Assembly: GCA_964036045.1 (NCBI GenBank)
Contig: OZ038383.1
Coordinates: 61,447,725-61,511,724, forward strand
Direction of reading: 5' to 3'
Length of the DNA: 64,000 bases
Source of the DNA: Eutreptiella sp. 'Long Island Sound 2002'
Taxonomy: Eukaryota > Euglenozoa > Euglenophyceae > Eutreptiales > Eutreptiaceae
Shown here: positions 1 through 64,000 of the stretch, in pieces
Position numbering within the stretch: position 1 is the stretch's first letter
Layout: each line of letters opens with the position of its first letter
Notes under the pieces: model-generated
The model's database searches: none
Seen by the model: the letters and a program-made list of their open reading frames with translations, nothing else
What the model was told of the DNA's origin: nothing
Translations under genes and position numbers: made by a program

Positions 1-592
1 CCTCCTTCCTGTTGCCCCTGAGGGCAAACTCCCGGTGCCGGTACACGCGGGGGTCCGGCTTCAGTCGTATATTGGCCTCGCCGTACGGTCCGCGCACCAG
101 TGGTGGGAACACGGGCTTTCCACAGCAGAAGGTATCCCCATGCTTGTGCTTAAGCCTGGGCCTCAATGCCTGGGCCTTGGGGCACTCATCGGCCTCCGCC
201 TCTTCTTTGATGGGCACCAGCACGACTGGGCTTACATGAAGGGTGTGGTTCCCACTCCGTTTCGGCTCTGGGGGTCTTCTGAAGTTGCCCATCGGCCCAT
301 CTGTGGCCTTGCCTCGGAACAGGTCATCATAGGTGGGTGGGTTCCCGCCAACTGGCTCATCCTGGCTCAACATGTGGTCCAATACCCTCCTTACGAAGGT
401 AGTGCCATCATACGAACCACAGATGATGGTGTCGACTTCCCACCAGGCTTTGTCCTGGCCTCTTCCCTCTCGCTGGCTTACCCAGTCATGAAAGTGTCGA
501 TCCATACACCCCTGAACCAAATCCAGCTCCTCGTCAGAGAAAAGGTCCTCAGATTCGCCAATTTCAGCGGCGCAAACCGCGAAGCATTGCCG
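1..592 (-). pseudogene. Pol fragment: linker and start of reverse transcriptase (truncated by window edge)
   Basis: Translating the reverse complement gives, near positions 10-80, a stretch containing RLKPDPRVYRHREFAL. It aligns with RIKLMPNPKIYRHREYQL, which sits just before the RT domain in the plus-strand element (about 39,380-39,430). Further upstream, DEELDLVQGCMDRHFHDW and WWEVDTIICGSYDGTTFV correspond to linker segments of the same protein (HAEIDHLVNYM..., WWDDKMLVTGKYEKDEFV). This is therefore the coding strand, and plus-strand frames here are antisense shadows. The RT catalytic motifs would be to the left of the window. Confidence 0.65.
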
Positions 593-886
593 TCATGGCT
601 CCGCTATCACACAATTGACAAACACACAGTCCGTGGCGTGGGCCTGTTCCAGGTTCCCATCCAGATGGTGGAAATCCGTTGGCCATCTCTGGCTTGGCAT
701 AGGCTCTCCCTTAGCGTCCTCATAGACACTCTCCCCGGCCGGTAGGACGCCCATGTCAAAGGTCATGTTGGTCAACGAGACCACCCAATCTCGGGTGCTT
801 TCCCCCTCGGTACACCCCATCGGGACAACAGGCACTGCCATGGAATGGTCATTGCGGATCTTCACAACCACTCTGGGGATGTCCAC
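593..886 (-). pseudogene. Pol linker fragment between protease and RT
   Basis: A 97-codon open stretch containing YEDAKGEPMPSQRW, which matches WIDAKGLSMPSPGQAW of the plus-strand element (residues about 68-84 of its RT-containing frame). It ends at a TGA (593-595) after which the same frame continues with recognisable homology. The stop is therefore a single nonsense change in a decayed pol, not the end of a protein. No catalytic residues lie in this linker, and its function in the polyprotein is not known. Confidence 0.55.
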
Positions 887-906
887 TCTGGGTCAGTGGA
901 TCCACA

Positions 907-1293
907 TCAGACGTTATACCGAACCCACTGCTTCTTCGGTGCAGAGTCCTGGGCGCTCCAGTACTTCTCACACACGCGAAGGTGGGCCGAGATTCCTAAG
1001 GAGAACGTATCCCGGGCCGGAGCCGGTGTTCCCAGATCAGCTGCTACTCCGTACCCCACTTCTGGCTTGACACCGTACGCCGGGTATGTCGGCCCTGCAG
1101 GCCCGACCCCCAGTGAGGCTATTTGGAGCCGATGGCGCTCAGGGTGGATCCATTTGCACTCCACATTGTGTTGAAATGACAATAGCCAGGAGAGTTGGTC
1201 CTCCTGGTACGGGGTCATAGAGGCCTGAGCCGGGGGAACGCGTGATTCTGTCTCAATCATGAAGTTGTACCCGACAATCATATCCCAGTCCAT
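907..1293 (-). pseudogene. Pol fragment downstream of protease
   Basis: This frame starts with MDWDMIVGYNFM, matching TDWDMIMGYDFM immediately after the protease of the plus-strand element (about 38,065-38,100). It then shares a W-rich segment and a charged C-terminal part. It overlaps the protease frame (1278-1796) by 16 bases in a different phase, so one indel near 1,285 separates the two. It ends at a stop before the next linker piece at 886. The MDWDMI.GY motif is typical of the segment following the retropepsin fold in this lineage. Confidence 0.6.
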
Positions 1294-1796
1294 CTGGGCT
1301 CGTAGAACTTCCCCTTGAGGAGGATATCCTTCCCGAGGTCCGGGCGGCTCAGTTCACAATGGTTCATGAATTGCAGAGCAATCTCGGCTTCCCTCCTCCC
1401 TCCCACCATGTACTGGCCATTTGCTACCTTCAGGCCCACGGGTCTTCGACGTGTGGTAAGACAATCTGGCGGACCTAGGCCAGCCTTGATCAGACTGACC
1501 TGGGCGCCTGTGTCAACCAGTGCGTCGCAGACTCCTTCCCCATCACCACATAAGGCTCGGATCTTCATGTGAAGCTGCGAACACGGCGCACGGCGTGGAA
1601 AGCTCAGAATTTCCGGCCTATCCAGAAATTCAATCAGCAAGTGGTGCAGGTTGTGGGTAATGGGCTCTGACAGTACATCTGCAGTGTCCAGCTGCGGTCC
1701 GGGTGATCCTCTGATGCTCTTGGAAAGATCTTGTAGCACGTCCAATACATTCTTGGTCGCAAAAGAAGGACTGGGTGCAAGGGTTGGTACTTTCAC
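1278..1796 (-). pseudogene. Retropepsin-like aspartic protease of the minus-strand LTR element
   Basis: The frame contains ALVDTGAQVSLIKAG with the aspartic-protease signature D-T-G-A at residues 95-98 (bases about 1514-1503), then VGLKVANGQYMVGG, matching VRLKVANGEIMGGG of the plus-strand element. Retropepsins cleave Gag-Pol and work as dimers, each subunit giving one catalytic Asp. The upstream 85 residues are the Gag-Pol spacer. The frame ends by running into a frameshift (next piece 907-1293), so this copy cannot make an uninterrupted Pol. Confidence 0.75.
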
Positions 1797-2235
1797 CGGG
1801 GACCTTGGTCAAATAGGAAGATCCGCCTAGGGCGGTCATCGCTCCAGCACTTGCCCTCACCCAGCAATTGCTACTCTTTTTCCTCTCCGGTATTGTTCCC
1901 AGTCTTCCGCTGTGTGAACGTCCGGGGGAAACGACAATTCCGGACCTGGATGGCGCGGAGTTGACCACAACGCCATCCTGCGACAGCCATAGCAGGAGCC
2001 TTTGGTAGCACAAGCTCCACTAAGGGGCGTCGCTGGTTGGGGTGTCCTCCTCTGCCGCGACCTCGCTCACCGTATTACCTTTTCTCTTCGACCGGCCTTT
2101 GCCCATCTGGTCCCTGTCCTCGTCCTTGTCCTTGTCTGACTTAGGACCCCAGGCTCTCTTGGTCTCATCATTCTCCTTCGCGAGCTCGGTACCAACCATC
2201 ATCAGCTTGGGGAGCTCATGCTTGGACACTTCCAC
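1797..2235 (-). pseudogene. Gag C-terminal basic tail and Gag-Pol junction, decayed
   Basis: The 2020-2235 frame is a charged, Lys/Asp/Arg-rich segment (KSDKDKDEDRDQMGKGRSKR) following the nucleocapsid knuckle. This is where the plus-strand element has its GKGQGKGQGKGGGKG tail. Between 1,797 and 2,019 one frame reads RHPGPELSFPPDVHTAEDW, plausibly the spacer before the protease, but it holds stops. The basic composition suits RNA binding. The assignment rests on position and composition only. Confidence 0.45.
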
Positions 2236-2607
2236 CTCGGCTTCCCGGAGGTGGGCTGGCGCACGCTTCTTTGACCTGTCTTCCTTCTTATACGTCTTTG
2301 TGTCCGCGTTGTGGGTTGGGAGCGTCCGATGGTCCTATTGGAAGGATGACTTCCGCCCGTAGCAGACAAAGCAGCCCAGATGGTTAGCTCGGAGGAACTG
2401 CTCAAGGGACAACCGTGGATCGCCAACGCGGTGGGGCTCCTTCTTTTTTTTCTTCTTGCACCCCTGCAGAAGGTACTCCCAGCTTCCCCGGCTGCCTCCT
2501 TTGTGCAGATTGTTGGCCAAAATGGCACAGACGGCGACCTCAGCTGGTTCTTCCTCGCCGTCATCATCGTCAAGACCTTCACCGACTTTGGGTCCTGCAG
2601 GGTCCAT
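2236..2607 (-). pseudogene. Gag nucleocapsid region with C-X2-C zinc-knuckle remnant
   Basis: The minus-strand frame 2335-2607 passes an acidic stretch (EGLDDDDGEEEPAE) and a Lys run (GCKKKKKKEP). It reaches HLGCFVCYGRKSS just before a stop at 2,335, and homology continues after it (HRTLPTHNADTKTY). The plus-strand element has DGCWVCYGKQNNHQHDH followed by DDKKTYFAAHPDKK in the same place. Such Cys/His knuckles bind genomic RNA in Gag. The knuckle is cut by the stop, so it is broken in this copy. Confidence 0.6.
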
Positions 2608-2628
2608 GACAGCTTCCCTGTCAGACCC

Positions 2629-3480
2629 TCAGCCCACACAGTGGACGCCGCGGTCGCCCCCTTGCAGCCCGCGGTTGCGGGCAACGTTCTTGTACTCCTT
2701 GAGTACTACCTCTCCGAACCACTCAAGCGGGTCGTCACAGGTCATCGGCGCCGGGATGGCCTGCAAACAGATTGTCTGGCCACCCACCTCACACTGGTCC
2801 AGGCGCCAAATCGCTGCCTTCTCGCGATCCCCTGGGACGGTGATGAGGAGGGCGTTCCGCAGGGACTGTGTGTTGAAGTCCCGGGCCACGTTGGCTTTCA
2901 GCCAGCTCACCACCTTCTTGTGGTGCCCCTTTTTGAGCATCATCTTGACGGTGTGGTTACTCATCTTCGCTTCCTCCTTTTGTGACCCGCTTCACGCAGG
3001 CGTCCGGCAGGAGTTTAAGCAGGCGGGACTGCTCATCATCCTCGTTCAAGTCCTCTATGTTCCGACAGAACAGAACGTATTGTCCCCGGAAGACCCGCCA
3101 GTCCCGCAGGCGGATCTACTTGCCATCATTCAGCAGCTTGATGGCTCTCCACCTCTTGGCGGCGACCTGCAGGGTGTCGACCCGTTCTTGCTCGTTGAGC
3201 CACTTCTTGGCCTCCCTGAGGGTCGTCAGCTTCCCCTCCTTGGTGGCCACAAAGTACAGCTCTTGGAGGACTTCCAGCAGGCGTCACTGGAACCTTTTCA
3301 AGACATATTTCTCCGCCTCGGCTGGATTCCATGTCTTCAGTGACGGTCATCCCGAAGTCGTCCAGCTTCTCCAAGAAGCGGGCGGGCTTGAGGGAGTTCG
3401 CATCGTACATGGGAGGCTGGATATCTTTCCGATCTTCCCACACGGCGGCGTCCGCAGCCTTGGACACAATGAACGCCTGC
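2629..3480 (-). pseudogene. Gag capsid-like region, decayed
   Basis: Going leftward on the minus strand from 3,480, successive frames give WEDRKDIQPPMYDANSLKPA, AKKWLNEQERVDTLQ, RDWRVFRGQYVLFCRNIED and MSNHTVKMMLKKGHHKKVV (the open frame 2629-2964). These parallel IKIPYYDGNPSNLDDL, PQWLEDEERVDAP and the EWNRYIRKYRRSLKLM.DW segment of the plus-strand element (36,050-36,600). A TAG near 3,115 and at least one frame change around 3,320 break it. The helix-rich, Trp-containing pattern is typical of Ty3/Gypsy capsid. No single frame spans it. Confidence 0.55.
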
Positions 3481-5580
3481 CGCGAGATCAACCATGATTC
3501 CCATCCGCCGCCACATCCATTCACTCCCCGATGTCTGGCCGGCTGCGCCGCGGCTCGTCCACGTACCCTCCTCCAGGGACTTCTCAGTGTACACCTTCCA
3601 TGTACTCTTCCTCCTCGCGGTGTCGGCAGCTCCGGCTGGCAGCTTCCTGTCGCGCTCCGGGGGGTGGGGTGATCCTGAAGTGCTCCATGGCGTCTCCATC
3701 GGGTACTTTGATGTTCCAATCCGTGTCCTTCTCGGGGACCTGATCCCTCAGCGCTTCGTACCGGCCATACGCCAGTGGGGCTGGCTCCAGGGCCTGCATC
3801 GGGCGCTTCGGGTGCACGAGGGTGCGGACCGGGTCGCGGCGTCTGCGGTAGTCGGCACTCAGCCAGTCATCACGCTCTGCATCCCTGCTGCGCGGGCTTG
3901 GCATGGGGTCGCTCCGCCATGCGCTGCCACGCACGGAGGGCACGTGGTCGATCTGAGGGGCTCCGCCGCGGGCGCAGGATCACCCTGGAACAGTTCAAGG
4001 TTCCCAGCTGTTGTCCGAGCACGAGTTGAGAGGCGGTGGGTCGCTTCTGGCGCTTCCCGTGTCCTCCAAACTTTCCTGCCTCCTCAGCAGCTCAGTGACC
4101 ACGCCGCACAGCTTCTCAGCTTCCCTCTTGGAAACGCCCAGCTCCTTCCAGGCCTTGGTGGCAACGTTCGCGCTCATGGTGGTCGCAGTCTTGTGATTCT
4201 GGGCCTCGCGCACCAAGTTCCATATCTCCCCCGTGAAGTACACGATCCATCTTGAGGTGCCCTAGTGTATGTTGGATCCTGGCGGTCCATCTGACGGGTC
4301 ACCACCCTGTGGTCTGCCAGGTCGTCCTCCGCCTGGTAGTTCTTTGCCTGGTGGTCCTCCAGGTGGTCCTCCTCCTGGCGGTCCTCCTGGTGGTGCTCCG
4401 CCTGGTAGTCCAGCGGGCAGTCCGCCATCTGGAGATCCTCCTCCCGGGGGGCCCGACAGGACGCCGGATGAGCTGGCCCCTGGGCCGATTCCCATGTCGT
4501 GGTCAGAGTCCGTGTCTCCCAATCAACGTCCAGACCTCGGCGGGTGTCGGCACGGGGGGCTTTCCCTGCTGCAATGGGGAGATTGGAGGCCCTCTCCATC
4601 CAAACCCAGAAGGGGTGCGTTCGCCTGAGCCACCTACGGCTCTGAGAACTCCCATTCTGCAGCCCGTGGCCTCTCAGCGATGCCAACGATCTCCTCCATC
4701 GCCATCCCAGCAGGTGACGAAGGGGTCAGAGTCGTGGGGGTGATTCTCAGCGGAGCCCCGTCCCCTTTCAGAGATCTCACTTGCCCTTGCAGCGGTGACA
4801 GGGGCATGGCCGCTGCCGTCGCTGCTCCGGGAGTCCTCCGCGTTCAGGTCTATCCTCATCCCCGAGGCGGAGTCCCCTTTGAAGAGCCTTCGAAGGGTGT
4901 CCACACGGGGCCCTCCGGGGGGCTTGTCGCGCTTGATATTCTTCCCGGCCTCCTGCAGAGCCCCGATGGTGGCCTCAGCGGGATGCCCCTGGCCTCCTTG
5001 TGGATGCGGGCAGTCCCCTCCTCACGCACCCTTTGCGACTGGGCCTTCTCCGCTTCCAAGCCCCTGATCTCCGCTTCGGACGTGGCCTCCTCCTTGGGGA
5101 CTTTCTGTCGCGCGGTCTCGGTGGCTTCCGGCTTTGTGGCGTCCGGTCAGACCCTTTTCTCTGCGCCCTTTCGTGCCCTATCTTGGGCCAGGGCTTCCTC
5201 CAATGCCCCTACGTCTGCATTCTTCTTGGCGATGGCCTCCTGGGCGGCGCCGGCCTCACGAGCAGCCGCCGCATCCCGCGCATCTGCCTCCATCTCACAC
5301 CTCTCACTGGCAGTGACCGCTTCCCGCGGAGCCGCGGCTCTGACTGCTGCTGAGATGGCTGCCACGGCCGAGGCGTCGGCCGCCATGCCATTCTCCACGT
5401 GCAAAGCCCCCTCCTGCCTGATGAGGACAGCTCTGTCCACACCAGCGTTCTGCTGCGCGGCGCGGTCCCAGGAAACTCAGTGGTTGCGGGGCACGCCGCG
5501 GAGGCGCTCGCAAGCGCGGGCCACCTCGGCTTGTTGGGGGGCGGCGCTGCTGTAGCGGGCAGAGGGCCCTCCCCTAGTGG
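3481..5580 (-). pseudogene. Gag N-terminal region: coiled coil and Gly/Pro-rich linker, decayed
   Basis: The minus frame 5147-5440 is Ala/Glu-rich with heptad-like spacing (GAAQEAIAKKNADVGALEEA), predicted coiled coil. It stops at a TGA near 5,147 but continues in phase with AEIRGLEAEKAQSQRVREEG. Frame 4674-4904 reads DTLRRLFKGDSASGMRIDLN. Frame 4262-4522 is almost pure Gly/Pro (GLPGGAPPGGPPGGGPPG). Frame 3995-4243 is helical (KAWKELGVSKREAEKLCGVV). The plus-strand element also has a coiled coil at its Gag N-terminus (35,220-35,470). Several frame changes make it non-functional. Confidence 0.45.
4270..4460. repeat. Imperfect GGTCCTCC-type simple repeat
   Basis: On the plus strand the motif ggtcctcc/ggtggtcc recurs with small variations, giving the Gly-Gly-Pro-Pro tract on the minus strand. 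It lies inside the decayed gag linker and probably arose by slippage there. Confidence 0.6.
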
Positions 5581-5589
5581 CCGACTCCA

Positions 5590-6045
5590 CGTTGCTGCTT
5601 GGGCCTCAGTGCTTCATGGTGGTTGCCCTTGGATCTTCAGGCAACCACCATGAAGTCGCCCATGGTGGGAGCGCATGGCTCTTTAGCCGGCCAGTCCCCC
5701 TCGTGGAGGTTGGGGCTAAGAGCGAACACGTCTCGGCTGTCACGCCAGACACACCACTTCCGCTGCCACTGGTACTCCCAGCACACCGCTTGGAGTTCCG
5801 CTTCGCTCTCGCACTGATGTCGCTGCTTGGGCCTCAGTGCTTCATGGTGGTTGCCCTTGGATCTTCAGGCAACCACCATGAAGTCGCCCATGGTGGGAGC
5901 GCATGGCTCTTTAGCCGGCCAGTCCCCCTCGTGGAGGTTGGGGCTAAGAGCGAACACGTCTCGGCTGTCACGCCAGACACACCACTTCCGCTGCCACTGG
6001 TACTCCCAGCACACCGCTTGGAGTTCCGCTTCGCTCTCGCACTGA
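5590..6045. repeat. Two-copy 228-bp direct tandem duplication, each copy with a 16-bp perfect inverted repeat
   Basis: The sequence starting near 5,590 recurs 228 bases later (5,818-6,045) with essentially no differences seen by eye. Each copy contains cttcatggtggttgcc (5612-5627; 5840-5855) and its exact reverse complement ggcaaccaccatgaag (5640-5655; 5868-5883), separated by a 12-base loop. 228 is 76 codons, so the duplication keeps phase on either strand. It lies in the leader part of the minus-strand gag. Confidence 0.9.
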
Positions 6046-6055
6046 TGGTCACATC

Positions 6056-6300
6056 CTCCCGAAAGTCCACGTAGTCAGGGGCACATACGCCTCCCTCAGG
6101 CCGGGAGTGACAAAACTCGCCGCCCTGCTCGAGCCCTTGCATGAGGCCCCGGATGATAGCTAGCCAGGGCTCCCGACGCACATTCTTGGGGCTGGCCATG
6201 GGGCTTGGTTGTGGCTGTGGTTGTGGTTGAGGTTCATGATGCAGAAGCTGCAAGGACTAGTTGATGTCAGAGTCCTCCTACTGTTCATGCGGATGCTGCA
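6056..6300 (-). pseudogene. Gag leader fragment next to the nested insertion
   Basis: A minus-strand frame (5834-6253) begins MQLLHHEPQPQPQPQPSP, then NVRREPWLAIIRGLMQGLEQ, and enters the 228-bp duplication, where it stops. The PQ run comes from a ggttgtggctgtgg simple repeat at 6,207-6,233. The fragment is the continuation, across the nested element, of the short frame at 11,692-11,849. I do not recognise a domain. Confidence 0.35.
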
Positions 6301-6313
6301 GGGACTCATGGAT
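6301..6313. repeat. Target-site duplication, left copy
   Basis: gggactcatggat here recurs at 11,683-11,695. The two copies bracket the non-LTR-type insertion. The final t may belong to the adjoining T8 run. Confidence 0.8.
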
Positions 6314-7850
6314 TTTTTTTGAATGTTCTTAACCGCATCAACTTGTTCTGGGGCTGACGTCCCCCATTGAAAGTATTTACAACATGCATAAGGAGAGAAT
6401 CAGTGGCGGCGATGATCTCTTCCAATGGGGCCCTGGCAGGGGCGTCCTGGAGGTCCCGGCACCAGTCGGAGATGAGCCGTATGCTGTTGGAGAACTGTTG
6501 CTTTTCGTCACTAGAAAGCTTCCGAAAAATGCAAGGGGGGAGTGGGGGCTGAGACAGAAGGATCGGGGAGGGGCACTGGAAGACTGCAACCACTGGGTGG
6601 TGGTCAGAGATGGTGTAGTCCGTGAGGATCGACGCATCCAGAAGGGGAAAGTGCGACACTAGGCGAGGGGATGCAAAGATGTAATCCAGCCTTGCTTCGC
6701 TGTCCCAGCGGTCGCTTGCGTAGCGGTTGTACTGCCTGAGGGAGGGGTGCTCTGACCTGAAAGTGTCCACCAACCTAGATGGGAGGTATTCCACCTCCCC
6801 CGTGAGCCAGTGCCACTCATGTAGATCGACCAAGCTGTGCTGGTCAAGTCCGGGATCCAGAACGCAGTTAAAATCACCCTCCACAATGTGATTGGGATGA
6901 TCGTTGAAATAAGAAGCAAGAACTCGCTGTATGGTGTCGCGGTACGGAGCTGGGGCCCCCGTGCGCACCGGGGGGGAGTAAACAGAGAAGACGTGTAAGG
7001 GAGTTGCCTCCGGAAGGGATATTTTGGCACCACAGATAAGGCCGTCGCTGTCTCTGGGCGGGACACAGCTGGTATATCTCGCGATGCGCGGGCCAGCAAT
7101 GACCGACACCCCGTGTCTGTGGCCGCAGACATTTGAGAAGACCTTAGCGCGGTCATTGCCGAAGGCGTACCGCTGTGGGAGGAGAGGGGGAGAGTTTAGC
7201 TCCTGAAGGAGTATAATGTCATATCCCTCGTTTAGGAAATGCAAGATTGCCGCGGGTGTGTTCTGGCTCTTTGCCGTGTTGAAGGACACGACACGGATGG
7301 CCGGGACAGAGGGAAGAGAAGGGGGGGGGCGGCGCAAGCGTTTAGGTTTGAAGGGCTTGTGCACTTGGGGGGGAGGGGGGAAGGAGGGTGTCTGAATGGA
7401 GGAATAGCGGGCACCCAGTGGGGAGTCCGGTGTCAGAAGCGTTGGTATGTGGGCAGGGTCCTCATTCTGTATTGAGGGGTTGGGTTCGCACTGTTCTAGC
7501 GCAGAAATCCGAGAGTGAAGTGCTTGTGTGTATGCTTTGGGCGAGTGGCGTAAGGCCGTGTCACAGGCAGTGCGAAGAGAGCGGTGTATAGCCAGGTCTG
7601 TGGAGACACTTGTGTCTGGGACCAATATTCTCGGATTGATGTGTGCTTGCTCCACAGGGAGAATCTCCGCGATGTGAGAGACGGTGGCGGTGAGGGAGGC
7701 ACCGTGCACGCCCACGCGGGCGAGGACCTCTTGACACCGTCTCATGTTACCCCTACTGCGGTGGCACTGACGGGCGGGAGGGGGGCAGAAAGAATATGGG
7801 GACGGGTAGCATTCGGTAGACTCATCAGAGCTTCCCACAAGGGGAACCAC
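6306..7850 (-). CDS. Endonuclease/exonuclease/phosphatase (APE-type) domain of a non-LTR retroelement
   Basis: The 514-codon frame carries the full EEP catalytic set: RVVSFNT (Asn191), ILLQELNS (Glu217), VYSPP (Tyr291), EGDFNCVLD (Asp326, Asn328), RLDYIF (Asp389) and ISDHHPV (Asp416, His417). The domain covers residues about 185-425 (bases 7298-6576). In non-LTR elements this enzyme nicks target DNA to prime reverse transcription. Residues 1-180 are Pro-rich and unassigned. About 90 residues follow the domain, and the frame ends inside the target-site duplication. The first codon shown is GTG; the phase is open back to a TAA near 7,937, and the first in-frame ATG is near 7,745. The true start is uncertain. 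It could also be entered from the upstream frame. Confidence 0.85.
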   Translation of the reverse strand: MVPLVGSSDESTECYPSPYSFCPPPARQCHRSRGNMRRCQEVLARVGVHGASLTATVSHIAEILPVEQAHINPRILVPDTSVSTDLAIHRSLRTACDTALRHSPKAYTQALHSRISALEQCEPNPSIQNEDPAHIPTLLTPDSPLGARYSSIQTPSFPPPPQVHKPFKPKRLRRPPPSLPSVPAIRVVSFNTAKSQNTPAAILHFLNEGYDIILLQELNSPPLLPQRYAFGNDRAKVFSNVCGHRHGVSVIAGPRIARYTSCVPPRDSDGLICGAKISLPEATPLHVFSVYSPPVRTGAPAPYRDTIQRVLASYFNDHPNHIVEGDFNCVLDPGLDQHSLVDLHEWHWLTGEVEYLPSRLVDTFRSEHPSLRQYNRYASDRWDSEARLDYIFASPRLVSHFPLLDASILTDYTISDHHPVVAVFQCPSPILLSQPPLPPCIFRKLSSDEKQQFSNSIRLISDWCRDLQDAPARAPLEEIIAATDSLLMHVVNTFNGGRQPQNKLMRLRTFKKNP

Positions 7851-8144
7851 AGGATTTTGTGGGCTGGTACACAGTGAGCACAGATCAGCCCGGTCAGGGC
7901 ATACCTGGCGGTCACAGGGGTTCAGGAATTCATGTTACGTACAGGGGGAGTGGTAGAGCGATGGCCTTGCCATGCCTGAGAACATGCAATAATGGTGATG
8001 GAGGGTATCTGGGGTCTTAAAGCGAAGACCACGTCTCATGTGCACAGAAGGGTGACGCCGAGTGTAGGTTCCTTAATTCGTCTCATGTTGCTCTGGGTCC
8101 GGGGGCTCTGAGGATGTCGTATGGAGGCCCGTTCCTACACCAGT
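7851..8144 (-). other. Spacer between the AlkB frame and the endonuclease frame
   Basis: This 294-base stretch has no complete gene. The endonuclease phase stays open to about 7,937 and encodes a small Cys cluster (NPCDRQVCPDRADLCSLC; C-X4-C and C-X2-C), possibly the remnant of a zinc-binding segment. Beyond that I see nothing I can name. Confidence 0.4.
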
Positions 8145-9814
8145 TTAACGGAAGACAAGGGATACCCTGGAGTCTCGGGGAATGCGCCGCTTCTCCACTG
8201 TGTCATAGTCGCGAGCTGGGATTTGGTGTTTCCATTTGTCGCGGGCTTCCCCAGAAATTAGGAGGAGACTGCGGCGCTGTAGGAAGACTTTTTGCCTTTT
8301 CTTAAAGAGGGTGGATCCAGGGAGGGGACGCGGTTCGAAAACCATTTCCGCACTTGACCCAAAGGAGCCATCCAGGACATGAGGGCCTAGCTGAGGGACG
8401 TCTACGTGGCTCCTCAGGCCACTGCCAGGTTCGTATCGAGCCACTGACCACATATTGGGGCATAAGAGAGAGGAAGGCAGGACCTTGGCGCAGGCAGAGA
8501 ATGCCCGTAGCCCAATCGCTTGAAAAAACTCAGGAGGGGTCGGTTCAAAAGGTTCAACTTCTTTTGATTCTGGATTGTACCTGAATCCGAAATGAAGCAT
8601 TGTGCGGTGCCCCTCGGACAGCCACTGGTGATTCTCATCTGCACTGTAGGACATCACTAGGGCTTCTTCTTCTTCTGAGAAAAATTCATTGGATCTGAAG
8701 GCTCCTGTTATTTCCCGGATGGGGTCGAAAATTTTCCCCGTTTGGAGGTGGAGGTGTGCGATTTTTTCTGTGAGGGAGAGGGGCTTGCTTGTGGACAGGT
8801 AATTGTCCCTCGCGAGACTTAGTTGTTCCGCGCTGCCGTAGGCAGTTGCCGCCTCGATGACTCGTGATAGGAAATCCTGGGCTTCCGAAACTAGGGGGTT
8901 GGCGGGAGCCAAAAGGTTGTCACGCGCGGCCGTGTCGGGGCATTCGGGGTGAAAGACGAGCTGGGACACAGTGAAGCATTCTGCAAGGAGCGCGGATTCG
9001 TAATGAGCATATTTCACCCGGTAGACTCGCACCTTAGCCATGGGGGCGCTGAACAAGGAAATGTGCTGAATTTTCCCAAGCAGGGAGACCCCGAACATTA
9101 CATCAACGTCCGGCGTGGATGACGGGGCGTGTACTTCTACCAGTTCTGGGTCAGGAGGTTCGGGGAGGGGATTGAAGCAAGCCTTCACCGGGGAGGGTGG
9201 GTGAGGGGCATCCATGTGCACTTTCCGGGGAGAGGCGGAGAGGTCCACTTTGTGTCCCGGGTGTTTAGAGCGCCAAGAGGAGTATCCTCCCCAATAGATC
9301 ATGGCTCCCGTAATGCCCCGATACGTGACCAAGTTATCCTCTTGGAAGAGCATGTAACTCATGGAAGTGAGGGAGTCTCGTTGGGGGAGCAAGGGGGTGT
9401 TGTGATAGTTCATGCACACGTAAAACTCGTGTTGTGTTCTGGGAATGGCCCCTAGGATACCGCACCGTCGCGCGGCTTCGCTAGTAAGGAGGGATTTCCA
9501 CACGTCAATTTGTTTGAAGTCCGGCGTGGCCTGTTTGTATGCTTTTGAAGGTACAACTTTGAAAGTTTTGTCCTTCCCTAGGTCGGAACCACGGATGCAA
9601 AAGACCTTGCCGAGCGTCCACAAAGGGTGTTGCAAGATGGTGGAGAGAAGCTTCTCGGCGAGGGGGGTTGGAATGGTGTAATCGAAGCGGAACATATGTT
9701 CGGATGATGATTGTAGAGGCTGTATGCGTTCCTCCGGAAAGAAAGCATTTTTGGAGTTGACCGAGATGTGGTCGTTTTCGAAATGGAAAAGGCGGTTGAT
9801 GAGGACAAAAAAAA
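8145..9814 (-). CDS. AlkB-like (ALKBH8-type) 2OG-Fe(II) dioxygenase domain, C-terminal part of retroelement ORF1
   Basis: The last ~185 residues (bases about 8696-8148) form an AlkB-family domain. FFSEEEEALVMSY is at the entry. HFGFRYNPES follows, then ARYEPGSGLRSHVD with the iron ligands His506 and Asp508, FLQRRSLLLISGEARDKW, the third ligand His566 (KWKHQIPAR), and RVSLVFR with the 2-oxoglutarate-binding Arg586 and substrate-side Arg592 (RX5R). Numbering is from the TTG at 9,923. The spacing follows human ALKBH8's dioxygenase domain. AlkB enzymes oxidatively remove alkyl groups from nucleic acids. The preceding ~380 residues are unassigned. Continuity with the upstream frame requires a frame change near the A8/T8 run at 9,807-9,814. 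Confidence 0.85.
9807..9814. other. A8 (T8 on the coding strand) homopolymer at the frame change in ORF1
   Basis: On the minus strand the coding sequence reaches ...gcccgggat then a T8 run. Upstream of it the 11,406 frame is the coherent one, and downstream the AlkB frame is (FFVLINRLFHFENDHISVNS). A one-base slip in this run joins them. It could be a decay indel, a sequencing or assembly error, or a slippage site. A nearby A6 run in the coding strand (about 9,866-9,871) is a second candidate. Confidence 0.45.
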
Positions 9815-11406
9815 TCCCGGGCTTTGCCACGGCGCCGCCTATACTCTCCTCGTTTCCGCTTGGATTTTTTGGAAAGCTCTTTTGGAGAAGAAACGGTGAA
9901 GTTCGGGAGCAAATGCCGTGCAACTTCGAATCGTAGTGTTGTGCGCACCGCGGCCACCTGGACGGTGCCGTCTACCTTATTTGTGGCCCATTGTAGGGAG
10001 GTGTGAGGGTGCATGATGTCGCCGTAGCGGATGTGTGCGTGGTGCTTGTGACGGGTGGAAAGGTGAAGGTGAAAATATGGGTATTGAGGAGAGTCAAGCA
10101 AGTTGAGCCGCACCGAGCCATCGGGACTAGGTGATGGGTTGTACGTATGGGCATCCGAAAGTCGGTCTACTCCACATACCCAAGGGGCAAGGGAGATCAT
10201 GCCGGGGTTCAAGGGGTTCATGTAGAGCATCTCCGCCGAAAGGTTGTCTTCCATGCCCGGGAGAATGAAGGAGCCTTCGTACACAACACCGGAATCAAAG
10301 GCTTCTTGCAAGGCTTCGTTGATGGCATGGGCCCACTCAGTCCATGTGTTGCCGTATTTGTACTTGGAGTTGTAGTAATCTTGTGGGTGTGGAAAAATGT
10401 AGAACTTCGGGTGGTGATGAAGGATGTCTTTGAGGTACCTAAAATTATCGTGTCCTCTTGTGGAGTAAACATTGTTGCCGGAGCAATCAATGTCATGGAA
10501 AAAGGTGCACCTGTCGCCCGCGCAAAGGTCTATTGTTGGGTGTACTTGATCATAGATCACTTGCTTGTGGTGTTTCTCTAACACGAGTTGATTTGTATCA
10601 ACTCCTGAGGTGTCATGGACATGCGTTTCTCCCCATAGTGCTTGTTGATCGTGTGTGTTGATCTCACCTTTATGTTTAACCAAGAATTTTGCAAAGACAC
10701 CATTCGGGGCAAGGGAAGGGTTGAAGAAGGGTTTTTCGGAATTACCATCCGTTTCATCGGGAGTAGGGTCTTCCCCGTCTTCGGCCTTTTCGTGTGTTCC
10801 TTCGGGAGACGGAATAGCGCTTGGCGTAGATTGCTCCTCACGTGGCGTTGAGAGGGAGTTGTCGGGCTCAACCTCATTGGTTCTCCTTGCGTTGTCGTTG
10901 AGTGCGGCGTTGTTGTTCATTGCCGAATCTCCACACGGGTCTTCGCGTTTTTCGTCTTGTTGTTTCATCTCTCCGGCGTCACAAGGATGGCTTTCTTCGG
11001 TGTTCTCGTGCGTGTCTTCGGGCTCGGAGTCCTGCACCTTCTCGGAGTTGGTTGGCGGAGCGGGCGCTTGGACTTGATGTTGTGGTTCTTGGGCTCCTTT
11101 TCCTTTGGCGGTGTGAGCCGTTGTCTCGGCGAGTGGGAAGAGTTCTTTTGCGACATCTTCGGGTTGTTCATCGTCTGAAATGACATTAGATGACGTGCCT
11201 TCCTCATGTGACGGAGAAAGGTCGAGTGAAGGGTGAAATGGGTCGTTCTCGCGCTTGGCGGGCAAAAGCGTAGGGAGAAGCCGACTTTGAGTCAGTTTGA
11301 CGTCCACTTTAGCCTGAGTTCGAGCAATGAAACGTTTCACGGACTTTAGCTGTTTGCTTTCGGTCTTGTCCTTTGCGGAACGTTCCTTGAGCCCAACTTG
11401 CGACAT
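9815..11406 (-). CDS. Retroelement ORF1 N-terminal region, unknown fold
   Basis: The first ATG in the long minus frame is at 11,406 (MSQVGLKERSAKDKTESKQL). Residues about 1-40 are basic and residues 60-240 acidic, polar and repetitive (disordered; many Glu/Pro/Asn). Then comes a globular-looking ~270-residue part with LCAGDRCTFFHDIDCSGNNV, HHHPKFYIFPHPQDYYN and TRHKHHAHIRYGDIMHPH. I do not recognise this domain. The nominal frame runs on to 9,505, but after about 9,810 its sequence becomes Arg/Lys- and Pro-rich nonsense while the neighbouring frame becomes protein-like. I therefore place a +/-1 shift at the A8 run (9807-9814). Together with the AlkB part, ORF1 would be about 1,080-1,090 residues. 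Confidence 0.6.
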
Positions 11407-11682
11407 TGCCAAGAAAACGTCGTTGCGAAGCTAGGCAAAGGACGGCGCTCACGATTGCGGCTTTGCGCTAGGCAAATAAAATTGACGGCAAGGTGGTTTC
11501 GCTTGCCTCGGCTCCAAATTGCGGTTATGGGACTTTTGATGGTAATCCACGACTTCGCGGGATCAGCCCAGAACTTGAACAGCCCAGGATTTTCGTTAAT
11601 CACCGAGCAGCCTGGACTGCTGGTGGATCCATCAAAACATTTCTGAGGGTCAATTGAAAAAAAATAGACACTCAGAAAGTGA
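11407..11682 (-). promoter_or_regulatory. Putative 5' leader of the non-LTR-type element
   Basis: These ~276 bases lie between the 5' target-site duplication and the first ATG of ORF1. They contain a T-run (minus strand, about 11,657-11,664) and a short alternative frame (11,603-11,346) starting MINENPGLFKFWADPAKSW. Internal promoters of such elements lie in this region, but I see no motif that proves one. Confidence 0.35.
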
Positions 11683-11695
11683 GGGACTCATGGAT
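11683..11695. repeat. Target-site duplication, right copy
   Basis: gggactcatggat, identical to 6,301-6,313. It marks the 5' junction of the nested non-LTR-type element. Confidence 0.8.
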
Positions 11696-11849
11696 GTTGG
11701 AGTCCTCCTCGGCACTCCGCGATGGACTTCAGGTTCTTGGGGTCGGGGTACTCGTTGGTCTCCTGGAAGGCCCCAAGTGGCACGCTGGAGCTGGGTACCT
11801 CAGCGGCGGTAGGACGCTTTTGATGCATTCCCCTTCGGGGCCTGCCCAT
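11692..11849 (-). pseudogene. Possible first residues of the minus-strand gag
   Basis: On the minus strand an ATG at 11,849-11,847 opens MGRPRRGMHQKRPTAAEV, then GAFQETNEYPDPKNLKSIAE, and stops (TGA) within the target-site duplication. The basic N-terminus and the position, immediately across the nested insertion from gag-like sequence at 6.26 kb, suggest it is the 5' end of the interrupted gag. A T14 run lies just upstream (plus-strand A14 at about 11,951-11,964). Confidence 0.35.
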
Positions 11850-14600
11850 GGGTCACACTGGGGCGGACACGCAAGCAAGCAGGAAGACAAAGCACTGCGC
11901 TCACGGGGGCATCCTCAACGAACAAAGCGTTGTAGCATACTTGCCACTCTAAAAAAAAAAAAAAGAAAGTATGTACACAAAAACATCGGGCTATGTACAG
12001 AGGTGGGTTAACCGTGGACTGGGGTAAGAAAACTTAAGGGTAACAGAAAGGGAAACGCATCTCATATCCCAAGCCCCAGGTCCCATCTCCTCAGTGGCAT
12101 GCAGGTACGCGGTGCAAACACAACCCACGGACCTGCTCCAAATTGACCCAAACTCCTGCTAGGGGAGGGGCGTCCCAAACAGCCACAGGCGAGGTCCTGG
12201 TAGTCAATAGTCTGAAGGGTCAGCTGACAAGGGCTTCCTCTGATCCTCTGATGACACGTCTCAACTCCCCTCTGAACTGGAGATATGGCCCCCCAATTAC
12301 CCCCTAGGAGTTTGGGGCTGAAAACGGGCTGTTTCAGCCCAGCCTGTATTTGCTTCAAAAAACGTCTGAAATTCACCCCTCGACTGGGCCGTACGAGGAC
12401 AGGGGAGAAGCAATCAACCCTGTATTCTTCGACTACAAACTCCATAAAGGCCCTAGGCAAATTGGTTCCCCCAGATTCCGGGGCATCCTGGCACCAAAGG
12501 GTCGCCATGTGAGGTCAGGATGCCAAAATTGGCAAAATTGGCCGTTTTGGGCGGCTGACCAAGGTAGGCTTTTGTTGCGATCTTGTCGAGCCAAGACTTG
12601 ATTCATGGGCCTTTATATCCCCTATGATCCTGTGCATCCCAGTTTGGCTTGCTGTCACGCTAGCTGCTTGCTGTTCCCCGAGGGGATGGTCGCGCGACGG
12701 GGCAGAAAGCAGCACGAAATGCAAATTTTCGCAACGTCGCGCGCACCGTAAGTTGCATAGCTCCAGCTAGGCCGTTGTAGCAGACACGGAGGACTAGGAC
12801 AATTCACCCTTGGTCATAGGCTACCAGAATCACATTTTGCTTCTGGCTAGGTCCCTGGCCCCATGGAGATATGGTGTTCCCAATTTGGCCTAAAATGGCA
12901 AAAACAGCAACGTTTGGCCGAAACGGCCCACACTGGCGATCTCATATCTCCATGGCCATGGCACGCAAAAATCTAACCGAAGTTGTTATAGGCAGGTGGG
13001 ACGTGGGTCCCAACATACGCCCCTTGTTAACCTTTGAAGTCGCTTTCGGCCATGTTTCCCCTTAGTGGAGAGATGGTACCCAAAAACTGGCAAGCAGCCA
13101 CATACCCCATATTCGGTCACCCATGGATCTCGAATTGCAAGGCGAGGATACATGGGGAGATAGGCTTTTTGAGGCGGGTTCTTGTACCCTTTCGAAATCG
13201 CCCTTAACATTGGATACCAGGCGCACAGAACCCCCGGGCTGAAATGAGGGGGAGATGGAAGTGGGGGCCATTGTGGCCGAAAAGAGGGTTAGTTGTCCCA
13301 AAAGTGATAACTGCAAAAATTTTATCTCTGGATCCCAAGGGAGATGGGCTTTGGGGTTTTGCATGGAAGCAACACAAAGCCTCAAGTCTCTTTATCAACA
13401 AGGGTTCGGGTTCGAAGCACAAGAGAAATATTTTCACACTTCGACCCTCCGAGCACATCAAAAGTGGGAAAAATTACGACAGTGCGAATATTGGGACATA
13501 TATACCTATGGGGCATCAGGGCCCATATAATATGGCATATGGCTAAATTGAAGGACCCATAGTAAGCGTTCTCTGCGTCAAGTCGTCCCCTGGATCCCAA
13601 GTCAATGGTGCATGCATATGGGCACGTGTGCAAAATGAAGAAATGGCCTGCGTGCTCACAAGGCAATACCATATGCAACAATAGACAAGCCTGGAAAAAT
13701 CAAACAAGCTATGCACGATCTCCTTCTCGGTCTCTACTTCTCGTATTCCCTTGATTCGAGGCTCAATTCGCCGTCCGATTCGAGAACCAGCCGTGGCACC
13801 ACGGCCTTTTTTGCCAAATTTTAGAAGACAAGTCGTCTTTTCAAACAACCATGTTTTGGTACGCGTTGAATCGCCTGGAGCCATCGTTGAGTTAGCTCCA
13901 AAATCAGAAATGGCCTCGGGCCTTTGGTTACGTTCATGCTCACAATCACAAAGTAAGCGTTTGCGCACGATCAAAACTTGAGGTTTTTGCACCCATAGGT
14001 GCCCAAAAAAACCCCTGTAAGCCGACTCCCCGAAAGAAGCGATATGCCCGTGTGAGAGGGGTATGAGAGGAAGGAAAAGGGGGGAGATGTAGAGTCCCAA
14101 CGAACTCGTGGTCTATGGTAACCATGATTTCAGTCGCTTGACGGCAAAGCTTGCGCGTTGATTTTCTCCCTAACGCGACGACGAAATGTTGTGGTGAGTA
14201 CACCAGATGCAAGTACGTGAAATATCCTACAGATCCAGCCCTTAGCTTCCTTTCTACCCTCAAAGGTGCAGGAGAAAAAGTCAAAACGAAACTCACCACA
14301 GAACGTCGGCGCCAAAGCTGCGCGCAGGTAACGACAAGGGGCAATTTCAGGGCCTCAAGAATTCGGGTGAGAATGATCCATTTTAATTGCCTCCTCGCAA
14401 GATTTTATCATGAAATTGAGATTATGACGATTCTGGATCAATTTAGTGGATGTGGAAGGTTAGGGACCCGATCAGTTTCATGCCAGTTCCGAAGGCTCTG
14501 GAGAAGGCATATTCTCTCAAGCAGGACGGGGAATAGCCATATGTGGCGGGGAACGTGAGAAATTCACCATATGGGCCATGGCGTCCTGGGTACCGCTTCA
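11850..14600. other. AT-richer non-coding DNA, candidate LTR/leader of the minus-strand element
   Basis: No gene is visible. Composition shifts to lower GC, with recurring phrases such as ggagatatgg, aaaatggcaaaa and tcatatctccatggccatgg around 12,280-13,060. Length and position suit the 5' LTR of the minus-strand element, since the related element's LTR is about 2.44 kb. However, the second LTR is outside the window, so the boundaries cannot be set, and I found no convincing similarity to the 32-kb LTR. Confidence 0.3.
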
Positions 14601-14789
14601 ATAGTGAAGGGAGTATAGCAGGGGGGTGTCAGGACTGGGGAGCGTCATCTCCTCATCATGCTCCTCGGACCATATAGACGCTATCCAGGTCGTCTTGGGG
14701 AGGTCCAGGCTGGTCCGTCGCTTGATACCCGGAGCCTTAGCCCATAGTACCTGTTGAAAGTGTTGCAAGTCGTACCAAGAGGCAGCCAT
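14598..14789 (-). other. Short protein-like frame of unknown nature
   Basis: A 63-codon minus-strand frame begins MAASWYDLQHFQQVLWAKAP and ends with an acidic, Ser/Pro tail. The composition is protein-like, but there is no motif I recognise. A G12 run lies immediately beyond its start (about 14,814-14,825). It could be an exon or a chance frame. Confidence 0.2.
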
Positions 14790-15690
14790 GTTGTTGCGTG
14801 TCTGCGCTCTCCGGGGGGGGGGGGCGTTTGATATAGTTCGTAGATGTTGGTTGGTTGGTTACATATATGTAGAGTTGCACTGTTGTGTTGTGTTTGTGGG
14901 TAAGGTCGTTGGCAGGCTTGGCGCTCCATGGAGTGGCCGACCTGTTGGAGGCCGTTCGTAATTCAACCTCTGCACCCCTGGATGGTTGGATCTTGGCCGG
15001 CTTGCGTGTGGTCTATTTACGGTTGGGTCGGTGTCTCTGCAGCGGTTGTGTTGGTACACGGTTTTGTTGGGCGCCTCATGGTCGGCTGATTCGCAGTTAC
15101 ATCCTTGTCACTGCGGCCGGTGCTTGCGCAGCCCGTTGTTGTTTGTGTAGCTGTCTCGCAAACGGCCTGTTTAGGTTGAGCTGAGATGTGCCGTGGCCAG
15201 TCTATGATGGACCAGTCGTGTTGGGTTGCTTGTTGTGCCGGGCAGTTGTGCAAACGACATGTTGTGTCGTAGGGTTCAGCGTGCCGAGATGTGTGCGCAG
15301 CCGTTGCGTTGAGTCACGGTTGTCTGGGTCGTCTTGTGGCCGGCCTATTGGGCGCGGGGTCTATGGTGCTGCAACCGGGATGTGCCGAGCGTGTTGTGTT
15401 GGTTTGCTGTTTTGCTGTTGCTAGCATTTGCTTGGCCGGCTGCGTTGGGTTGTGGGCCGCCTTCCAAACGGCTTCCTTAGCGTTGGGTGTGTTCTGTTGT
15501 GGTTCACCTGTGCTTAGCGTGTTTCGGGGTGCGTTTGTTGTGTTGTTGCCAGTGCTATGCTCGGCTGGCTTTGGCAGTTTCCCGTCGTTGTCGCCACCTG
15601 ATGGTCCGCTTGTCCGGCTATCAGGTGGGATGGGTCGTGGTAGGCCGTTTGGGTTGAGTTTTGGATGTACTAGCTGCTTTGGACCGGGAC
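14790..15690. other. T/G-rich low-complexity DNA without a supported gene
   Basis: The plus strand is rich in tgttg, ggttg and gtgtt words and grades into the 38-bp array. Frames through it are Cys/Gly/Val-rich and show no domain. Nothing else is seen. Confidence 0.4.
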
Positions 15691-17350
15691 CGATTGTGCC
15701 GATGTTTGGCGTGCTGCTGTGGTTAGGCCTGCTGTGCTTGTTCTTGGCCCAACTCTATTGGCGGGCGTGCTGTGCTGGTGCTGGGCTCGCCGCCATGGTT
15801 GCGCGTGCTGTGTTGGTGCTGGGCCCTCCTCCATGGTTAGGCCTGCTGTGCTGGTGCTTGGTCCACCGCCATGGTCGGGCGTGTTGTACTTGTGCTGGGC
15901 CCCCTCCCTGGTCGGGCGTGCGGTGTTAGAGCTTGGTCCGCCGCCATGGCCGGACGTGCTGTGCTGGTGTTAAGCGCATCGTATTGGTCAGGCGTGCTGA
16001 GTTGCCCCCGATAGCCCCGGATAGCTGGGAGCCATAGAGCATAAAAGGCCTGCCCTGCTGGTAACGGGCTCGGCGCCATGGTTTGGTGTGCTGCGTTGGT
16101 GCTCGGGCCACCTCCCTGGTCGGGCGTGCCGCGCGGGTGCTTGGTCCGCCCCCATGGTCATGTGTGCTGTGGTGGTGCTCGGCCCTCGTCCATTCTCGGG
16201 CGTGATGCGTAGGTGCACGCCCCCACCGTTGGTGCGGCGTGCTGCGCTGGTGCTGGGCCTGCCTCCATGTTTGGGCGTGCTGTGCTGGTGCTGGGCCCCA
16301 ATCCATGGCCGGGGGTGCTGTGCTGGTGCATGGATGCGGCCATGGTCGGGCGTGCCATGCTGCTGCTGTGGCCCCCTCCATGGTCAGGCGTGCTGTGCTG
16401 GTGCTGGCCCCCCCGCCATGGTTTGGCGTGCTGCATATTTGCTTGGTCCACCACCATGGTTCGACCTGCTGTGCTGCTGCTGCGGCCCCCTCCATGGTCA
16501 GGTGTACTATTGTGGTTCTGGGCCCCCCGCCATGGTCGGGCGTGGTGCGTTGGTGCTTGGTCTGCCGCCATGGTCGGGAGTGCTGGGCCCCTTTTCATGG
16601 TCGGCCGTGACGTGCTGGTGCTTTGCCTGTCGCCCTGATTCGGCGTGCTGTGCTGGTGCTGGGTTACCCTCCATGGTCAGGAGTGCTGTGTTGCTGCTGG
16701 GCCCCCCTTCATGGTCAGGCGTGCTGTACTGGTGCTTGATCTGACGCCATGTTTTGGCGTGCTGTGCTGGTGCTGCGCCCTCCTCCATGGTCGGGCATGC
16801 TATTTTTTTGCTTGGTCCGCCGCCATGGTTTGGCGTGCCTTGCTGGTGCTGTGCCCCATTGCACGGTCTGGCGTGCTGTGTTGGTGCTAGGCTCCCCTCC
16901 ATGGTCAGGTGTGCTGTGCTGGTACTTGGTCTGCCTCCTTGGTCGGGCCTGCTGTCCTGGTGCTGGGCCGTCCGCTTTGGTTGCGCTTGCTGTTAGTGTT
17001 GGGCCCCCCCTTGGTGGGGCGTGCTGTGGTGGTGCTTGGTCTGCCGCCATGGTGCGGCGTGAGGGACTGGGCTTGGCCCCGCCGCTTTGGTTAGGACTGC
17101 TGTGGTGGTGCTGGTCCCCCTTCCCTGCTTGAGCCCACTGTGCTGGTGCTTGGACCCCCATCAAGGTCGGGCCGGCTGTGCGGGTGCTCCGTCCACCGCC
17201 GCGGTTCGGCGTGCTGTGCTGGTGCGGGGCCCGCCACTATGGTTTGACATGCTGAGCTGCTGCTGGGCCCGCCGCCTTGGTTGGGTGTGCTTTGCTACCA
17301 TGTGGCCAGCCGCGGTGGTTCTGCGTGGTGTGCTGGTGCTTGGCTTGTAT
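15690..17350. repeat. Minisatellite of 38-bp units
   Basis: The word ccatggt recurs at exactly 38-base steps where checked (catgg at 16,379, 16,417 and 16,455), flanked by gctgtgctggtgctggg and cgggcgtg. Units vary by substitutions and a few short indels, and an atypical patch lies at 15,975-16,080. About 40 units fit the span. 38 is not a multiple of three, so all frames pass through it. The Cys/Ala/Gly-rich frames on both strands are by-products. Confidence 0.9.
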
Positions 17351-17870
17351 TTTACCAAAGGCGCTGTTACCAGAAGACAATGGCCGGGATGTCTACCCAC
17401 GGGTACAGGTAAACGCCGGGGCTGTGTGTGATGTTTGCGCGCTGTGTGTAAGCGTCTTGTTGCGTAGCCGGACCAGTGTACTCCCGCACTTGGGCGGCAC
17501 TGCGCTGCTGACGCCTGTGCGCAGTCACACACGGTTGTTTTGGTCCACTGCACCCTGCGTGCCGCGCTGCACAATCAGTGCCTTCTGTGTGGTGCCGCAC
17601 TGCTTGGTGCCGAGCACTGCACTGTACTGTGCGTGCCCTGTTGCACTGTTGTTGTGGGCAGAGGATAGTGGGCAGTGTAACGCACTGCCGCGCGGCTTGG
17701 GCGCTGTGGGCAGTGGAAATCCTGCTTCGCACTGCCGCATTGCCTGAGGGCAGTGGGAAGTGGCACTCCTCCCGTACACTGCCTCTCTGCCTTGGGGCAG
17801 TGGGACGGTCATCTGCTGCAATCTCCTCCAACGCACTGCCGCACTGCCTAGGGGCACTGGGCAGTGGAAC
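17291..17870. repeat. Segmental duplication A1: leader of a 47-bp array
   Basis: From tttgctaccatgtggccagc onward this ~0.58-kb stretch matches 24,489-25,070 with scattered substitutions and small indels, offset by 7,198 bases at its start. Its right part degrades into 47-bp-type units, so it is the edge of the array that follows. Confidence 0.85.
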
Positions 17871-18375
17871 TCCTGCAATACACTGCCTCACTCCCTGGTG
17901 GCAGTGGGCAGTGGAACTCCTGCAATACACTGCCTCTCTGCCTGGGGGCAGTGGGCAGTGGACCGTCTGCAGTACAGTGCCCATCTGCCTGGGGGCAGTG
18001 GGCAGTGGACCTCCTGCAATACACCGCCTCACTGCCTGGAGCCACTGGGCAGTGAAACTCCTGCAATACACTGCCTCACTGCCTGGGGGCAGTGGGCAGT
18101 GCATCTCCTTCAGTGCACTGTCCCGATGCCTGGGGGCAGTGGGCAGTGGACCTCCTGCAATACACTCCCTCACTGCCCTGGGGGCAGTGGGCAGTGCAAC
18201 TCCTTCAATGCACCGTCCCCATACCTGGGGGCAGTTGGCAGTGCACCTACTGTAATGCACTGCCTCGCTGCCTGGGGGCAGTGGGCAGTGCACCTCCTGC
18301 AATGCACTGCCTCACTGCCTGGGGGCAGTGGGCTGTGGACCTCCTGCAATACACTACCTCACTGCCAAGGAGCTG
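17690..18375. repeat. 47-bp minisatellite, block I
   Basis: Units containing ctcctgcaatacactgcc and tgggggcagtgggcagtgg repeat every 47 bases (ctcctgcaata at 17,870 and 17,917). There are about 14-15 units. Each typical unit carries an interrupted palindrome: arms cactgcctcactgcc and ggcagtgggcagtg, with one unpaired t and a 4-base loop. Confidence 0.95.
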
Positions 18376-18950
18376 TCGCGCGCGCTGGCCCCCAGTGCCA
18401 GAAGAAAAGAAAAAGAGAAGTAAAACACGACAAAAAACCTTTCTAAATAGCTGAAATTGAAGCTAAAGAGCATAAAATACGCCTAGGGCAAGAAGCACGC
18501 GGCGACACTCCTCAAATCACGACTGCAAAAATTTCCAACTCAAATAGACAAAAAAATAGCGTAGACCATAGCGCCCTGCCCCTCGTCGTCTAACATGCCG
18601 CAAACGCAAAGAGAACCGCGTCGAGCAACGCCGAAAACAAGAAGAAAAATTTCCGTAACACGCCACGCCCCTGCACTTGCTCCCTCACGCCCTCTTTTCT
18701 TCACCATGTACCTTCCCCTCCCGCTCCTGCTTCACCCTCGACGCTTCTGCCTCCTTTTGGCCGCAGGTGGAACTTACGCGGCGTCAAGTCCACAACACCG
18801 CCACCATCGTGGGCTAACAGCTAAGGCAGTGATGCAGACATGGTCTTGCTTCCTGCCAGTGTGCGTGCGTTGCGTAGTGTATTATTTTATTTTATTTTCA
18901 AAAGCCGAAAACATATTTTAACAAATTTTGCAGTGGCTGTTAAAGTAGGA
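18376..18950. other. Unique spacer without a supported gene
   Basis: A-rich at its start (aagaaaagaaaaagagaag) and ttattttattttattttc near 18,882-18,900. No convincing gene. The 108-codon plus frame at 18,595 has no recognisable domain. Confidence 0.4.
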
Positions 18951-20330
18951 GAAAATAACCAAACACAGGCAGTAAACCAAACAAGGCAGCAGGACAGGAC
19001 ACCGCAGCACCACACGGCAGCACAGCACAACGGGGCACAGCACAGCAGAGCAGGGCACCAAGAGAGAGCAGGGCCGCACAGCAACCGGCACCAGACAACA
19101 GGGCAGCCAGCCACCCTTACCGGAGGCGGCAGCACGACACAGCGGGCCACAGGAGGACACAGCACAGCGCGCAGCAACACAGCACAACACCGCAGGAAAC
19201 CGCACGACAGACATGAACGCACTGCAGCACCAGGCTCCACAAACAGCACAGACCAAAACAATCGCACGACGCAGCGCAGCACTGCACAGTGCAGAGAGGA
19301 CAGCGAAGGCACAGCACGACCCTCCAGAACGCACACAGCACAAACCACAGCGGCGAACAACGGCACGCACCAACACACCACGGCAAAACACACACAGCGC
19401 GGGGAGACAAGGCAAAGAACAGCGCCGGAAGGCACAGGACCCCAGGACGACGGAGAGCGCCCCAGGGCACAACACAGCGCGCAGCAGCACCAAGGAGAGC
19501 GAAAACAAAAACAACACAGCGCACAACAAAACAGCGCTGGGCGGCACAACGCGCAGCAACACGGCGCAGCACTGCACCAAGGGACACATCACACCACACA
19601 GCAAGGCAGACCAAAACGAGACAGCAAGCCACAACGCGAACAACGCAATGGGACGACATGACCGGACACGCGACACAACACACAGCACCAACCAACAGCA
19701 CGGCACAACACAATGGAAAACACAAAAACCCACGGCAGCCCACAACCAGACAGGCCGGGACACCACAGCACGATAAGCAGCACAGAACACGGCAACAGGG
19801 CACCGCAAAACACCAGACCGAAGGGCGCACACCGGGGGGGGGGAATAAAAGGGCTGGGGGGGGGGGGGCGGGGAGAAGAGGAAAAGGAGGGCGGGAGGAA
19901 ACCAACAACAGACCAAGCAGGCAGGGACGAAAAGCAGGAAGGAAGAAAGGAAGAAGAAAAAAAGGTGGGGGGGGGGGAAAACAGGGCGGGAGAAAACAAA
20001 CACCAAAGCAAACAGGCAGCGACGAAAACCAGGGCGAGAAAAAAAAAAGATAAAACAGGGGAGCCGGGGGGGAAGGGACAACACAGCGCCAAGGCCCAGG
20101 ACACCAGGGGCCGGAAACCAGAGAAGGTAAGAAACAAGGGGGGCGCAGGGAGATGAAGAAAAGAAAAAAACAAACAGCAGAAACGGTAGAAGGCAAACAA
20201 ACTGACAAAAAAGGGCAGCCCAAGCCCCGAGGGGGCCGAGCAACGCAGAACACAGCGGCCAAAGGTAAGGTGAGGCGCACCAGAAAGGAGCCCGGGAGGC
20301 CGGCCTACCCAACCTGGCCAAGAAGAACGC
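18951..20330. repeat. CA-rich cryptically simple sequence with long G runs
   Basis: Plus-strand words cagcac, acagca and caacac dominate 18,960-19,790. Then come G10 (19,834-19,843), G13 (19,856-19,868) followed by c and G4, and G11 (19,967-19,977), in a purine-rich A/G stretch. Stop-free frames on both strands, including part of a 990-codon minus frame, are compositional artefacts. Confidence 0.75.
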
Positions 20331-20940
20331 GCACACACACACACACGTGGCGTCCTCCGACCCGCAATGGGGCGTGTTGGCGTCCACATGTAACAGCCCC
20401 GGTGCACCGGCCGAGTTTTCCGTCGAAAGAAGGACGGTACGGGAAACCGGACGCGTCAGTGACCGGGTCCACACGCGCAAACAGCCACAGTGCACGCAGC
20501 CCAAGACCGAAGCCGGAGAGACCCGCCAGGGACATCCCGCTCGCGGGGCCCCAAACTTGTACGACGCGGAGCGAGCCCAGCGCCCCTGCCTCGGCGGGAG
20601 GCCAGCAGCAGGCACAATGAGCCCGGTTCTCGGCCGGCCTCCACGTGCCCCGCGCAGCCGCCCAGGAAATCCGGGGGGGGGAAAGCCCCCGGGTTGGGGA
20701 AAGGCACCACGGCATCGGGAAAGCCGACCAGAGCACCTAGAGCAACCGGACCGGACAAGGCGCGGCGCACCACGCGGCGCCACGAGACACGCCAGAGAGG
20801 CACGCCGCCGGCGGGGACCAGGGCACACGCACATGTGCGATTCAACAACGGCCACCTGGTGCCGCAAACCCAGACAGCGCGCACACCACGCAACGAACCA
20901 CGGCACGGGAGTGGTGCCAGGTAACACCAAACCCACACAC
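20331..20940. other. Transition region with CA microsatellite
   Basis: Begins with a short (CA)n run (20,328-20,346), followed by GC-rich sequence of no recognisable coding content. Arg/Pro/Gly-rich frames are present on both strands. Nothing else is seen. Confidence 0.35.
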
Positions 20941-22560
20941 CTCAAACCCGAGCCAGGAAAGCCTGAATACAGGCAGAGAGCGCACACCGACACAAACTCC
21001 CCAAAGCCCCAGCCACACACACCCACACCCCACACCCCGGCCAGGGTTGGCGGGCTACAGGCGAAGCGCACACACCCAAACAAACAACTGAACAACCCAG
21101 CCAGAAATGGCCGGATGCAGCCAGAGCATGAGCCCAAGTACACACACCCACACCGCACACCCAAGCTAGGGTTGGTGGGGTACAGGCGGAACGCGCACAT
21201 GAACACACACACCCCAACTCCCCAACCAGGAATGGCGGGGCACAGCCGAAACCCGAGCCGAAGCACACACACCACACCGCACACCCCAGCCAGCACTGGT
21301 GGAGTACAGGCGGAGCGCACACACCTAAACACACAACGCAACACCCCAGCCAGGAATAGCGGGGCGCAGCCAATACCTGAGCCCAAGCACACGCACCCAA
21401 AACCGCACATTCCAGCCAGAATTGGCAAGGTACAGGCGGAGCTCACACACAAACACACACACCCCAACAACCCAGCCAGGAACGGCGGGGCGCAGCCAAA
21501 ACCCGAGCCGAAGCACACACACCCACACTGCCCACCCCAGCCAGGATTGGCGGCGTACAAGCGGAGCGCACACATCAAAACACACAACCCAACACCCGAG
21601 CCCGGAATGGCGGGGCGCAGCCGAACCCCGAGCCGTAGCACGGACACCCACACCGCACAGCATAGCCAGGACTGGCGGGGTATAGGCAGAGCGAGCACCT
21701 CAAACACACACCCCAACACCCCTGCCAGAAATGGCGAGGCGCAGCCGAAACCCGAGCCCAAGCACACGCATCCACACCGCACACCCCAGCAAGGATTGGC
21801 AGGGTACAGGCGGAGCGCACACACCAAAACACACACCCCAACACCCCAGCTTGGAATGGCTGGGCGCAGCCGAAACCCGAGCCAAAGCACTCACAAGCAC
21901 ACCGCACACCTCAGCCAGGATTGGCAGGGTACAGCCGGAGCGTGCACACAAACACACACACCCAAACAAGCCAGCCAGGAATGGCGGGGCGCAGCCGAAA
22001 CCTGCGCCCAAGCACACACACGCAGACTGCACACCCAAGTCAGGATTGGCGGGGTACAGGCGTAGCGCGCACACCAACCCACACACCGCAACACCCTAGC
22101 CAGTAATGGCGGGGCCAAGCCGAAACTCCAGCCCAAGCACACACACACACAACGCACACCTCAGCCAGGATTGGCGGGGTACAGGCAGAGCGTGCACACA
22201 AACACACACACCCCAATAACCCAGCCAGAAATGGCGGGGCCCAGCCAAAACCCGAGCCCAAGCACACACACCCACACCGCACACCCCAGCCAGGAAAGGC
22301 GAGTTACAGGAGGAGCGCGCACCAAAACACGCATGCCCCAACACCCCAGCGCAGATTTGCGGGGTGAAAGCGAAAACCCGCACTGACACCGACGCACCAC
22401 AAACCCCAGCCATGATTGGCAGGGTACAGGAGAAGCAGGCACACCAACCCACACACCCGAACACCCCAGCCAGGAATGGCGGGCCAACCCCAGCCAGGAT
22501 CGGCGGGGTAGTCAAAGCCCGTGCCCAACCACACACATCCCAGAACCAAGCCAGGAATGG
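20940..22560. repeat. Minisatellite of ~125-bp units with embedded CA tracts
   Basis: aatggcggggcgcagcc-type words recur at about 21,606, 21,730, 21,855 and 21,980 (steps 124-125). Each is followed by acccgagcc, a cacacaccc stretch, ccagccaggattggcgggg, tacaggcggagcgcac and a second CA stretch. About 13 units, ends degenerate. Confidence 0.85.
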
Positions 22561-22599
22561 AGGGGTTACCGCGAATCCCAAACCAAAAAGCGCGCCCCA

Positions 22600-24480
22600 T
22601 ACAACAGTAGGAAACCCAATGTCCATAGCCCGGACACTGAGGCAGCCAGTGCCATGCGGGTGACCCGGCCAAACGTGACCCGGAGGTCGCTGTAAAACCC
22701 AGCTACGTTTTTTCTGATTCACCCTGATGATTTGCAGGGGTACCCTTCAAGATTGTTTGAGGCACTTACAACATGCCGGGCTAGCAGTGGAACAACAACC
22801 TTCACAATTTCCGTTGCCCGTGGTGCGCAAGCGCCCAACCTCTCCACACCATCTCGTGCCTTGCTTTCTGCCCCTGGCTGGACGACCACCTTCAGGTGTT
22901 TATCCGCGCGTGGCCCGCCCCTTTAACTTCTGTTGTCCAACACTGGTGGATCACGTCTTCCATCAAAGCAGATAAATGAAACTACGCGCGCACACTCGTT
23001 CCCACATCCCAATGGTCCGCACTTCAAGTGCCCATTCCTGGACTTGCTGCTTTTGCCCACCGTCTGGAGCTCAATTCAGCCCTGGTGAAGCGACGGCCCG
23101 CACTTAAAGACGCTTTCTACAACGCACATGATTTGTTCCGGGACAACCGGGAGCCCTGGAACCCAATTAACCGTGCACACCCGCTCACCAGGATCAACCC
23201 TTGGCGCGTTTCGCACGGCCCCTATAGTACTTCCACTCCTCTCACTAACCCCCGCGCCAAGCCGCAATACAAACCTCCCCCCTGCCCACAAAAGTGTTTA
23301 GCCCCCCCAGGAGGAAACCAAACAACGGCCAAGCGAGAAGCCTCCAAGCGAGCGATCAACCCAGGGTAAACCGCAGGCTGCCCCCAGGCCCCCACGCGGC
23401 TCCCCACCCCCTTGCGCGCCCCCCTCCTTTCCCCCCACATGTCGCATTGCCACTTCACTGCCTTGCCCTCTTGCGCGCAGATTACAAGGACTCCAGAAGC
23501 ACACTTCGTCCACCACGTCTCACACCGGAAAGCGACAGCAGACCGACTTTCACTCCACCGCATCTCAATTCTCAATTTTTTCTGATAATCCAAAGCAGAC
23601 AAGGCTTCCTTTCGCCCTCTCCTCCCGCCGGCCTCCCCCTCCCGACCCTTCCGCCCCAGCTCGCGCCGCTCGGTCCCCCCCGACATCCGACAGCTTTTCC
23701 GGCCCGCCACCCTGATACACCCAGCCCGTGCCCCCCCCCTGATTAGCCTAAGGCCCTCACAGCAACCCACAGTGCCACTATTCCTCCCTTTTCTTCGACT
23801 GATCCCCCCCAAAGGGTCGTCCCCCCCTCCTCCCTCGTCAACTTGCCGCGAGAGCAACCCACATTTCCTCCACCCCCTCTAACCTTGAATGTCCCAAACC
23901 CCTCTCCCCCCCAAGGGCAACAATTCCAGGCTCCGACAGCCAGGTATGCGCACACAGGCTGTACAATATATGTAATTGTGCTTACTTTCGGTGCACGGCG
24001 TCTCTCCTTGGGGGACGCCAGCCCCTGAACAAGTTGGTGTGTTAGGAAGATTTGAAAAAAACGTGACCCGGAGACCAGGGGTAACGCTGCATCCTAAGGC
24101 CTGCGCTGCTTTGGGACTCGAAGCGGAGTGTGCGACACCAAAGCACCTCGGAATCCTAGTACCAAGAACATGCATGCATGCCTTCGGAATGGGAGACACC
24201 AGGAAGACGCCAGGAAGTCTGGTGAACCCCTAGGGTTCCGCCCAAAGGAGGGGACGTGTGCAAGCACGGTGGCACACACTCCCCGCAAGACAAGTACGTC
24301 ACGCTGGCGGCCAACAGCCCTCCCGGTGCTGCCCGGGGCCGCTTTGTCGGGGGCCACCAGTCAGGTGTAGGGGGGTGTAAGCTGCCTCCCTTCTTCAACC
24401 GCGGAGCCTCTTCCTGTGCGTCACAGGGGCGACGCCAGGGGGAACCATGGGGCGCATCTCCACGGCCGAGTGCACCTACC
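22600..24480. other. Non-repetitive island, C/T-rich, no gene firmly supported
   Basis: This is the only sizeable stretch between arrays without a visible repeat. Plus-strand frames include 22,727-22,975, 23,028-23,369 (PGLAAFAHRLELNSALVKRR, ALKDAFYNAHDLFRDNREPW) and 23,294-23,746 (Pro-rich). The 23,028 frame is the most protein-like but has no known motif. A cttgcgcgcag/a stretch at about 23,470-23,480 looks like a splice acceptor, so a spliced host gene cannot be excluded. Confidence 0.3.
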
Positions 24481-24488
24481 TACCTACC

Positions 24489-25070
24489 TTTGCTACCATG
24501 TGGCCAGCCGCGGTGGTTCTGCAAGGTGTGCTGGTGCTTGGCGTGTGTTCTGCCAAAGGCGCTGTTACCAGAAGGCAATGGCCGGGATATCTACGCACGG
24601 GTACAGGTAAACGGGCAGGGGGGTGTGTGTTGTGTGCGCGCTGTGTGTAAGTGTGTTGTTGCATAGCTGGACCAGTGCACTTCCGCACCTGGCCGGCACT
24701 GCTCTGCCGATGCCTGTGTGCAGGCACAGGGGGTCCTTTTTGTCCACTGCACCCTGCATGCCGCGCTGCACCATCAGTGCCTCCTGTGTGGTGCCGCACT
24801 GCTTGATGACGAGCACTGCACCGCACTGTGTGTGCCCTGTTGCACTCTTGTTGTGGGCAGAGGGCAGTGGGCAGTGTAACACACTGCCGCGCCGCTTGGG
24901 GGCCTTGGGCAGTGGAAATCCTGCTTCGCACTGCCGCATTGCCTGAGGGCAGTGGGGCGTGGCACTCCTGCCGTACACTACCTCTCTGCCTTGGGGCAGT
25001 TGGCCCGTCATTTCCTGAAATCTGCTGCAACGCACTGCCTCACTGCCTAGGGTCAGTGGGCAGTGGAACT
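24489..25070. repeat. Segmental duplication A2: leader of a 47-bp array
   Basis: Second copy of 17,291-17,870, sharing ccatgtggccagccgcggtg, ggcgctgttaccagaag, cacgggtacaggtaaac and the degenerate array edge. Here too it introduces a 47-bp array. Confidence 0.85.
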
Positions 25071-28000
25071 CCTGCAACACGCTGCCTCACACCCTGGGGG
25101 CAGTGGGTAGTGGAACTCCTGCAATAAACTGCCTCTCTGCCTTGGGGCAGTGGGGAGTGCACCGTCTGCAATACACTGCCTCAGTGCCTGGGGGCAGTGG
25201 GCAGTAGACCTCCTGAGTTACACTGTCTCACTGCCTGGGGGCACTGGGCAGTGGATTTCCTGCAATACACTGCCTCACTGCCAGGGGGCAGCGGGCAGTG
25301 CAACTCCTTCAGTGCACCGTCCCAATGCCTGGAGGGAGTGGGCAGTGGTCCTCCTGCAATACACTGCCTCACTGCCAGCAGTCGGCAGTGCAACTCCTTC
25401 AATGCACCGTTTCAATGCCTGGGAACAGTGGGCAGTGGACTTCCTGTAATGCACTGCCTCACTTCCTGGGGGCAGTGGGCAGTGGACCTCCTGCAGTACA
25501 CTGCCTCACTGCCTGGGGCCAGCGGGCAGTGGACGTCCTGCAGTACACTGCCTCACTGCCTGGGTGCGGTGGGCAGTGGACCTCCTGCAATACACTGCCT
25601 TACTGCCTGGGGATAGTGGGCAGTGGACCTCCTGCAATACACTGCCTTACTGCGTGGGGGCAGCGGGCAGTGGACCTCCTGCAATACACGGCTTCACTGT
25701 CTAGGGGCAGTGGGCAGTGGAACTCCTGCAATACATTGCCCTACTGTGTCGGGGCAGTGGGCAGGGGACCTCCTGCAATACACTGCCTCACTGCGTGCGG
25801 GCAGTGGGCAGTGGACCTCCTGCAAAGCACCGCCTCACTGCCTTCGGGCCGTGGGCACTGGACCACCCGCAATGCACTGTCCCAATGCCAGGGGGCAGTG
25901 GGCATCGGGCCTCCTGCAATAAACTGCCTCACTGCCTGGGGGCAATTAGCAGTGGACCTCCTGCGATACACTGCCTTACTGCGTGGGAGCAGCAGGCAGT
26001 TGACCTCCTGCAATACACGGCCTCACTGTGTAGGGGCAGCGGGCAGTGGAACTCCTGCAATACACCGCTTCACTGCCCTGGCGGCAGTGGGCAGTGGACC
26101 TCCTGCAATGAACTGTCCCACTGCCTGGGGGCAGTTTGTGTGCCCCCTGCCATACACTGCCTCACTGCCCTGGGGGCAGTGGCCAGCGGACCTCCTGCAA
26201 TTCACTGCCTCACTTCCTTGGGGCCAGTGGGCATCGGACCTCCTGCAATGCACTGTCCCAATGGCTGCGGGCAGTGGGCAGTGGACCTTCTGTAATACAC
26301 TGCCTCACTGCCGTGGAGCAATGGGCAGTGGACCTCCTGCAATGCACTGTCCCACTGCCTGGGGGCACTGGGTAGTGGACCTCCTGCAATACACTGCCTC
26401 ACTGCCTGGGGGCAGTTGGCAGTGGAACTCCTGCAGTACACTGCCTCACTGCCTGGGGCCAGCGGGCAGTGGACGTCCTGCAATACACTGCCTCACTGCC
26501 TGGGGGTGGTGGGCAGTGGACCCCCTGCAATACACTGCCTTACTGCCTGGGCGCAGTCGGCATTGGACCTCCTGCGATACACTGCCTTACTGTGTTGGGG
26601 CAGCGGGCAGTGGACCTCCTGCAATACACGGCTGTGTAGGGGCAGTAGGCAGTGGACCTCCTGCAATTCACTGCCTCACTGCCTGGGGCCAGTGGGCATC
26701 GGCCCTCCTGCAATGCACTGTCCCAATGCCTGCGGGCAGTGGGCAGTGGACCTCCTGCAATACACTGCCTCACTGCCTTGGGGCAGTGTGTTTGCCCCCT
26801 GCCATACACTGCCTCACTGCCTGGGGGCAGTGAGCAGCAGACCTCCTGCAATTCACTGCCTCACTGCCCGGGGCCAGTGGGCATCGGCCCTCCTGCAATG
26901 CACTGTCCCAATGCCTGCGGGCAGTGGGCAGTGGACCTCCTGCAATACACTGCCTCACTGCCTGGGGGCAGTGGGCAGTGGACCTCCTGCAATGAACTGT
27001 CCCACTGCCTGGGGGCACTGTGTTTGCCCCCTGCCATACACTGCCTCACTGCCTGGGGGCAGTGAGCAGCGGACCTCCTGCAATTCACTGCCTCACTGCC
27101 TGGGGCCAGTGGGCATCGGCCCTCCTGCAATGCACTGCCCCAATGCCTGCGGTCAGTGGCAATGGACGTCGTGCAGTACACTGCCTCACTGCCTTGGAGC
27201 AGTGGGCAGTGGACCTCCTGCAATGCACTGTTCCACTGCCTGGGGGCAGTGGGTAGTGGAGCTCCTGCAATAGACTGCCTCACTGCCTGGGGGCAGTTGG
27301 CAGTGGACCTCCTGCAATACACTGCCTCACTGCATCCGGGCATTGAGCATTGGACCTCGTGCAATACACTGCCTCACCGCCTGGGGGCCGTGGGCAGTGG
27401 ACCTCCTGCAATACACTGCCTTACTGCCTGGGGGCAGTGGGCAGTGGACCTCCTGCAAGACACTGCCTTACTGCGTGGGGGCAGCGGGCAGTGGACCTCC
27501 TGCAATACACGGCCTCACTGTCTAGGGGCAGTGGGCAGTGGAACTCCTGCAATACACTGCTCTACTGTGTCGGGGCAGTGGGCAGGGGACCTCCTGCAAT
27601 AAACTGCCTCACTGCCTGGGGGCAGTGGGCAGTGGACCTCCTGCAATACGCTGTCCCAACAGCTGGGGGCAGTGGGCATCGGACCTCCTGCAATGCACTG
27701 CCTCACTGCCTGGGGGCTGTGGGCAGTGGACCACCTGCAATGCAGTGTCCCAATGCCTGGGGGCAGTGGGCATCGGGCCTCCTGCAATACACTGCCTCAC
27801 TGCCTGGGGGCAGTTGGCAGTGGACCTCCTGCGATACACTGCCTTACTGCGTGGGGGCAGCGGGCAGTGGACCTCCTGCAATACACGGCCTCACTGTGTA
27901 GGGGCAGTGGGCAGTGGAACTCCTGCAATACACTGCCCTACTGTCTCGGGGCAGTGGGCAGTGGACCACCTGCAATACACTGTGTTACTGCGTGGCGGCA

Positions 28001-31000
28001 GTGGGCAGTGGACCTCCTGCAGTGAACTGTCCCAGTGCCTGGGGGCAGTGTGTGTGCCCCCTCCCATACACTGCCTCAATCCTGGGGGCAGTGGGCAGCG
28101 GACCTCCTGCAATTCACTGCCTCACTGCCTGGGGCCAGTGGGCATCCGACCTCCTGCAATGCACTGTCCCAATGCCTGCGGGCAGTGGGCAGTGGACCTC
28201 CTGCAATACACTGCCTCACTGCCTTGGAGCAATGGGCAGTGGACCTCCTGCAATGCACTGTCTCACTGCCTGGGGGCACTGGGTAGTGGACCTCCTGCAA
28301 TACACTGCCTCACTGCCTGGGGGCAGTTTGCAGTGGAACTCCTGCAATACACTGCCTCACTGCCTGGGGGCAGTTGGCAGTGGACGTCCTGCAATACACT
28401 GCCTCACTGCCTGGGGGCGGTGGGCAGTGGACCTCCTCCAATACACTGCCTTACTGCCTGGGTGCAGTTGGCAGTGGACCTCCTGCGATACACTGCCTTA
28501 CTGCGTGGGGGCAGTCGGCAGTGGACCTCCTGCAATACACGGCCTCACTGCATCGGGGCATTGAGCATTGGACCTCGTGCAATACACTGCCTCACCGCCT
28601 GGGGGCCGTGGGCAGTGGACCTCCTGCAATACACTGCCTTACTGCCTGGGGGCAGTGGGCAGTGGACCTCCTGCAAGACACTGCCTTACTGCGTGGGGGC
28701 AGCGGGCAGTGGACCTCCTGCAATACACGGCCTCACTGTCTAGGGGCAGTGGGCAGTGGAACTCCTGCAATACACTGCTCTACTGTGTCGGGGCAGTGGG
28801 CAGGGGACCTCCTGCAATAAACTGCCTCACTGCCTGGGGGCAGTGGGCAGTGGACCTCCTGCAATACGCTGTCCCAACAGCTGGGGGCAGTGGGCATCGG
28901 ACCTCCTGCAATGCACTGCCTCACTGCCTGGGGGCTGTGGGCACTGGACCACCTGCAATGCAGTGTCCCAATGCCTGGGGGCAGTGGGCATCGGGCCTCC
29001 TGCAATACACTGCCTCACTGCCTGGGGGCAGTTGGCAGTGGACCTCCTGCGATACACTGCCTTACTGCGTGGGGGCAGCGGGCAGTGGACCTCCTGCAAT
29101 ACACGGCCTCACTGTGTGGGGGCAGTGGGCAGTGGAACTCCTGCAATACACTGCCCTACTGTCTCGGGGCAGTGGGCAGTGGACCACCTGCAATACACTG
29201 TGTTACTGCGTGGCGGCAGTGGGCAGTGGACCTCCTGCAGTGAACTGTCCCAGTGCCTGGGGGCAGTGTGTGTGCCCCCTCCCATACACTGCCTCAATCC
29301 TGGGGGCAGTGGGCAGCGGACCTCCTGCAATTCACTGCCTCACTGCCTGGGGCCAGTGGGCATCCGACCTCCTGCAATGCACTGTCCCAATGCCTGCGGG
29401 CAGTGGGCAGTGGACCTCCTGCAATACACTGCCTCACTGCCTTGGAGCAATGGGCAGTGGACCTCCTGCAATGCACTGTCTCACTGCCTGGGGGCACTGG
29501 GTAGTGGACCTCCTGCAATACACTGCCTCACTGCCTGGGGGCAGTTTGCAGTGGAACTCCTGCAATACACTGCCTCACTGCCTTGGGGCAGTTGGCAGTG
29601 GACGTCCTGCAATACACTGCCTCACTGCCTGGGGGCGGTGGGCAGTGGACCTCCTCCAATACACTGCCTTACTGCCTGGGTGCAGTTGGCAGTGGACCTC
29701 CTGCGATACACTGCCTTACTGCGTGGGGGCAGTCGGCAGTGGACCTCCTGCAATACACGGCCTCACTGTGTAGGGGCAGTAAGCAGTGGAACTCCTGCAA
29801 TGCACTGCCCTACTGTCTCGGGGCAGTCGGCAGTTGACCTCCTGCAATACACTGCCTCACTGCCTGGGGGCAGTGGGCAGTGGACCTCCTGCAATGAACT
29901 GTCCCACTGCTTCGGGGCAGTGTGTTTGCCCCCTGCCATACACTGCCTCACTGCCTGGGGGTATTGGGCAGCGGACCTCCTGCAATACACTGCCTCACTG
30001 CCTGGGGCCAGTGGGCATCGGCCCTAGGCATCCTGCAATGCACCGTCCCAATGCCTGCGGGCAGTGGGCAGTGGACCTCCTGCAATACACTGCCTGACTG
30101 CCTTGGAGCAATGGGCAGTGGACCTCCTGCAATGCACTGTCCCACTGCCTGGGGGCAGTGGGTAGTGGACCTCCTGCAATACACTGCCTCACTGCCTGTA
30201 GGCAGTTGGCAGTGGACCTCCTGCAATACACTGCCTCACTGCCCGGGGGCAGTTGGCAGTGGACCTCCTGCAATACACTGCCTTACTGCCTGGGCGCAGT
30301 TGGCAGTGGACCTCCTGCGATACACTGCCTTACTGCGTGGGGGCAGCGGGCAGTGGACCTCCTGCAACACACGGCCTCACTGTTTAGCGACAGTAGGCAG
30401 TGGAACTCCTGCAATACACTGCCCTACTGTCTCGGGGCAGTGGGCAGTGGACCTCCTGCAATACACTGCCTCACTGCCTGGGGGCAGTGGGCAGTGGACC
30501 TCCTGCAATTCACTGCCTCACTGCCTGGGGCCGGTGGGCATCGGCCCTCATGCAATGCACCGTCCCAATGCCTGCGGGCAGTGGCAATGGACCTCCTGCA
30601 ATACACTGCCGCACTGCCTTGGAGAAGTGGGCAGTGGACCTCCTGCAATGCACTGTCCCACTGCCTGGGGGCAGTGGGTAGTGGACCTCCTGCAACACAC
30701 TGCCTCACTGCCGGGGGGCAGTTGGCAGTGGACCTCCTGCAGTACACTGCCTCACTGCCTGGGGGCAGTGGGCAGTGGACGTCCTGCAATACACTGCCTC
30801 ACTGCCTGGGGGCAGTGGGGAGTGGACGGCCTGCAATACACTGCCGCACTGTCTGGGGGCAGTGGGCAGGGGACCTCCGGCAATACACTGCCTCACTGCC
30901 TGGGGGCAGTTGGCAGTGGACCTCCTGCAATAAACTGCCTCACTGCCTCGGGGCAGTGGACAGTGCAACTCCTTGAATGTCCTCTGGCAATGCCTGGGGG

Positions 31001-32085
31001 CAGGCAGCATTGGACCTCCTGCAAAACACCGCCTCACTGCCTTGCGGCAGTGGGCGGTGCAACTGCTTCAATGCACTGTACCAATGCCTGGGGGCAGTGG
31101 GCAGTGGACCTCCTGCAATACACTGCCTCACTGCCTGGGGGCAGTGGGCAGTGAACCTCCTGCATTACACTGCCTCAGTGCCTGGGGTCAGTGGGCAGTG
31201 GACCTCCTGCAAGACACTGCCTCACTGCCTGGGCACACTGGGCAGTGGACCTCCTGCAATGCACTGTCCCAATGCCTCGGGGCAGCCGGCAGTGGGCCCC
31301 CTTCAATACACTGTTCCATTGCTTGGGGGCGGTGGGTAGTGGACCTCCTGCAATACACTGCCTCACTGCTTGGGGGCAGTGGGCAGTGGATCTCCTGCAA
31401 CACACTGCCTCACTTCCCTTGAAGCAGTGGGGAGTGGACGGCCTGCAATACACTGTACCAATGCCGGGCTGCAGTGGGCAGTGGACCTCTTGCAATACAC
31501 TGCCGCACTGCCTGGGAGCCGTTGGCAGTAAATCTCCTGCAATAGACTGCCTCACTGCCTCGGGGCAGTGGAACTCCTTCAATGCACTTTGGCAATGCCT
31601 GGGAGCAGTGGGCAGTGGAGCTGCTGCAATGCGCTGTCCAACTGCCCTGGGGCAGTGGGCAGTGGACCTCCTGTAATGCACTGCCGCACTGCCTGGCAGT
31701 GGTGGGCAGGGGACCTCCTGCAATACACTGCCTCACTGCCCGGGGGCAGTGGGCAGTCGACCTTCTGCACTACACTGCCTCACTGCCTCGGGGCAGTGGG
31801 CAGTGGAGCTCCTGCAATGGGCTGTCTCACTGCCTGGGGGCAGTGGGACAGTTAATTGGGCAGTGCAACTCCTTCAATGCACTTTCGCAATGCCTGGGGG
31901 CAGTGGACAGTGGAGCTGCTGCAATGCGCTGCCCCACTGCCCTGGGGCAGTGGGCAGTGGACCTCCTGTAATGCACTGCCGCACTGCCTGGCAGTGGTGG
32001 GCAGGGGACCTCCTGCAATACACTGCCTCACTGCCGGGGGGCAGTTGGCAGTGGACCTCCTGCAATACACCGCCTCACTGCCAGC
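24850..32085. repeat. 47-bp minisatellite, block II
   Basis: About 150 units of the same 47-bp family as block I. Two unit types alternate irregularly: one with ctcctgcaatacactgcctc, one with ctccttcaatgcactgtccc. The plus strand is nearly free of stops in all frames, giving Cys/Trp/Gly-rich frames of up to 511 codons. The block is cut at 32,085 by the LTR element and resumes at 45,308. Confidence 0.95.
27331..29766. repeat. Tandem duplication of 1,218 bp (26 units) inside block II
   Basis: 27,331-28,548 and 28,549-29,766 are nearly identical at an offset of 1,218. The rare unit with ttgagcattgg at 27,343 reappears at 28,561, and long runs of unit variants follow in the same order. This points to a recent unequal exchange. 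Confidence 0.85.
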
Positions 32086-34527
32086 CGGTTCGGACCCCCC
32101 TGGCCATCTTTGAGTCACTTGGGGTGTGTATCTATGGGCCGGCCAGCCGCCATGGGCTGATATCATACTCTCCTATCCACCTAACCTAACCTGATGTGAT
32201 AGTGTGATAGGTTTGGCCATTCCAGCTATGAGCGGCCATATTCAATACCGAGGCGCCGCCGGCTGAGATTTATATATCAAAATATCAGGAATCAACAGGG
32301 TTTTTTCATCATAATGTTTCTGTCATTTTTCAGCCTTTCGTTCTGATTGTCAATGTATCGGCGACTGTCAGTTGGCTCGCGATTTTGCGGTAACCGATTG
32401 GTTAACTGTTATTTCCAGATATTTTGGCGGAAACCCCAATGAAGGGTCAGATTTCATCAGAAAAGGGTTCGTTGCTTCCGCAATTTTCATGTTATACACT
32501 CGCAAAATTAATCCGATTTTTTCAGACATTCAGAATCGGATTTTCGATTTCGAGGTCGCCGCACTGGATATGATGTATTACGAGTGGTCCTAAATTTCTC
32601 CCCGATCAGGAATCAACCTTCATTTTGTTGTCTCCTTCATTTTTCTTGGAGATACAGGCGAAACAAAATTGATTCGTAAGGCCACTTTGAAAAGTCATAT
32701 TTCCGGCTCACTGCGAGGAGTTACAATTTTGAGATATGAGTTTGAACTGCCTTTGTCTCAACTTAATTTAGAAAGGGTCAGACGCCTTTGATGTGTACAC
32801 ATGCCCGGTGTAGCAAGTGATGATGGTCAAGAGGGTAGCAAGTGTTTTATAACTCTTGGACCATACAACCGAATATTTGAATGCGACTTTCGAGTCTACC
32901 GCATGAGTGTTGGTGTTGCATAGAAACTTTCCTTGGGTTCCTACGTTTTTTAACGTGAAGTTATGTCCATGGAGGGGCATGGCATACCATGGTGGGAGCC
33001 ACTTTTTGAGGGTATGTGTTATATGCATGGTATGTGCTTCGCTATGCTCACGCCCATGTTATATATCTCCGTTTGTAGGAAGACATGTGGAGTCATACGT
33101 AGCACGGGCTTCGCCCCTGTCCTAATGGTGTGCTCCATAGCGCTAGACTAAGTCTACCGCACATATAGTGCATGTGGGAAGGCTTACGGAGCGACCCACA
33201 AGCGCCACTATCAATTTTCCCATTTTCATGGTGCGCATCGTGAGGAGGTTCAAGAGGGTCCCTATGCGTCCATGTGGGGATCTAAGTGGGGAGATTGTTC
33301 ACAAATGGTTCCAAGCAATAGTGTGTTGAACCATATGTTGACACCATGGGTGAGCGAAGTTATATACTATTGTGATTATCTTGAATTCCGCTTTGTTTGC
33401 ATGTTTCTGACCTCGTTGTATGCTCATTTATGTATTTTATGTGCTCAACTGGTCGGATAACAGTAAAGTGCCTAGATATCTGTGAACTATCGTATGTTGT
33501 CTATATGTTGGCATATGCTTCGGTGTTGCACCTCACCATATGCCGAATCACGTGGTCACTTTGGTGTGGCACACGAGGCCTCACAAAATTAGGTCTCAAA
33601 TTTGTGAGTTCACTTGTGAAGCATGGCATGTACATATCTGGAGAGATTTCGGGGGCCAATGTTGGGATATTCTTGGGCATCAACATTTGGTCTATATCAC
33701 CCTTGTATATCACTTTCCGGTTTGACACATGCATGGAGCACTTGAATATTTGCCGTATGCATTTTTGAGTATATAATTGAATTTTGGGCACTATGGTGTG
33801 ATTTGCCTAATTTTGCTATGTTGTGAGGTCATCCTCATGGGGCACTTCTCCAAGCCCAATCGACTGCAAGTCCAACCAAGGTTATGTCAGGGTAGGGCAT
33901 GGTCCTGTGTGCCACTCTAGGCCATGACATACCACCTCCCCCATTGGGCTAGGGTTTAGAGGCTTGGGAGTGAACACATTTTTGGGGTTTGTGCAGTGAC
34001 TTTTGACACATGGCATTTAGCCAACTTATTTGACTTGGTTCAGGGCATCATGTTGGCGAGTCAAGGGAAGGTTTTGAGTCCAGGGAATGAGGGGTCTATT
34101 GCTGTGACTGTGTACGTTTCCATCTTTCCCCAATTTTGCTTGATTTGTGTACATATGCCAATTTCAGGGCCTCTTTTTCCATTATTCTATTGGTGCGATT
34201 CTCTGTACATGCCCAACACCCGTGTCTCCGTGTGCACCGTGAGACGACCGGCGTGTTGAAAGGAGTTGTTGGGTGTCAACGCCGGACCTCAAACACCCTT
34301 GGAAGCCCTAAGTGTGGATTATTTGGATTTGGACTATTGTACTTGGGAGTTGGTTATTGCAGGGGATCAGGATTTGTGTGAAGGAGCCATACTTTACTAT
34401 TTTTTGTGGTAAATTGTGCAGGATAGGGCAAAATCATGCAGAACCTGGTGAGAAGCAAGACCACAGGAGTGACAGGAAATGGTGGAAGGGGTACAGCAGG
34501 GGCCGGTCCTGGTAGGGAAATTCTTTA
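32086..34527 (+). repeat. 5' LTR
   Basis: Starts at or within a base or two of 32,086 (ggttcggacccc follows) and ends ...ttcttta just before the PBS, as defined by alignment with 42,864-45,307. The LTR is AT-richer than its surroundings. The termini are not the usual TG...CA. Short frames inside it have no recognisable product. Confidence 0.9.
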
Positions 34528-34541
34528 TGGTAACAGAGGAG
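34528..34541 (+). other. Primer-binding site, initiator-Met-tRNA-like
   Basis: tggtaacagaggag begins right after the 5' LTR. It matches the plant-type initiator-Met PBS (tggtatcagagc) at 10 of the first 12 bases. It would pair with the tRNA 3' end to prime minus-strand synthesis. Confidence 0.75.
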
Positions 34542-34726
34542 TACCTGCCCCCTACCGCCGCACCGGGGACTTTGGCCCTCATGAGCCCTGCCCAAGGAGG
34601 CCCCGGGTGCAGATCGTTGAGTCCGTGGAGTCGACGCCGGACTTGGAAGGCCCGAAGAGCGAAGATGCTCAGAACAGAGAGCCCTTGCAGGACATGGGCT
34701 AGACATGGAGGACCTGGCCTCCATGT

Positions 34727-35710
34727 GTGAAGGGCAATGCCGCAAGGCTTGCAATCTCCGCTCCGCTGCGGAGGAGTTGGAGGAGACTGGCAGCAACGGC
34801 AGGGCCCGGCGTTAGCGGAAGCGCCGGTCCCCGAAACCAGCGGCGGAAGCCAGGGCGATGGAGACGGATTCCAGCCCGGTCAGGCTGTGGTCAGCTGCAG
34901 ATTCCGAGGGGCATTCCGATGGCTATCGGACCGCTTTCCCTTCGGAGTCAGAGGAGATCGCCATACCGCCCACAAGGGCGCACACGGCCCCCAAAACCCA
35001 GCCTGGAGCATGACGCCGAGGCGTTGGAGAGGCCTGCCAGAGCCAGAACGGCGCCTGTGGCCCGGCACACGGAGCCAACGCGGGATAACATGGGCGACAC
35101 ACCCATGGCGGAGGAGTCCGAGGCGCCGGGGACCGTGGGATGTGCCGGATCAGGGGGAAAGCACGTTGAGTGGCACTGCGAGCACGTATCCTTCCTCATC
35201 GGCAAGTACCCAAAGATGGGGATGGACGCCATCGTGCAGCACCTCGACCGCCTGGACAACCAGAAGGACGGCCTAGAGGAGGACATCGCGGGTATCCTGG
35301 ATGACCAGTCGGAAGCGGAGAGAGACATGGCTGAGCTGCGAGCGAAGCAGGACCGGTACCTGGAGAAGCTGGAGATGGCCCTGCAGAAGCAGTAGCAAGT
35401 GGTGGACAGCCTCCTCCACCTGATGGAGGACATGTCGGGACGCCTGAAAAGGATAGAGGAGTTACAACCCCTCGCCTCGGGTCCAGAGCTCCCGGCAAGG
35501 CCGGCAACGGCAGAGCTGGTAGAGCGGGTTAAGACCCTCAGGAGCGCCATGGAGCAACCCATGGGCGGCCCTGCAGAGGCACCTTACGCGCCTCCGCGTG
35601 TTGACCCGGCCGCGCTGCCGTTTGTTCCCATGTTCAGCGAATCCATAATGCTCGGGGAGCTACGGCACGGGCTGGGTCCATGCAGGAAGAGCACGCAACC
35701 ACGGACCTGA
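34727..35710 (+). pseudogene. Gag N-terminal region with coiled coil
   Basis: One frame runs from 34,727 to 35,710 with a single TAG at 35,393-35,395. The stop sits within a continuous heptad-like helix: LEEDIAGILDDQSEAERDM and QDRYLEKLEMALQKQ before it, QVVDSLLHLMEDMSGRLKRI after it. The likely original codon was CAG (Gln). Residues upstream are basic and Pro/Arg-rich. Possible ATG starts are near 34,918 and 35,089 (MGDTPMAEESEAPG). Gag self-assembles into the particle; this part probably drives oligomerisation. The frame is lost after about 35,680. Confidence 0.6.
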
Positions 35711-36605
35711 GGATCTTGACGGTACAGATGTCCCATGCCGCCCAGGATCCACCGACCACTACGACTGCCCATGTAGTTTTTGCGGAAGAGGAGATCCACA
35801 CCATGCAGGGGCGAACCATGGGAAGGGCCGACGGACATGGTCGAGGCCATCCAGGCAAAAACCTGTGTGTGAAGGACCCCACTACGGGGATATGGACAGC
35901 CGGTGGAGCAAGTCCTTCCCGCATCCCATGGAGGAGAGGGATGTACGGGGAGTGTACTCACACCCCCCGGCCACAGGTGGTATCCGTCTCGGTGGAGTGG
36001 TGGCTGCGGACGTCGGAGACGCCATCAGGATTGACGACCTCAGGGGAATCAAAATCCCCTATTACGATGGCAACCCCTCCAACCTGGACGACTTGATCCT
36101 GGATTGGGAGGACTTCGCCGAGGAGGTCGTCGGCGAGATGAAGGGAGCGCCAAGGGACAAGTGGGTATGTCGGACATTCTCACACAGGCTGGCGCAGGAC
36201 CTGAAGGAGGAGCTCAGGGATCAGATCCGCGAGGGATTGATCCAGACAGAGCAGGCCTGCCCCCAGTGGCTGGAGGACGAGGAGCGAGTGGACGCCCCCA
36301 ACCAGAAGTTGGAGGATTTGTGGTCCATTCTGCTGCCGCTGGAGCGCGGGGAATTGGGGGTCCAGGAATGGAATCGGTACATCCGCAAGTACCGAAGAAG
36401 CCTCAAGCTCATGGAGGACTGGAATGAGGCCAGCGAGATCCGACACCTGCTGAAGGACGTCCTCCGCGGCCACTGGAAGAGAAGGGTGGAGGATGAGGAG
36501 AAGAAGAGAGCAAAGAAGCGCGTGGCCGTACGGATCATGGCATCAGAGGACACCCACACCGGAATAATGGAGTTCTTTCAGCGAAACCTCGGTGAGCCCA
36601 GCTGA
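35711..36605 (+). pseudogene. Gag capsid-like region
   Basis: Two overlapping frames (35,680-36,096, then 35,865-36,605) show that the coding phase changes at least once. The 36,000-36,605 part reads IDDLRGIKIPYYDGNPSNLD, DLILDWEDFAEEVVGEM, WLEDEERVDAPNQKLEDLW, EWNRYIRKYRRSLKLMEDW. This is the helix-rich, Trp-containing pattern of Ty3/Gypsy capsid, and it matches the minus-strand copy at 2.6-3.5 kb. It ends at TGA 36,603, where the phase continues only briefly. Confidence 0.6.
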
Positions 36606-37640
36606 ATGTTGGGGTTGAAGAAAGCCGTCTATGTGGAGGTATTTGGCGACACCATGGGGCAAAAGGCTGATGCGCCTCAACAACGCGGAGTGGAGGCACG
36701 GAGAGCCGCTGAGGATGCAGGTCATCCTTGCCCGCATGAGCCTGGACGAGATCGTGAAGTACATCACGGTGGAGCTGAAGCTCAACGCCAAGAACGAGGC
36801 CCACGTGCAGGATCGACAGGGCCAAGGACATCGAGGTCATTGGGAAGATTGCCAACACCGAGAGGTCAAGGGTGACACGGTCGGCACCGCGGAGGAAGGG
36901 AGTGGAAGCGGCCAAGATATCTGGACCGCGACCACCCAAGAGGATCGTGAAGAAGCCCACTTCTTCGCGTTCGTAGCGCACAATATGAAGGAGCATGGGC
37001 AGGACAGGTCCTGTTGGAACCGCCTGGGCACAAGGGTCAACCAGAACCGCAAGGAACCGCGGAGTACAGATCACAGCACGACGGTTGCTGGGTCTGCTAC
37101 GGCAAGCAGAACAACCATCAACATGACCACCAGCATTGCAGGGTATATGAGGATGACAAGAAGACCTACTTCGCCGCCCATCCCGACAAGAAGCCCAAGA
37201 AGCAACGAATTGCCGATTGGAAGGCAAAGGGCGGAGACGGTGGGAAAGGCCAAGGAAAGGGCCAAGGGAAAGGCGGAGGAAAAGGCTATGGTGGAGGACC
37301 CGGCCCAGACCGACGCGTGAGGTCTATCGAGGAGGTTACTGAGGACATGTTGAGGACGTTGGAGGAACTCAAAGCCCAGCAACGTGGTGGACAAAGTCTG
37401 AGCGGATCGCAGCAGGAGGGAGCTGCGGCAGGCCACGTCTAGGGGAGCCCCCACGGGAGTGGGACCTCGGAGGTCTCTCCTCCGAAAATCAGTGGAATCC
37501 TAGAGAAAGCGAAGGCACATCGGGTGCCGAAGAAGGCTCCAGAAGAGCCAAAACCACTGAGTATTGTCACTCCCAACCCCTGGAGCGCCCTGCCAAGGGA
37601 ACCGTATGTGGGCAAGAGACGTGGCAAGAAAGAAGGAGCG
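36606..37640 (+). pseudogene. Gag C-terminal region: nucleocapsid knuckle and Gly/Lys-rich tail
   Basis: From 36,631 a shifted frame gives EPLRMQVILARMSLDEIVKY. From 37,014 another gives DGCWVCYGKQNNHQHDHQHC, a Cys-X2-Cys knuckle with several His and a closing Cys, though not with the canonical CX2CX4HX4C spacing. A basic GKGQGKGQGKGGGKGYGGG tail and a helix (EEVTEDMLRTLEELKAQQ) follow. TAG at 37,440 interrupts, but the same frame continues (PPKISGILEKAKAHRVPKKA) toward the protease. The knuckle binds RNA. Confidence 0.6.
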
Positions 37641-37645
37641 ACCCT

Positions 37646-38443
37646 GTGGACGGGCAGGACAAGCCCAGGATCTACACCATCCGTGACCATACCCTCGAAG
37701 TCCTGATGCACCCAGATGTGCTAGAGTTGCATGCCGTGAGAGTCGTCCATACACCGCAGGCTGACGAGCGGCAGTTGCACTTGAAAGTGCGTGTACGGTG
37801 CGGACAAGAGGAGTTGGTGGTGGATGTTTTGGTGGATACGGGTGCCCAGGTGAGCTTGGTCCGGAGAGGGTTGTTCAAGGAGGAATCCCTGCAGCCCAGC
37901 CGTAGACCGGTACGCCTGAAGGTGGCCAATGGAGAGATTATGGGTGGTGGCACCCATGAGGCCACTATCAGTATGGAATTCTGGGACCATGAGCGCTCGA
38001 GCCGCCTGGATCTGGCGAAGAGAAGCACTCTATCCGGGAACTTCTATGTGGCTGACATTACAGATTGGGATATGATCATGGGGTATGACTTCATGGTGGG
38101 AAACGCCATTGGAGCCCTTCCCCATCGTGCAACGCTGGTCCGGGAGGATAATGAATGCCTTACATGGCTGTCGAAGGACTATGCATGCGGATCATCCCAA
38201 TGGAATGCTGAGGAAGAGGATCGAATCGTCCAAGCGGTGCAAGCTGTGGGTGTCAAGTCCAGAGGAGACCGCGGAGTTCAACTCACGGAGTATGGAATGG
38301 CGCTGCAGGTGTATGCAAGGATGATTCAGACGCCGGGAGCCGAAGCGCCCGAGACGGACGTCTTCGCTTCCCGGGATGCCCCACTTTTTAGGAAGTGTAA
38401 GAGGCATTGGCATCGAGGATACTCAGCCTGGCACAGGCATTAA
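37646..38443 (+). pseudogene. Retropepsin-like aspartic protease
   Basis: The frame carries VDVLVDTGAQVSLVRRG with the catalytic Asp64-Thr-Gly-Ala (bases 37,835-37,846), then VRLKVANGEIMGGGTHEA and ITDWDMIMGYDFMVG. This is the same layout as the minus-strand protease. It ends at TAA 38,441-38,443. The RT frame begins in the same phase at once (38,447), so the TAA is probably a nonsense change inside one Pol rather than a gene boundary. The first codon is GTG; entry was presumably from Gag by readthrough or frameshift. Confidence 0.8.
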
Positions 38444-38446
38444 GGT

Positions 38447-40942
38447 TTGAAGGAATGGGGGCCCATGTATTGGCATGGCTCCCTGAAAAATACCAGACGT
38501 ACGGTGGAGAAGATGGTCGCGGATAGGGCGGAGGGGATACTGGTCATAACCGGCATAGGATCCAACCCATGTCCGCTAGAAGGTCTCAAGTCGACGCTGG
38601 ATTCCATCACCCTGACCGAGATGTCATTCGGGCCAGAGGAGGAGTTGTGGATCGACGCCAAGGGTTTATCAATGCCCTCCCCGGGTCAAGCGTGGGGTAC
38701 CAAGGCTTTCCTGGTGGATGGGGCGCAAGCCCAGCCCACGGGTGATGAAGCATTCGTCCGTACGGTTGAGGCGGTGCCCATGCGGGTCATGTTTGAGCCC
38801 AAGGAGGGGACGGATCAGCCAATGGATGCCAATGACGTCCTGTCCCACGCCGAGATCGACCACCTCGTCAACTACATGCGGATGGGGATGCACGACCGTG
38901 TGGCAGCCAAGAAAGGGCGGGCCATGGTCACATCTCCGCATTGGTGGGATGACAAGATGTTGGTCACCGGCAAGTACGAGAAGGATGAGTTCGTGGCGAG
39001 GGTCATGGATCGCATCGCGGACCAATTTGATGGTCTGGTTAGGTCGGACCTGCCGAGGTGGGATTTTCCAAGAATGGGGGCCGGTAGCGACAAGAACTCG
39101 GCTGATGCCGCAAATTTCCGAACATTGTCGGTGGGATGCACGCCCCACGACGATGAAGACGGCATATCGGACGAGGAGAAGTCAGACTCGGACCCGGAAG
39201 AGGCCCATACCGCAGTGCGGTCGGTTGTATCGATACCAAAGCAAGCGGCTGAAGAGGCCCAGGAGAACCCGAAGGTCGCCGAGCTGAAGGAGAGGCTGAT
39301 CAATGCCTATCCGCGGCTATTTAGTGGCGTCGCCAACAAGAACCCTCCAGATCATGGGAGGTTTGGCACAGCAAGGATCAAGCTGATGCCGAACCCCAAG
39401 ATCTATCGTCATCGGGAGTACCAACTTCAGGGCGATCGAACCGAGGCCATGAAGAAGTTGTTGGCCGAGTTTATTGAGCGGGGCTGGATCGAACCCTCCG
39501 ACAGTGAGTGGGCCAGCCCAGCCTTTATCGTGCCCAAGAAAGAGAAGGGCAAGTGGAGGTCCGTGGTTGATTACAGAGGTTTGAACGAGCAAACCGAGCA
39601 CGACTCGTACTCGCTTCCTCTGATCGACACCATCCTCCAAAAACAAAAAGAAAAGCGGATCTTCACGGTGTTAGACCTGAAACACGGCTATCACCAGATG
39701 CCGCTACACCCGGACTCCAAGCCCTGCACAGCGATGTTGACGCCGCTGGGGCCCAGGCAGTGGAAAGTGGTGCCTATGGGCGCCAAGAATGGCAACGCCG
39801 CTTTCCAGCGCATGATGGAGGACCTACTCGGTCCTGTCCGGGACTGTGCCGACCCCTTTCTGGATGACATCATCATCGGGTCCGGCACGGATGAAATGAC
39901 TGAGGACGAGCTCATCGAAGCGCATGAGAAGGATCTGGGCCGAGTGCTCAGCGAGCTGGACAAGCACAACATGGTGTGCAAGCCCACCAAAGCCTCACTC
40001 TTTGTGAAGGAAGTGGAGTTCGCGGGTCACGTGGTTGGTCACGGGCAACGCCGTCCCATGCCTGGGAAGCTGGCGTCCCTGCACCACTGGGAAAAGCCCC
40101 AGACCATCAGCGAACTCCGATCCTTCATGGGGTTCTGCAATTACTATTCGGGCTATGTCCGGATGTATGCAGAACTATCGGGGCCGCTGCACAAGATGCT
40201 GCAGGTGGGCAGGTTGGATGGCCGGAAGGGGAGCAAGAAGAAGCTTGCCTGGACCCCTGAGGCCGAGGATGCGTTCAGCCGCCTGAAGGAGCGACTCCTG
40301 GGGCAGCTGGGGCTATTCTTGGTGTACCCGGACAAGGGATTCGTGCTACGGACGGACGCCTCGGACTATGCTGTAGGGGCAGTCCTCGAGCAGCTCCGGG
40401 ATGACGGGTCGCACCTACCCGTGGCGTTTTGGAGCCAGATCCTGGCCGAGGGCCAACGTGGAACCTGGACCGCGAAGGAGAAGGAGACGTATGCCATTGT
40501 ATGTGTGCTCAGGAAGTGGTCTGGCCACATCGGATTACAACCGGTGGTGGTTTGCACGGACCATCAGTCCTTACTGAGCTGGCACAAGGAGCACGTCGAC
40601 ACCCCCTCCGGACCGGCGGCAAGGAGGGCCCGGTGGCACGAGACGTTCGCAAAGTTCGACCTCAGCGTCGTATATGTCCCGAAGAAGGACAACACTGTGG
40701 CAGATTGCCTCAGTCGATGGGCCTACCCCGCGGGCAAGGCATGGATGGACATATCCAGCCATGGAGACGCCGAGGAGACCGAGGAGGCCAAGCGCATCAT
40801 CGAGATGGAGGAGGCCATGGAGCAAGAGGGCATCAAGTGCTTTGTGGTGATGGCAAACCGTATAGACCTGGCCAAGTTCCAGGGGGCCGAGTCCAATCTA
40901 TTCGAGAGGAAACCCTCGAGCAATGGATGGTGGCCCCTGTAG
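38447..40942 (+). CDS. Reverse transcriptase and RNase H of the chromovirus-like Pol
   Basis: An 831-codon open frame. Residues 1-300 are the linker, including WIDAKGLSMPSPGQ. RT spans about 305-560: HREYQLQGDRTEAMKKLL, KWRSVVDYRGLN, FTVLDLKHGYHQMPL (Asp410), and PFLDDIII with the catalytic Asp pair at 473-474 (F-L-D-D instead of the usual Y-x-D-D), then GFCNYYSGYV. RNase H has all four acidic residues: Asp637 (LRTDASDYAVGAVL), Glu678 (TAKEKETYAI), Asp705 (CTDHQSLLSW), Asp753 (VADCLSR). It copies RNA into DNA and removes the template. The nominal start is TTG right after a TAA; in life it would be the middle of Pol. The phase shifts near 40,900-40,940 into integrase. Confidence 0.9.
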   Translation: MKEWGPMYWHGSLKNTRRTVEKMVADRAEGILVITGIGSNPCPLEGLKSTLDSITLTEMSFGPEEELWIDAKGLSMPSPGQAWGTKAFLVDGAQAQPTGDEAFVRTVEAVPMRVMFEPKEGTDQPMDANDVLSHAEIDHLVNYMRMGMHDRVAAKKGRAMVTSPHWWDDKMLVTGKYEKDEFVARVMDRIADQFDGLVRSDLPRWDFPRMGAGSDKNSADAANFRTLSVGCTPHDDEDGISDEEKSDSDPEEAHTAVRSVVSIPKQAAEEAQENPKVAELKERLINAYPRLFSGVANKNPPDHGRFGTARIKLMPNPKIYRHREYQLQGDRTEAMKKLLAEFIERGWIEPSDSEWASPAFIVPKKEKGKWRSVVDYRGLNEQTEHDSYSLPLIDTILQKQKEKRIFTVLDLKHGYHQMPLHPDSKPCTAMLTPLGPRQWKVVPMGAKNGNAAFQRMMEDLLGPVRDCADPFLDDIIIGSGTDEMTEDELIEAHEKDLGRVLSELDKHNMVCKPTKASLFVKEVEFAGHVVGHGQRRPMPGKLASLHHWEKPQTISELRSFMGFCNYYSGYVRMYAELSGPLHKMLQVGRLDGRKGSKKKLAWTPEAEDAFSRLKERLLGQLGLFLVYPDKGFVLRTDASDYAVGAVLEQLRDDGSHLPVAFWSQILAEGQRGTWTAKEKETYAIVCVLRKWSGHIGLQPVVVCTDHQSLLSWHKEHVDTPSGPAARRARWHETFAKFDLSVVYVPKKDNTVADCLSRWAYPAGKAWMDISSHGDAEETEEAKRIIEMEEAMEQEGIKCFVVMANRIDLAKFQGAESNLFERKPSSNGWWPL

Positions 40943-42048
40943 AGCTAAGCAGGTCGGTGCTGACACAGGACTGGTCGGATGACTATGCGGCATCCGACCA
41001 CTGGAGCAGGTACTGGAATGCCGTGAGCGCCCCGTCGGACGATGAGTGGCCTGAGGGCTTGACCGAGGATGGGGATAAATTATTCCTCAAGGATAAGCTA
41101 TTGGTCCCTGAGAACCGCATGGAGCAGCTCATTGACCACTGGCATAGCGCCCAGCTCATGCATCCTGGTCGGGACAAGATGCAGCAGGACCTGGAGTGGC
41201 GCTTCAAGTTCCCACCGGGGTACTACGCCATCCTGGTCAAGTACTGCAGCGACTGCGCGGTGTGTCAGGCCACGAAGAGCCCCAACCACTCCACGGTGGG
41301 CAACCGGGTGTACACGGCTATACCGGAGGCCCCCATGCAGTCCGTGGCCATGGATGTATTCGCCATGCCTGAGGTCACTGTGGAAGGAGAGACGTACGGC
41401 TGTGTCATCCTGGCGGTGGATGGGCACAGCGGGTATATCGTGGCGGTCCCTGGCAAGAAGTCCAAGAAGAAGGCAACGACCGTCGCCAACGCCATGATCA
41501 GGCATTGGCTGACGATTTTCGATGTCCCGGCTGTCATCTGCAGAGATCGGGGCAGTCAATTTGTGGGGACGTGGTTCAAGACGATGTGCAAGCACATGGG
41601 CATTTGGCACGCCAAGACCGTGGCGTACCACAGCCGGTCGAATGGCCGGGCTGAGGTGGCCGGGCGGCAGATGTTCGAAAAGATCCGTCAGCTGCACATT
41701 GACGAACCGGGCCGGAATTGGTACAATTCGCTGTGCAGAGTACTCCAGGCGTACCACGACCTTCTGGGGCCCACTGGACTGTCGCCCCATCGTATCCTGT
41801 TCCTACTGGATCGAGTGTCACGCACTCTCCCGTGGTTGAACCATGGCAAAGTGGCCCCGGATGCGAGTGCTATGATGGCTGAGGCGGACGAAACGGCGGC
41901 CAAGGTGTGCAAAGCACTTCGGGACGAGCATGAGAAGAGGGCCAAGTACTTCAAGCAGGGAAAGGTCCAGAAATATGCTCTCAGAGACACCGTATGGGTG
42001 GAGCGGCACCACAAGGATGTCCTGTCCAGGCATCGGCAGGCATCTTAG
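40900..42048 (+). CDS. Integrase, zinc-binding and DD35E catalytic core
   Basis: The frame adjoining RT-RNase H continues as VELSRSVLTQDWSDDYAASD. The H2C2 domain is visible as HSAQLMHPGRDK (His at 41,143 and 41,161) and CSDCAVCQ. The catalytic triad is Asp at 41,353 (AMDVFAMP), Asp at 41,545 (ICRDRGSQFVG) and Glu at 41,653 (SNGRAEVAGR). These are 64 and 36 codons apart, that is DD35E spacing. The enzyme inserts the cDNA into the genome. This frame is -1 relative to RT-RNase H. It ends at TAG 42,046-42,048, beyond which the same phase continues into the C-terminal domain. Confidence 0.9.
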   Translation: MREETLEQWMVAPVELSRSVLTQDWSDDYAASDHWSRYWNAVSAPSDDEWPEGLTEDGDKLFLKDKLLVPENRMEQLIDHWHSAQLMHPGRDKMQQDLEWRFKFPPGYYAILVKYCSDCAVCQATKSPNHSTVGNRVYTAIPEAPMQSVAMDVFAMPEVTVEGETYGCVILAVDGHSGYIVAVPGKKSKKKATTVANAMIRHWLTIFDVPAVICRDRGSQFVGTWFKTMCKHMGIWHAKTVAYHSRSNGRAEVAGRQMFEKIRQLHIDEPGRNWYNSLCRVLQAYHDLLGPTGLSPHRILFLLDRVSRTLPWLNHGKVAPDASAMMAEADETAAKVCKALRDEHEKRAKYFKQGKVQKYALRDTVWVERHHKDVLSRHRQAS

Positions 42049-42051
42049 TAT

Positions 42052-42464
42052 GTGCCGGGGGTAATCGTGCGGAAGGTCGGGCAGGAGGTGTATGCGGTTT
42101 GTGTGGGGGATAACAAGATCCTTGACCGCGACCATGCCCTGCTTCGACCCCGATCACCAGACCCCAGCAGACGTCCCGTCGCCTTCAAGTTCACAGCCGG
42201 CGATGTGGACTCGGATGATGAGGGTGAGGACGACGACTTCACCGCCGAGAAGATCCTGACGGACAAGCCGGACCCGGGGACGCCTGGGGGGAGGCTATAT
42301 AAAGTCCGTTGGAAGGGATGTGCCGCCTCCAGAGATTCGTGGGAGCCTCCGAGCAGTTTTGTGCCGAGGTATACCAGGTCTGGATGGAGTATCTAAGGAA
42401 AAAGAACATTTCCTTGGATGTCAAGGACGTGTTGGTCCATTTGGTGGCTGCAGCAGCACCGTGA
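42052..42464 (+). pseudogene. Integrase C-terminal region with chromodomain
   Basis: In phase after the TAG: VPGVIVRKVGQEVYAVCVGD, an acidic linker (DVDSDDEGEDDDF), then TAEKILTDKPDP and LYKVRWKGCAASRDSWEPP. The pattern EKIL...Y.V+WKG....WEP is a chromodomain, the mark of chromoviruses, which in other elements binds modified histone H3 and steers integration. After WEPP the phase probably shifts: another frame gives FCAEVYQVWMEYLRKKNISL and stops at TGA 42,462-42,464, which looks like the true C-terminal helix. The TAG and this shift leave the chromodomain uncoupled in this copy. Confidence 0.8.
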
Positions 42465-42847
42465 TGGATCCACCTTGGCATTTTTGTTTGTTCTTGTGCT
42501 TGGGAGACGGGTGAGGGCGTTCATCCGGGGATTTTTGGGCCTTCATTGGCCATATACCCTGTTCACTTGATCTCCACATATATATTTCATTGTGGTATAC
42601 GTATTTAGGTCGACCGACGACGTTTCTCTATCTTTGATCCCCTTGGTCCATGTTGTAGATCAAGAGGAGACTGGATATGGCGGAGGGCACCGATTTTGAG
42701 TGTCCTCACCCCACCCTTGGGGCTTGGGGGACGCCTACGCCGTATGTGGGGCCTCCATGTGTCGTTGGGACGTTGGGGGGGGGGGGTGGAACCCATTGCG
42801 GTCCTCCCGTCCTCTCTTCAATGACTTCCGAGCAGATACAACGCTCT
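42465..42847 (+). other. 3' untranslated internal region of the LTR element
   Basis: No gene. Contains a G11 run at about 42,775-42,786 and runs into the polypurine tract. Nothing else is seen. Confidence 0.5.
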
Positions 42848-42863
42848 GGGAAGGGGGGTGAAG
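42848..42863 (+). other. Polypurine tract
   Basis: gggaaggggggtgaag lies immediately upstream of the 3' LTR, where the plus-strand primer of LTR elements is made. It has one pyrimidine (t). Confidence 0.8.
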
Positions 42864-45307
42864 CGGGTTCGGACCCCCGTGGCCATCTTTGGGTCACTTG
42901 GGGTGTGTATCTATGGGCCGGCCAGCCGCCATGGGCTGATATCATACTCTCTCATCCAGCTGACCTAGCCTGATGTGATAGTGTGATAGGTTTGGCCATT
43001 CCAGCTATGAGCGGCCATATTCAATACCGAGGCGCCGCCGGCTGAGATTTATATATCAAAATATCAGGAATCAACAGGGCTTTTTCATCATAATGTTTCC
43101 GTAATTTTTCAGCCTTTCGTTCTGATTGTCAATGTATCGGCGACTGTCAGTTGGCTCGCGATTTTGCGGTAACCGATTGGTTAACCGTCATTTCCAGATA
43201 TTTTGGCGGAAACCCCGATGAAGGGTCAGATTTCATCAGAAAAAGGTTCGTTGCTTGCGCAATTTTCATGTTATACACTCGCAAAATTAATCCGATTTTT
43301 TCAGACATTCATTACCGGATTTTCTCTTTTCGAGGTCGCCGCACTGGATATGATGTATTACGAGTGGTCCTACATTTTTCCCCGATCACGAATCAACCTT
43401 CATTTTGTTGTCTCCTCCATTTTTCTTGGAGATATAGGCGAAACAAAATTGATTCGTGAGGCCACTTTGAAAAGTTATATCTCCGGCTCACTGCGAGGAG
43501 TTACAATTGTGAGATATGAGTTGGAACAGCCTTGGTCTCAACTTAATTGAGGGAACGTCTGACGCCTTTGATGTGTACACAAGCCCGGTGTAGCAGGAGA
43601 TGATGGTCAAGAGGGTAGCAAGTGTTTTATAACTCTTGGACCATGCAACCGAATATTCTAATGCGACTTTCGAGTGTACCGCATGAGTGTTCGTGTTGCA
43701 TAGAAACTTTCCTTGGGTTCCTACGTATTTTTAACGTGAAGTTATGTCCATGGAGGGGCATGGCATACCATGGTGGGAGCCACTCTTTGAGGGTATGTGT
43801 TATATGCATGGTATGTGCTTCGCTATGCTCACGCCCATGTTATATATCTCCGTTTGTAGGAAGATATGTGGATTCATACGTGGCACGGGCTTCGCCCCGT
43901 CCTAATGGTGTGCTCCATAGCACTAGACTAAGTCTACCGCACATATAGTGCATGTGGGAAGGCTTACGGAGCGACCCAGAGGTGCCACTATCAATTTTCC
44001 CATTTTGATCGTGCGCATCGTGAGGAGGTTCGAAGGGGTCCCTATGCGTCCATGTGGGGATCCAAGTGGGAGGATTGTTCACAAATGTTTCCAGGCAATA
44101 GTGTGTTGATCCATATGTTGATACCATGGGTGAGCGGAGTTATATACTATTGTGAATATCTTGAATTTGGCCTTATTTGCATGTTTTTGACCTCATTTTA
44201 TGCTCATTTTTGTATTGTATGTGCTCAACTGGTCGGATAACAGTAAGGTGCCTAGATATCTGTGAACTATGGTATGTTGTTTATATGTTGGCATATGCTT
44301 CGGTGTTGCACCTCACCATATGCCGGATCACGTGGTCACTTTGATGTGGCACACGAGGCCTCACAAAATTAGGTCTCAAATTCGTGAGTTGACTTGTGAA
44401 GCATGGCATGTACATATCTGGAGAGATTTCGGGGGCCAATGTTGGGATATTCTTGGGCATGGACCTTTGGTCTATATCACCCTTGTAAATTACTCTCCGG
44501 TTTGACACATGCTTGGAGCACTTGAATATTTGCCGTATGCCTTTTTGAGTATATAATTGAATTTTGGGCACTATGGTGTGATTTGCCTAATTTTGCTATG
44601 TTGTGAGGTCATCTTCATGGGGCAATTCTCCAAGCCCAATCGACTCCAAGTCCAACAAAGATTATGTCAGGGTAGGGCATGGTCCTGAGTGCCACTCTAG
44701 GCCATGACATACCACCTCCCCTATTGGGCTAGGGTTTAGACGCTTGGGAGTGAACACATTTTTGGGGTTCGTGTAGTGACGTTTGACACATGGCATTTAG
44801 CCATCTTATTTGACTTGGTTCAGGGCATCATGTTGGCGAGTCAAGGGAAGGTCTTGAGTCCAGGGAATGAGGGGTCTCTGGCTGTGATTGTGTATGTTTC
44901 CATCTTTCCCCAATTTTGCTTGATTTGTGTTCATATGCCAATTTCAGGGCTTCTTTTTCCATTACTCTGTTGGTGCAATTCTATGTACATGCCCAACGCC
45001 CGTGTCTCCGTGTGCACCGTGAGACAACCGGCGTGTTGAAAGGAGTTGTTGAGTGTCAACGCGGGACCTCAAACACCCTTGGAAGCCCTCAGTGTGGATT
45101 GTTTAGATTTGGACTATTGTACTTGGGAGTTGGTTATTGCAGGGGATCAGGATTTGTGTGAAGGAGCCATACTTTACTATTTTTTGTGGTAAATTGTGCA
45201 GGACAGGGCAAGATCATGCAGAACCTGGTGAGAAGCAAGACCATGGGAGTGACAGGAAATGCCGGAAGGGGTACAGCAGGGGCCGGTCCTGGTACGGACC
45301 TTCTTTA
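42864..45307 (+). repeat. 3' LTR
   Basis: Aligns along its whole length with 32,086-34,527. Substitutions are unevenly spread: about 7 in a 240-base stretch near the start, 6 in 60 bases near 44,040. It ends ...ttcttta at 45,307, followed directly by 47-bp repeat sequence (gcaactccttcaatgc). Confidence 0.9.
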
Positions 45308-48300
45308 GCAACTCCTTCAATGCACTCTGGCAATGCCTGGGGGCAGTGCACAGTGGAAATCGTGCAAAACACTGCCTCACTGCGTTGCGGCAGTGGGCGG
45401 TGCAACTGCTTCGATGCACTGTACCAATGCCTGGGGACAGTGGGCAGTGGACCTCCTGCATTACACTGCCTCATGGCCTGGGGGCAGTGTGCAGTGAGCC
45501 TCCTGCACCAAACTGCCTCACTGCCTGGAAGCAGTGGGCAGTGGAGCTCCTGTAATGCGCTGTCCCACTGCCTGGGGGCAGTGGGCAGTGGACCTCCTGT
45601 AATACACTGCCGCACTGCCTGGCAGTGGTGGGCAGGGGACCTCCTGCAATACACTGCATCACTGGCTCGGGGCAGTGGGCAGTGGAACTCCTGCAATACA
45701 CCGCCTCAGTGCCTTGGGGCACTGGGCAGTGTCACTCCTTCAATTCACTGTACCAATACCTGGGGGCAGTGGGCAGCGGACCTCGTGCAATACACTGCCC
45801 CATTGCCTTCGGGCAGCGGGCAGTGGAACTCATGCAATACACTGCCCGACTACCTGGGGGCCGTGGCTAGTGGACCTCCTGCAATACAGTGCTCCAATCC
45901 CTGGCAGCAGGGGGCAGTGGACCTTCTGCAATACACTGCGCCACTGCCTGGAGCCAGTAGGCAGTGGCGGTCCCGCATCGCACTTCTTCTGTGACTGGAG
46001 GCAGTGGGCAATGGACCTCCTGCAATACACTACCTGACCACCTGGGGGCAGTTCGCAGTTGACTCCCTGCAATACACTACCTCACTGCCCGGGGGCAGCG
46101 GGCAGTGGGCCTTATGCAATACACTGCCCCGCTGCCTGCGGGCAGCGGGCAGTGGACCTCCTGCGATACACTGCCTCACTGTCTTGGGGCAGCGGGCAGT
46201 GGAAATCCTTCAATACACTGCTAAACTGCCTGGGGTCAGTGGGCAGTGGAAGTCCTGCAATACACTGCCTCATTGCCTGGGGGCAGTGGGTAATGGACCT
46301 CCTGCCAGACACCAACTCACTGCCTGGGGGCAGTGGGAACTGCAGCTCCCTCAATGCACTGTGCCCATGCCTCGGGGCAGTGGGAAGGGGACCTCCCGCA
46401 CTACATGGCCCCACTGCCTGGGGGCAGTGGGTAGTGCACCTGCTGCCGCACTCTGCAACACTGCTCCGGGGCAGTGGGCAGTGGACCTCCTGCAGCACTC
46501 TGCCTCACTGCCTCGGGGCAGTGGGCAGTGGACCTCCTGCAAAAAACTGCATCACTTCCTGGGGGCAGTGGGCGCCGCAACTCCTTCAATGCACTGTCCC
46601 AATGCCTGGTGGCAGTGGGTAGTGCACTTCCTGCAATACACTGCCCCACTGCCCGGGGGCAGTGGGCAGTGGACCTCCTGCAATGCACTGCGTCACTGCC
46701 CGGGGGCAGTGGGCAGTGGATCTCCTGCAACACACTGCCTCACTGCCTGGGGGCAGTGGGCATCCGACCTCCTGCAAAACACTGCCTCACTGCCTGGGGG
46801 CAGCGCGCAGTGGACCTCGTGCAATGCACTGCCTCACTGCCCGGGGGCAGTGGGCAGTCGAAATCCTGCAATACACCGCGTCACTGCCTGGGGGCAGTGG
46901 GCATCAGACCTCCTGCAATACACTGCCTCACCGCCTGGGGGCAGCGGGCAGTGGACCTCCTGCAGTACAGTGCCCCGCTGCCTTGGGGCAGTGGGCAGTG
47001 GACCTCCTGCAATACAGTGCCTCACTGCCCGGGGGCAATGGGCAGTGGATCTCCTGCAATACACTGCCTCACTGCCCAGGGGGCAGTGGGCAGTGGACCT
47101 CCCGCAATACATTGCCTCCCTGCCTGGGGGCAGTGGGCAGTGCGGCTGCTGCCATACACTGCCTCACTGCCTGGGGGCAGTGGGCAGTTGACAGTGTGCA
47201 ATACACTGCCTCACTGCCTAGGTGCAATGGCCAGTGGACCTCGTGCAAGACACTGCCCAACTGCCTGGCGGCAGTGGGCAGTGGACCTCCTGCAATACAC
47301 TGCCTCAGTGCCCCGGGGCAGTGAGCAGTGGACCTCCTCCAATACACTGCCTCACTGCCTGGGGGGGCTGGGCAGGGGACCTCCTGCAACACACTGCCTC
47401 AGCGCCCTGGGGCAGTGGGCAGTGGAGCTCCTGCAATCGCATATGCATATGCACTGCCTCACTACCTGGCAGTAGTGTGCAGCGCAACTCCTGCAATACA
47501 CTGCCTCACTGCCTGGGCGCAGTCGGCAGTGGACCTCCTGCAATACACTGCCCCAATGCCTGGGGGCAGTGGGTAGTGGACCTCCTGCAATACACTGCCC
47601 CACTGTCCGGGGGCAGTGGGCAGTGGACCTCCCGCGATACACTGCCTCACTGCCTGAGGGCAGTGGGCAGTGGACGTCCTGCAATGCACTGTCGCAATGC
47701 CTCAGAGCAGTGGGTAGTGGGCCCCCTGCAATACAGCTGCCCACTGCCTGAAGGCAGTGGGTAGTGGACCTCGTGCAATGCACTTCCTCACTGCCTCCCG
47801 GCAGTGGGAAGTGGACCTCCTGCAATACACTGCCTCAGTGCCTGGGGGCAGTGGGCAGTGAACCTCCTGCAATACACTGCCTCACTGTGTGGGGGCAGTG
47901 GGCAGTGAATCTCCTGCAATACACTGCCTCACTGCCTGAGGACAGTGGGTAGTGGACCTCCTGCAATACACTGTCGCAATGCCTGCGGACAGTGGGCAGT
48001 GGACTTCCTGCAATACACTTCTCCACTGCCTGTGGGCAGTGGGCAGTGGAACTCCTGCAATACCCTGCCTCACTGCCCGGGGGCATTCGGCAGTGAGGCT
48101 CCTGCAATACACTGCCCCAATGCCTGGGGGCACTGGGTAGTGGACCTTCTGCAATACACTGCCCCACTGTCTGTGGGCAGTGGGTAGTGGACCTCCTGCA
48201 ATACACTGCCTCACTGCCTGAGGGCAGTGAACAGTGGACTTCCTGCAATGCACCGTCCCAATGCCTCGGGGCAGTGAAAAGTGGGCCCCCTGCAATACAG

Positions 48301-49145
48301 CTGCCCACTGCCTGAAGCCACTGGGTAGTGGACCTCCTGCAATAAACTTCCTCACTGCCTCCCGGCAGTGGGCAGTGGGGCTCCTGCAATACACTGCCTC
48401 ACTGCCTGGTTGCTGTGGGCAGTGAACCTCCTTCAATAGACTGCCTCACTGCCTGGGGGCAGTGGGCAGTGAACCTCCTGCAATACACTGCCTCACTGCC
48501 TGAGGACAGTGGGTAGTGAACCCCCTGCAATACACTGTCGTAATGCCTGGGGGCAGTGGGCAGTGGACCTCCTGCAATACACTTCCTCACTGCCTGTGGG
48601 CAGTGGGCAGTGGACCTCCTGCAATACACTGTCCCAATGCCTGGGGGCAGTGGGCAGTGGACCTCCTGCAATACACCGCCTCATTCCCTGGGGGCAGTGG
48701 GCAGTTCAACTCCTTCAGTGCACTCTCCCAATGCGTGGGGGCAGCGGGCAGTGACACGCGTGCAATACACTGCCTCACTGCCTGAGGGCAGACGGCAGTG
48801 GACCTCCTGCAATACACCGCGTCACTGCCTTGGGGCATCAGGCAGTGGACCTCCTGCAATACACTGCCCCGCTGCGTTGCGACAGTGGGCAGTGGACCTC
48901 CTGCAATACAATGCCCGACTGCTCTGGGGGCAGTGGGCAGTGGACCTCCTGCAATACAGTGCTCCAATGCCTGGGGGTAGTGGGCAGTGGACCTCCTGCA
49001 ATACAGTGCCGCACTTGCCTCCGGGCAGTGGGCAGTGGACCTCCTGCAATACACTGCCCAACTGCCTTGCGGCAGCGGGCAGTTGACCTCCCGCAATACA
49101 GTGCCCGACTGCCCTGGGGGCAGTGGGCAGTAGACCTCCTGCAAT
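45308..49145. repeat. 47-bp minisatellite, block III
   Basis: Continuation of block II on the other side of the LTR element, about 80 units with the same two unit types. Around 47,430-47,460 a foreign catatgcatatgc sequence is inserted in one unit. The right edge dissolves at gcaatacagctgcgggg (49,140). Confidence 0.95.
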
Positions 49146-49865
49146 ACAGCTGCGGGGGTTCCCCAGCGCGATGAGGCCGTCTGGGGTTTGCCACGGGAGG
49201 CTGCTCACCTCCCAGAAAGCAAAAATCCGCGTACCCCCACACACACACACACAGCCAGCAAGAACCTCCGGGGGCGAGAGTTTGGACCCTCCCCCATGCG
49301 CCCTGGGCCATGAATTGACATGAGCCCCCAGTTAAACCAGCCTCCGCCGGCCTGTGGCCGCACACGACTGAGCCAACCCCCGAGGGCAGGGACTGGGGAG
49401 ATGTCCCAGCGCTCCCACCTCCTACGGCGCGGGGCCAATAGCCTCCAGTGAGGCCCTGCTGGCACACACAGCCCCAGCTCCAATACCCTGCTGGTGAGGA
49501 GCTCGGCACCATGGGGAGACGCCATAAAGCCTGTGATGAGGCGCCCCCCCCCCCAGCGCAGGCCTGGCCGCCCCGGCACCCCCATGCCCGCCCAGGCCGC
49601 CGCCGCACGTTTGCGCCCCTCTGCAGGATCGCTGACCAAGCGGAGGGGGACGCGACCACACACACAGCAGCACGCGCCCAACCGCGCGCAACTGAGCAGC
49701 ACAGCGTGCACCGCCGACCAGCGTCGACACATGCGCACCCACAACACAGCCACGCCCGCACCGCTGCGACCACCCAACGCCAACAGCCTCCCGGTGCGGC
49801 GCCGGTGGCGTTACAGGGACGCCAAGAGCCTGTGGTGAGGCGTCCCAGCAGCCCCTGCCCCCCCT
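49146..49865. other. Unique spacer between the 47-bp and 23-bp arrays
   Basis: GC-rich, with a short CA run (49,239-49,252) and a C10 run at about 49,545-49,555. No supported gene. Minus-strand frames of up to 345 codons that begin here continue into array sequence and are artefacts. Confidence 0.4.
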
Positions 49866-52800
49866 GCGTAGTCACACGCTACGCCCCTGCGCAACCCCAC
49901 GCTGAGCTGCTGGCCTGCCCGACGCTACGCCGATGTGCAGCCCCAGACTGCACCCCTGCGCAGCCCCACGCTGCGCCCCTCACAGCCCCGCGCTGCACCC
50001 ATGCACCGCCCCACGCTGCGCCCATGCGCAGCCCCACGCTGCATTCCTGCGCAGCACGACGCTGCGCCCCTGCGCAGCCCCACGCTGCGCACATGCGCAG
50101 CCCCAGGCTGCGGCTATGCACCGCTGCATACTGCGCCCCTGTGCAGCCCCAGGCTGCGCCCATGCGTAGCCGCATACTGCGCCCATGCACAGCCCCATGC
50201 TACGCCAATGCACAGCCTCGCGCTGCGCCCATTCGCAGCCCCGCGCCGTGCCCCTGCGCAGCCCCACGCTGCGCCCTTGCGCAGCCCCAAGCTGCACCCA
50301 TGCCCCTCTGCAGCCCCACCCTGTGCCCCTGTGCAGCCCCACGGTGCGCCCATACGCAGCCCCACCCTGCGCCTGTGCGCAGCCCCGTGCTGCGCCCATG
50401 TGCAGCCCCACGCTGCACCCCTGCGCAGCCAAACGCTGCGCCCATGCGCAGCCCGACGCTGCGCCCCTGCGCAGCCCCACGCTGCGCACATGCGCAGGCC
50501 CCGGCTGCACCCATGCATCGCTGCATGCTGTGCCCCTGTGCAGCCCCACGCTGTGCCTCTGTGCAGCCCCACGCTGCGCCCCTGTGCAGCCCCACGCTGC
50601 GCCCATGCGCAGCCCCACGCTGTGCCCATGCACAGCCCCACGCTGCGCCCTTGCGCAGCCCCACGCTGCGCCCTTGCGCAGCCCCACGCTGCGCCCATGC
50701 CAAGGCCCACGCTGCGCCCCTGCGCAGCCCAACGCTGCGCCCTTGCGCGGCCCCGCGCTGCGCCCCTGGGCAGCCCAACGCTGCGCCCCTGCGCGGCCCC
50801 GGGCCGCGCCCCTGCGCGGCCCCACGCTGTGCCTCTGTCCAGCCCCACGCTGCGCACATGCGCAGGCCCACGCTGCACCCATGCACCGCTGCATGCTGCG
50901 CCCCTGTGCAGCCCCACACTGCGCCCCTATGCAGCCCCACGCTGCGCCCATGCCCAGGCCCACGCTGCGCCCCTGCGCAGCCCAACGCTGCGCCCTTGCG
51001 CGGCCCCGCGCTGCGCCCCTGGGCAGCCCAACGCTGCGCCCCTGCGCGGCCCCACGCCGCGCCCCTGCGCGGCCCCACGCTGTGCCTCTGTGCAGCCCCA
51101 CGCTGCGCACATGCGCAGGCCCACGCTGCACCCATGCACCGCTGCATGCTGCGCCCCTGTGCAGCCCCACACTGCGCCCCTGTGCAGCCCCACGCTGCGC
51201 CCCTGCGCAGCCCCATGCTGCGCCCATGCACAGCCCCCTGCTGCGCCCATGCACAGCCCAACGCTGCACCCTTGCGCGGCCCCGCGCCGCGCACGTGCGT
51301 GGCCCCGCGCTGCGCCCCTGGGCAGCCCAACGCTGCGCCCATGCAAAGCACCACGCTGCGCCCATGCCCAGGCCCACGCTGCGCCCCTGCGAAGCCCCAC
51401 GCTGCGCCCCTGCACGGCCCCGCGCTGCGCCCCTGGGCAACCCCACGCTGCGCCCCTGTGCAGCCCCACGCTGCACACATGCGCAGCCCCACGCTGCGTC
51501 CATGCCCAGGCCCACGCTGCGCCCCTGCGCAGCCCAACGCTGCGCCCCTGCGCAGCCCAACGCTGCGCCCCTGGGCAGCTCCACCCTGCGCCCGCTGAGC
51601 AGCCCCACGCTGTGCCCCTGCGCAGCCTCACGCTGCGCCCCTACGCAGCCCAACGCTGCGCCCCTGCACAGCCCCACGCTGCGCCCATGCCCAGGCCCAC
51701 GCCGCGCCCCTGCGCAGCCCAACGCTGTGCCCCTGGGCAGCCCCACGCTGTGCCCCTGGGCAGCCCCACGCTGTGCCCCTGCGCGGCTCAACGCTGCGCC
51801 CCTGGGCAGCCCCACCCTGCGCCCCTCTGCAGCCCCACGCTGTGCCCCTGCGCGGCCCCACGCTGTGCCCCTGGGCAGCCGCACCCTGTGCCCCTGCGCA
51901 GCCCCACGCTGCGCCCCTACGCAGCCCAACGCTGCGCCCCTGCACAGCCCCACGCTGCGCCCATGCTCAGGCCCACGCCGCGCCCCTGCGCAGCCCAACG
52001 CTGCGCCCCTGAGCGGCCCAACGCTGCGCCCCTGGGCAGCTCCACGCTGTGCCCCTGGGCAGCCCCACGCTCTGCCCCTGTGCAGCCCCACGCTGTGCCC
52101 CTGGGCAGCCCCACACTGTGCCCCTGCAGGGCCCAACGCTGCGCCCCTGCGCGGCCCCACGCTGCGCCCCTACGCAGCCCCACGCTGTGCCTGTGCGCAG
52201 CCCCACCCCGCGCCCCTCTGCAGCCCCACGCTGCGCTCCTGCGCGGCCCCACGCTGCGTTCCTGGGCAGCCCCACGCTGTGCCCCTGCATAGCCTGGCGC
52301 TGCGCCCCTACGCAGCCCAACGCTGCGCCCCTGCACAGCCCCACGCCGCGCCCATGCCCAGGCCCACGCCGCGCCCCTGCGCAGCTCAACGCTGCGCCCC
52401 TGCGCGGCCCAACGCTGCGCCCCTGGGCAGCCCCTCGCTGTGCCCCTGGGCAGCCCCACGCTGTGCCCCTGTGCAGCCCCACGCTGTGCCCCTGGGCAGC
52501 CCCTCGCTGTGCCCCTTGCGCGGCCCAACGCTGCGCCCCTGCGCAGCCCCACGCTGCGCCCCTACGCAGCCCCACGCTGTGCCCCTGCGCGGCCCCACGC
52601 TGCGCACATGCGCAGGCCCACGCTGCAGCTATGCATCGCTGCATGCTGCGCCCCTGTGCAGCCCCACACTGCGCCCCTGTGCAGCCCCACGCTGCGCCCA
52701 TGCCCAGGCCCACGCTGCGCCCCTGCGCAGCCCAACGCTGCGCCCTTGCGCGGCCCCGCGCTGCGCCCCTGGGCAGCCCAACGCTGCGCCCCTGCGCGGC

Positions 52801-55800
52801 CCCACGCCGCGCCCCTGCGCGGCCCCACGCTGTGCCTCTGTGCAGCCCCACCCTGCGCACATGCGCAGGCCCACGCTGCACCCATGCACCGCTGCATGTT
52901 GCGCCCCTGTGCAGCCCCACACTGCGCCCCTGTGCAGCCCCACGCTGCGCCCCTGCGCAGCCCCATGCTGCGACCATGCACAGCCCCATGCTGCGCCCAT
53001 GCGCAGCCCAACGCTGCACCCTTGCGCGGCCCCGCGCCGCGCACGTGCGTGGCCCCGCGCTGCGCCCCTGGGCAGCCCAACGCTGCGCCCATGCACAGCC
53101 CCACGCTGCGCCCATGCCCAGGCCCACGCTGCGCCCCTGCGTAGCTCCACGCTGCTCCCCTGCACGGCCCCGCGCTGCGCCCCTGGGCAACCCCACGCTG
53201 CGCCCCTGTGCAGCCCCACGCGGCACATATGCGCAGCCCCACGCTGCGTCCATGCCCAGGCTCACGCTGCGCCCCTGCGCAGCCCAACGCTGCGCCCCTG
53301 CGCAGCCCAACGCTGCGCCCCTGCGCAGCCCCACCCTGCGCCCCTCTGCAGGCCCGCGCTGTGCCCCTGCGCGGCCCCACGCTGTGCCTTTGAGCAGCCC
53401 CACGCTGTGCCCCTGCGCAGCCCCACGCTGCGCCCCTACACAGCCCAACGCTGCGCCCCTGCACAGCCCCACGCTGCGCCCATGCCCAGGCCCACGCCGC
53501 GCCCCTGCGCAGCCCAACGCTGCGCCGCTGAGCGGCTCAACGCTGCGCCCCTGGGCAGCCCCACGCTGTGCCCCTGGGCAGCCCCACGCTGTGCCCCTGT
53601 GCAGCCCCACGCTGTGCCCCTGGGTAGCCCCACGCTGTGCCCCTGCGCGGCCCAACGCTGCGCCCCTGGGCAGCCCCACCCTGCGCCCCTCTGCAGCCCC
53701 ACGCTGTGCCCCTGCGCGGCCCCACGCTGTGCCCCTGGGCAGCGGCACGCTGTGCCCCCGCGCAGCCCCACGCTGCGCCCCTACGCAGCCCAACGCTGCG
53801 CCCCTGCACAGCCCCGGGCTGCGCCCATGCTCAGGCCCACGCCGCGTCCCTGCGCAGCCCAACGCTGCGCCCCTGAGCGGCCCAACGCTGCGCCCCTGGG
53901 CAGCCCCACGCTGTGCCCCTGAACAGCCCCACGCTGTGCCCCTGTGCAGCTCTACGCTGTGCCCCTGGGCAGCCCCACGCTGTGCCCCTGCGCGGCCCAG
54001 CGCTGCGCCCCTGCGCGGCCCCACGCTGCGCCTCTACGCAGTCCCACACTGTGCCTGTGCGCAGCCCCACCCTGCGCCCCTCTGCAGCCCCACGCTGTGC
54101 CCCTGCATAGCCCGCTGCTGCGCCCCTACGCAGCCCAACGCTGCGCCCCTGCACAGCCCGACACTGCGCCCATGCCCAGGCCCACGCCGCGCCCCTGCGC
54201 AGCCGGACGCTGCGCCCCTGCGCGGCCCAACGCTGCGCCCCTGGGCAGCCCCTCGCTGTGCCCCTGGGCAGCCCCACGCTGTGCCCCTGTGCAGCCCCAC
54301 GCTGTGCCCCTGGGCAGCTCCACGCTGTGCCCCTTGCGCGGCCCAACGCTGCGCCCCTGAGCAGCCCCACGCTGCGCCCCTACGCAGCCCCACGCTGTGC
54401 CCCTGCGCGGCCCAACGCTGCACCCCTACGCAGCCGAACGCTGCACCCCTGCGCAGCCCCACGCTGCGCCCATGCCCAGGCCCACGCTGCGCCCCTGCGC
54501 AGCCTAACGCTGCGCCTCTGCGGGGCCCAACGCTGCGCCCCTGGGCAGCCCCACGCTGCGCCCTTGCGCAGCCCCACCCTGCGCCCCTGTGCAGCCGCAC
54601 GCTGCGCCCATGCCCAGGCCCACGCTGCGCCCCTGCGCAGCCCAACGCTGCGCCCCTGCACGGCCCAACGCTGCGCCCCTGGGCAGCCTCACGCTGTGCC
54701 CGAGTGCAGCCCCATGCTGTGCCCCTATGCAGCCCCACGCTGTGCCCCTGGGCAGCTCCACGCTGCGCCCCTGCGCGGCCCCACGCTGCACCCCTACCCA
54801 GCCCCACGCTGTGCGCCTGGGCAGCCCCACGCTGTGTCCCTGAGCTGCCCCACGCTGCACCCCTACGCAGCCCCACGCTGCGCCCCTGCGCAGCCCCACG
54901 CTGCGCTCATGCCCAGGCCCACGCTGCGCCCCTGCGCAGGCCAACGCTGCGCCCTTGCGCGGCCCAGCGCTGCGCCCCTGCGCGGCCCCAGGCTGTGCCC
55001 CTGCGCGGCCCAACGCTGCGCCCCTGCTCAGCTCAATGCTCTGCCCCTGCGCGGCCCCACGCTGCGCCCCTACGCAGCCCAACGCTGGGCCCCTGCGCAG
55101 CCCCACGCTGCGCCCCTGCGCAGCCCCACGCTGCGCCAATGCCCAGGTCCACGCTGCGCCCCTGCGCACCCCCACGCTGCGCCCCCGCGCTGCCCCACGC
55201 TGCGCCTCTGTGCAGCCCCACGCTGTGCCCCTGGGAAGCCCCACGCTGCGCCGCTACGCAGCCCAACGCTGCGCCCCTGCGCAGCCCCACGCTGCGCCCA
55301 TGCCCAGGCCCACGCTGCGCCCCTGCGCAGCCCAACGCTGCGCCCTTGCGCGGCCCAGCGCTGCGCCCCTGCGCGGCCCCACGCTGCACCCGTGGGCAGC
55401 CCCACGCTGCGCCCCTGTGCAGCCCCACACTGTGCCCCTGCGCAGCCCCACGCTGCGCCCATGCCCAGGCCCAACGCTGCGCCCCTGGGCAGCCCCACGC
55501 TGCGCCCCTGTGCAGCACCACACTGTGCCCCTGGGCAGCCCCACGCTGTGCCCCTGTGCAGCCCCACGCGGCGCCCCTGTGCAGCCTAACGCCGCACATG
55601 CGCAGGCGCACGCTGCGCCCATGCCCAGGCCCAGGCTACGCCCCTGCGCAGCCCAACGCTGCGCCCCTGCGCAGCCCGCCGCTGTGCCCATGCCCAGGCC
55701 CACGCTGCGCCCACTCGCGGCCCCACGCTGTGCCCCTACGCAGCCCAACGCTGCGCCCTTGCGCGGCCCCGCGCTCCGCCCCTGCGCGGCCCCGCGCTGC

Positions 55801-58800
55801 GCCTCTGGGCAGCCCAATGCTGCGCCGCTGCGCAGCCCCACGCTGTGCCCCTGTGCAGCTCCAGGCTGCGCCCATGCCCAGCCTCACGCTGTGCCCCTGC
55901 GCGGCCCCGCGCTGCGCCCCTGGGCAGCCCATGGTTGCTCACCTGCGCAGCCCCACGCTGCGCCCCTGCGCAGTTCCACGCTGCACCCATGCCCAGGCCC
56001 ACGCTGCGCCCCTGCGCAGCCGAACGCTGCGCCCTTGCGCGGCCCCGTGCTGCGCCCCTGCGCGGCCCCGCGCTGCGCCTCTGGGTAGCTCAACGCGGCG
56101 CCCCTGGGCAGCCCAATGCTGCTCCTCTGCGCAGCCCCACGCTGCGCCCCTGCACAGCTGCACGCTGCGCCCATGCCCAGGCCCACGCTGCGCCCCTGCG
56201 CAGCCCAACGCTGCGCCCTTGCGCGGCCCTGTGCTGCGCCCCTGCGCGGCCCCGCGGTGCGCCTCTGGGCGGCCCCACGCTGCGCCCCTGCGCGGCCCCA
56301 GGCTGCACCCCTGCGCGGCCCCACGCCGCGCCCCTGCACAGCCCCACGCTGTGCCCCTGTACAGCCCCACGCTGCGCACATGCGCAGGCCCACGCTGCAC
56401 CCACGCACCGCTGCATGCTGAGCCCCTGTGCAGCCCCACACTGCGCCCCTCTGCAGCTTCACGCTGCGCCCCTGCGCAGCCCCATGCGGCGCCCATGCGC
56501 AGCCCCACGCTGCGCCCATGCCCAGGCGCACGCTGCGCCCATACGCGGCCCCACGCTGCACCCTTGCGCGGCCCCGCGCTGCGCCCCTGGGCAGCCCAAC
56601 GCTGCGTCCCTGCGCGGCCCCACGGTGCACCCCTGCGCGGCCCAACGCTGCGCCCCTGGGCAGCCCCACACTGCGTCCATGCGCGGCCCCACGCCACGCC
56701 CCTCCCCGGCCCCACGCTGCGCCCCTGCGCGGCCCCACGCTGCGCCCCTGCGCGGCCCAATGCTGCTCCCCTGTGCAGCCCCACGCTGTGCCCGTGCGCA
56801 GCCCCACCCAGCGCCCCTGCGCAGCCCCACGCTGCGCCCCTGCGCGGCCCCACGCTGCGCCCATGCGCAGCCCAACGCTGCGCCCCTGGGCAGGCCAACG
56901 CTGCGCCCCTGCGCAGCCCAAGGCTGCGCCCCTTGCACGGCCCCACGCTGCGCCCCTACGCAGCCCAACGCTGCGCCCCTGCGCACTTCCGGGTTCTGCC
57001 CATGTGCAGCCCCACCCTGCGCGCATGCGCAGCCCAACGCTGCGCCCATGCGCAGCCCCACCTTGTGCCCCTGCGCAGCCCCACCCTGCGCTAACGCACA
57101 GCCCCACTCTGTGCCCACGTGCAGCCCCACCCTGCGCCCCTGCACAGCGCCATGCTGCGCCCATGCGCAGCCCCGCGCCGCGCCCATGTGCAGCCCCACG
57201 CTGCGCCCATGCGCAGCCCCACCCTGCGCCCATGCGCAGCTCCACCCTGTGCCCCTGCGCAGCCCCACCTTGTGCCCCTGCGCCGCCCAACGCTGCGCCC
57301 ATGCGCAGCCCCACCCTACGCTAATGCACAGCCCCACCCTGTGCCCATGTGCAGCCCCACCCTGCGCCCATGCGCAGCCCCACCCTGTGCCCCTGCGCAG
57401 CCCCACCTTGTGCCCCTGCGCTGCCCCACGCCGCGCCCATGTGCAGCCCCACCCTGCGCCCATGCGCAGCCCCACCCTGCGCTAATGTGCAGCCCCACCC
57501 TGTGCCCCTGCGCAGCCCCACCTTGTGCCCCTGCGCGGCCCCACGCTGCGCCCATGCGCAGCCCCACCCTGCGCCCATGCGCAGCCCCACCCTGCGCTAA
57601 TGCACAGCCCCACCCTGTGCCCCTGCGCAGCCCCACCCTGCGCCCCTGCGCAGCTGCACCCTGCGCCCCTGCACAGCCCCACGATGCGCCCCTGCGCGGC
57701 CTCACGCTGCGCCCATGCGCAGCCCCACGCTGCACCCCTGCGCAGCCCCACACTGCGCCCCTGCGCAGTCCTACCCTGCGCCCCTTGCGCCACCCCACGC
57801 TGCGTTCTTGCGCATTTCCACGCATTTCCCGCGAAGCCCCAGCGCAGCCCCATTCGGCGCCCTTTGCTGAGGCACACGCTGCGCCCCTTCCGCGGCCGAG
57901 GCGGCCCAGCGTAGCTTCACGCTGCCCCCTGCGCAGCCCCATGCTGCACCCGTGCGCAGCCCCACCCTGTGCCTATGCGCAGCTCCACCCTGTGCCCCTG
58001 GGCGGCCCCACGCCGCGCCCATGTGCAGCCCCACCCTGCGCCCATGTGCAGCCCCACCCTGCGCCCATGCGCAGCCTCACCGTGCGCCCATGCGCAGCCC
58101 CACCCTGCGCCCCTGCGCCGCCCCACGCTGCGCCCCAGCGCCGCCCCACGATGCGCCCCTTGCGCCGCCCCAAGCTGCCCACCTGGGCGGCCCCAGCCTG
58201 CGCCCCTACGCCGCCCCACGCTGCGCCCGTGCGCGGTCCTACGCTGCGCCCCTGCGCATATACACGCATTTCCCGCGCAGCCCCAGTGCAGTCCCATTCA
58301 GCGCCCTTTGCTGAGCCACACGCTGCACCCCTTCTGCAGCCGCGGCAGCCCAGCGTAGCTTCACACTGCCCCCTGCGCAGCCCCATGCTGCACCCGTGCG
58401 CAGCCGCCTGCTGCGACCATGCGCAGTTCTCCGCTGCGCCGCAGCGCAGCCGCTTGCTGCAATCATGCGCACTTCCACGCTGCGCCCCCGCGCAGCCCCA
58501 AGCTGCGCCCCAGCACGGTCCCACGCTGTGCTCCAGCGCAGCTCAAGCTGAGCCTCCTGCGCAGCCGCATGGTGCGCTCCTGCGCAGTCCCATGCCCTGC
58601 CTCAGCGCGGCTGCAGACTGCACGCCCCCGCGGCCCCGTACGGCGCCCCTGCGCCGCCCCACGCTGCGCCCATGCGCAGCCCCACACTGCGCCCCTGCTC
58701 AGCTCCACGCTGTGCCCCTGCGCGGCCCCACACTGCGCCCCCGCGCGGCCCCACGCAGCGCCCCTGCGGGGCCCGACGTTGCGCCCGTCCGCGGCTCCAC

Positions 58801-60605
58801 ACTGCGCCCTCTGCAGGGCCCCACGCTGTGACCTTGCGCAGCCCCACGCTGCGCCCTTGCGCTGCCGCTGCGCGGCCCCACGCTGCGCCCGTGCACGGCC
58901 CCACGCTGCGCCCCTGCACAGCCCCACACTGCGCCCCTGTGCCGCCCCACGCTCCGCCCCTTGCGTGGCCCCACGCTGTGCCCCTGCGCAGCCCCAAGCT
59001 GCCCCCTGCACAGCCTCACGCTGCCCCCTTGCGCAGCCCCACGCTGCCCCCTTTCGCTGCCGCTGCGTGGCCCCACGCTGCGCCCGTGCACAGCCCCACG
59101 CTGCGCCCCTTGCGCAGCCCCACGCTGCGCCCCTGCGCCGCCCCTCCCTGCGCCCCTGGGCGGCCCCACGCTGCGCCCCCGCGTGACCCCAAGCTGCGCC
59201 CCTGCGCGGCCCCACGCAGCGCCAATGCACAGCCCCACCCTGCGCCCATGCGCAGCCCCATCCTCCGCCCCTGCGCAGCGCCACGCTGCGCCCCTGCGCT
59301 GCGCCACGCTGCGCCCCTGCGCCGCCCCACGCTGCGCCCCTGCGCCGCCCAACGCTGCGCCCCTTGCGCCGCCCCAAGCTGCGCACCTGCGCCGCCCCAC
59401 GCTGCAGCCCTGCGCCGCCCCACGCTGCGCCAGTGTGCGGCTCCACGCTGCGCCCGTGCGTGGCCCCACACTGCGCCCCTTGCGCGGCCCCAGGCTGCGC
59501 CCCTGCGCATTTCCACGGATTTCCCGCGCAGCCCCAGCGCAGCCCCATTCTGCGCCCCTTGCTGAGCCACACGCTGCGCCCCTCCCGCAGCCGCAGCAGC
59601 CCAGCCAAGCTCCACACTGCTCCGTGCGCAGCCCCATGCTGCACCCATGCGCGGCTGCGTGCTGCAAGCATGCGCAGTTCTCTGCTGCGCCGCAGCGCGG
59701 CCGCTTGCTGTGCTCCAGCGCAGCCCAAGCCACGCCCCCTGCGCAGCCGCATGATGCACTGCTGCGCAGTCCCACACCCTGCCTCATCGCAGCTGCAGAC
59801 TGCGCGCCCCCGCGGCCCCGTACTGCGCCCCTGCGCAGCGGCATGCTACGGCCATGCGCAGTTCTCCGCTTCGCCCCAGCGCAGCCGCATACTGCACTCA
59901 CGCGCAGTTCCACGCTGCGCCCCTGCGCAGCCCCGCGCTGCGCCCCTACGCGGTCCCCCGCTGCACCCCAGTGCAGCCGCATGCCGCGCTCCAGCGCAGC
60001 CCAAGCTTCGCCCCCTGCGCAACTGCACAGAGCACTGCTGCGCAGTCCCCAGCAACACCTCAGCGCGGCTGCAGGCTGTGCGCCCCCGCAGCCCCGTACT
60101 GCTCCCCTGCGCAGCCCCTCGCTGCGCCCATGCGCAGCCGCCTGCTGCGGCCATGCGCAGTTCCTCGCTGCGCCCCTGCGCGGCCCCACGCTGCCCCCAG
60201 CGCAGCCACATGCTGCGCTCAGGCGCAGGCGCATGCTGGGCCCCAGCACAGCCCAATTCTGCACCCCTTGCTCAGCCACACGCTGTGCCCCTTCAACAAC
60301 CGCCGCGCCCCAGCCGGCTCCATGCTGCCCCCTACACGGTCCCACGCTGCGCCCCTGCGTGGCCGCAGGCTGCGCTCCAGCACAATCCCACGCTGCGCAC
60401 CAGCGCTGCCACATGCTGCGCTCCAGCGCCGCCGCGTGCTGCGCCCCTGCGCAGCCCCACACTGCGCCCCCTACTCAACCGCACGCTGCGCGCCTCACAC
60501 AGCCGCTACGCCCCAGCGCAGCTCCACGCTGCCCCCTGCGCAGCCCCATCTTGCGCCCATGCGTAGCCGCATACTGCACCGCTGCGCCCCTTGCGCAGCC
60601 CTGCG
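49866..60605. repeat. Minisatellite of 23-bp units, about 10.7 kb
   Basis: Units with cagccccacgctgcgcccct repeat every 23 bases, about 460 copies. gctgcgc-ccct-gcgcagc within each unit is a 7-bp stem with a 4-base loop. The consensus has no stop triplet in any of six frames. Hence plus frames of 1,681 codons (52,049-57,094) and 1,245 codons (50,185-53,922) and minus frames up to 726 codons, all with a 23-residue period (CAPAQPHAAPLRSPTLRP...). Units are most regular at 50-57 kb, switch to a ccaccctgcgcccatgcg variant at 57.0-58.2 kb and diverge toward 60.6 kb. Confidence 0.95.
57815..59720. repeat. Interspersed module inside the 23-bp array (three or more copies)
   Basis: A ~170-200-base non-23-bp module starting gcatttcccgcg(a/c)agcccca occurs at about 57,820, 58,264 and 59,516. 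It is followed each time by gcccctt.ctgagccacacg, a cagccgcggcagcccag-like stretch and cacactgccccctgcgcag. A partial copy is near 60,255. Confidence 0.65.
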
Positions 60606-60860
60606 CTCCCCCCCCCCCCAAGAAGGGCACCTCCACCACACCAACGCAGAGCCCCCCCTCCCCCCCAAGCACAAACTTTTTACGGCTGGTGACAGCCCCC
60701 GGTGGCGCGGGCTGTGCTGTCACTGGCTGCCCGCTTCAGCCCACCCTGGCGAGACCGAGTAAACCGCCTTGTGACCGTTTGGGGGCTGCGATTTTCCGGC
60801 TGCCTCCCTTCGGCTTTGCCGTCGCCTCGGGCAGGCCAACCAGAAACCAGAAACCAGATA
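60606..60860. other. Unique spacer between the 23-bp array and 47-bp block IV
   Basis: Starts with a C-rich run (ctcccccccccccc) and holds gcgattttccggctgcctcc and a tandem aaccagaaaccagaaaccag (about 60,838-60,858) right at the start of the 47-bp units. No gene seen. Confidence 0.4.
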
Positions 60861-63505
60861 CTCCTGCAATACAGTGCTCCAATGCCTCGGGGCAGTGGGC
60901 AGTGAACCTCCTGCAATCCACTGCTTCACTGCCTAGGGGCTGTCGGCAGTGGACCTCGTGCAATAGACTACCTCACTCCCTTGGGGCAGTGGGCAGCTGA
61001 CCCCCTGCAATACACTGCCGCACTGCCTGGGGGCAGCGGGCAGTGGACCTCCTGCAATACACTGCCCCACTATCTGGGGCCAGCAGTCAGTGAAAATCCT
61101 GCAATAAACTGCTTCACTGCCTGGGGGCAGTGGGCAGTGGGACTCCTGCAATACAGTGCCTCACTGCTTCGGGGCAGTCGGCAGTGGAACTGCTGCAATA
61201 CACTGCTCCACTGCCTGGGGGCAGCGCGCAGTGAAACTTCTGTCATACACCGCCTTACTGCCTGGGGGCAGTGGGCAGCCAACCTCTTGCAATACCCCGC
61301 CTCACTGCCTGGGGGCAGTGTCCAGTGCAGCTCCTTCAATGCACTGTGCGGTGCCTCGGGGTAGTGGGCAGTGGACCTCCTGCTCTACACTGCCTCACTG
61401 CCCTGGGGGCAGTGGGCAGTGCACCTCCTGCAATGCACTGTCCCAATGCCTGGGGGCAGTGCGTAGTGGACCTCCTGCAATACACTGCCTCACTTTCTGG
61501 GGGCAGTGGGCAGTGGACCTCCTGCAATACACTGCCTCAGTGCCTGGGGGTGGTGGGCAGTGGACCTCCTGCAATACACCGCCTCAGTCCCTGGAAGCAG
61601 TGGGCAGTGCAACTCCTTCAATGCACTCTTCCGATGCTCAGGGGCAGCGGGCAGTGAAACTCGTGCAATACACTGCATCACTGCTTGGGGACAGTGGGCA
61701 GTGGACCTGATGCAATGCACTGTACCCATACCAGGGGCCAGTGAACAGTGGACCTCCTGCAATACTCTGCCGCTCTGCCTGGGGACAGTGGCCAGTGGAC
61801 CCCCTGCAATACACTGCCCCGCTGCCTTGGGGCAGCGGGCAGTGGAACTCCGGGAATACACTGCCTCACTGCCTGGGGGCAATGGGCAGTGGGCTTCCTG
61901 CAATACACTGCTTCACTGCCTGGGGGCAGTGGGCCGTGGACCTCCTGCAAAACACTGCCTCACTGTCTGGGGGAAGCAGGCAGTCGACCTCCTGCAATAC
62001 AGCGCCTCACTGTCTGGGGGCAGTGGGCAGTGGACCTCCTGCAGTACACTGTCCCAATGCCTGGGGGCAGTGGGCAGTAGACTTCCTGCAATACACTGCC
62101 CCACTGTCCGAGGGCAGTGGGCGGTGGACCTCTTGCAATACACTTCCTCACTGCCCGGGGGCAGTGGGCTGTGTATCTCCTGCAATACACTGCTCCGCTG
62201 CCTGGGAGCAGCCGGCGGTGGACGTCCTGCAAAACACTGCCCCGCTGCCTGGGGCCAGTGGGCAGTGGAAGTCCTGTAATACACTGCCTCACTGCCCGGG
62301 GGCAGTGGGCAGTGGACCTGCTGCAATACACTGCCTCACTGCCTGGGGGCAGTGGGCAGGTGACCTCCTGCAATACACTGCCTCACTGCGCAGGGGTAGT
62401 GGGCAGTGGACCTCCTGCAATACACGGCCTCAGTACCTGGGGGCAGTGGCCAGTGGAACTCCGGCGATACACTGCTCCACTGCCTGGGGGCAGTGGGCAG
62501 TGGACCTCCCGCAATACACTGCCTCAGTGCCTGGAATCAGTGGGCACTGGAATCCGCGCAATGCACTGCCCCACTGCCTGGGGACAGCGGGCAGTGGAAC
62601 TCCTGTAATACACTCTCTCACTGCCTGGGAGCAGTGAGCAGTGGACCTCCTGCAATACACCGCCTCACTGCCTTGAGGCAGTGGGCAGTTCAACTGCTTC
62701 AATGCACTGTCCCAATGCCTGGGGGCAGTGGGCAGTGGACTTCCCGCAATACACTGCCCGACTGCGCGGAAGCAGTGGGCAGTGGACCTCCTGCAATACA
62801 CTGCCTCACTGCCCGGGGGCAGTGCGCAGTGGACCTCCTGCAATACATTGCGCCGCTGCCTTGGGGCAGCGGGCAGTGGACGTCCTGTGATACAGTGCCC
62901 GTCTGCCTGCGGGTAGTGGGCAGTGGACCTCCTGCATTACAGTCCTCCAATGCCTGGGGGCAGCGCGCAGTGGCTTTTGTAATACACTGCCTTACTGCCA
63001 CGGGGCAGTGGGCAGCCGACCTCCTCCAATACACCGCCTCACTCCCTGGGGGCAGTGGGCAGCTGACCCCCTGCAATACACTGCCTCACTGCCTGGGGGC
63101 AGCGGGCAGTGGACCTTGCGCACCTCCCTGCCCCGCTGCCTGGGGGCAGTGGGCAGTGGAACTCCTGCAATACACTGCCTCGCTTCCTCAGGGCAGTGGG
63201 CAGTGGACCTCTTGCAATGGCCTGCCCCATTACCCTGGCTGCGGTGGGCAGTGGACCTCCTGCAATACACTGCCTCACCAGCCGGGGGCAGTGGGCAGTG
63301 ATTCTCCTGCAATTAACTGCCTCACTGTCTCGGGGCAGTCAGCAGTAGACCTCCTGCAATACACTTTGCACTGTGCATCCCCTCAATCCCCGGGGTGCTG
63401 GGGAAATCCTGCAATACACTGCCTCACTGCCCGAGGGCAGTGGGCAGTGGACCTCCCGCAGCACACTGCCTCACTGCCTCGGGGCAGTGGGCAGTGGACC
63501 TCGCG
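60861..63505. repeat. 47-bp minisatellite, block IV
   Basis: About 56 units of the same 47-bp family, with both unit types. A foreign patch at 63,368-63,405 (ttgcactgtgcatcccctc) interrupts one unit. The array ends abruptly at gacctcgcgggggg. Confidence 0.95.
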
Positions 63506-63509
63506 GGGG

Positions 63510-64000
63510 GTCGCCTAGTGCCTCCATGAGGGGTGTCCGGGGTTGGGCACTTTCCCTCCCCCAACCGCCTGTCCTTTTGGCAGGCGGCCGGGTCCCGTTG
63601 CCCTTTCTCCGTGGGCCCGGGGGGAGTGGTTGTGGGGACCCAACACCAACCCCACAGCGCAGGGCTCTTGCGAGCTGGCTTTGCGCGCTGCGGCGCGGCA
63701 ACAGGGTGCCCGGGAGAGGCGCCTCGTGCGTCTGCAAGGGGTGTCCGGGGTCGAGCACTGTCCCTCCCCCAACCGCCTGTCCTTTGGGCGGGGGGCCGGG
63801 GCCCGCTGCCCGTTATATTTGGGCGCCGGGGGTGCGGGCGTGGGGATCCGGTACCAAACACACAGCGCACGCTCTTGCAAGCTGGCTTTGCGCGCTCTGG
63901 GGGCGGCACAAGGGCGCCTGGCAGGGGGCGCCTCGTGCCTCCGTGTGGGATGTCCGTAGTTGGGCACCCTCCCTCCGCCAACCGCCTGTCCTTGGGGCAG
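63510..64000. repeat. Tandem repeat of ~208 bp, continues past the right edge
   Basis: tgtccg with flanking ctccctcccccaaccgcctgtc-like sequence recurs at 63,534, 63,742 and 63,951 (steps 208 and 209). Two full units and the start of a third are seen. Shared words include accgcctgtcctt, caagctggctttgcgcgctc and ggcgcctcgtgc. Confidence 0.8.

Follow-up and report, generated by a model that had tools for sequence, protein, structure and literature searches.

The locus raises the question of whether a putative AlkB-type dioxygenase is encoded by a mobile element, and what such an enzyme might do for it. It lies in a stretch of 64,000 nucleotides (hereafter the window) from the alga Eutreptiella sp. 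'Long Island Sound 2002' (contig OZ038383.1, positions 61,447,725 to 61,511,724). Comparison of the window with related sequences indicates that the domain almost certainly belongs to a family of LINEs carrying an AlkB dioxygenase at the end of the ORF1 protein.

The minus-strand frame 9923..8145 (592 aa) matched Pfam family PF13532 (2OG-FeII_Oxy_2) over its residues 443-592 with an E value of 8.2e-12. An earlier note on this DNA, made from the letters alone, had proposed an AlkB domain with the iron ligands His506, Asp508 and His566 and the RX5R arginines; the profile match bears this out, the residue numbers are right and the two arginines are residues 586 and 592. The bit scores for PF13532 were 46.2 for the window frame and 43.1 for the more complete element copy L020, at a cut-off of 31.2; the divergent relative P0033 fell just below (31.1). 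The domain proper occupies about 8148 to 8600 on the minus strand (end approximate), and the previously given extent of 8,148-8,700 holds if an N-terminal part that may reach about 8700 is included.

We next compared the domain with solved structures. The window AlkB domain alone matched human ALKBH8 (E 1.3e-8), a fission yeast protein (1.7e-8) and ALKBH3 (2e-3). When a profile of 14 sequences was used instead, one of them the fungal protein P0114, ALKBH8 came first (2e-19), followed by ALKBH6 (4e-11), the yeast protein (1e-10), ALKBH7 (2e-4) and ALKBH5 (3e-4), with a DNA 6mA demethylase among the weak matches (0.006). The description as ALKBH8-like thus stands insofar as ALKBH8 is best among the listed solved AlkB chains, ahead of ALKBH2, 3, 5, 6 and 7, but in the single-sequence search the yeast protein was level with it; we use the term for this rank among solved structures and not for a position in a tree. 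The element domain shares with ALKBH8 the HxD...H ligands as well as the core surrounding the distal histidine and 'RRSLL'. ALKBH8 is a tRNA wobble-uridine hydroxylase, neither a repair nor an m6A enzyme, and carries an RRM before and a methyltransferase after its AlkB domain. It is a host gene, whereas the domain here is part of a LINE ORF1, and neither an RRM nor a methyltransferase was matched in L020 ORF1 (Pfam, up to E 1). The order of strands and helices before AlkB was suggestive of an RRM, a candidate that was rejected as there was no Pfam match in 8 of 8 members and none among solved structures. No Pfam family or solved structure matched ORF1 upstream of AlkB. AlphaFold2 models of P0007 (27-row family alignment) and P0003 (29-row alignment) had mean pLDDT values of 28 and 32, respectively, too low for the models to be of use; the P0003 model spanned the whole AlkB domain.

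In the window, the domain is part of an inserted non-LTR retrotransposon (LINE) copy on the minus strand, with its 5' end at 11681 and its 3' end at 6314. The 5' end matches a 5' motif present in 16 of 20 copies fetched from the same genome, and the 3' end matches that of copies L020 and L025. The insertion is flanked by an exact 14-bp target-site duplication, AGGGACTCATGGAT, at 6300..6313 on the 3' side of the element and at 11682..11695 on its 5' side. The A-tail, read from the sequence, occupies 6314..6320 and comprises 8 A when counted from 6320 to 6313, which takes in the first base of the duplication. Target-site duplication and A-tail had both been noticed earlier and were found as described. 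By eye, the DNA into which the element inserted resembles another retroelement, with a protease-like 'DTGAQVS' stretch near 1500 on the minus strand. Close to the 3' side of the insertion, a 228-bp sequence occurs in two exact tandem copies (5594-6047).

From 5' to 3', the window copy consists of ORF1 with AlkB at its end and an ORF2 remnant encoding an EEP endonuclease, immediately followed by the 3' end of the element. ORF1 starts with an ATG at 11406, and its N-terminal part (11406 to 9815, minus strand) has no known domain. At a homopolymer (9812..9820), pairwise alignment with L020 revealed a 1-nt insertion by which ORF1 is split into two frames. The second frame (9814 to 8148) holds the C-terminal part with AlkB at its end; relatives have a single frame. 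The proposal that AlkB lies in the first frame of the element is therefore right as to ORF1, but 8145..9814 is only the C-terminal part of it and the N-terminal part is read in another frame. A stop (8145..8147) directly follows AlkB, where L020 continues for 24 further residues. The ORF2 remnant (7850 to 6385) matches the EEP family PF03372 with an E value of 1.2e-8, and its open frame continues to 6306. It ends at a deletion junction at 6380..6394. The blastn pieces around this junction correspond to 5349-5669 and 9648-9717 of L020, and L025 gave such pieces as well. The roughly 4 kb between 5669 and 9648 of L020, to which its RT and RNase H map, are absent from the window copy. The two matching pieces overlap at the junction by 15 nt when compared with L025 and by 5 nt when compared with L020, which fits deletion or template switching. 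Loss of the RT by splicing was rejected, the joined ends having no clear GT-AG border by eye. With the 1-nt insertion near 9814, the stop right after AlkB and the missing 4 kb of ORF2, the window copy is a dead, broken copy of an abundant LINE. Because this part of ORF2 is missing, an EEP-RT downstream of AlkB is visible only in other copies.

To describe the family, the AlkB domain was queried against the genome of the window (2.28 Gb in 2205 contigs), which yielded 1490 first-look candidates. The best 150 of these were scored; all had E values below 1e-92 and an identity of at least 93%, and a single internal stop occurred in 11 of the 150 matches. As only the best 150 were scored, these numbers say little about older copies. 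Twenty copies were fetched from the scored set, picked for an open frame of at least 1087 codons around AlkB, a choice that favours an intact ORF1 and places no selection on ORF2. In all 20, as picked, ORF1 is one open frame of 1087-1282 codons, encoding a protein of about 1.1 kaa with AlkB at its C-terminus. The domain thus resides within the element frame in every fetched copy and not in a spliced host gene. Behind ORF1 these copies carry an ORF2 with EEP, RT and RNase H, broken to varying degree, so that the proposed combination of AlkB with a downstream EEP-RT does exist in this genome, in copies other than that of the window. Where both ends were found (15 of 20 copies), the element measures 8958-9460 bases. 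Terminal duplications were judged in these 15 copies and not in the other five: in 11 an exact string of 14-18 nt, with 1-3 A of the tail included, recurs at both ends, two share an 8-nt exact part within a longer imperfect one and two share none. All 19 copies that include a 3' end have A-runs of 5-10, and by eye the 5' and 3' end sequences of the element differ.

In L020, ORF2 is open for 1499 codons, with matches to EEP (PF03372, E 9.6e-10) and RT (PF00078, E 2.3e-26) above their cut-offs and an RNase H match (E 6.5e-4, 20.3 bits) below its cut-off of 25.8. In L025 the ORF2 open frame continues to about 9598, and by eye the RT of both copies contains YIDD. Among solved structures, the ORF2 RT was closest to LINE-1 ORF2p (1.2e-16), followed by an R2 protein (1.3e-9). 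Like LINE-1 ORF2p, the element ORF2 has an EEP followed by an RT; what sets it apart is that an RNase H match (sub-cut-off in Pfam, as stated) follows the RT and that an ORF1 with AlkB accompanies it. Neither L020 ORF2 nor the L025 piece matched an integrase in Pfam up to E 1, and no match to the DNA methyltransferase family PF00145 was obtained up to E 1 in L020 ORF1 or ORF2. In eight of the 20 copies (L009, L010, L012, L013, L016, L018, L024 and L028), one ORF2 frame terminates within 8439-8534, and a second begins within 8376-8445. This site (about 8376-8534 in the oriented copies) lies behind the RNase H match; the remaining copies read through.

We then asked whether the enzyme is kept. 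An alignment of 21 rows, the 20 copies plus the window, has the three iron ligands and the first of the two arginines conserved throughout; all five residues are intact in 19 rows, L012 and L019 differing at the last arginine. Among 16 element proteins examined, a ligand is lost in three (P0002, P0020 and P0024); P0002 represents a cluster of 79, of which it alone was examined. The dN/dS across copies, suggested previously as a check, was determined on 19 of the 21 rows, the window copy and L026, whose alignment was broken, being omitted. Pairwise values were 0.30 for AlkB, 0.34 for RT, 0.29 for EEP and 0.38 for RNase H; the two middle parts of ORF1 gave 0.33 and 0.18, and the N-termini of ORF1 and ORF2 gave 0.60 and 0.82, respectively. 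With the tree fixed, a codon model returned omega values of 0.41 (AlkB), 0.49 (RT), 0.51 (EEP) and 0.49 (RNase H), of 0.61 and 0.30 for the ORF1 middle parts and of 0.83 and 1.08 for the N-termini of ORF1 and ORF2. Here, omega = 1 was rejected for AlkB (2dlnL 18.3, p 2e-5), RT (19.3), EEP (18.8), RNase H (14.3) and both ORF1 middle parts (12.1 and 98.2). For neither N-terminus (3.1 and 0.1) could it be rejected.

The filtering was weak for changes seen in a single copy, with 41 nonsynonymous to 26 synonymous changes in AlkB (0.61 of expectation; RT and EEP 0.69), and strong for changes common to at least two copies. For the latter, AlkB had 4 nonsynonymous to 10 synonymous changes (0.15 of expectation, p 9e-4), and the corresponding fractions were 0.16 for RT, 0.19 for EEP, 0.33 for RNase H and 0.11 for ORF1 560-930; in this test shared changes are not independent events, and the neutral expectation is drawn from the single-copy changes. 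The counts for AlkB are small, and the copies were picked for an open ORF1. As judged from these substitutions, AlkB is under purifying selection similar to that on RT. Since shared changes are filtered in AlkB as strongly as in RT, the copy-producing lineage appears to depend on AlkB to roughly the same degree as on RT.

Relatives outside this genome were sought by protein search, which returned 45 proteins with the AlkB frame as query and 67 with the EEP frame. The AlkB stretch by itself gave 19 proteins at E values up to 0.1, including a host protein from a fungus, the AlkB protein P0114 of Blastocladiella britannica (E 7e-16, 36% identity), which was the closest match from outside the element family in this search. 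The AlkB domain of the divergent relative P0033 is 50% identical to that of L020 and retains the ligands. P0033 and P0037 may be pieces of a whole element, and likewise P0028 and the EEP protein P0105. In P0013, an LTR-type RT frame is fused to a fragment of the AlkB-ORF1; this is probably a 5'-truncated copy that inserted into another retroelement. No relatives were found in IMG/VR, prokaryote genomes or phage records; searches of this type require short words in common, so that distant LINEs would escape them.

How does this element compare to known systems? An orchid (Phalaenopsis) Ty3/Gypsy element encodes an ALKBH5-like protein that demethylates and binds RNA in vitro (PMC9289625, in excerpt). 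The likeness lies in an AlkB-type dioxygenase that is encoded by a retrotransposon, has conserved cofactor residues and was retained through subfamily diversification (same excerpt). The orchid element is, however, an LTR element of about 25 kb with AlkB in a separate ORF, as described there, whereas the element here is a LINE of about 9.4 kb with an ALKBH8-like domain fused to ORF1. Its ORF2 has an EEP and a LINE-like RT and, as noted, no integrase match of the kind expected of an orchid-type Gypsy element. The activity of the orchid protein comes from an in vitro assay (PMC9289625, in excerpt), that of the algal LINE is predicted from sequence. A second parallel is SymbioLINE-Dnmt of Symbiodinium, another algal LINE present in many copies; it has EEP, RT and RNase H, and an ORF upstream of its RT encodes a nucleic-acid-modifying enzyme (PMC5890265, in excerpt). 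Purifying selection was reported on both of its domains, but its enzyme is a cytosine methyltransferase and it has no poly-A tails (same excerpt), whereas the element here has AlkB and short A-tails. AlkB domains also occur in plant RNA viruses of the Alpha- and Betaflexiviridae and Closteroviridae, for which RNA repair has been postulated (as cited in the excerpt of PMC9289625). These too are RNA-based parasites carrying AlkB, but they are not integrated elements.

RNA viruses and an LTR retrotransposon (PMC9289625) are thus already known to carry AlkB, and a DNA methyltransferase is known from the ORF1 of a LINE (PMC5890265), both papers in excerpt; AlkB in a LINE is a variant that was not found in the literature covered. 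This literature was the open-licence one, including excerpts of PMC6338049 and PMC11963269, with repeat databases outside its scope. The statement of the earlier note that no well-described family has this architecture accordingly holds for LINEs within that literature; it was too broad in that an AlkB ORF with in vitro activity has been published for an LTR retrotransposon (PMC9289625, in excerpt). AlkB would then occur in a LINE as well as in an LTR element and in RNA viruses. The orchid domain being ALKBH5-like and the algal one ALKBH8-like may point to separate captures and to a recurrent need of RNA-based parasites.

What, then, might the domain do for the element? On balance, we lean slightly towards a LINE in which an ALKBH8-like AlkB domain within the ORF1 protein would oxidatively demethylate or repair the RNA of the element; for element RNA as the substrate, taken by itself, we see an even chance. 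LINE ORF1 proteins bind element RNA. Binding of this kind would bring the dioxygenase to that RNA, from which AlkB would oxidatively strip N-methyl groups. Its targets might be damage such as m1A or m3C, which would stop reverse transcription of the 9.4-kb template, or, alternatively, host marks such as m6A, which could flag element RNA for host control. The methyl groups would be removed before or during target-primed reverse transcription by the ORF2 protein. Speaking for this reading are the PF13532 and ALKBH8 matches, the LINE anatomy, the conserved ligands (also in the 50% identical relative) and the selection on AlkB, with the orchid protein as the nearest tested case (PMC9289625, in excerpt). 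Speaking against it are the tRNA function of ALKBH8, the missing Pfam or solved-structure match upstream of AlkB that would point to RNA binding, and the ligand losses in three of 16 element proteins.

In the profile search ALKBH8 led the solved relatives by far, which would also fit a function of the ALKBH8 type, in which AlkB modifies host tRNA or other host RNA and thereby favours translation of element RNA. Likeness among AlkB enzymes does not settle the substrate, however, and L020 ORF1 yielded neither an RRM nor a methyltransferase, the domains on either side of AlkB in ALKBH8; we regard this reading as unlikely. Slightly less likely still is a function on the DNA side, with AlkB stripping methyl marks such as 6mA from new element DNA and so delaying silencing. 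The DNA 6mA demethylase among the solved matches (E 0.006) points in this direction, and SymbioLINE-Dnmt sets a precedent for a DNA-modifying enzyme in a LINE ORF1 (PMC5890265, in excerpt), but that match is far weaker than the one to ALKBH8.

The fold may also have ceased to be an enzyme and serve the ORF1 protein only as a binding or structural module, which would agree with the loss of a ligand in three of 16 element proteins and the altered last arginine in two of 21 rows. This appears improbable, as the iron ligands are unchanged in all 21 rows and retained in a relative that is only 50% identical. Finally, mobile elements do capture sequences, and the window copy itself is dead, so that AlkB might be a host sequence captured by chance and of no function for the element. 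We consider this very improbable, given that AlkB is in frame within ORF1 in the 20 fetched copies, is under purifying selection and also occurs in the divergent relative.

A further and more tentative reading, which we think somewhat doubtful as a whole, would be that this LINE has incorporated an enzyme for RNA repair or mark erasure into the protein of its RNP. Each template would then bring along an eraser to the place where target-primed reverse transcription occurs, a fold of the ALKBH8 type would have been re-aimed from tRNA to element RNA, and the spread of the element to more than a thousand candidate copies would depend on the enzyme. A LINE that retains AlkB under selection, with many young copies in a sequenced alga, makes it testable whether RNA methylation or damage limits retrotransposition.

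Elsewhere in the window, a Ty3/Gypsy-like element occupies 38444-42045 on the plus strand. Its frame at 38444-40939 contains RT (E 2e-25) and RNase H, and the frame at 40405-42045 has an integrase zinc-binding match and a sub-cut-off match to the integrase core. Tandem arrays of a 47-bp unit are located at 24881-32082, 45334-49153, 60861-63502 and 17683-18366 (153, 81, 56 and 14 copies, respectively). A further array at 49861-60587 consists of a G+C-rich 23/46-bp unit, with more than 400 copies of the 23-mer up to 59509, and yields chance frames of up to 1693 codons. Of dinoflagellate spliced-leader strings, the window matched no more than an 8-nt core, at two places. In the genome at large, there are 54 matches to the psaA/psaB family. 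Two full ones lie on the plastid contig C394 (105,135 bases). The PsaA encoded there scored best with chain 9m4f and next with chains of the red lineage, those of Isochrysis and Emiliania (8z11 and 9uen, named in PMC12716418) ranking below red algal and diatom ones; by itself this order would suggest a red-lineage alga. Many of the other matches are nuclear fragments (C7, C8, C9, C12, C16 and others) that look like plastid DNA in the nucleus; the fragment on C7 is nearly whole and without a stop.
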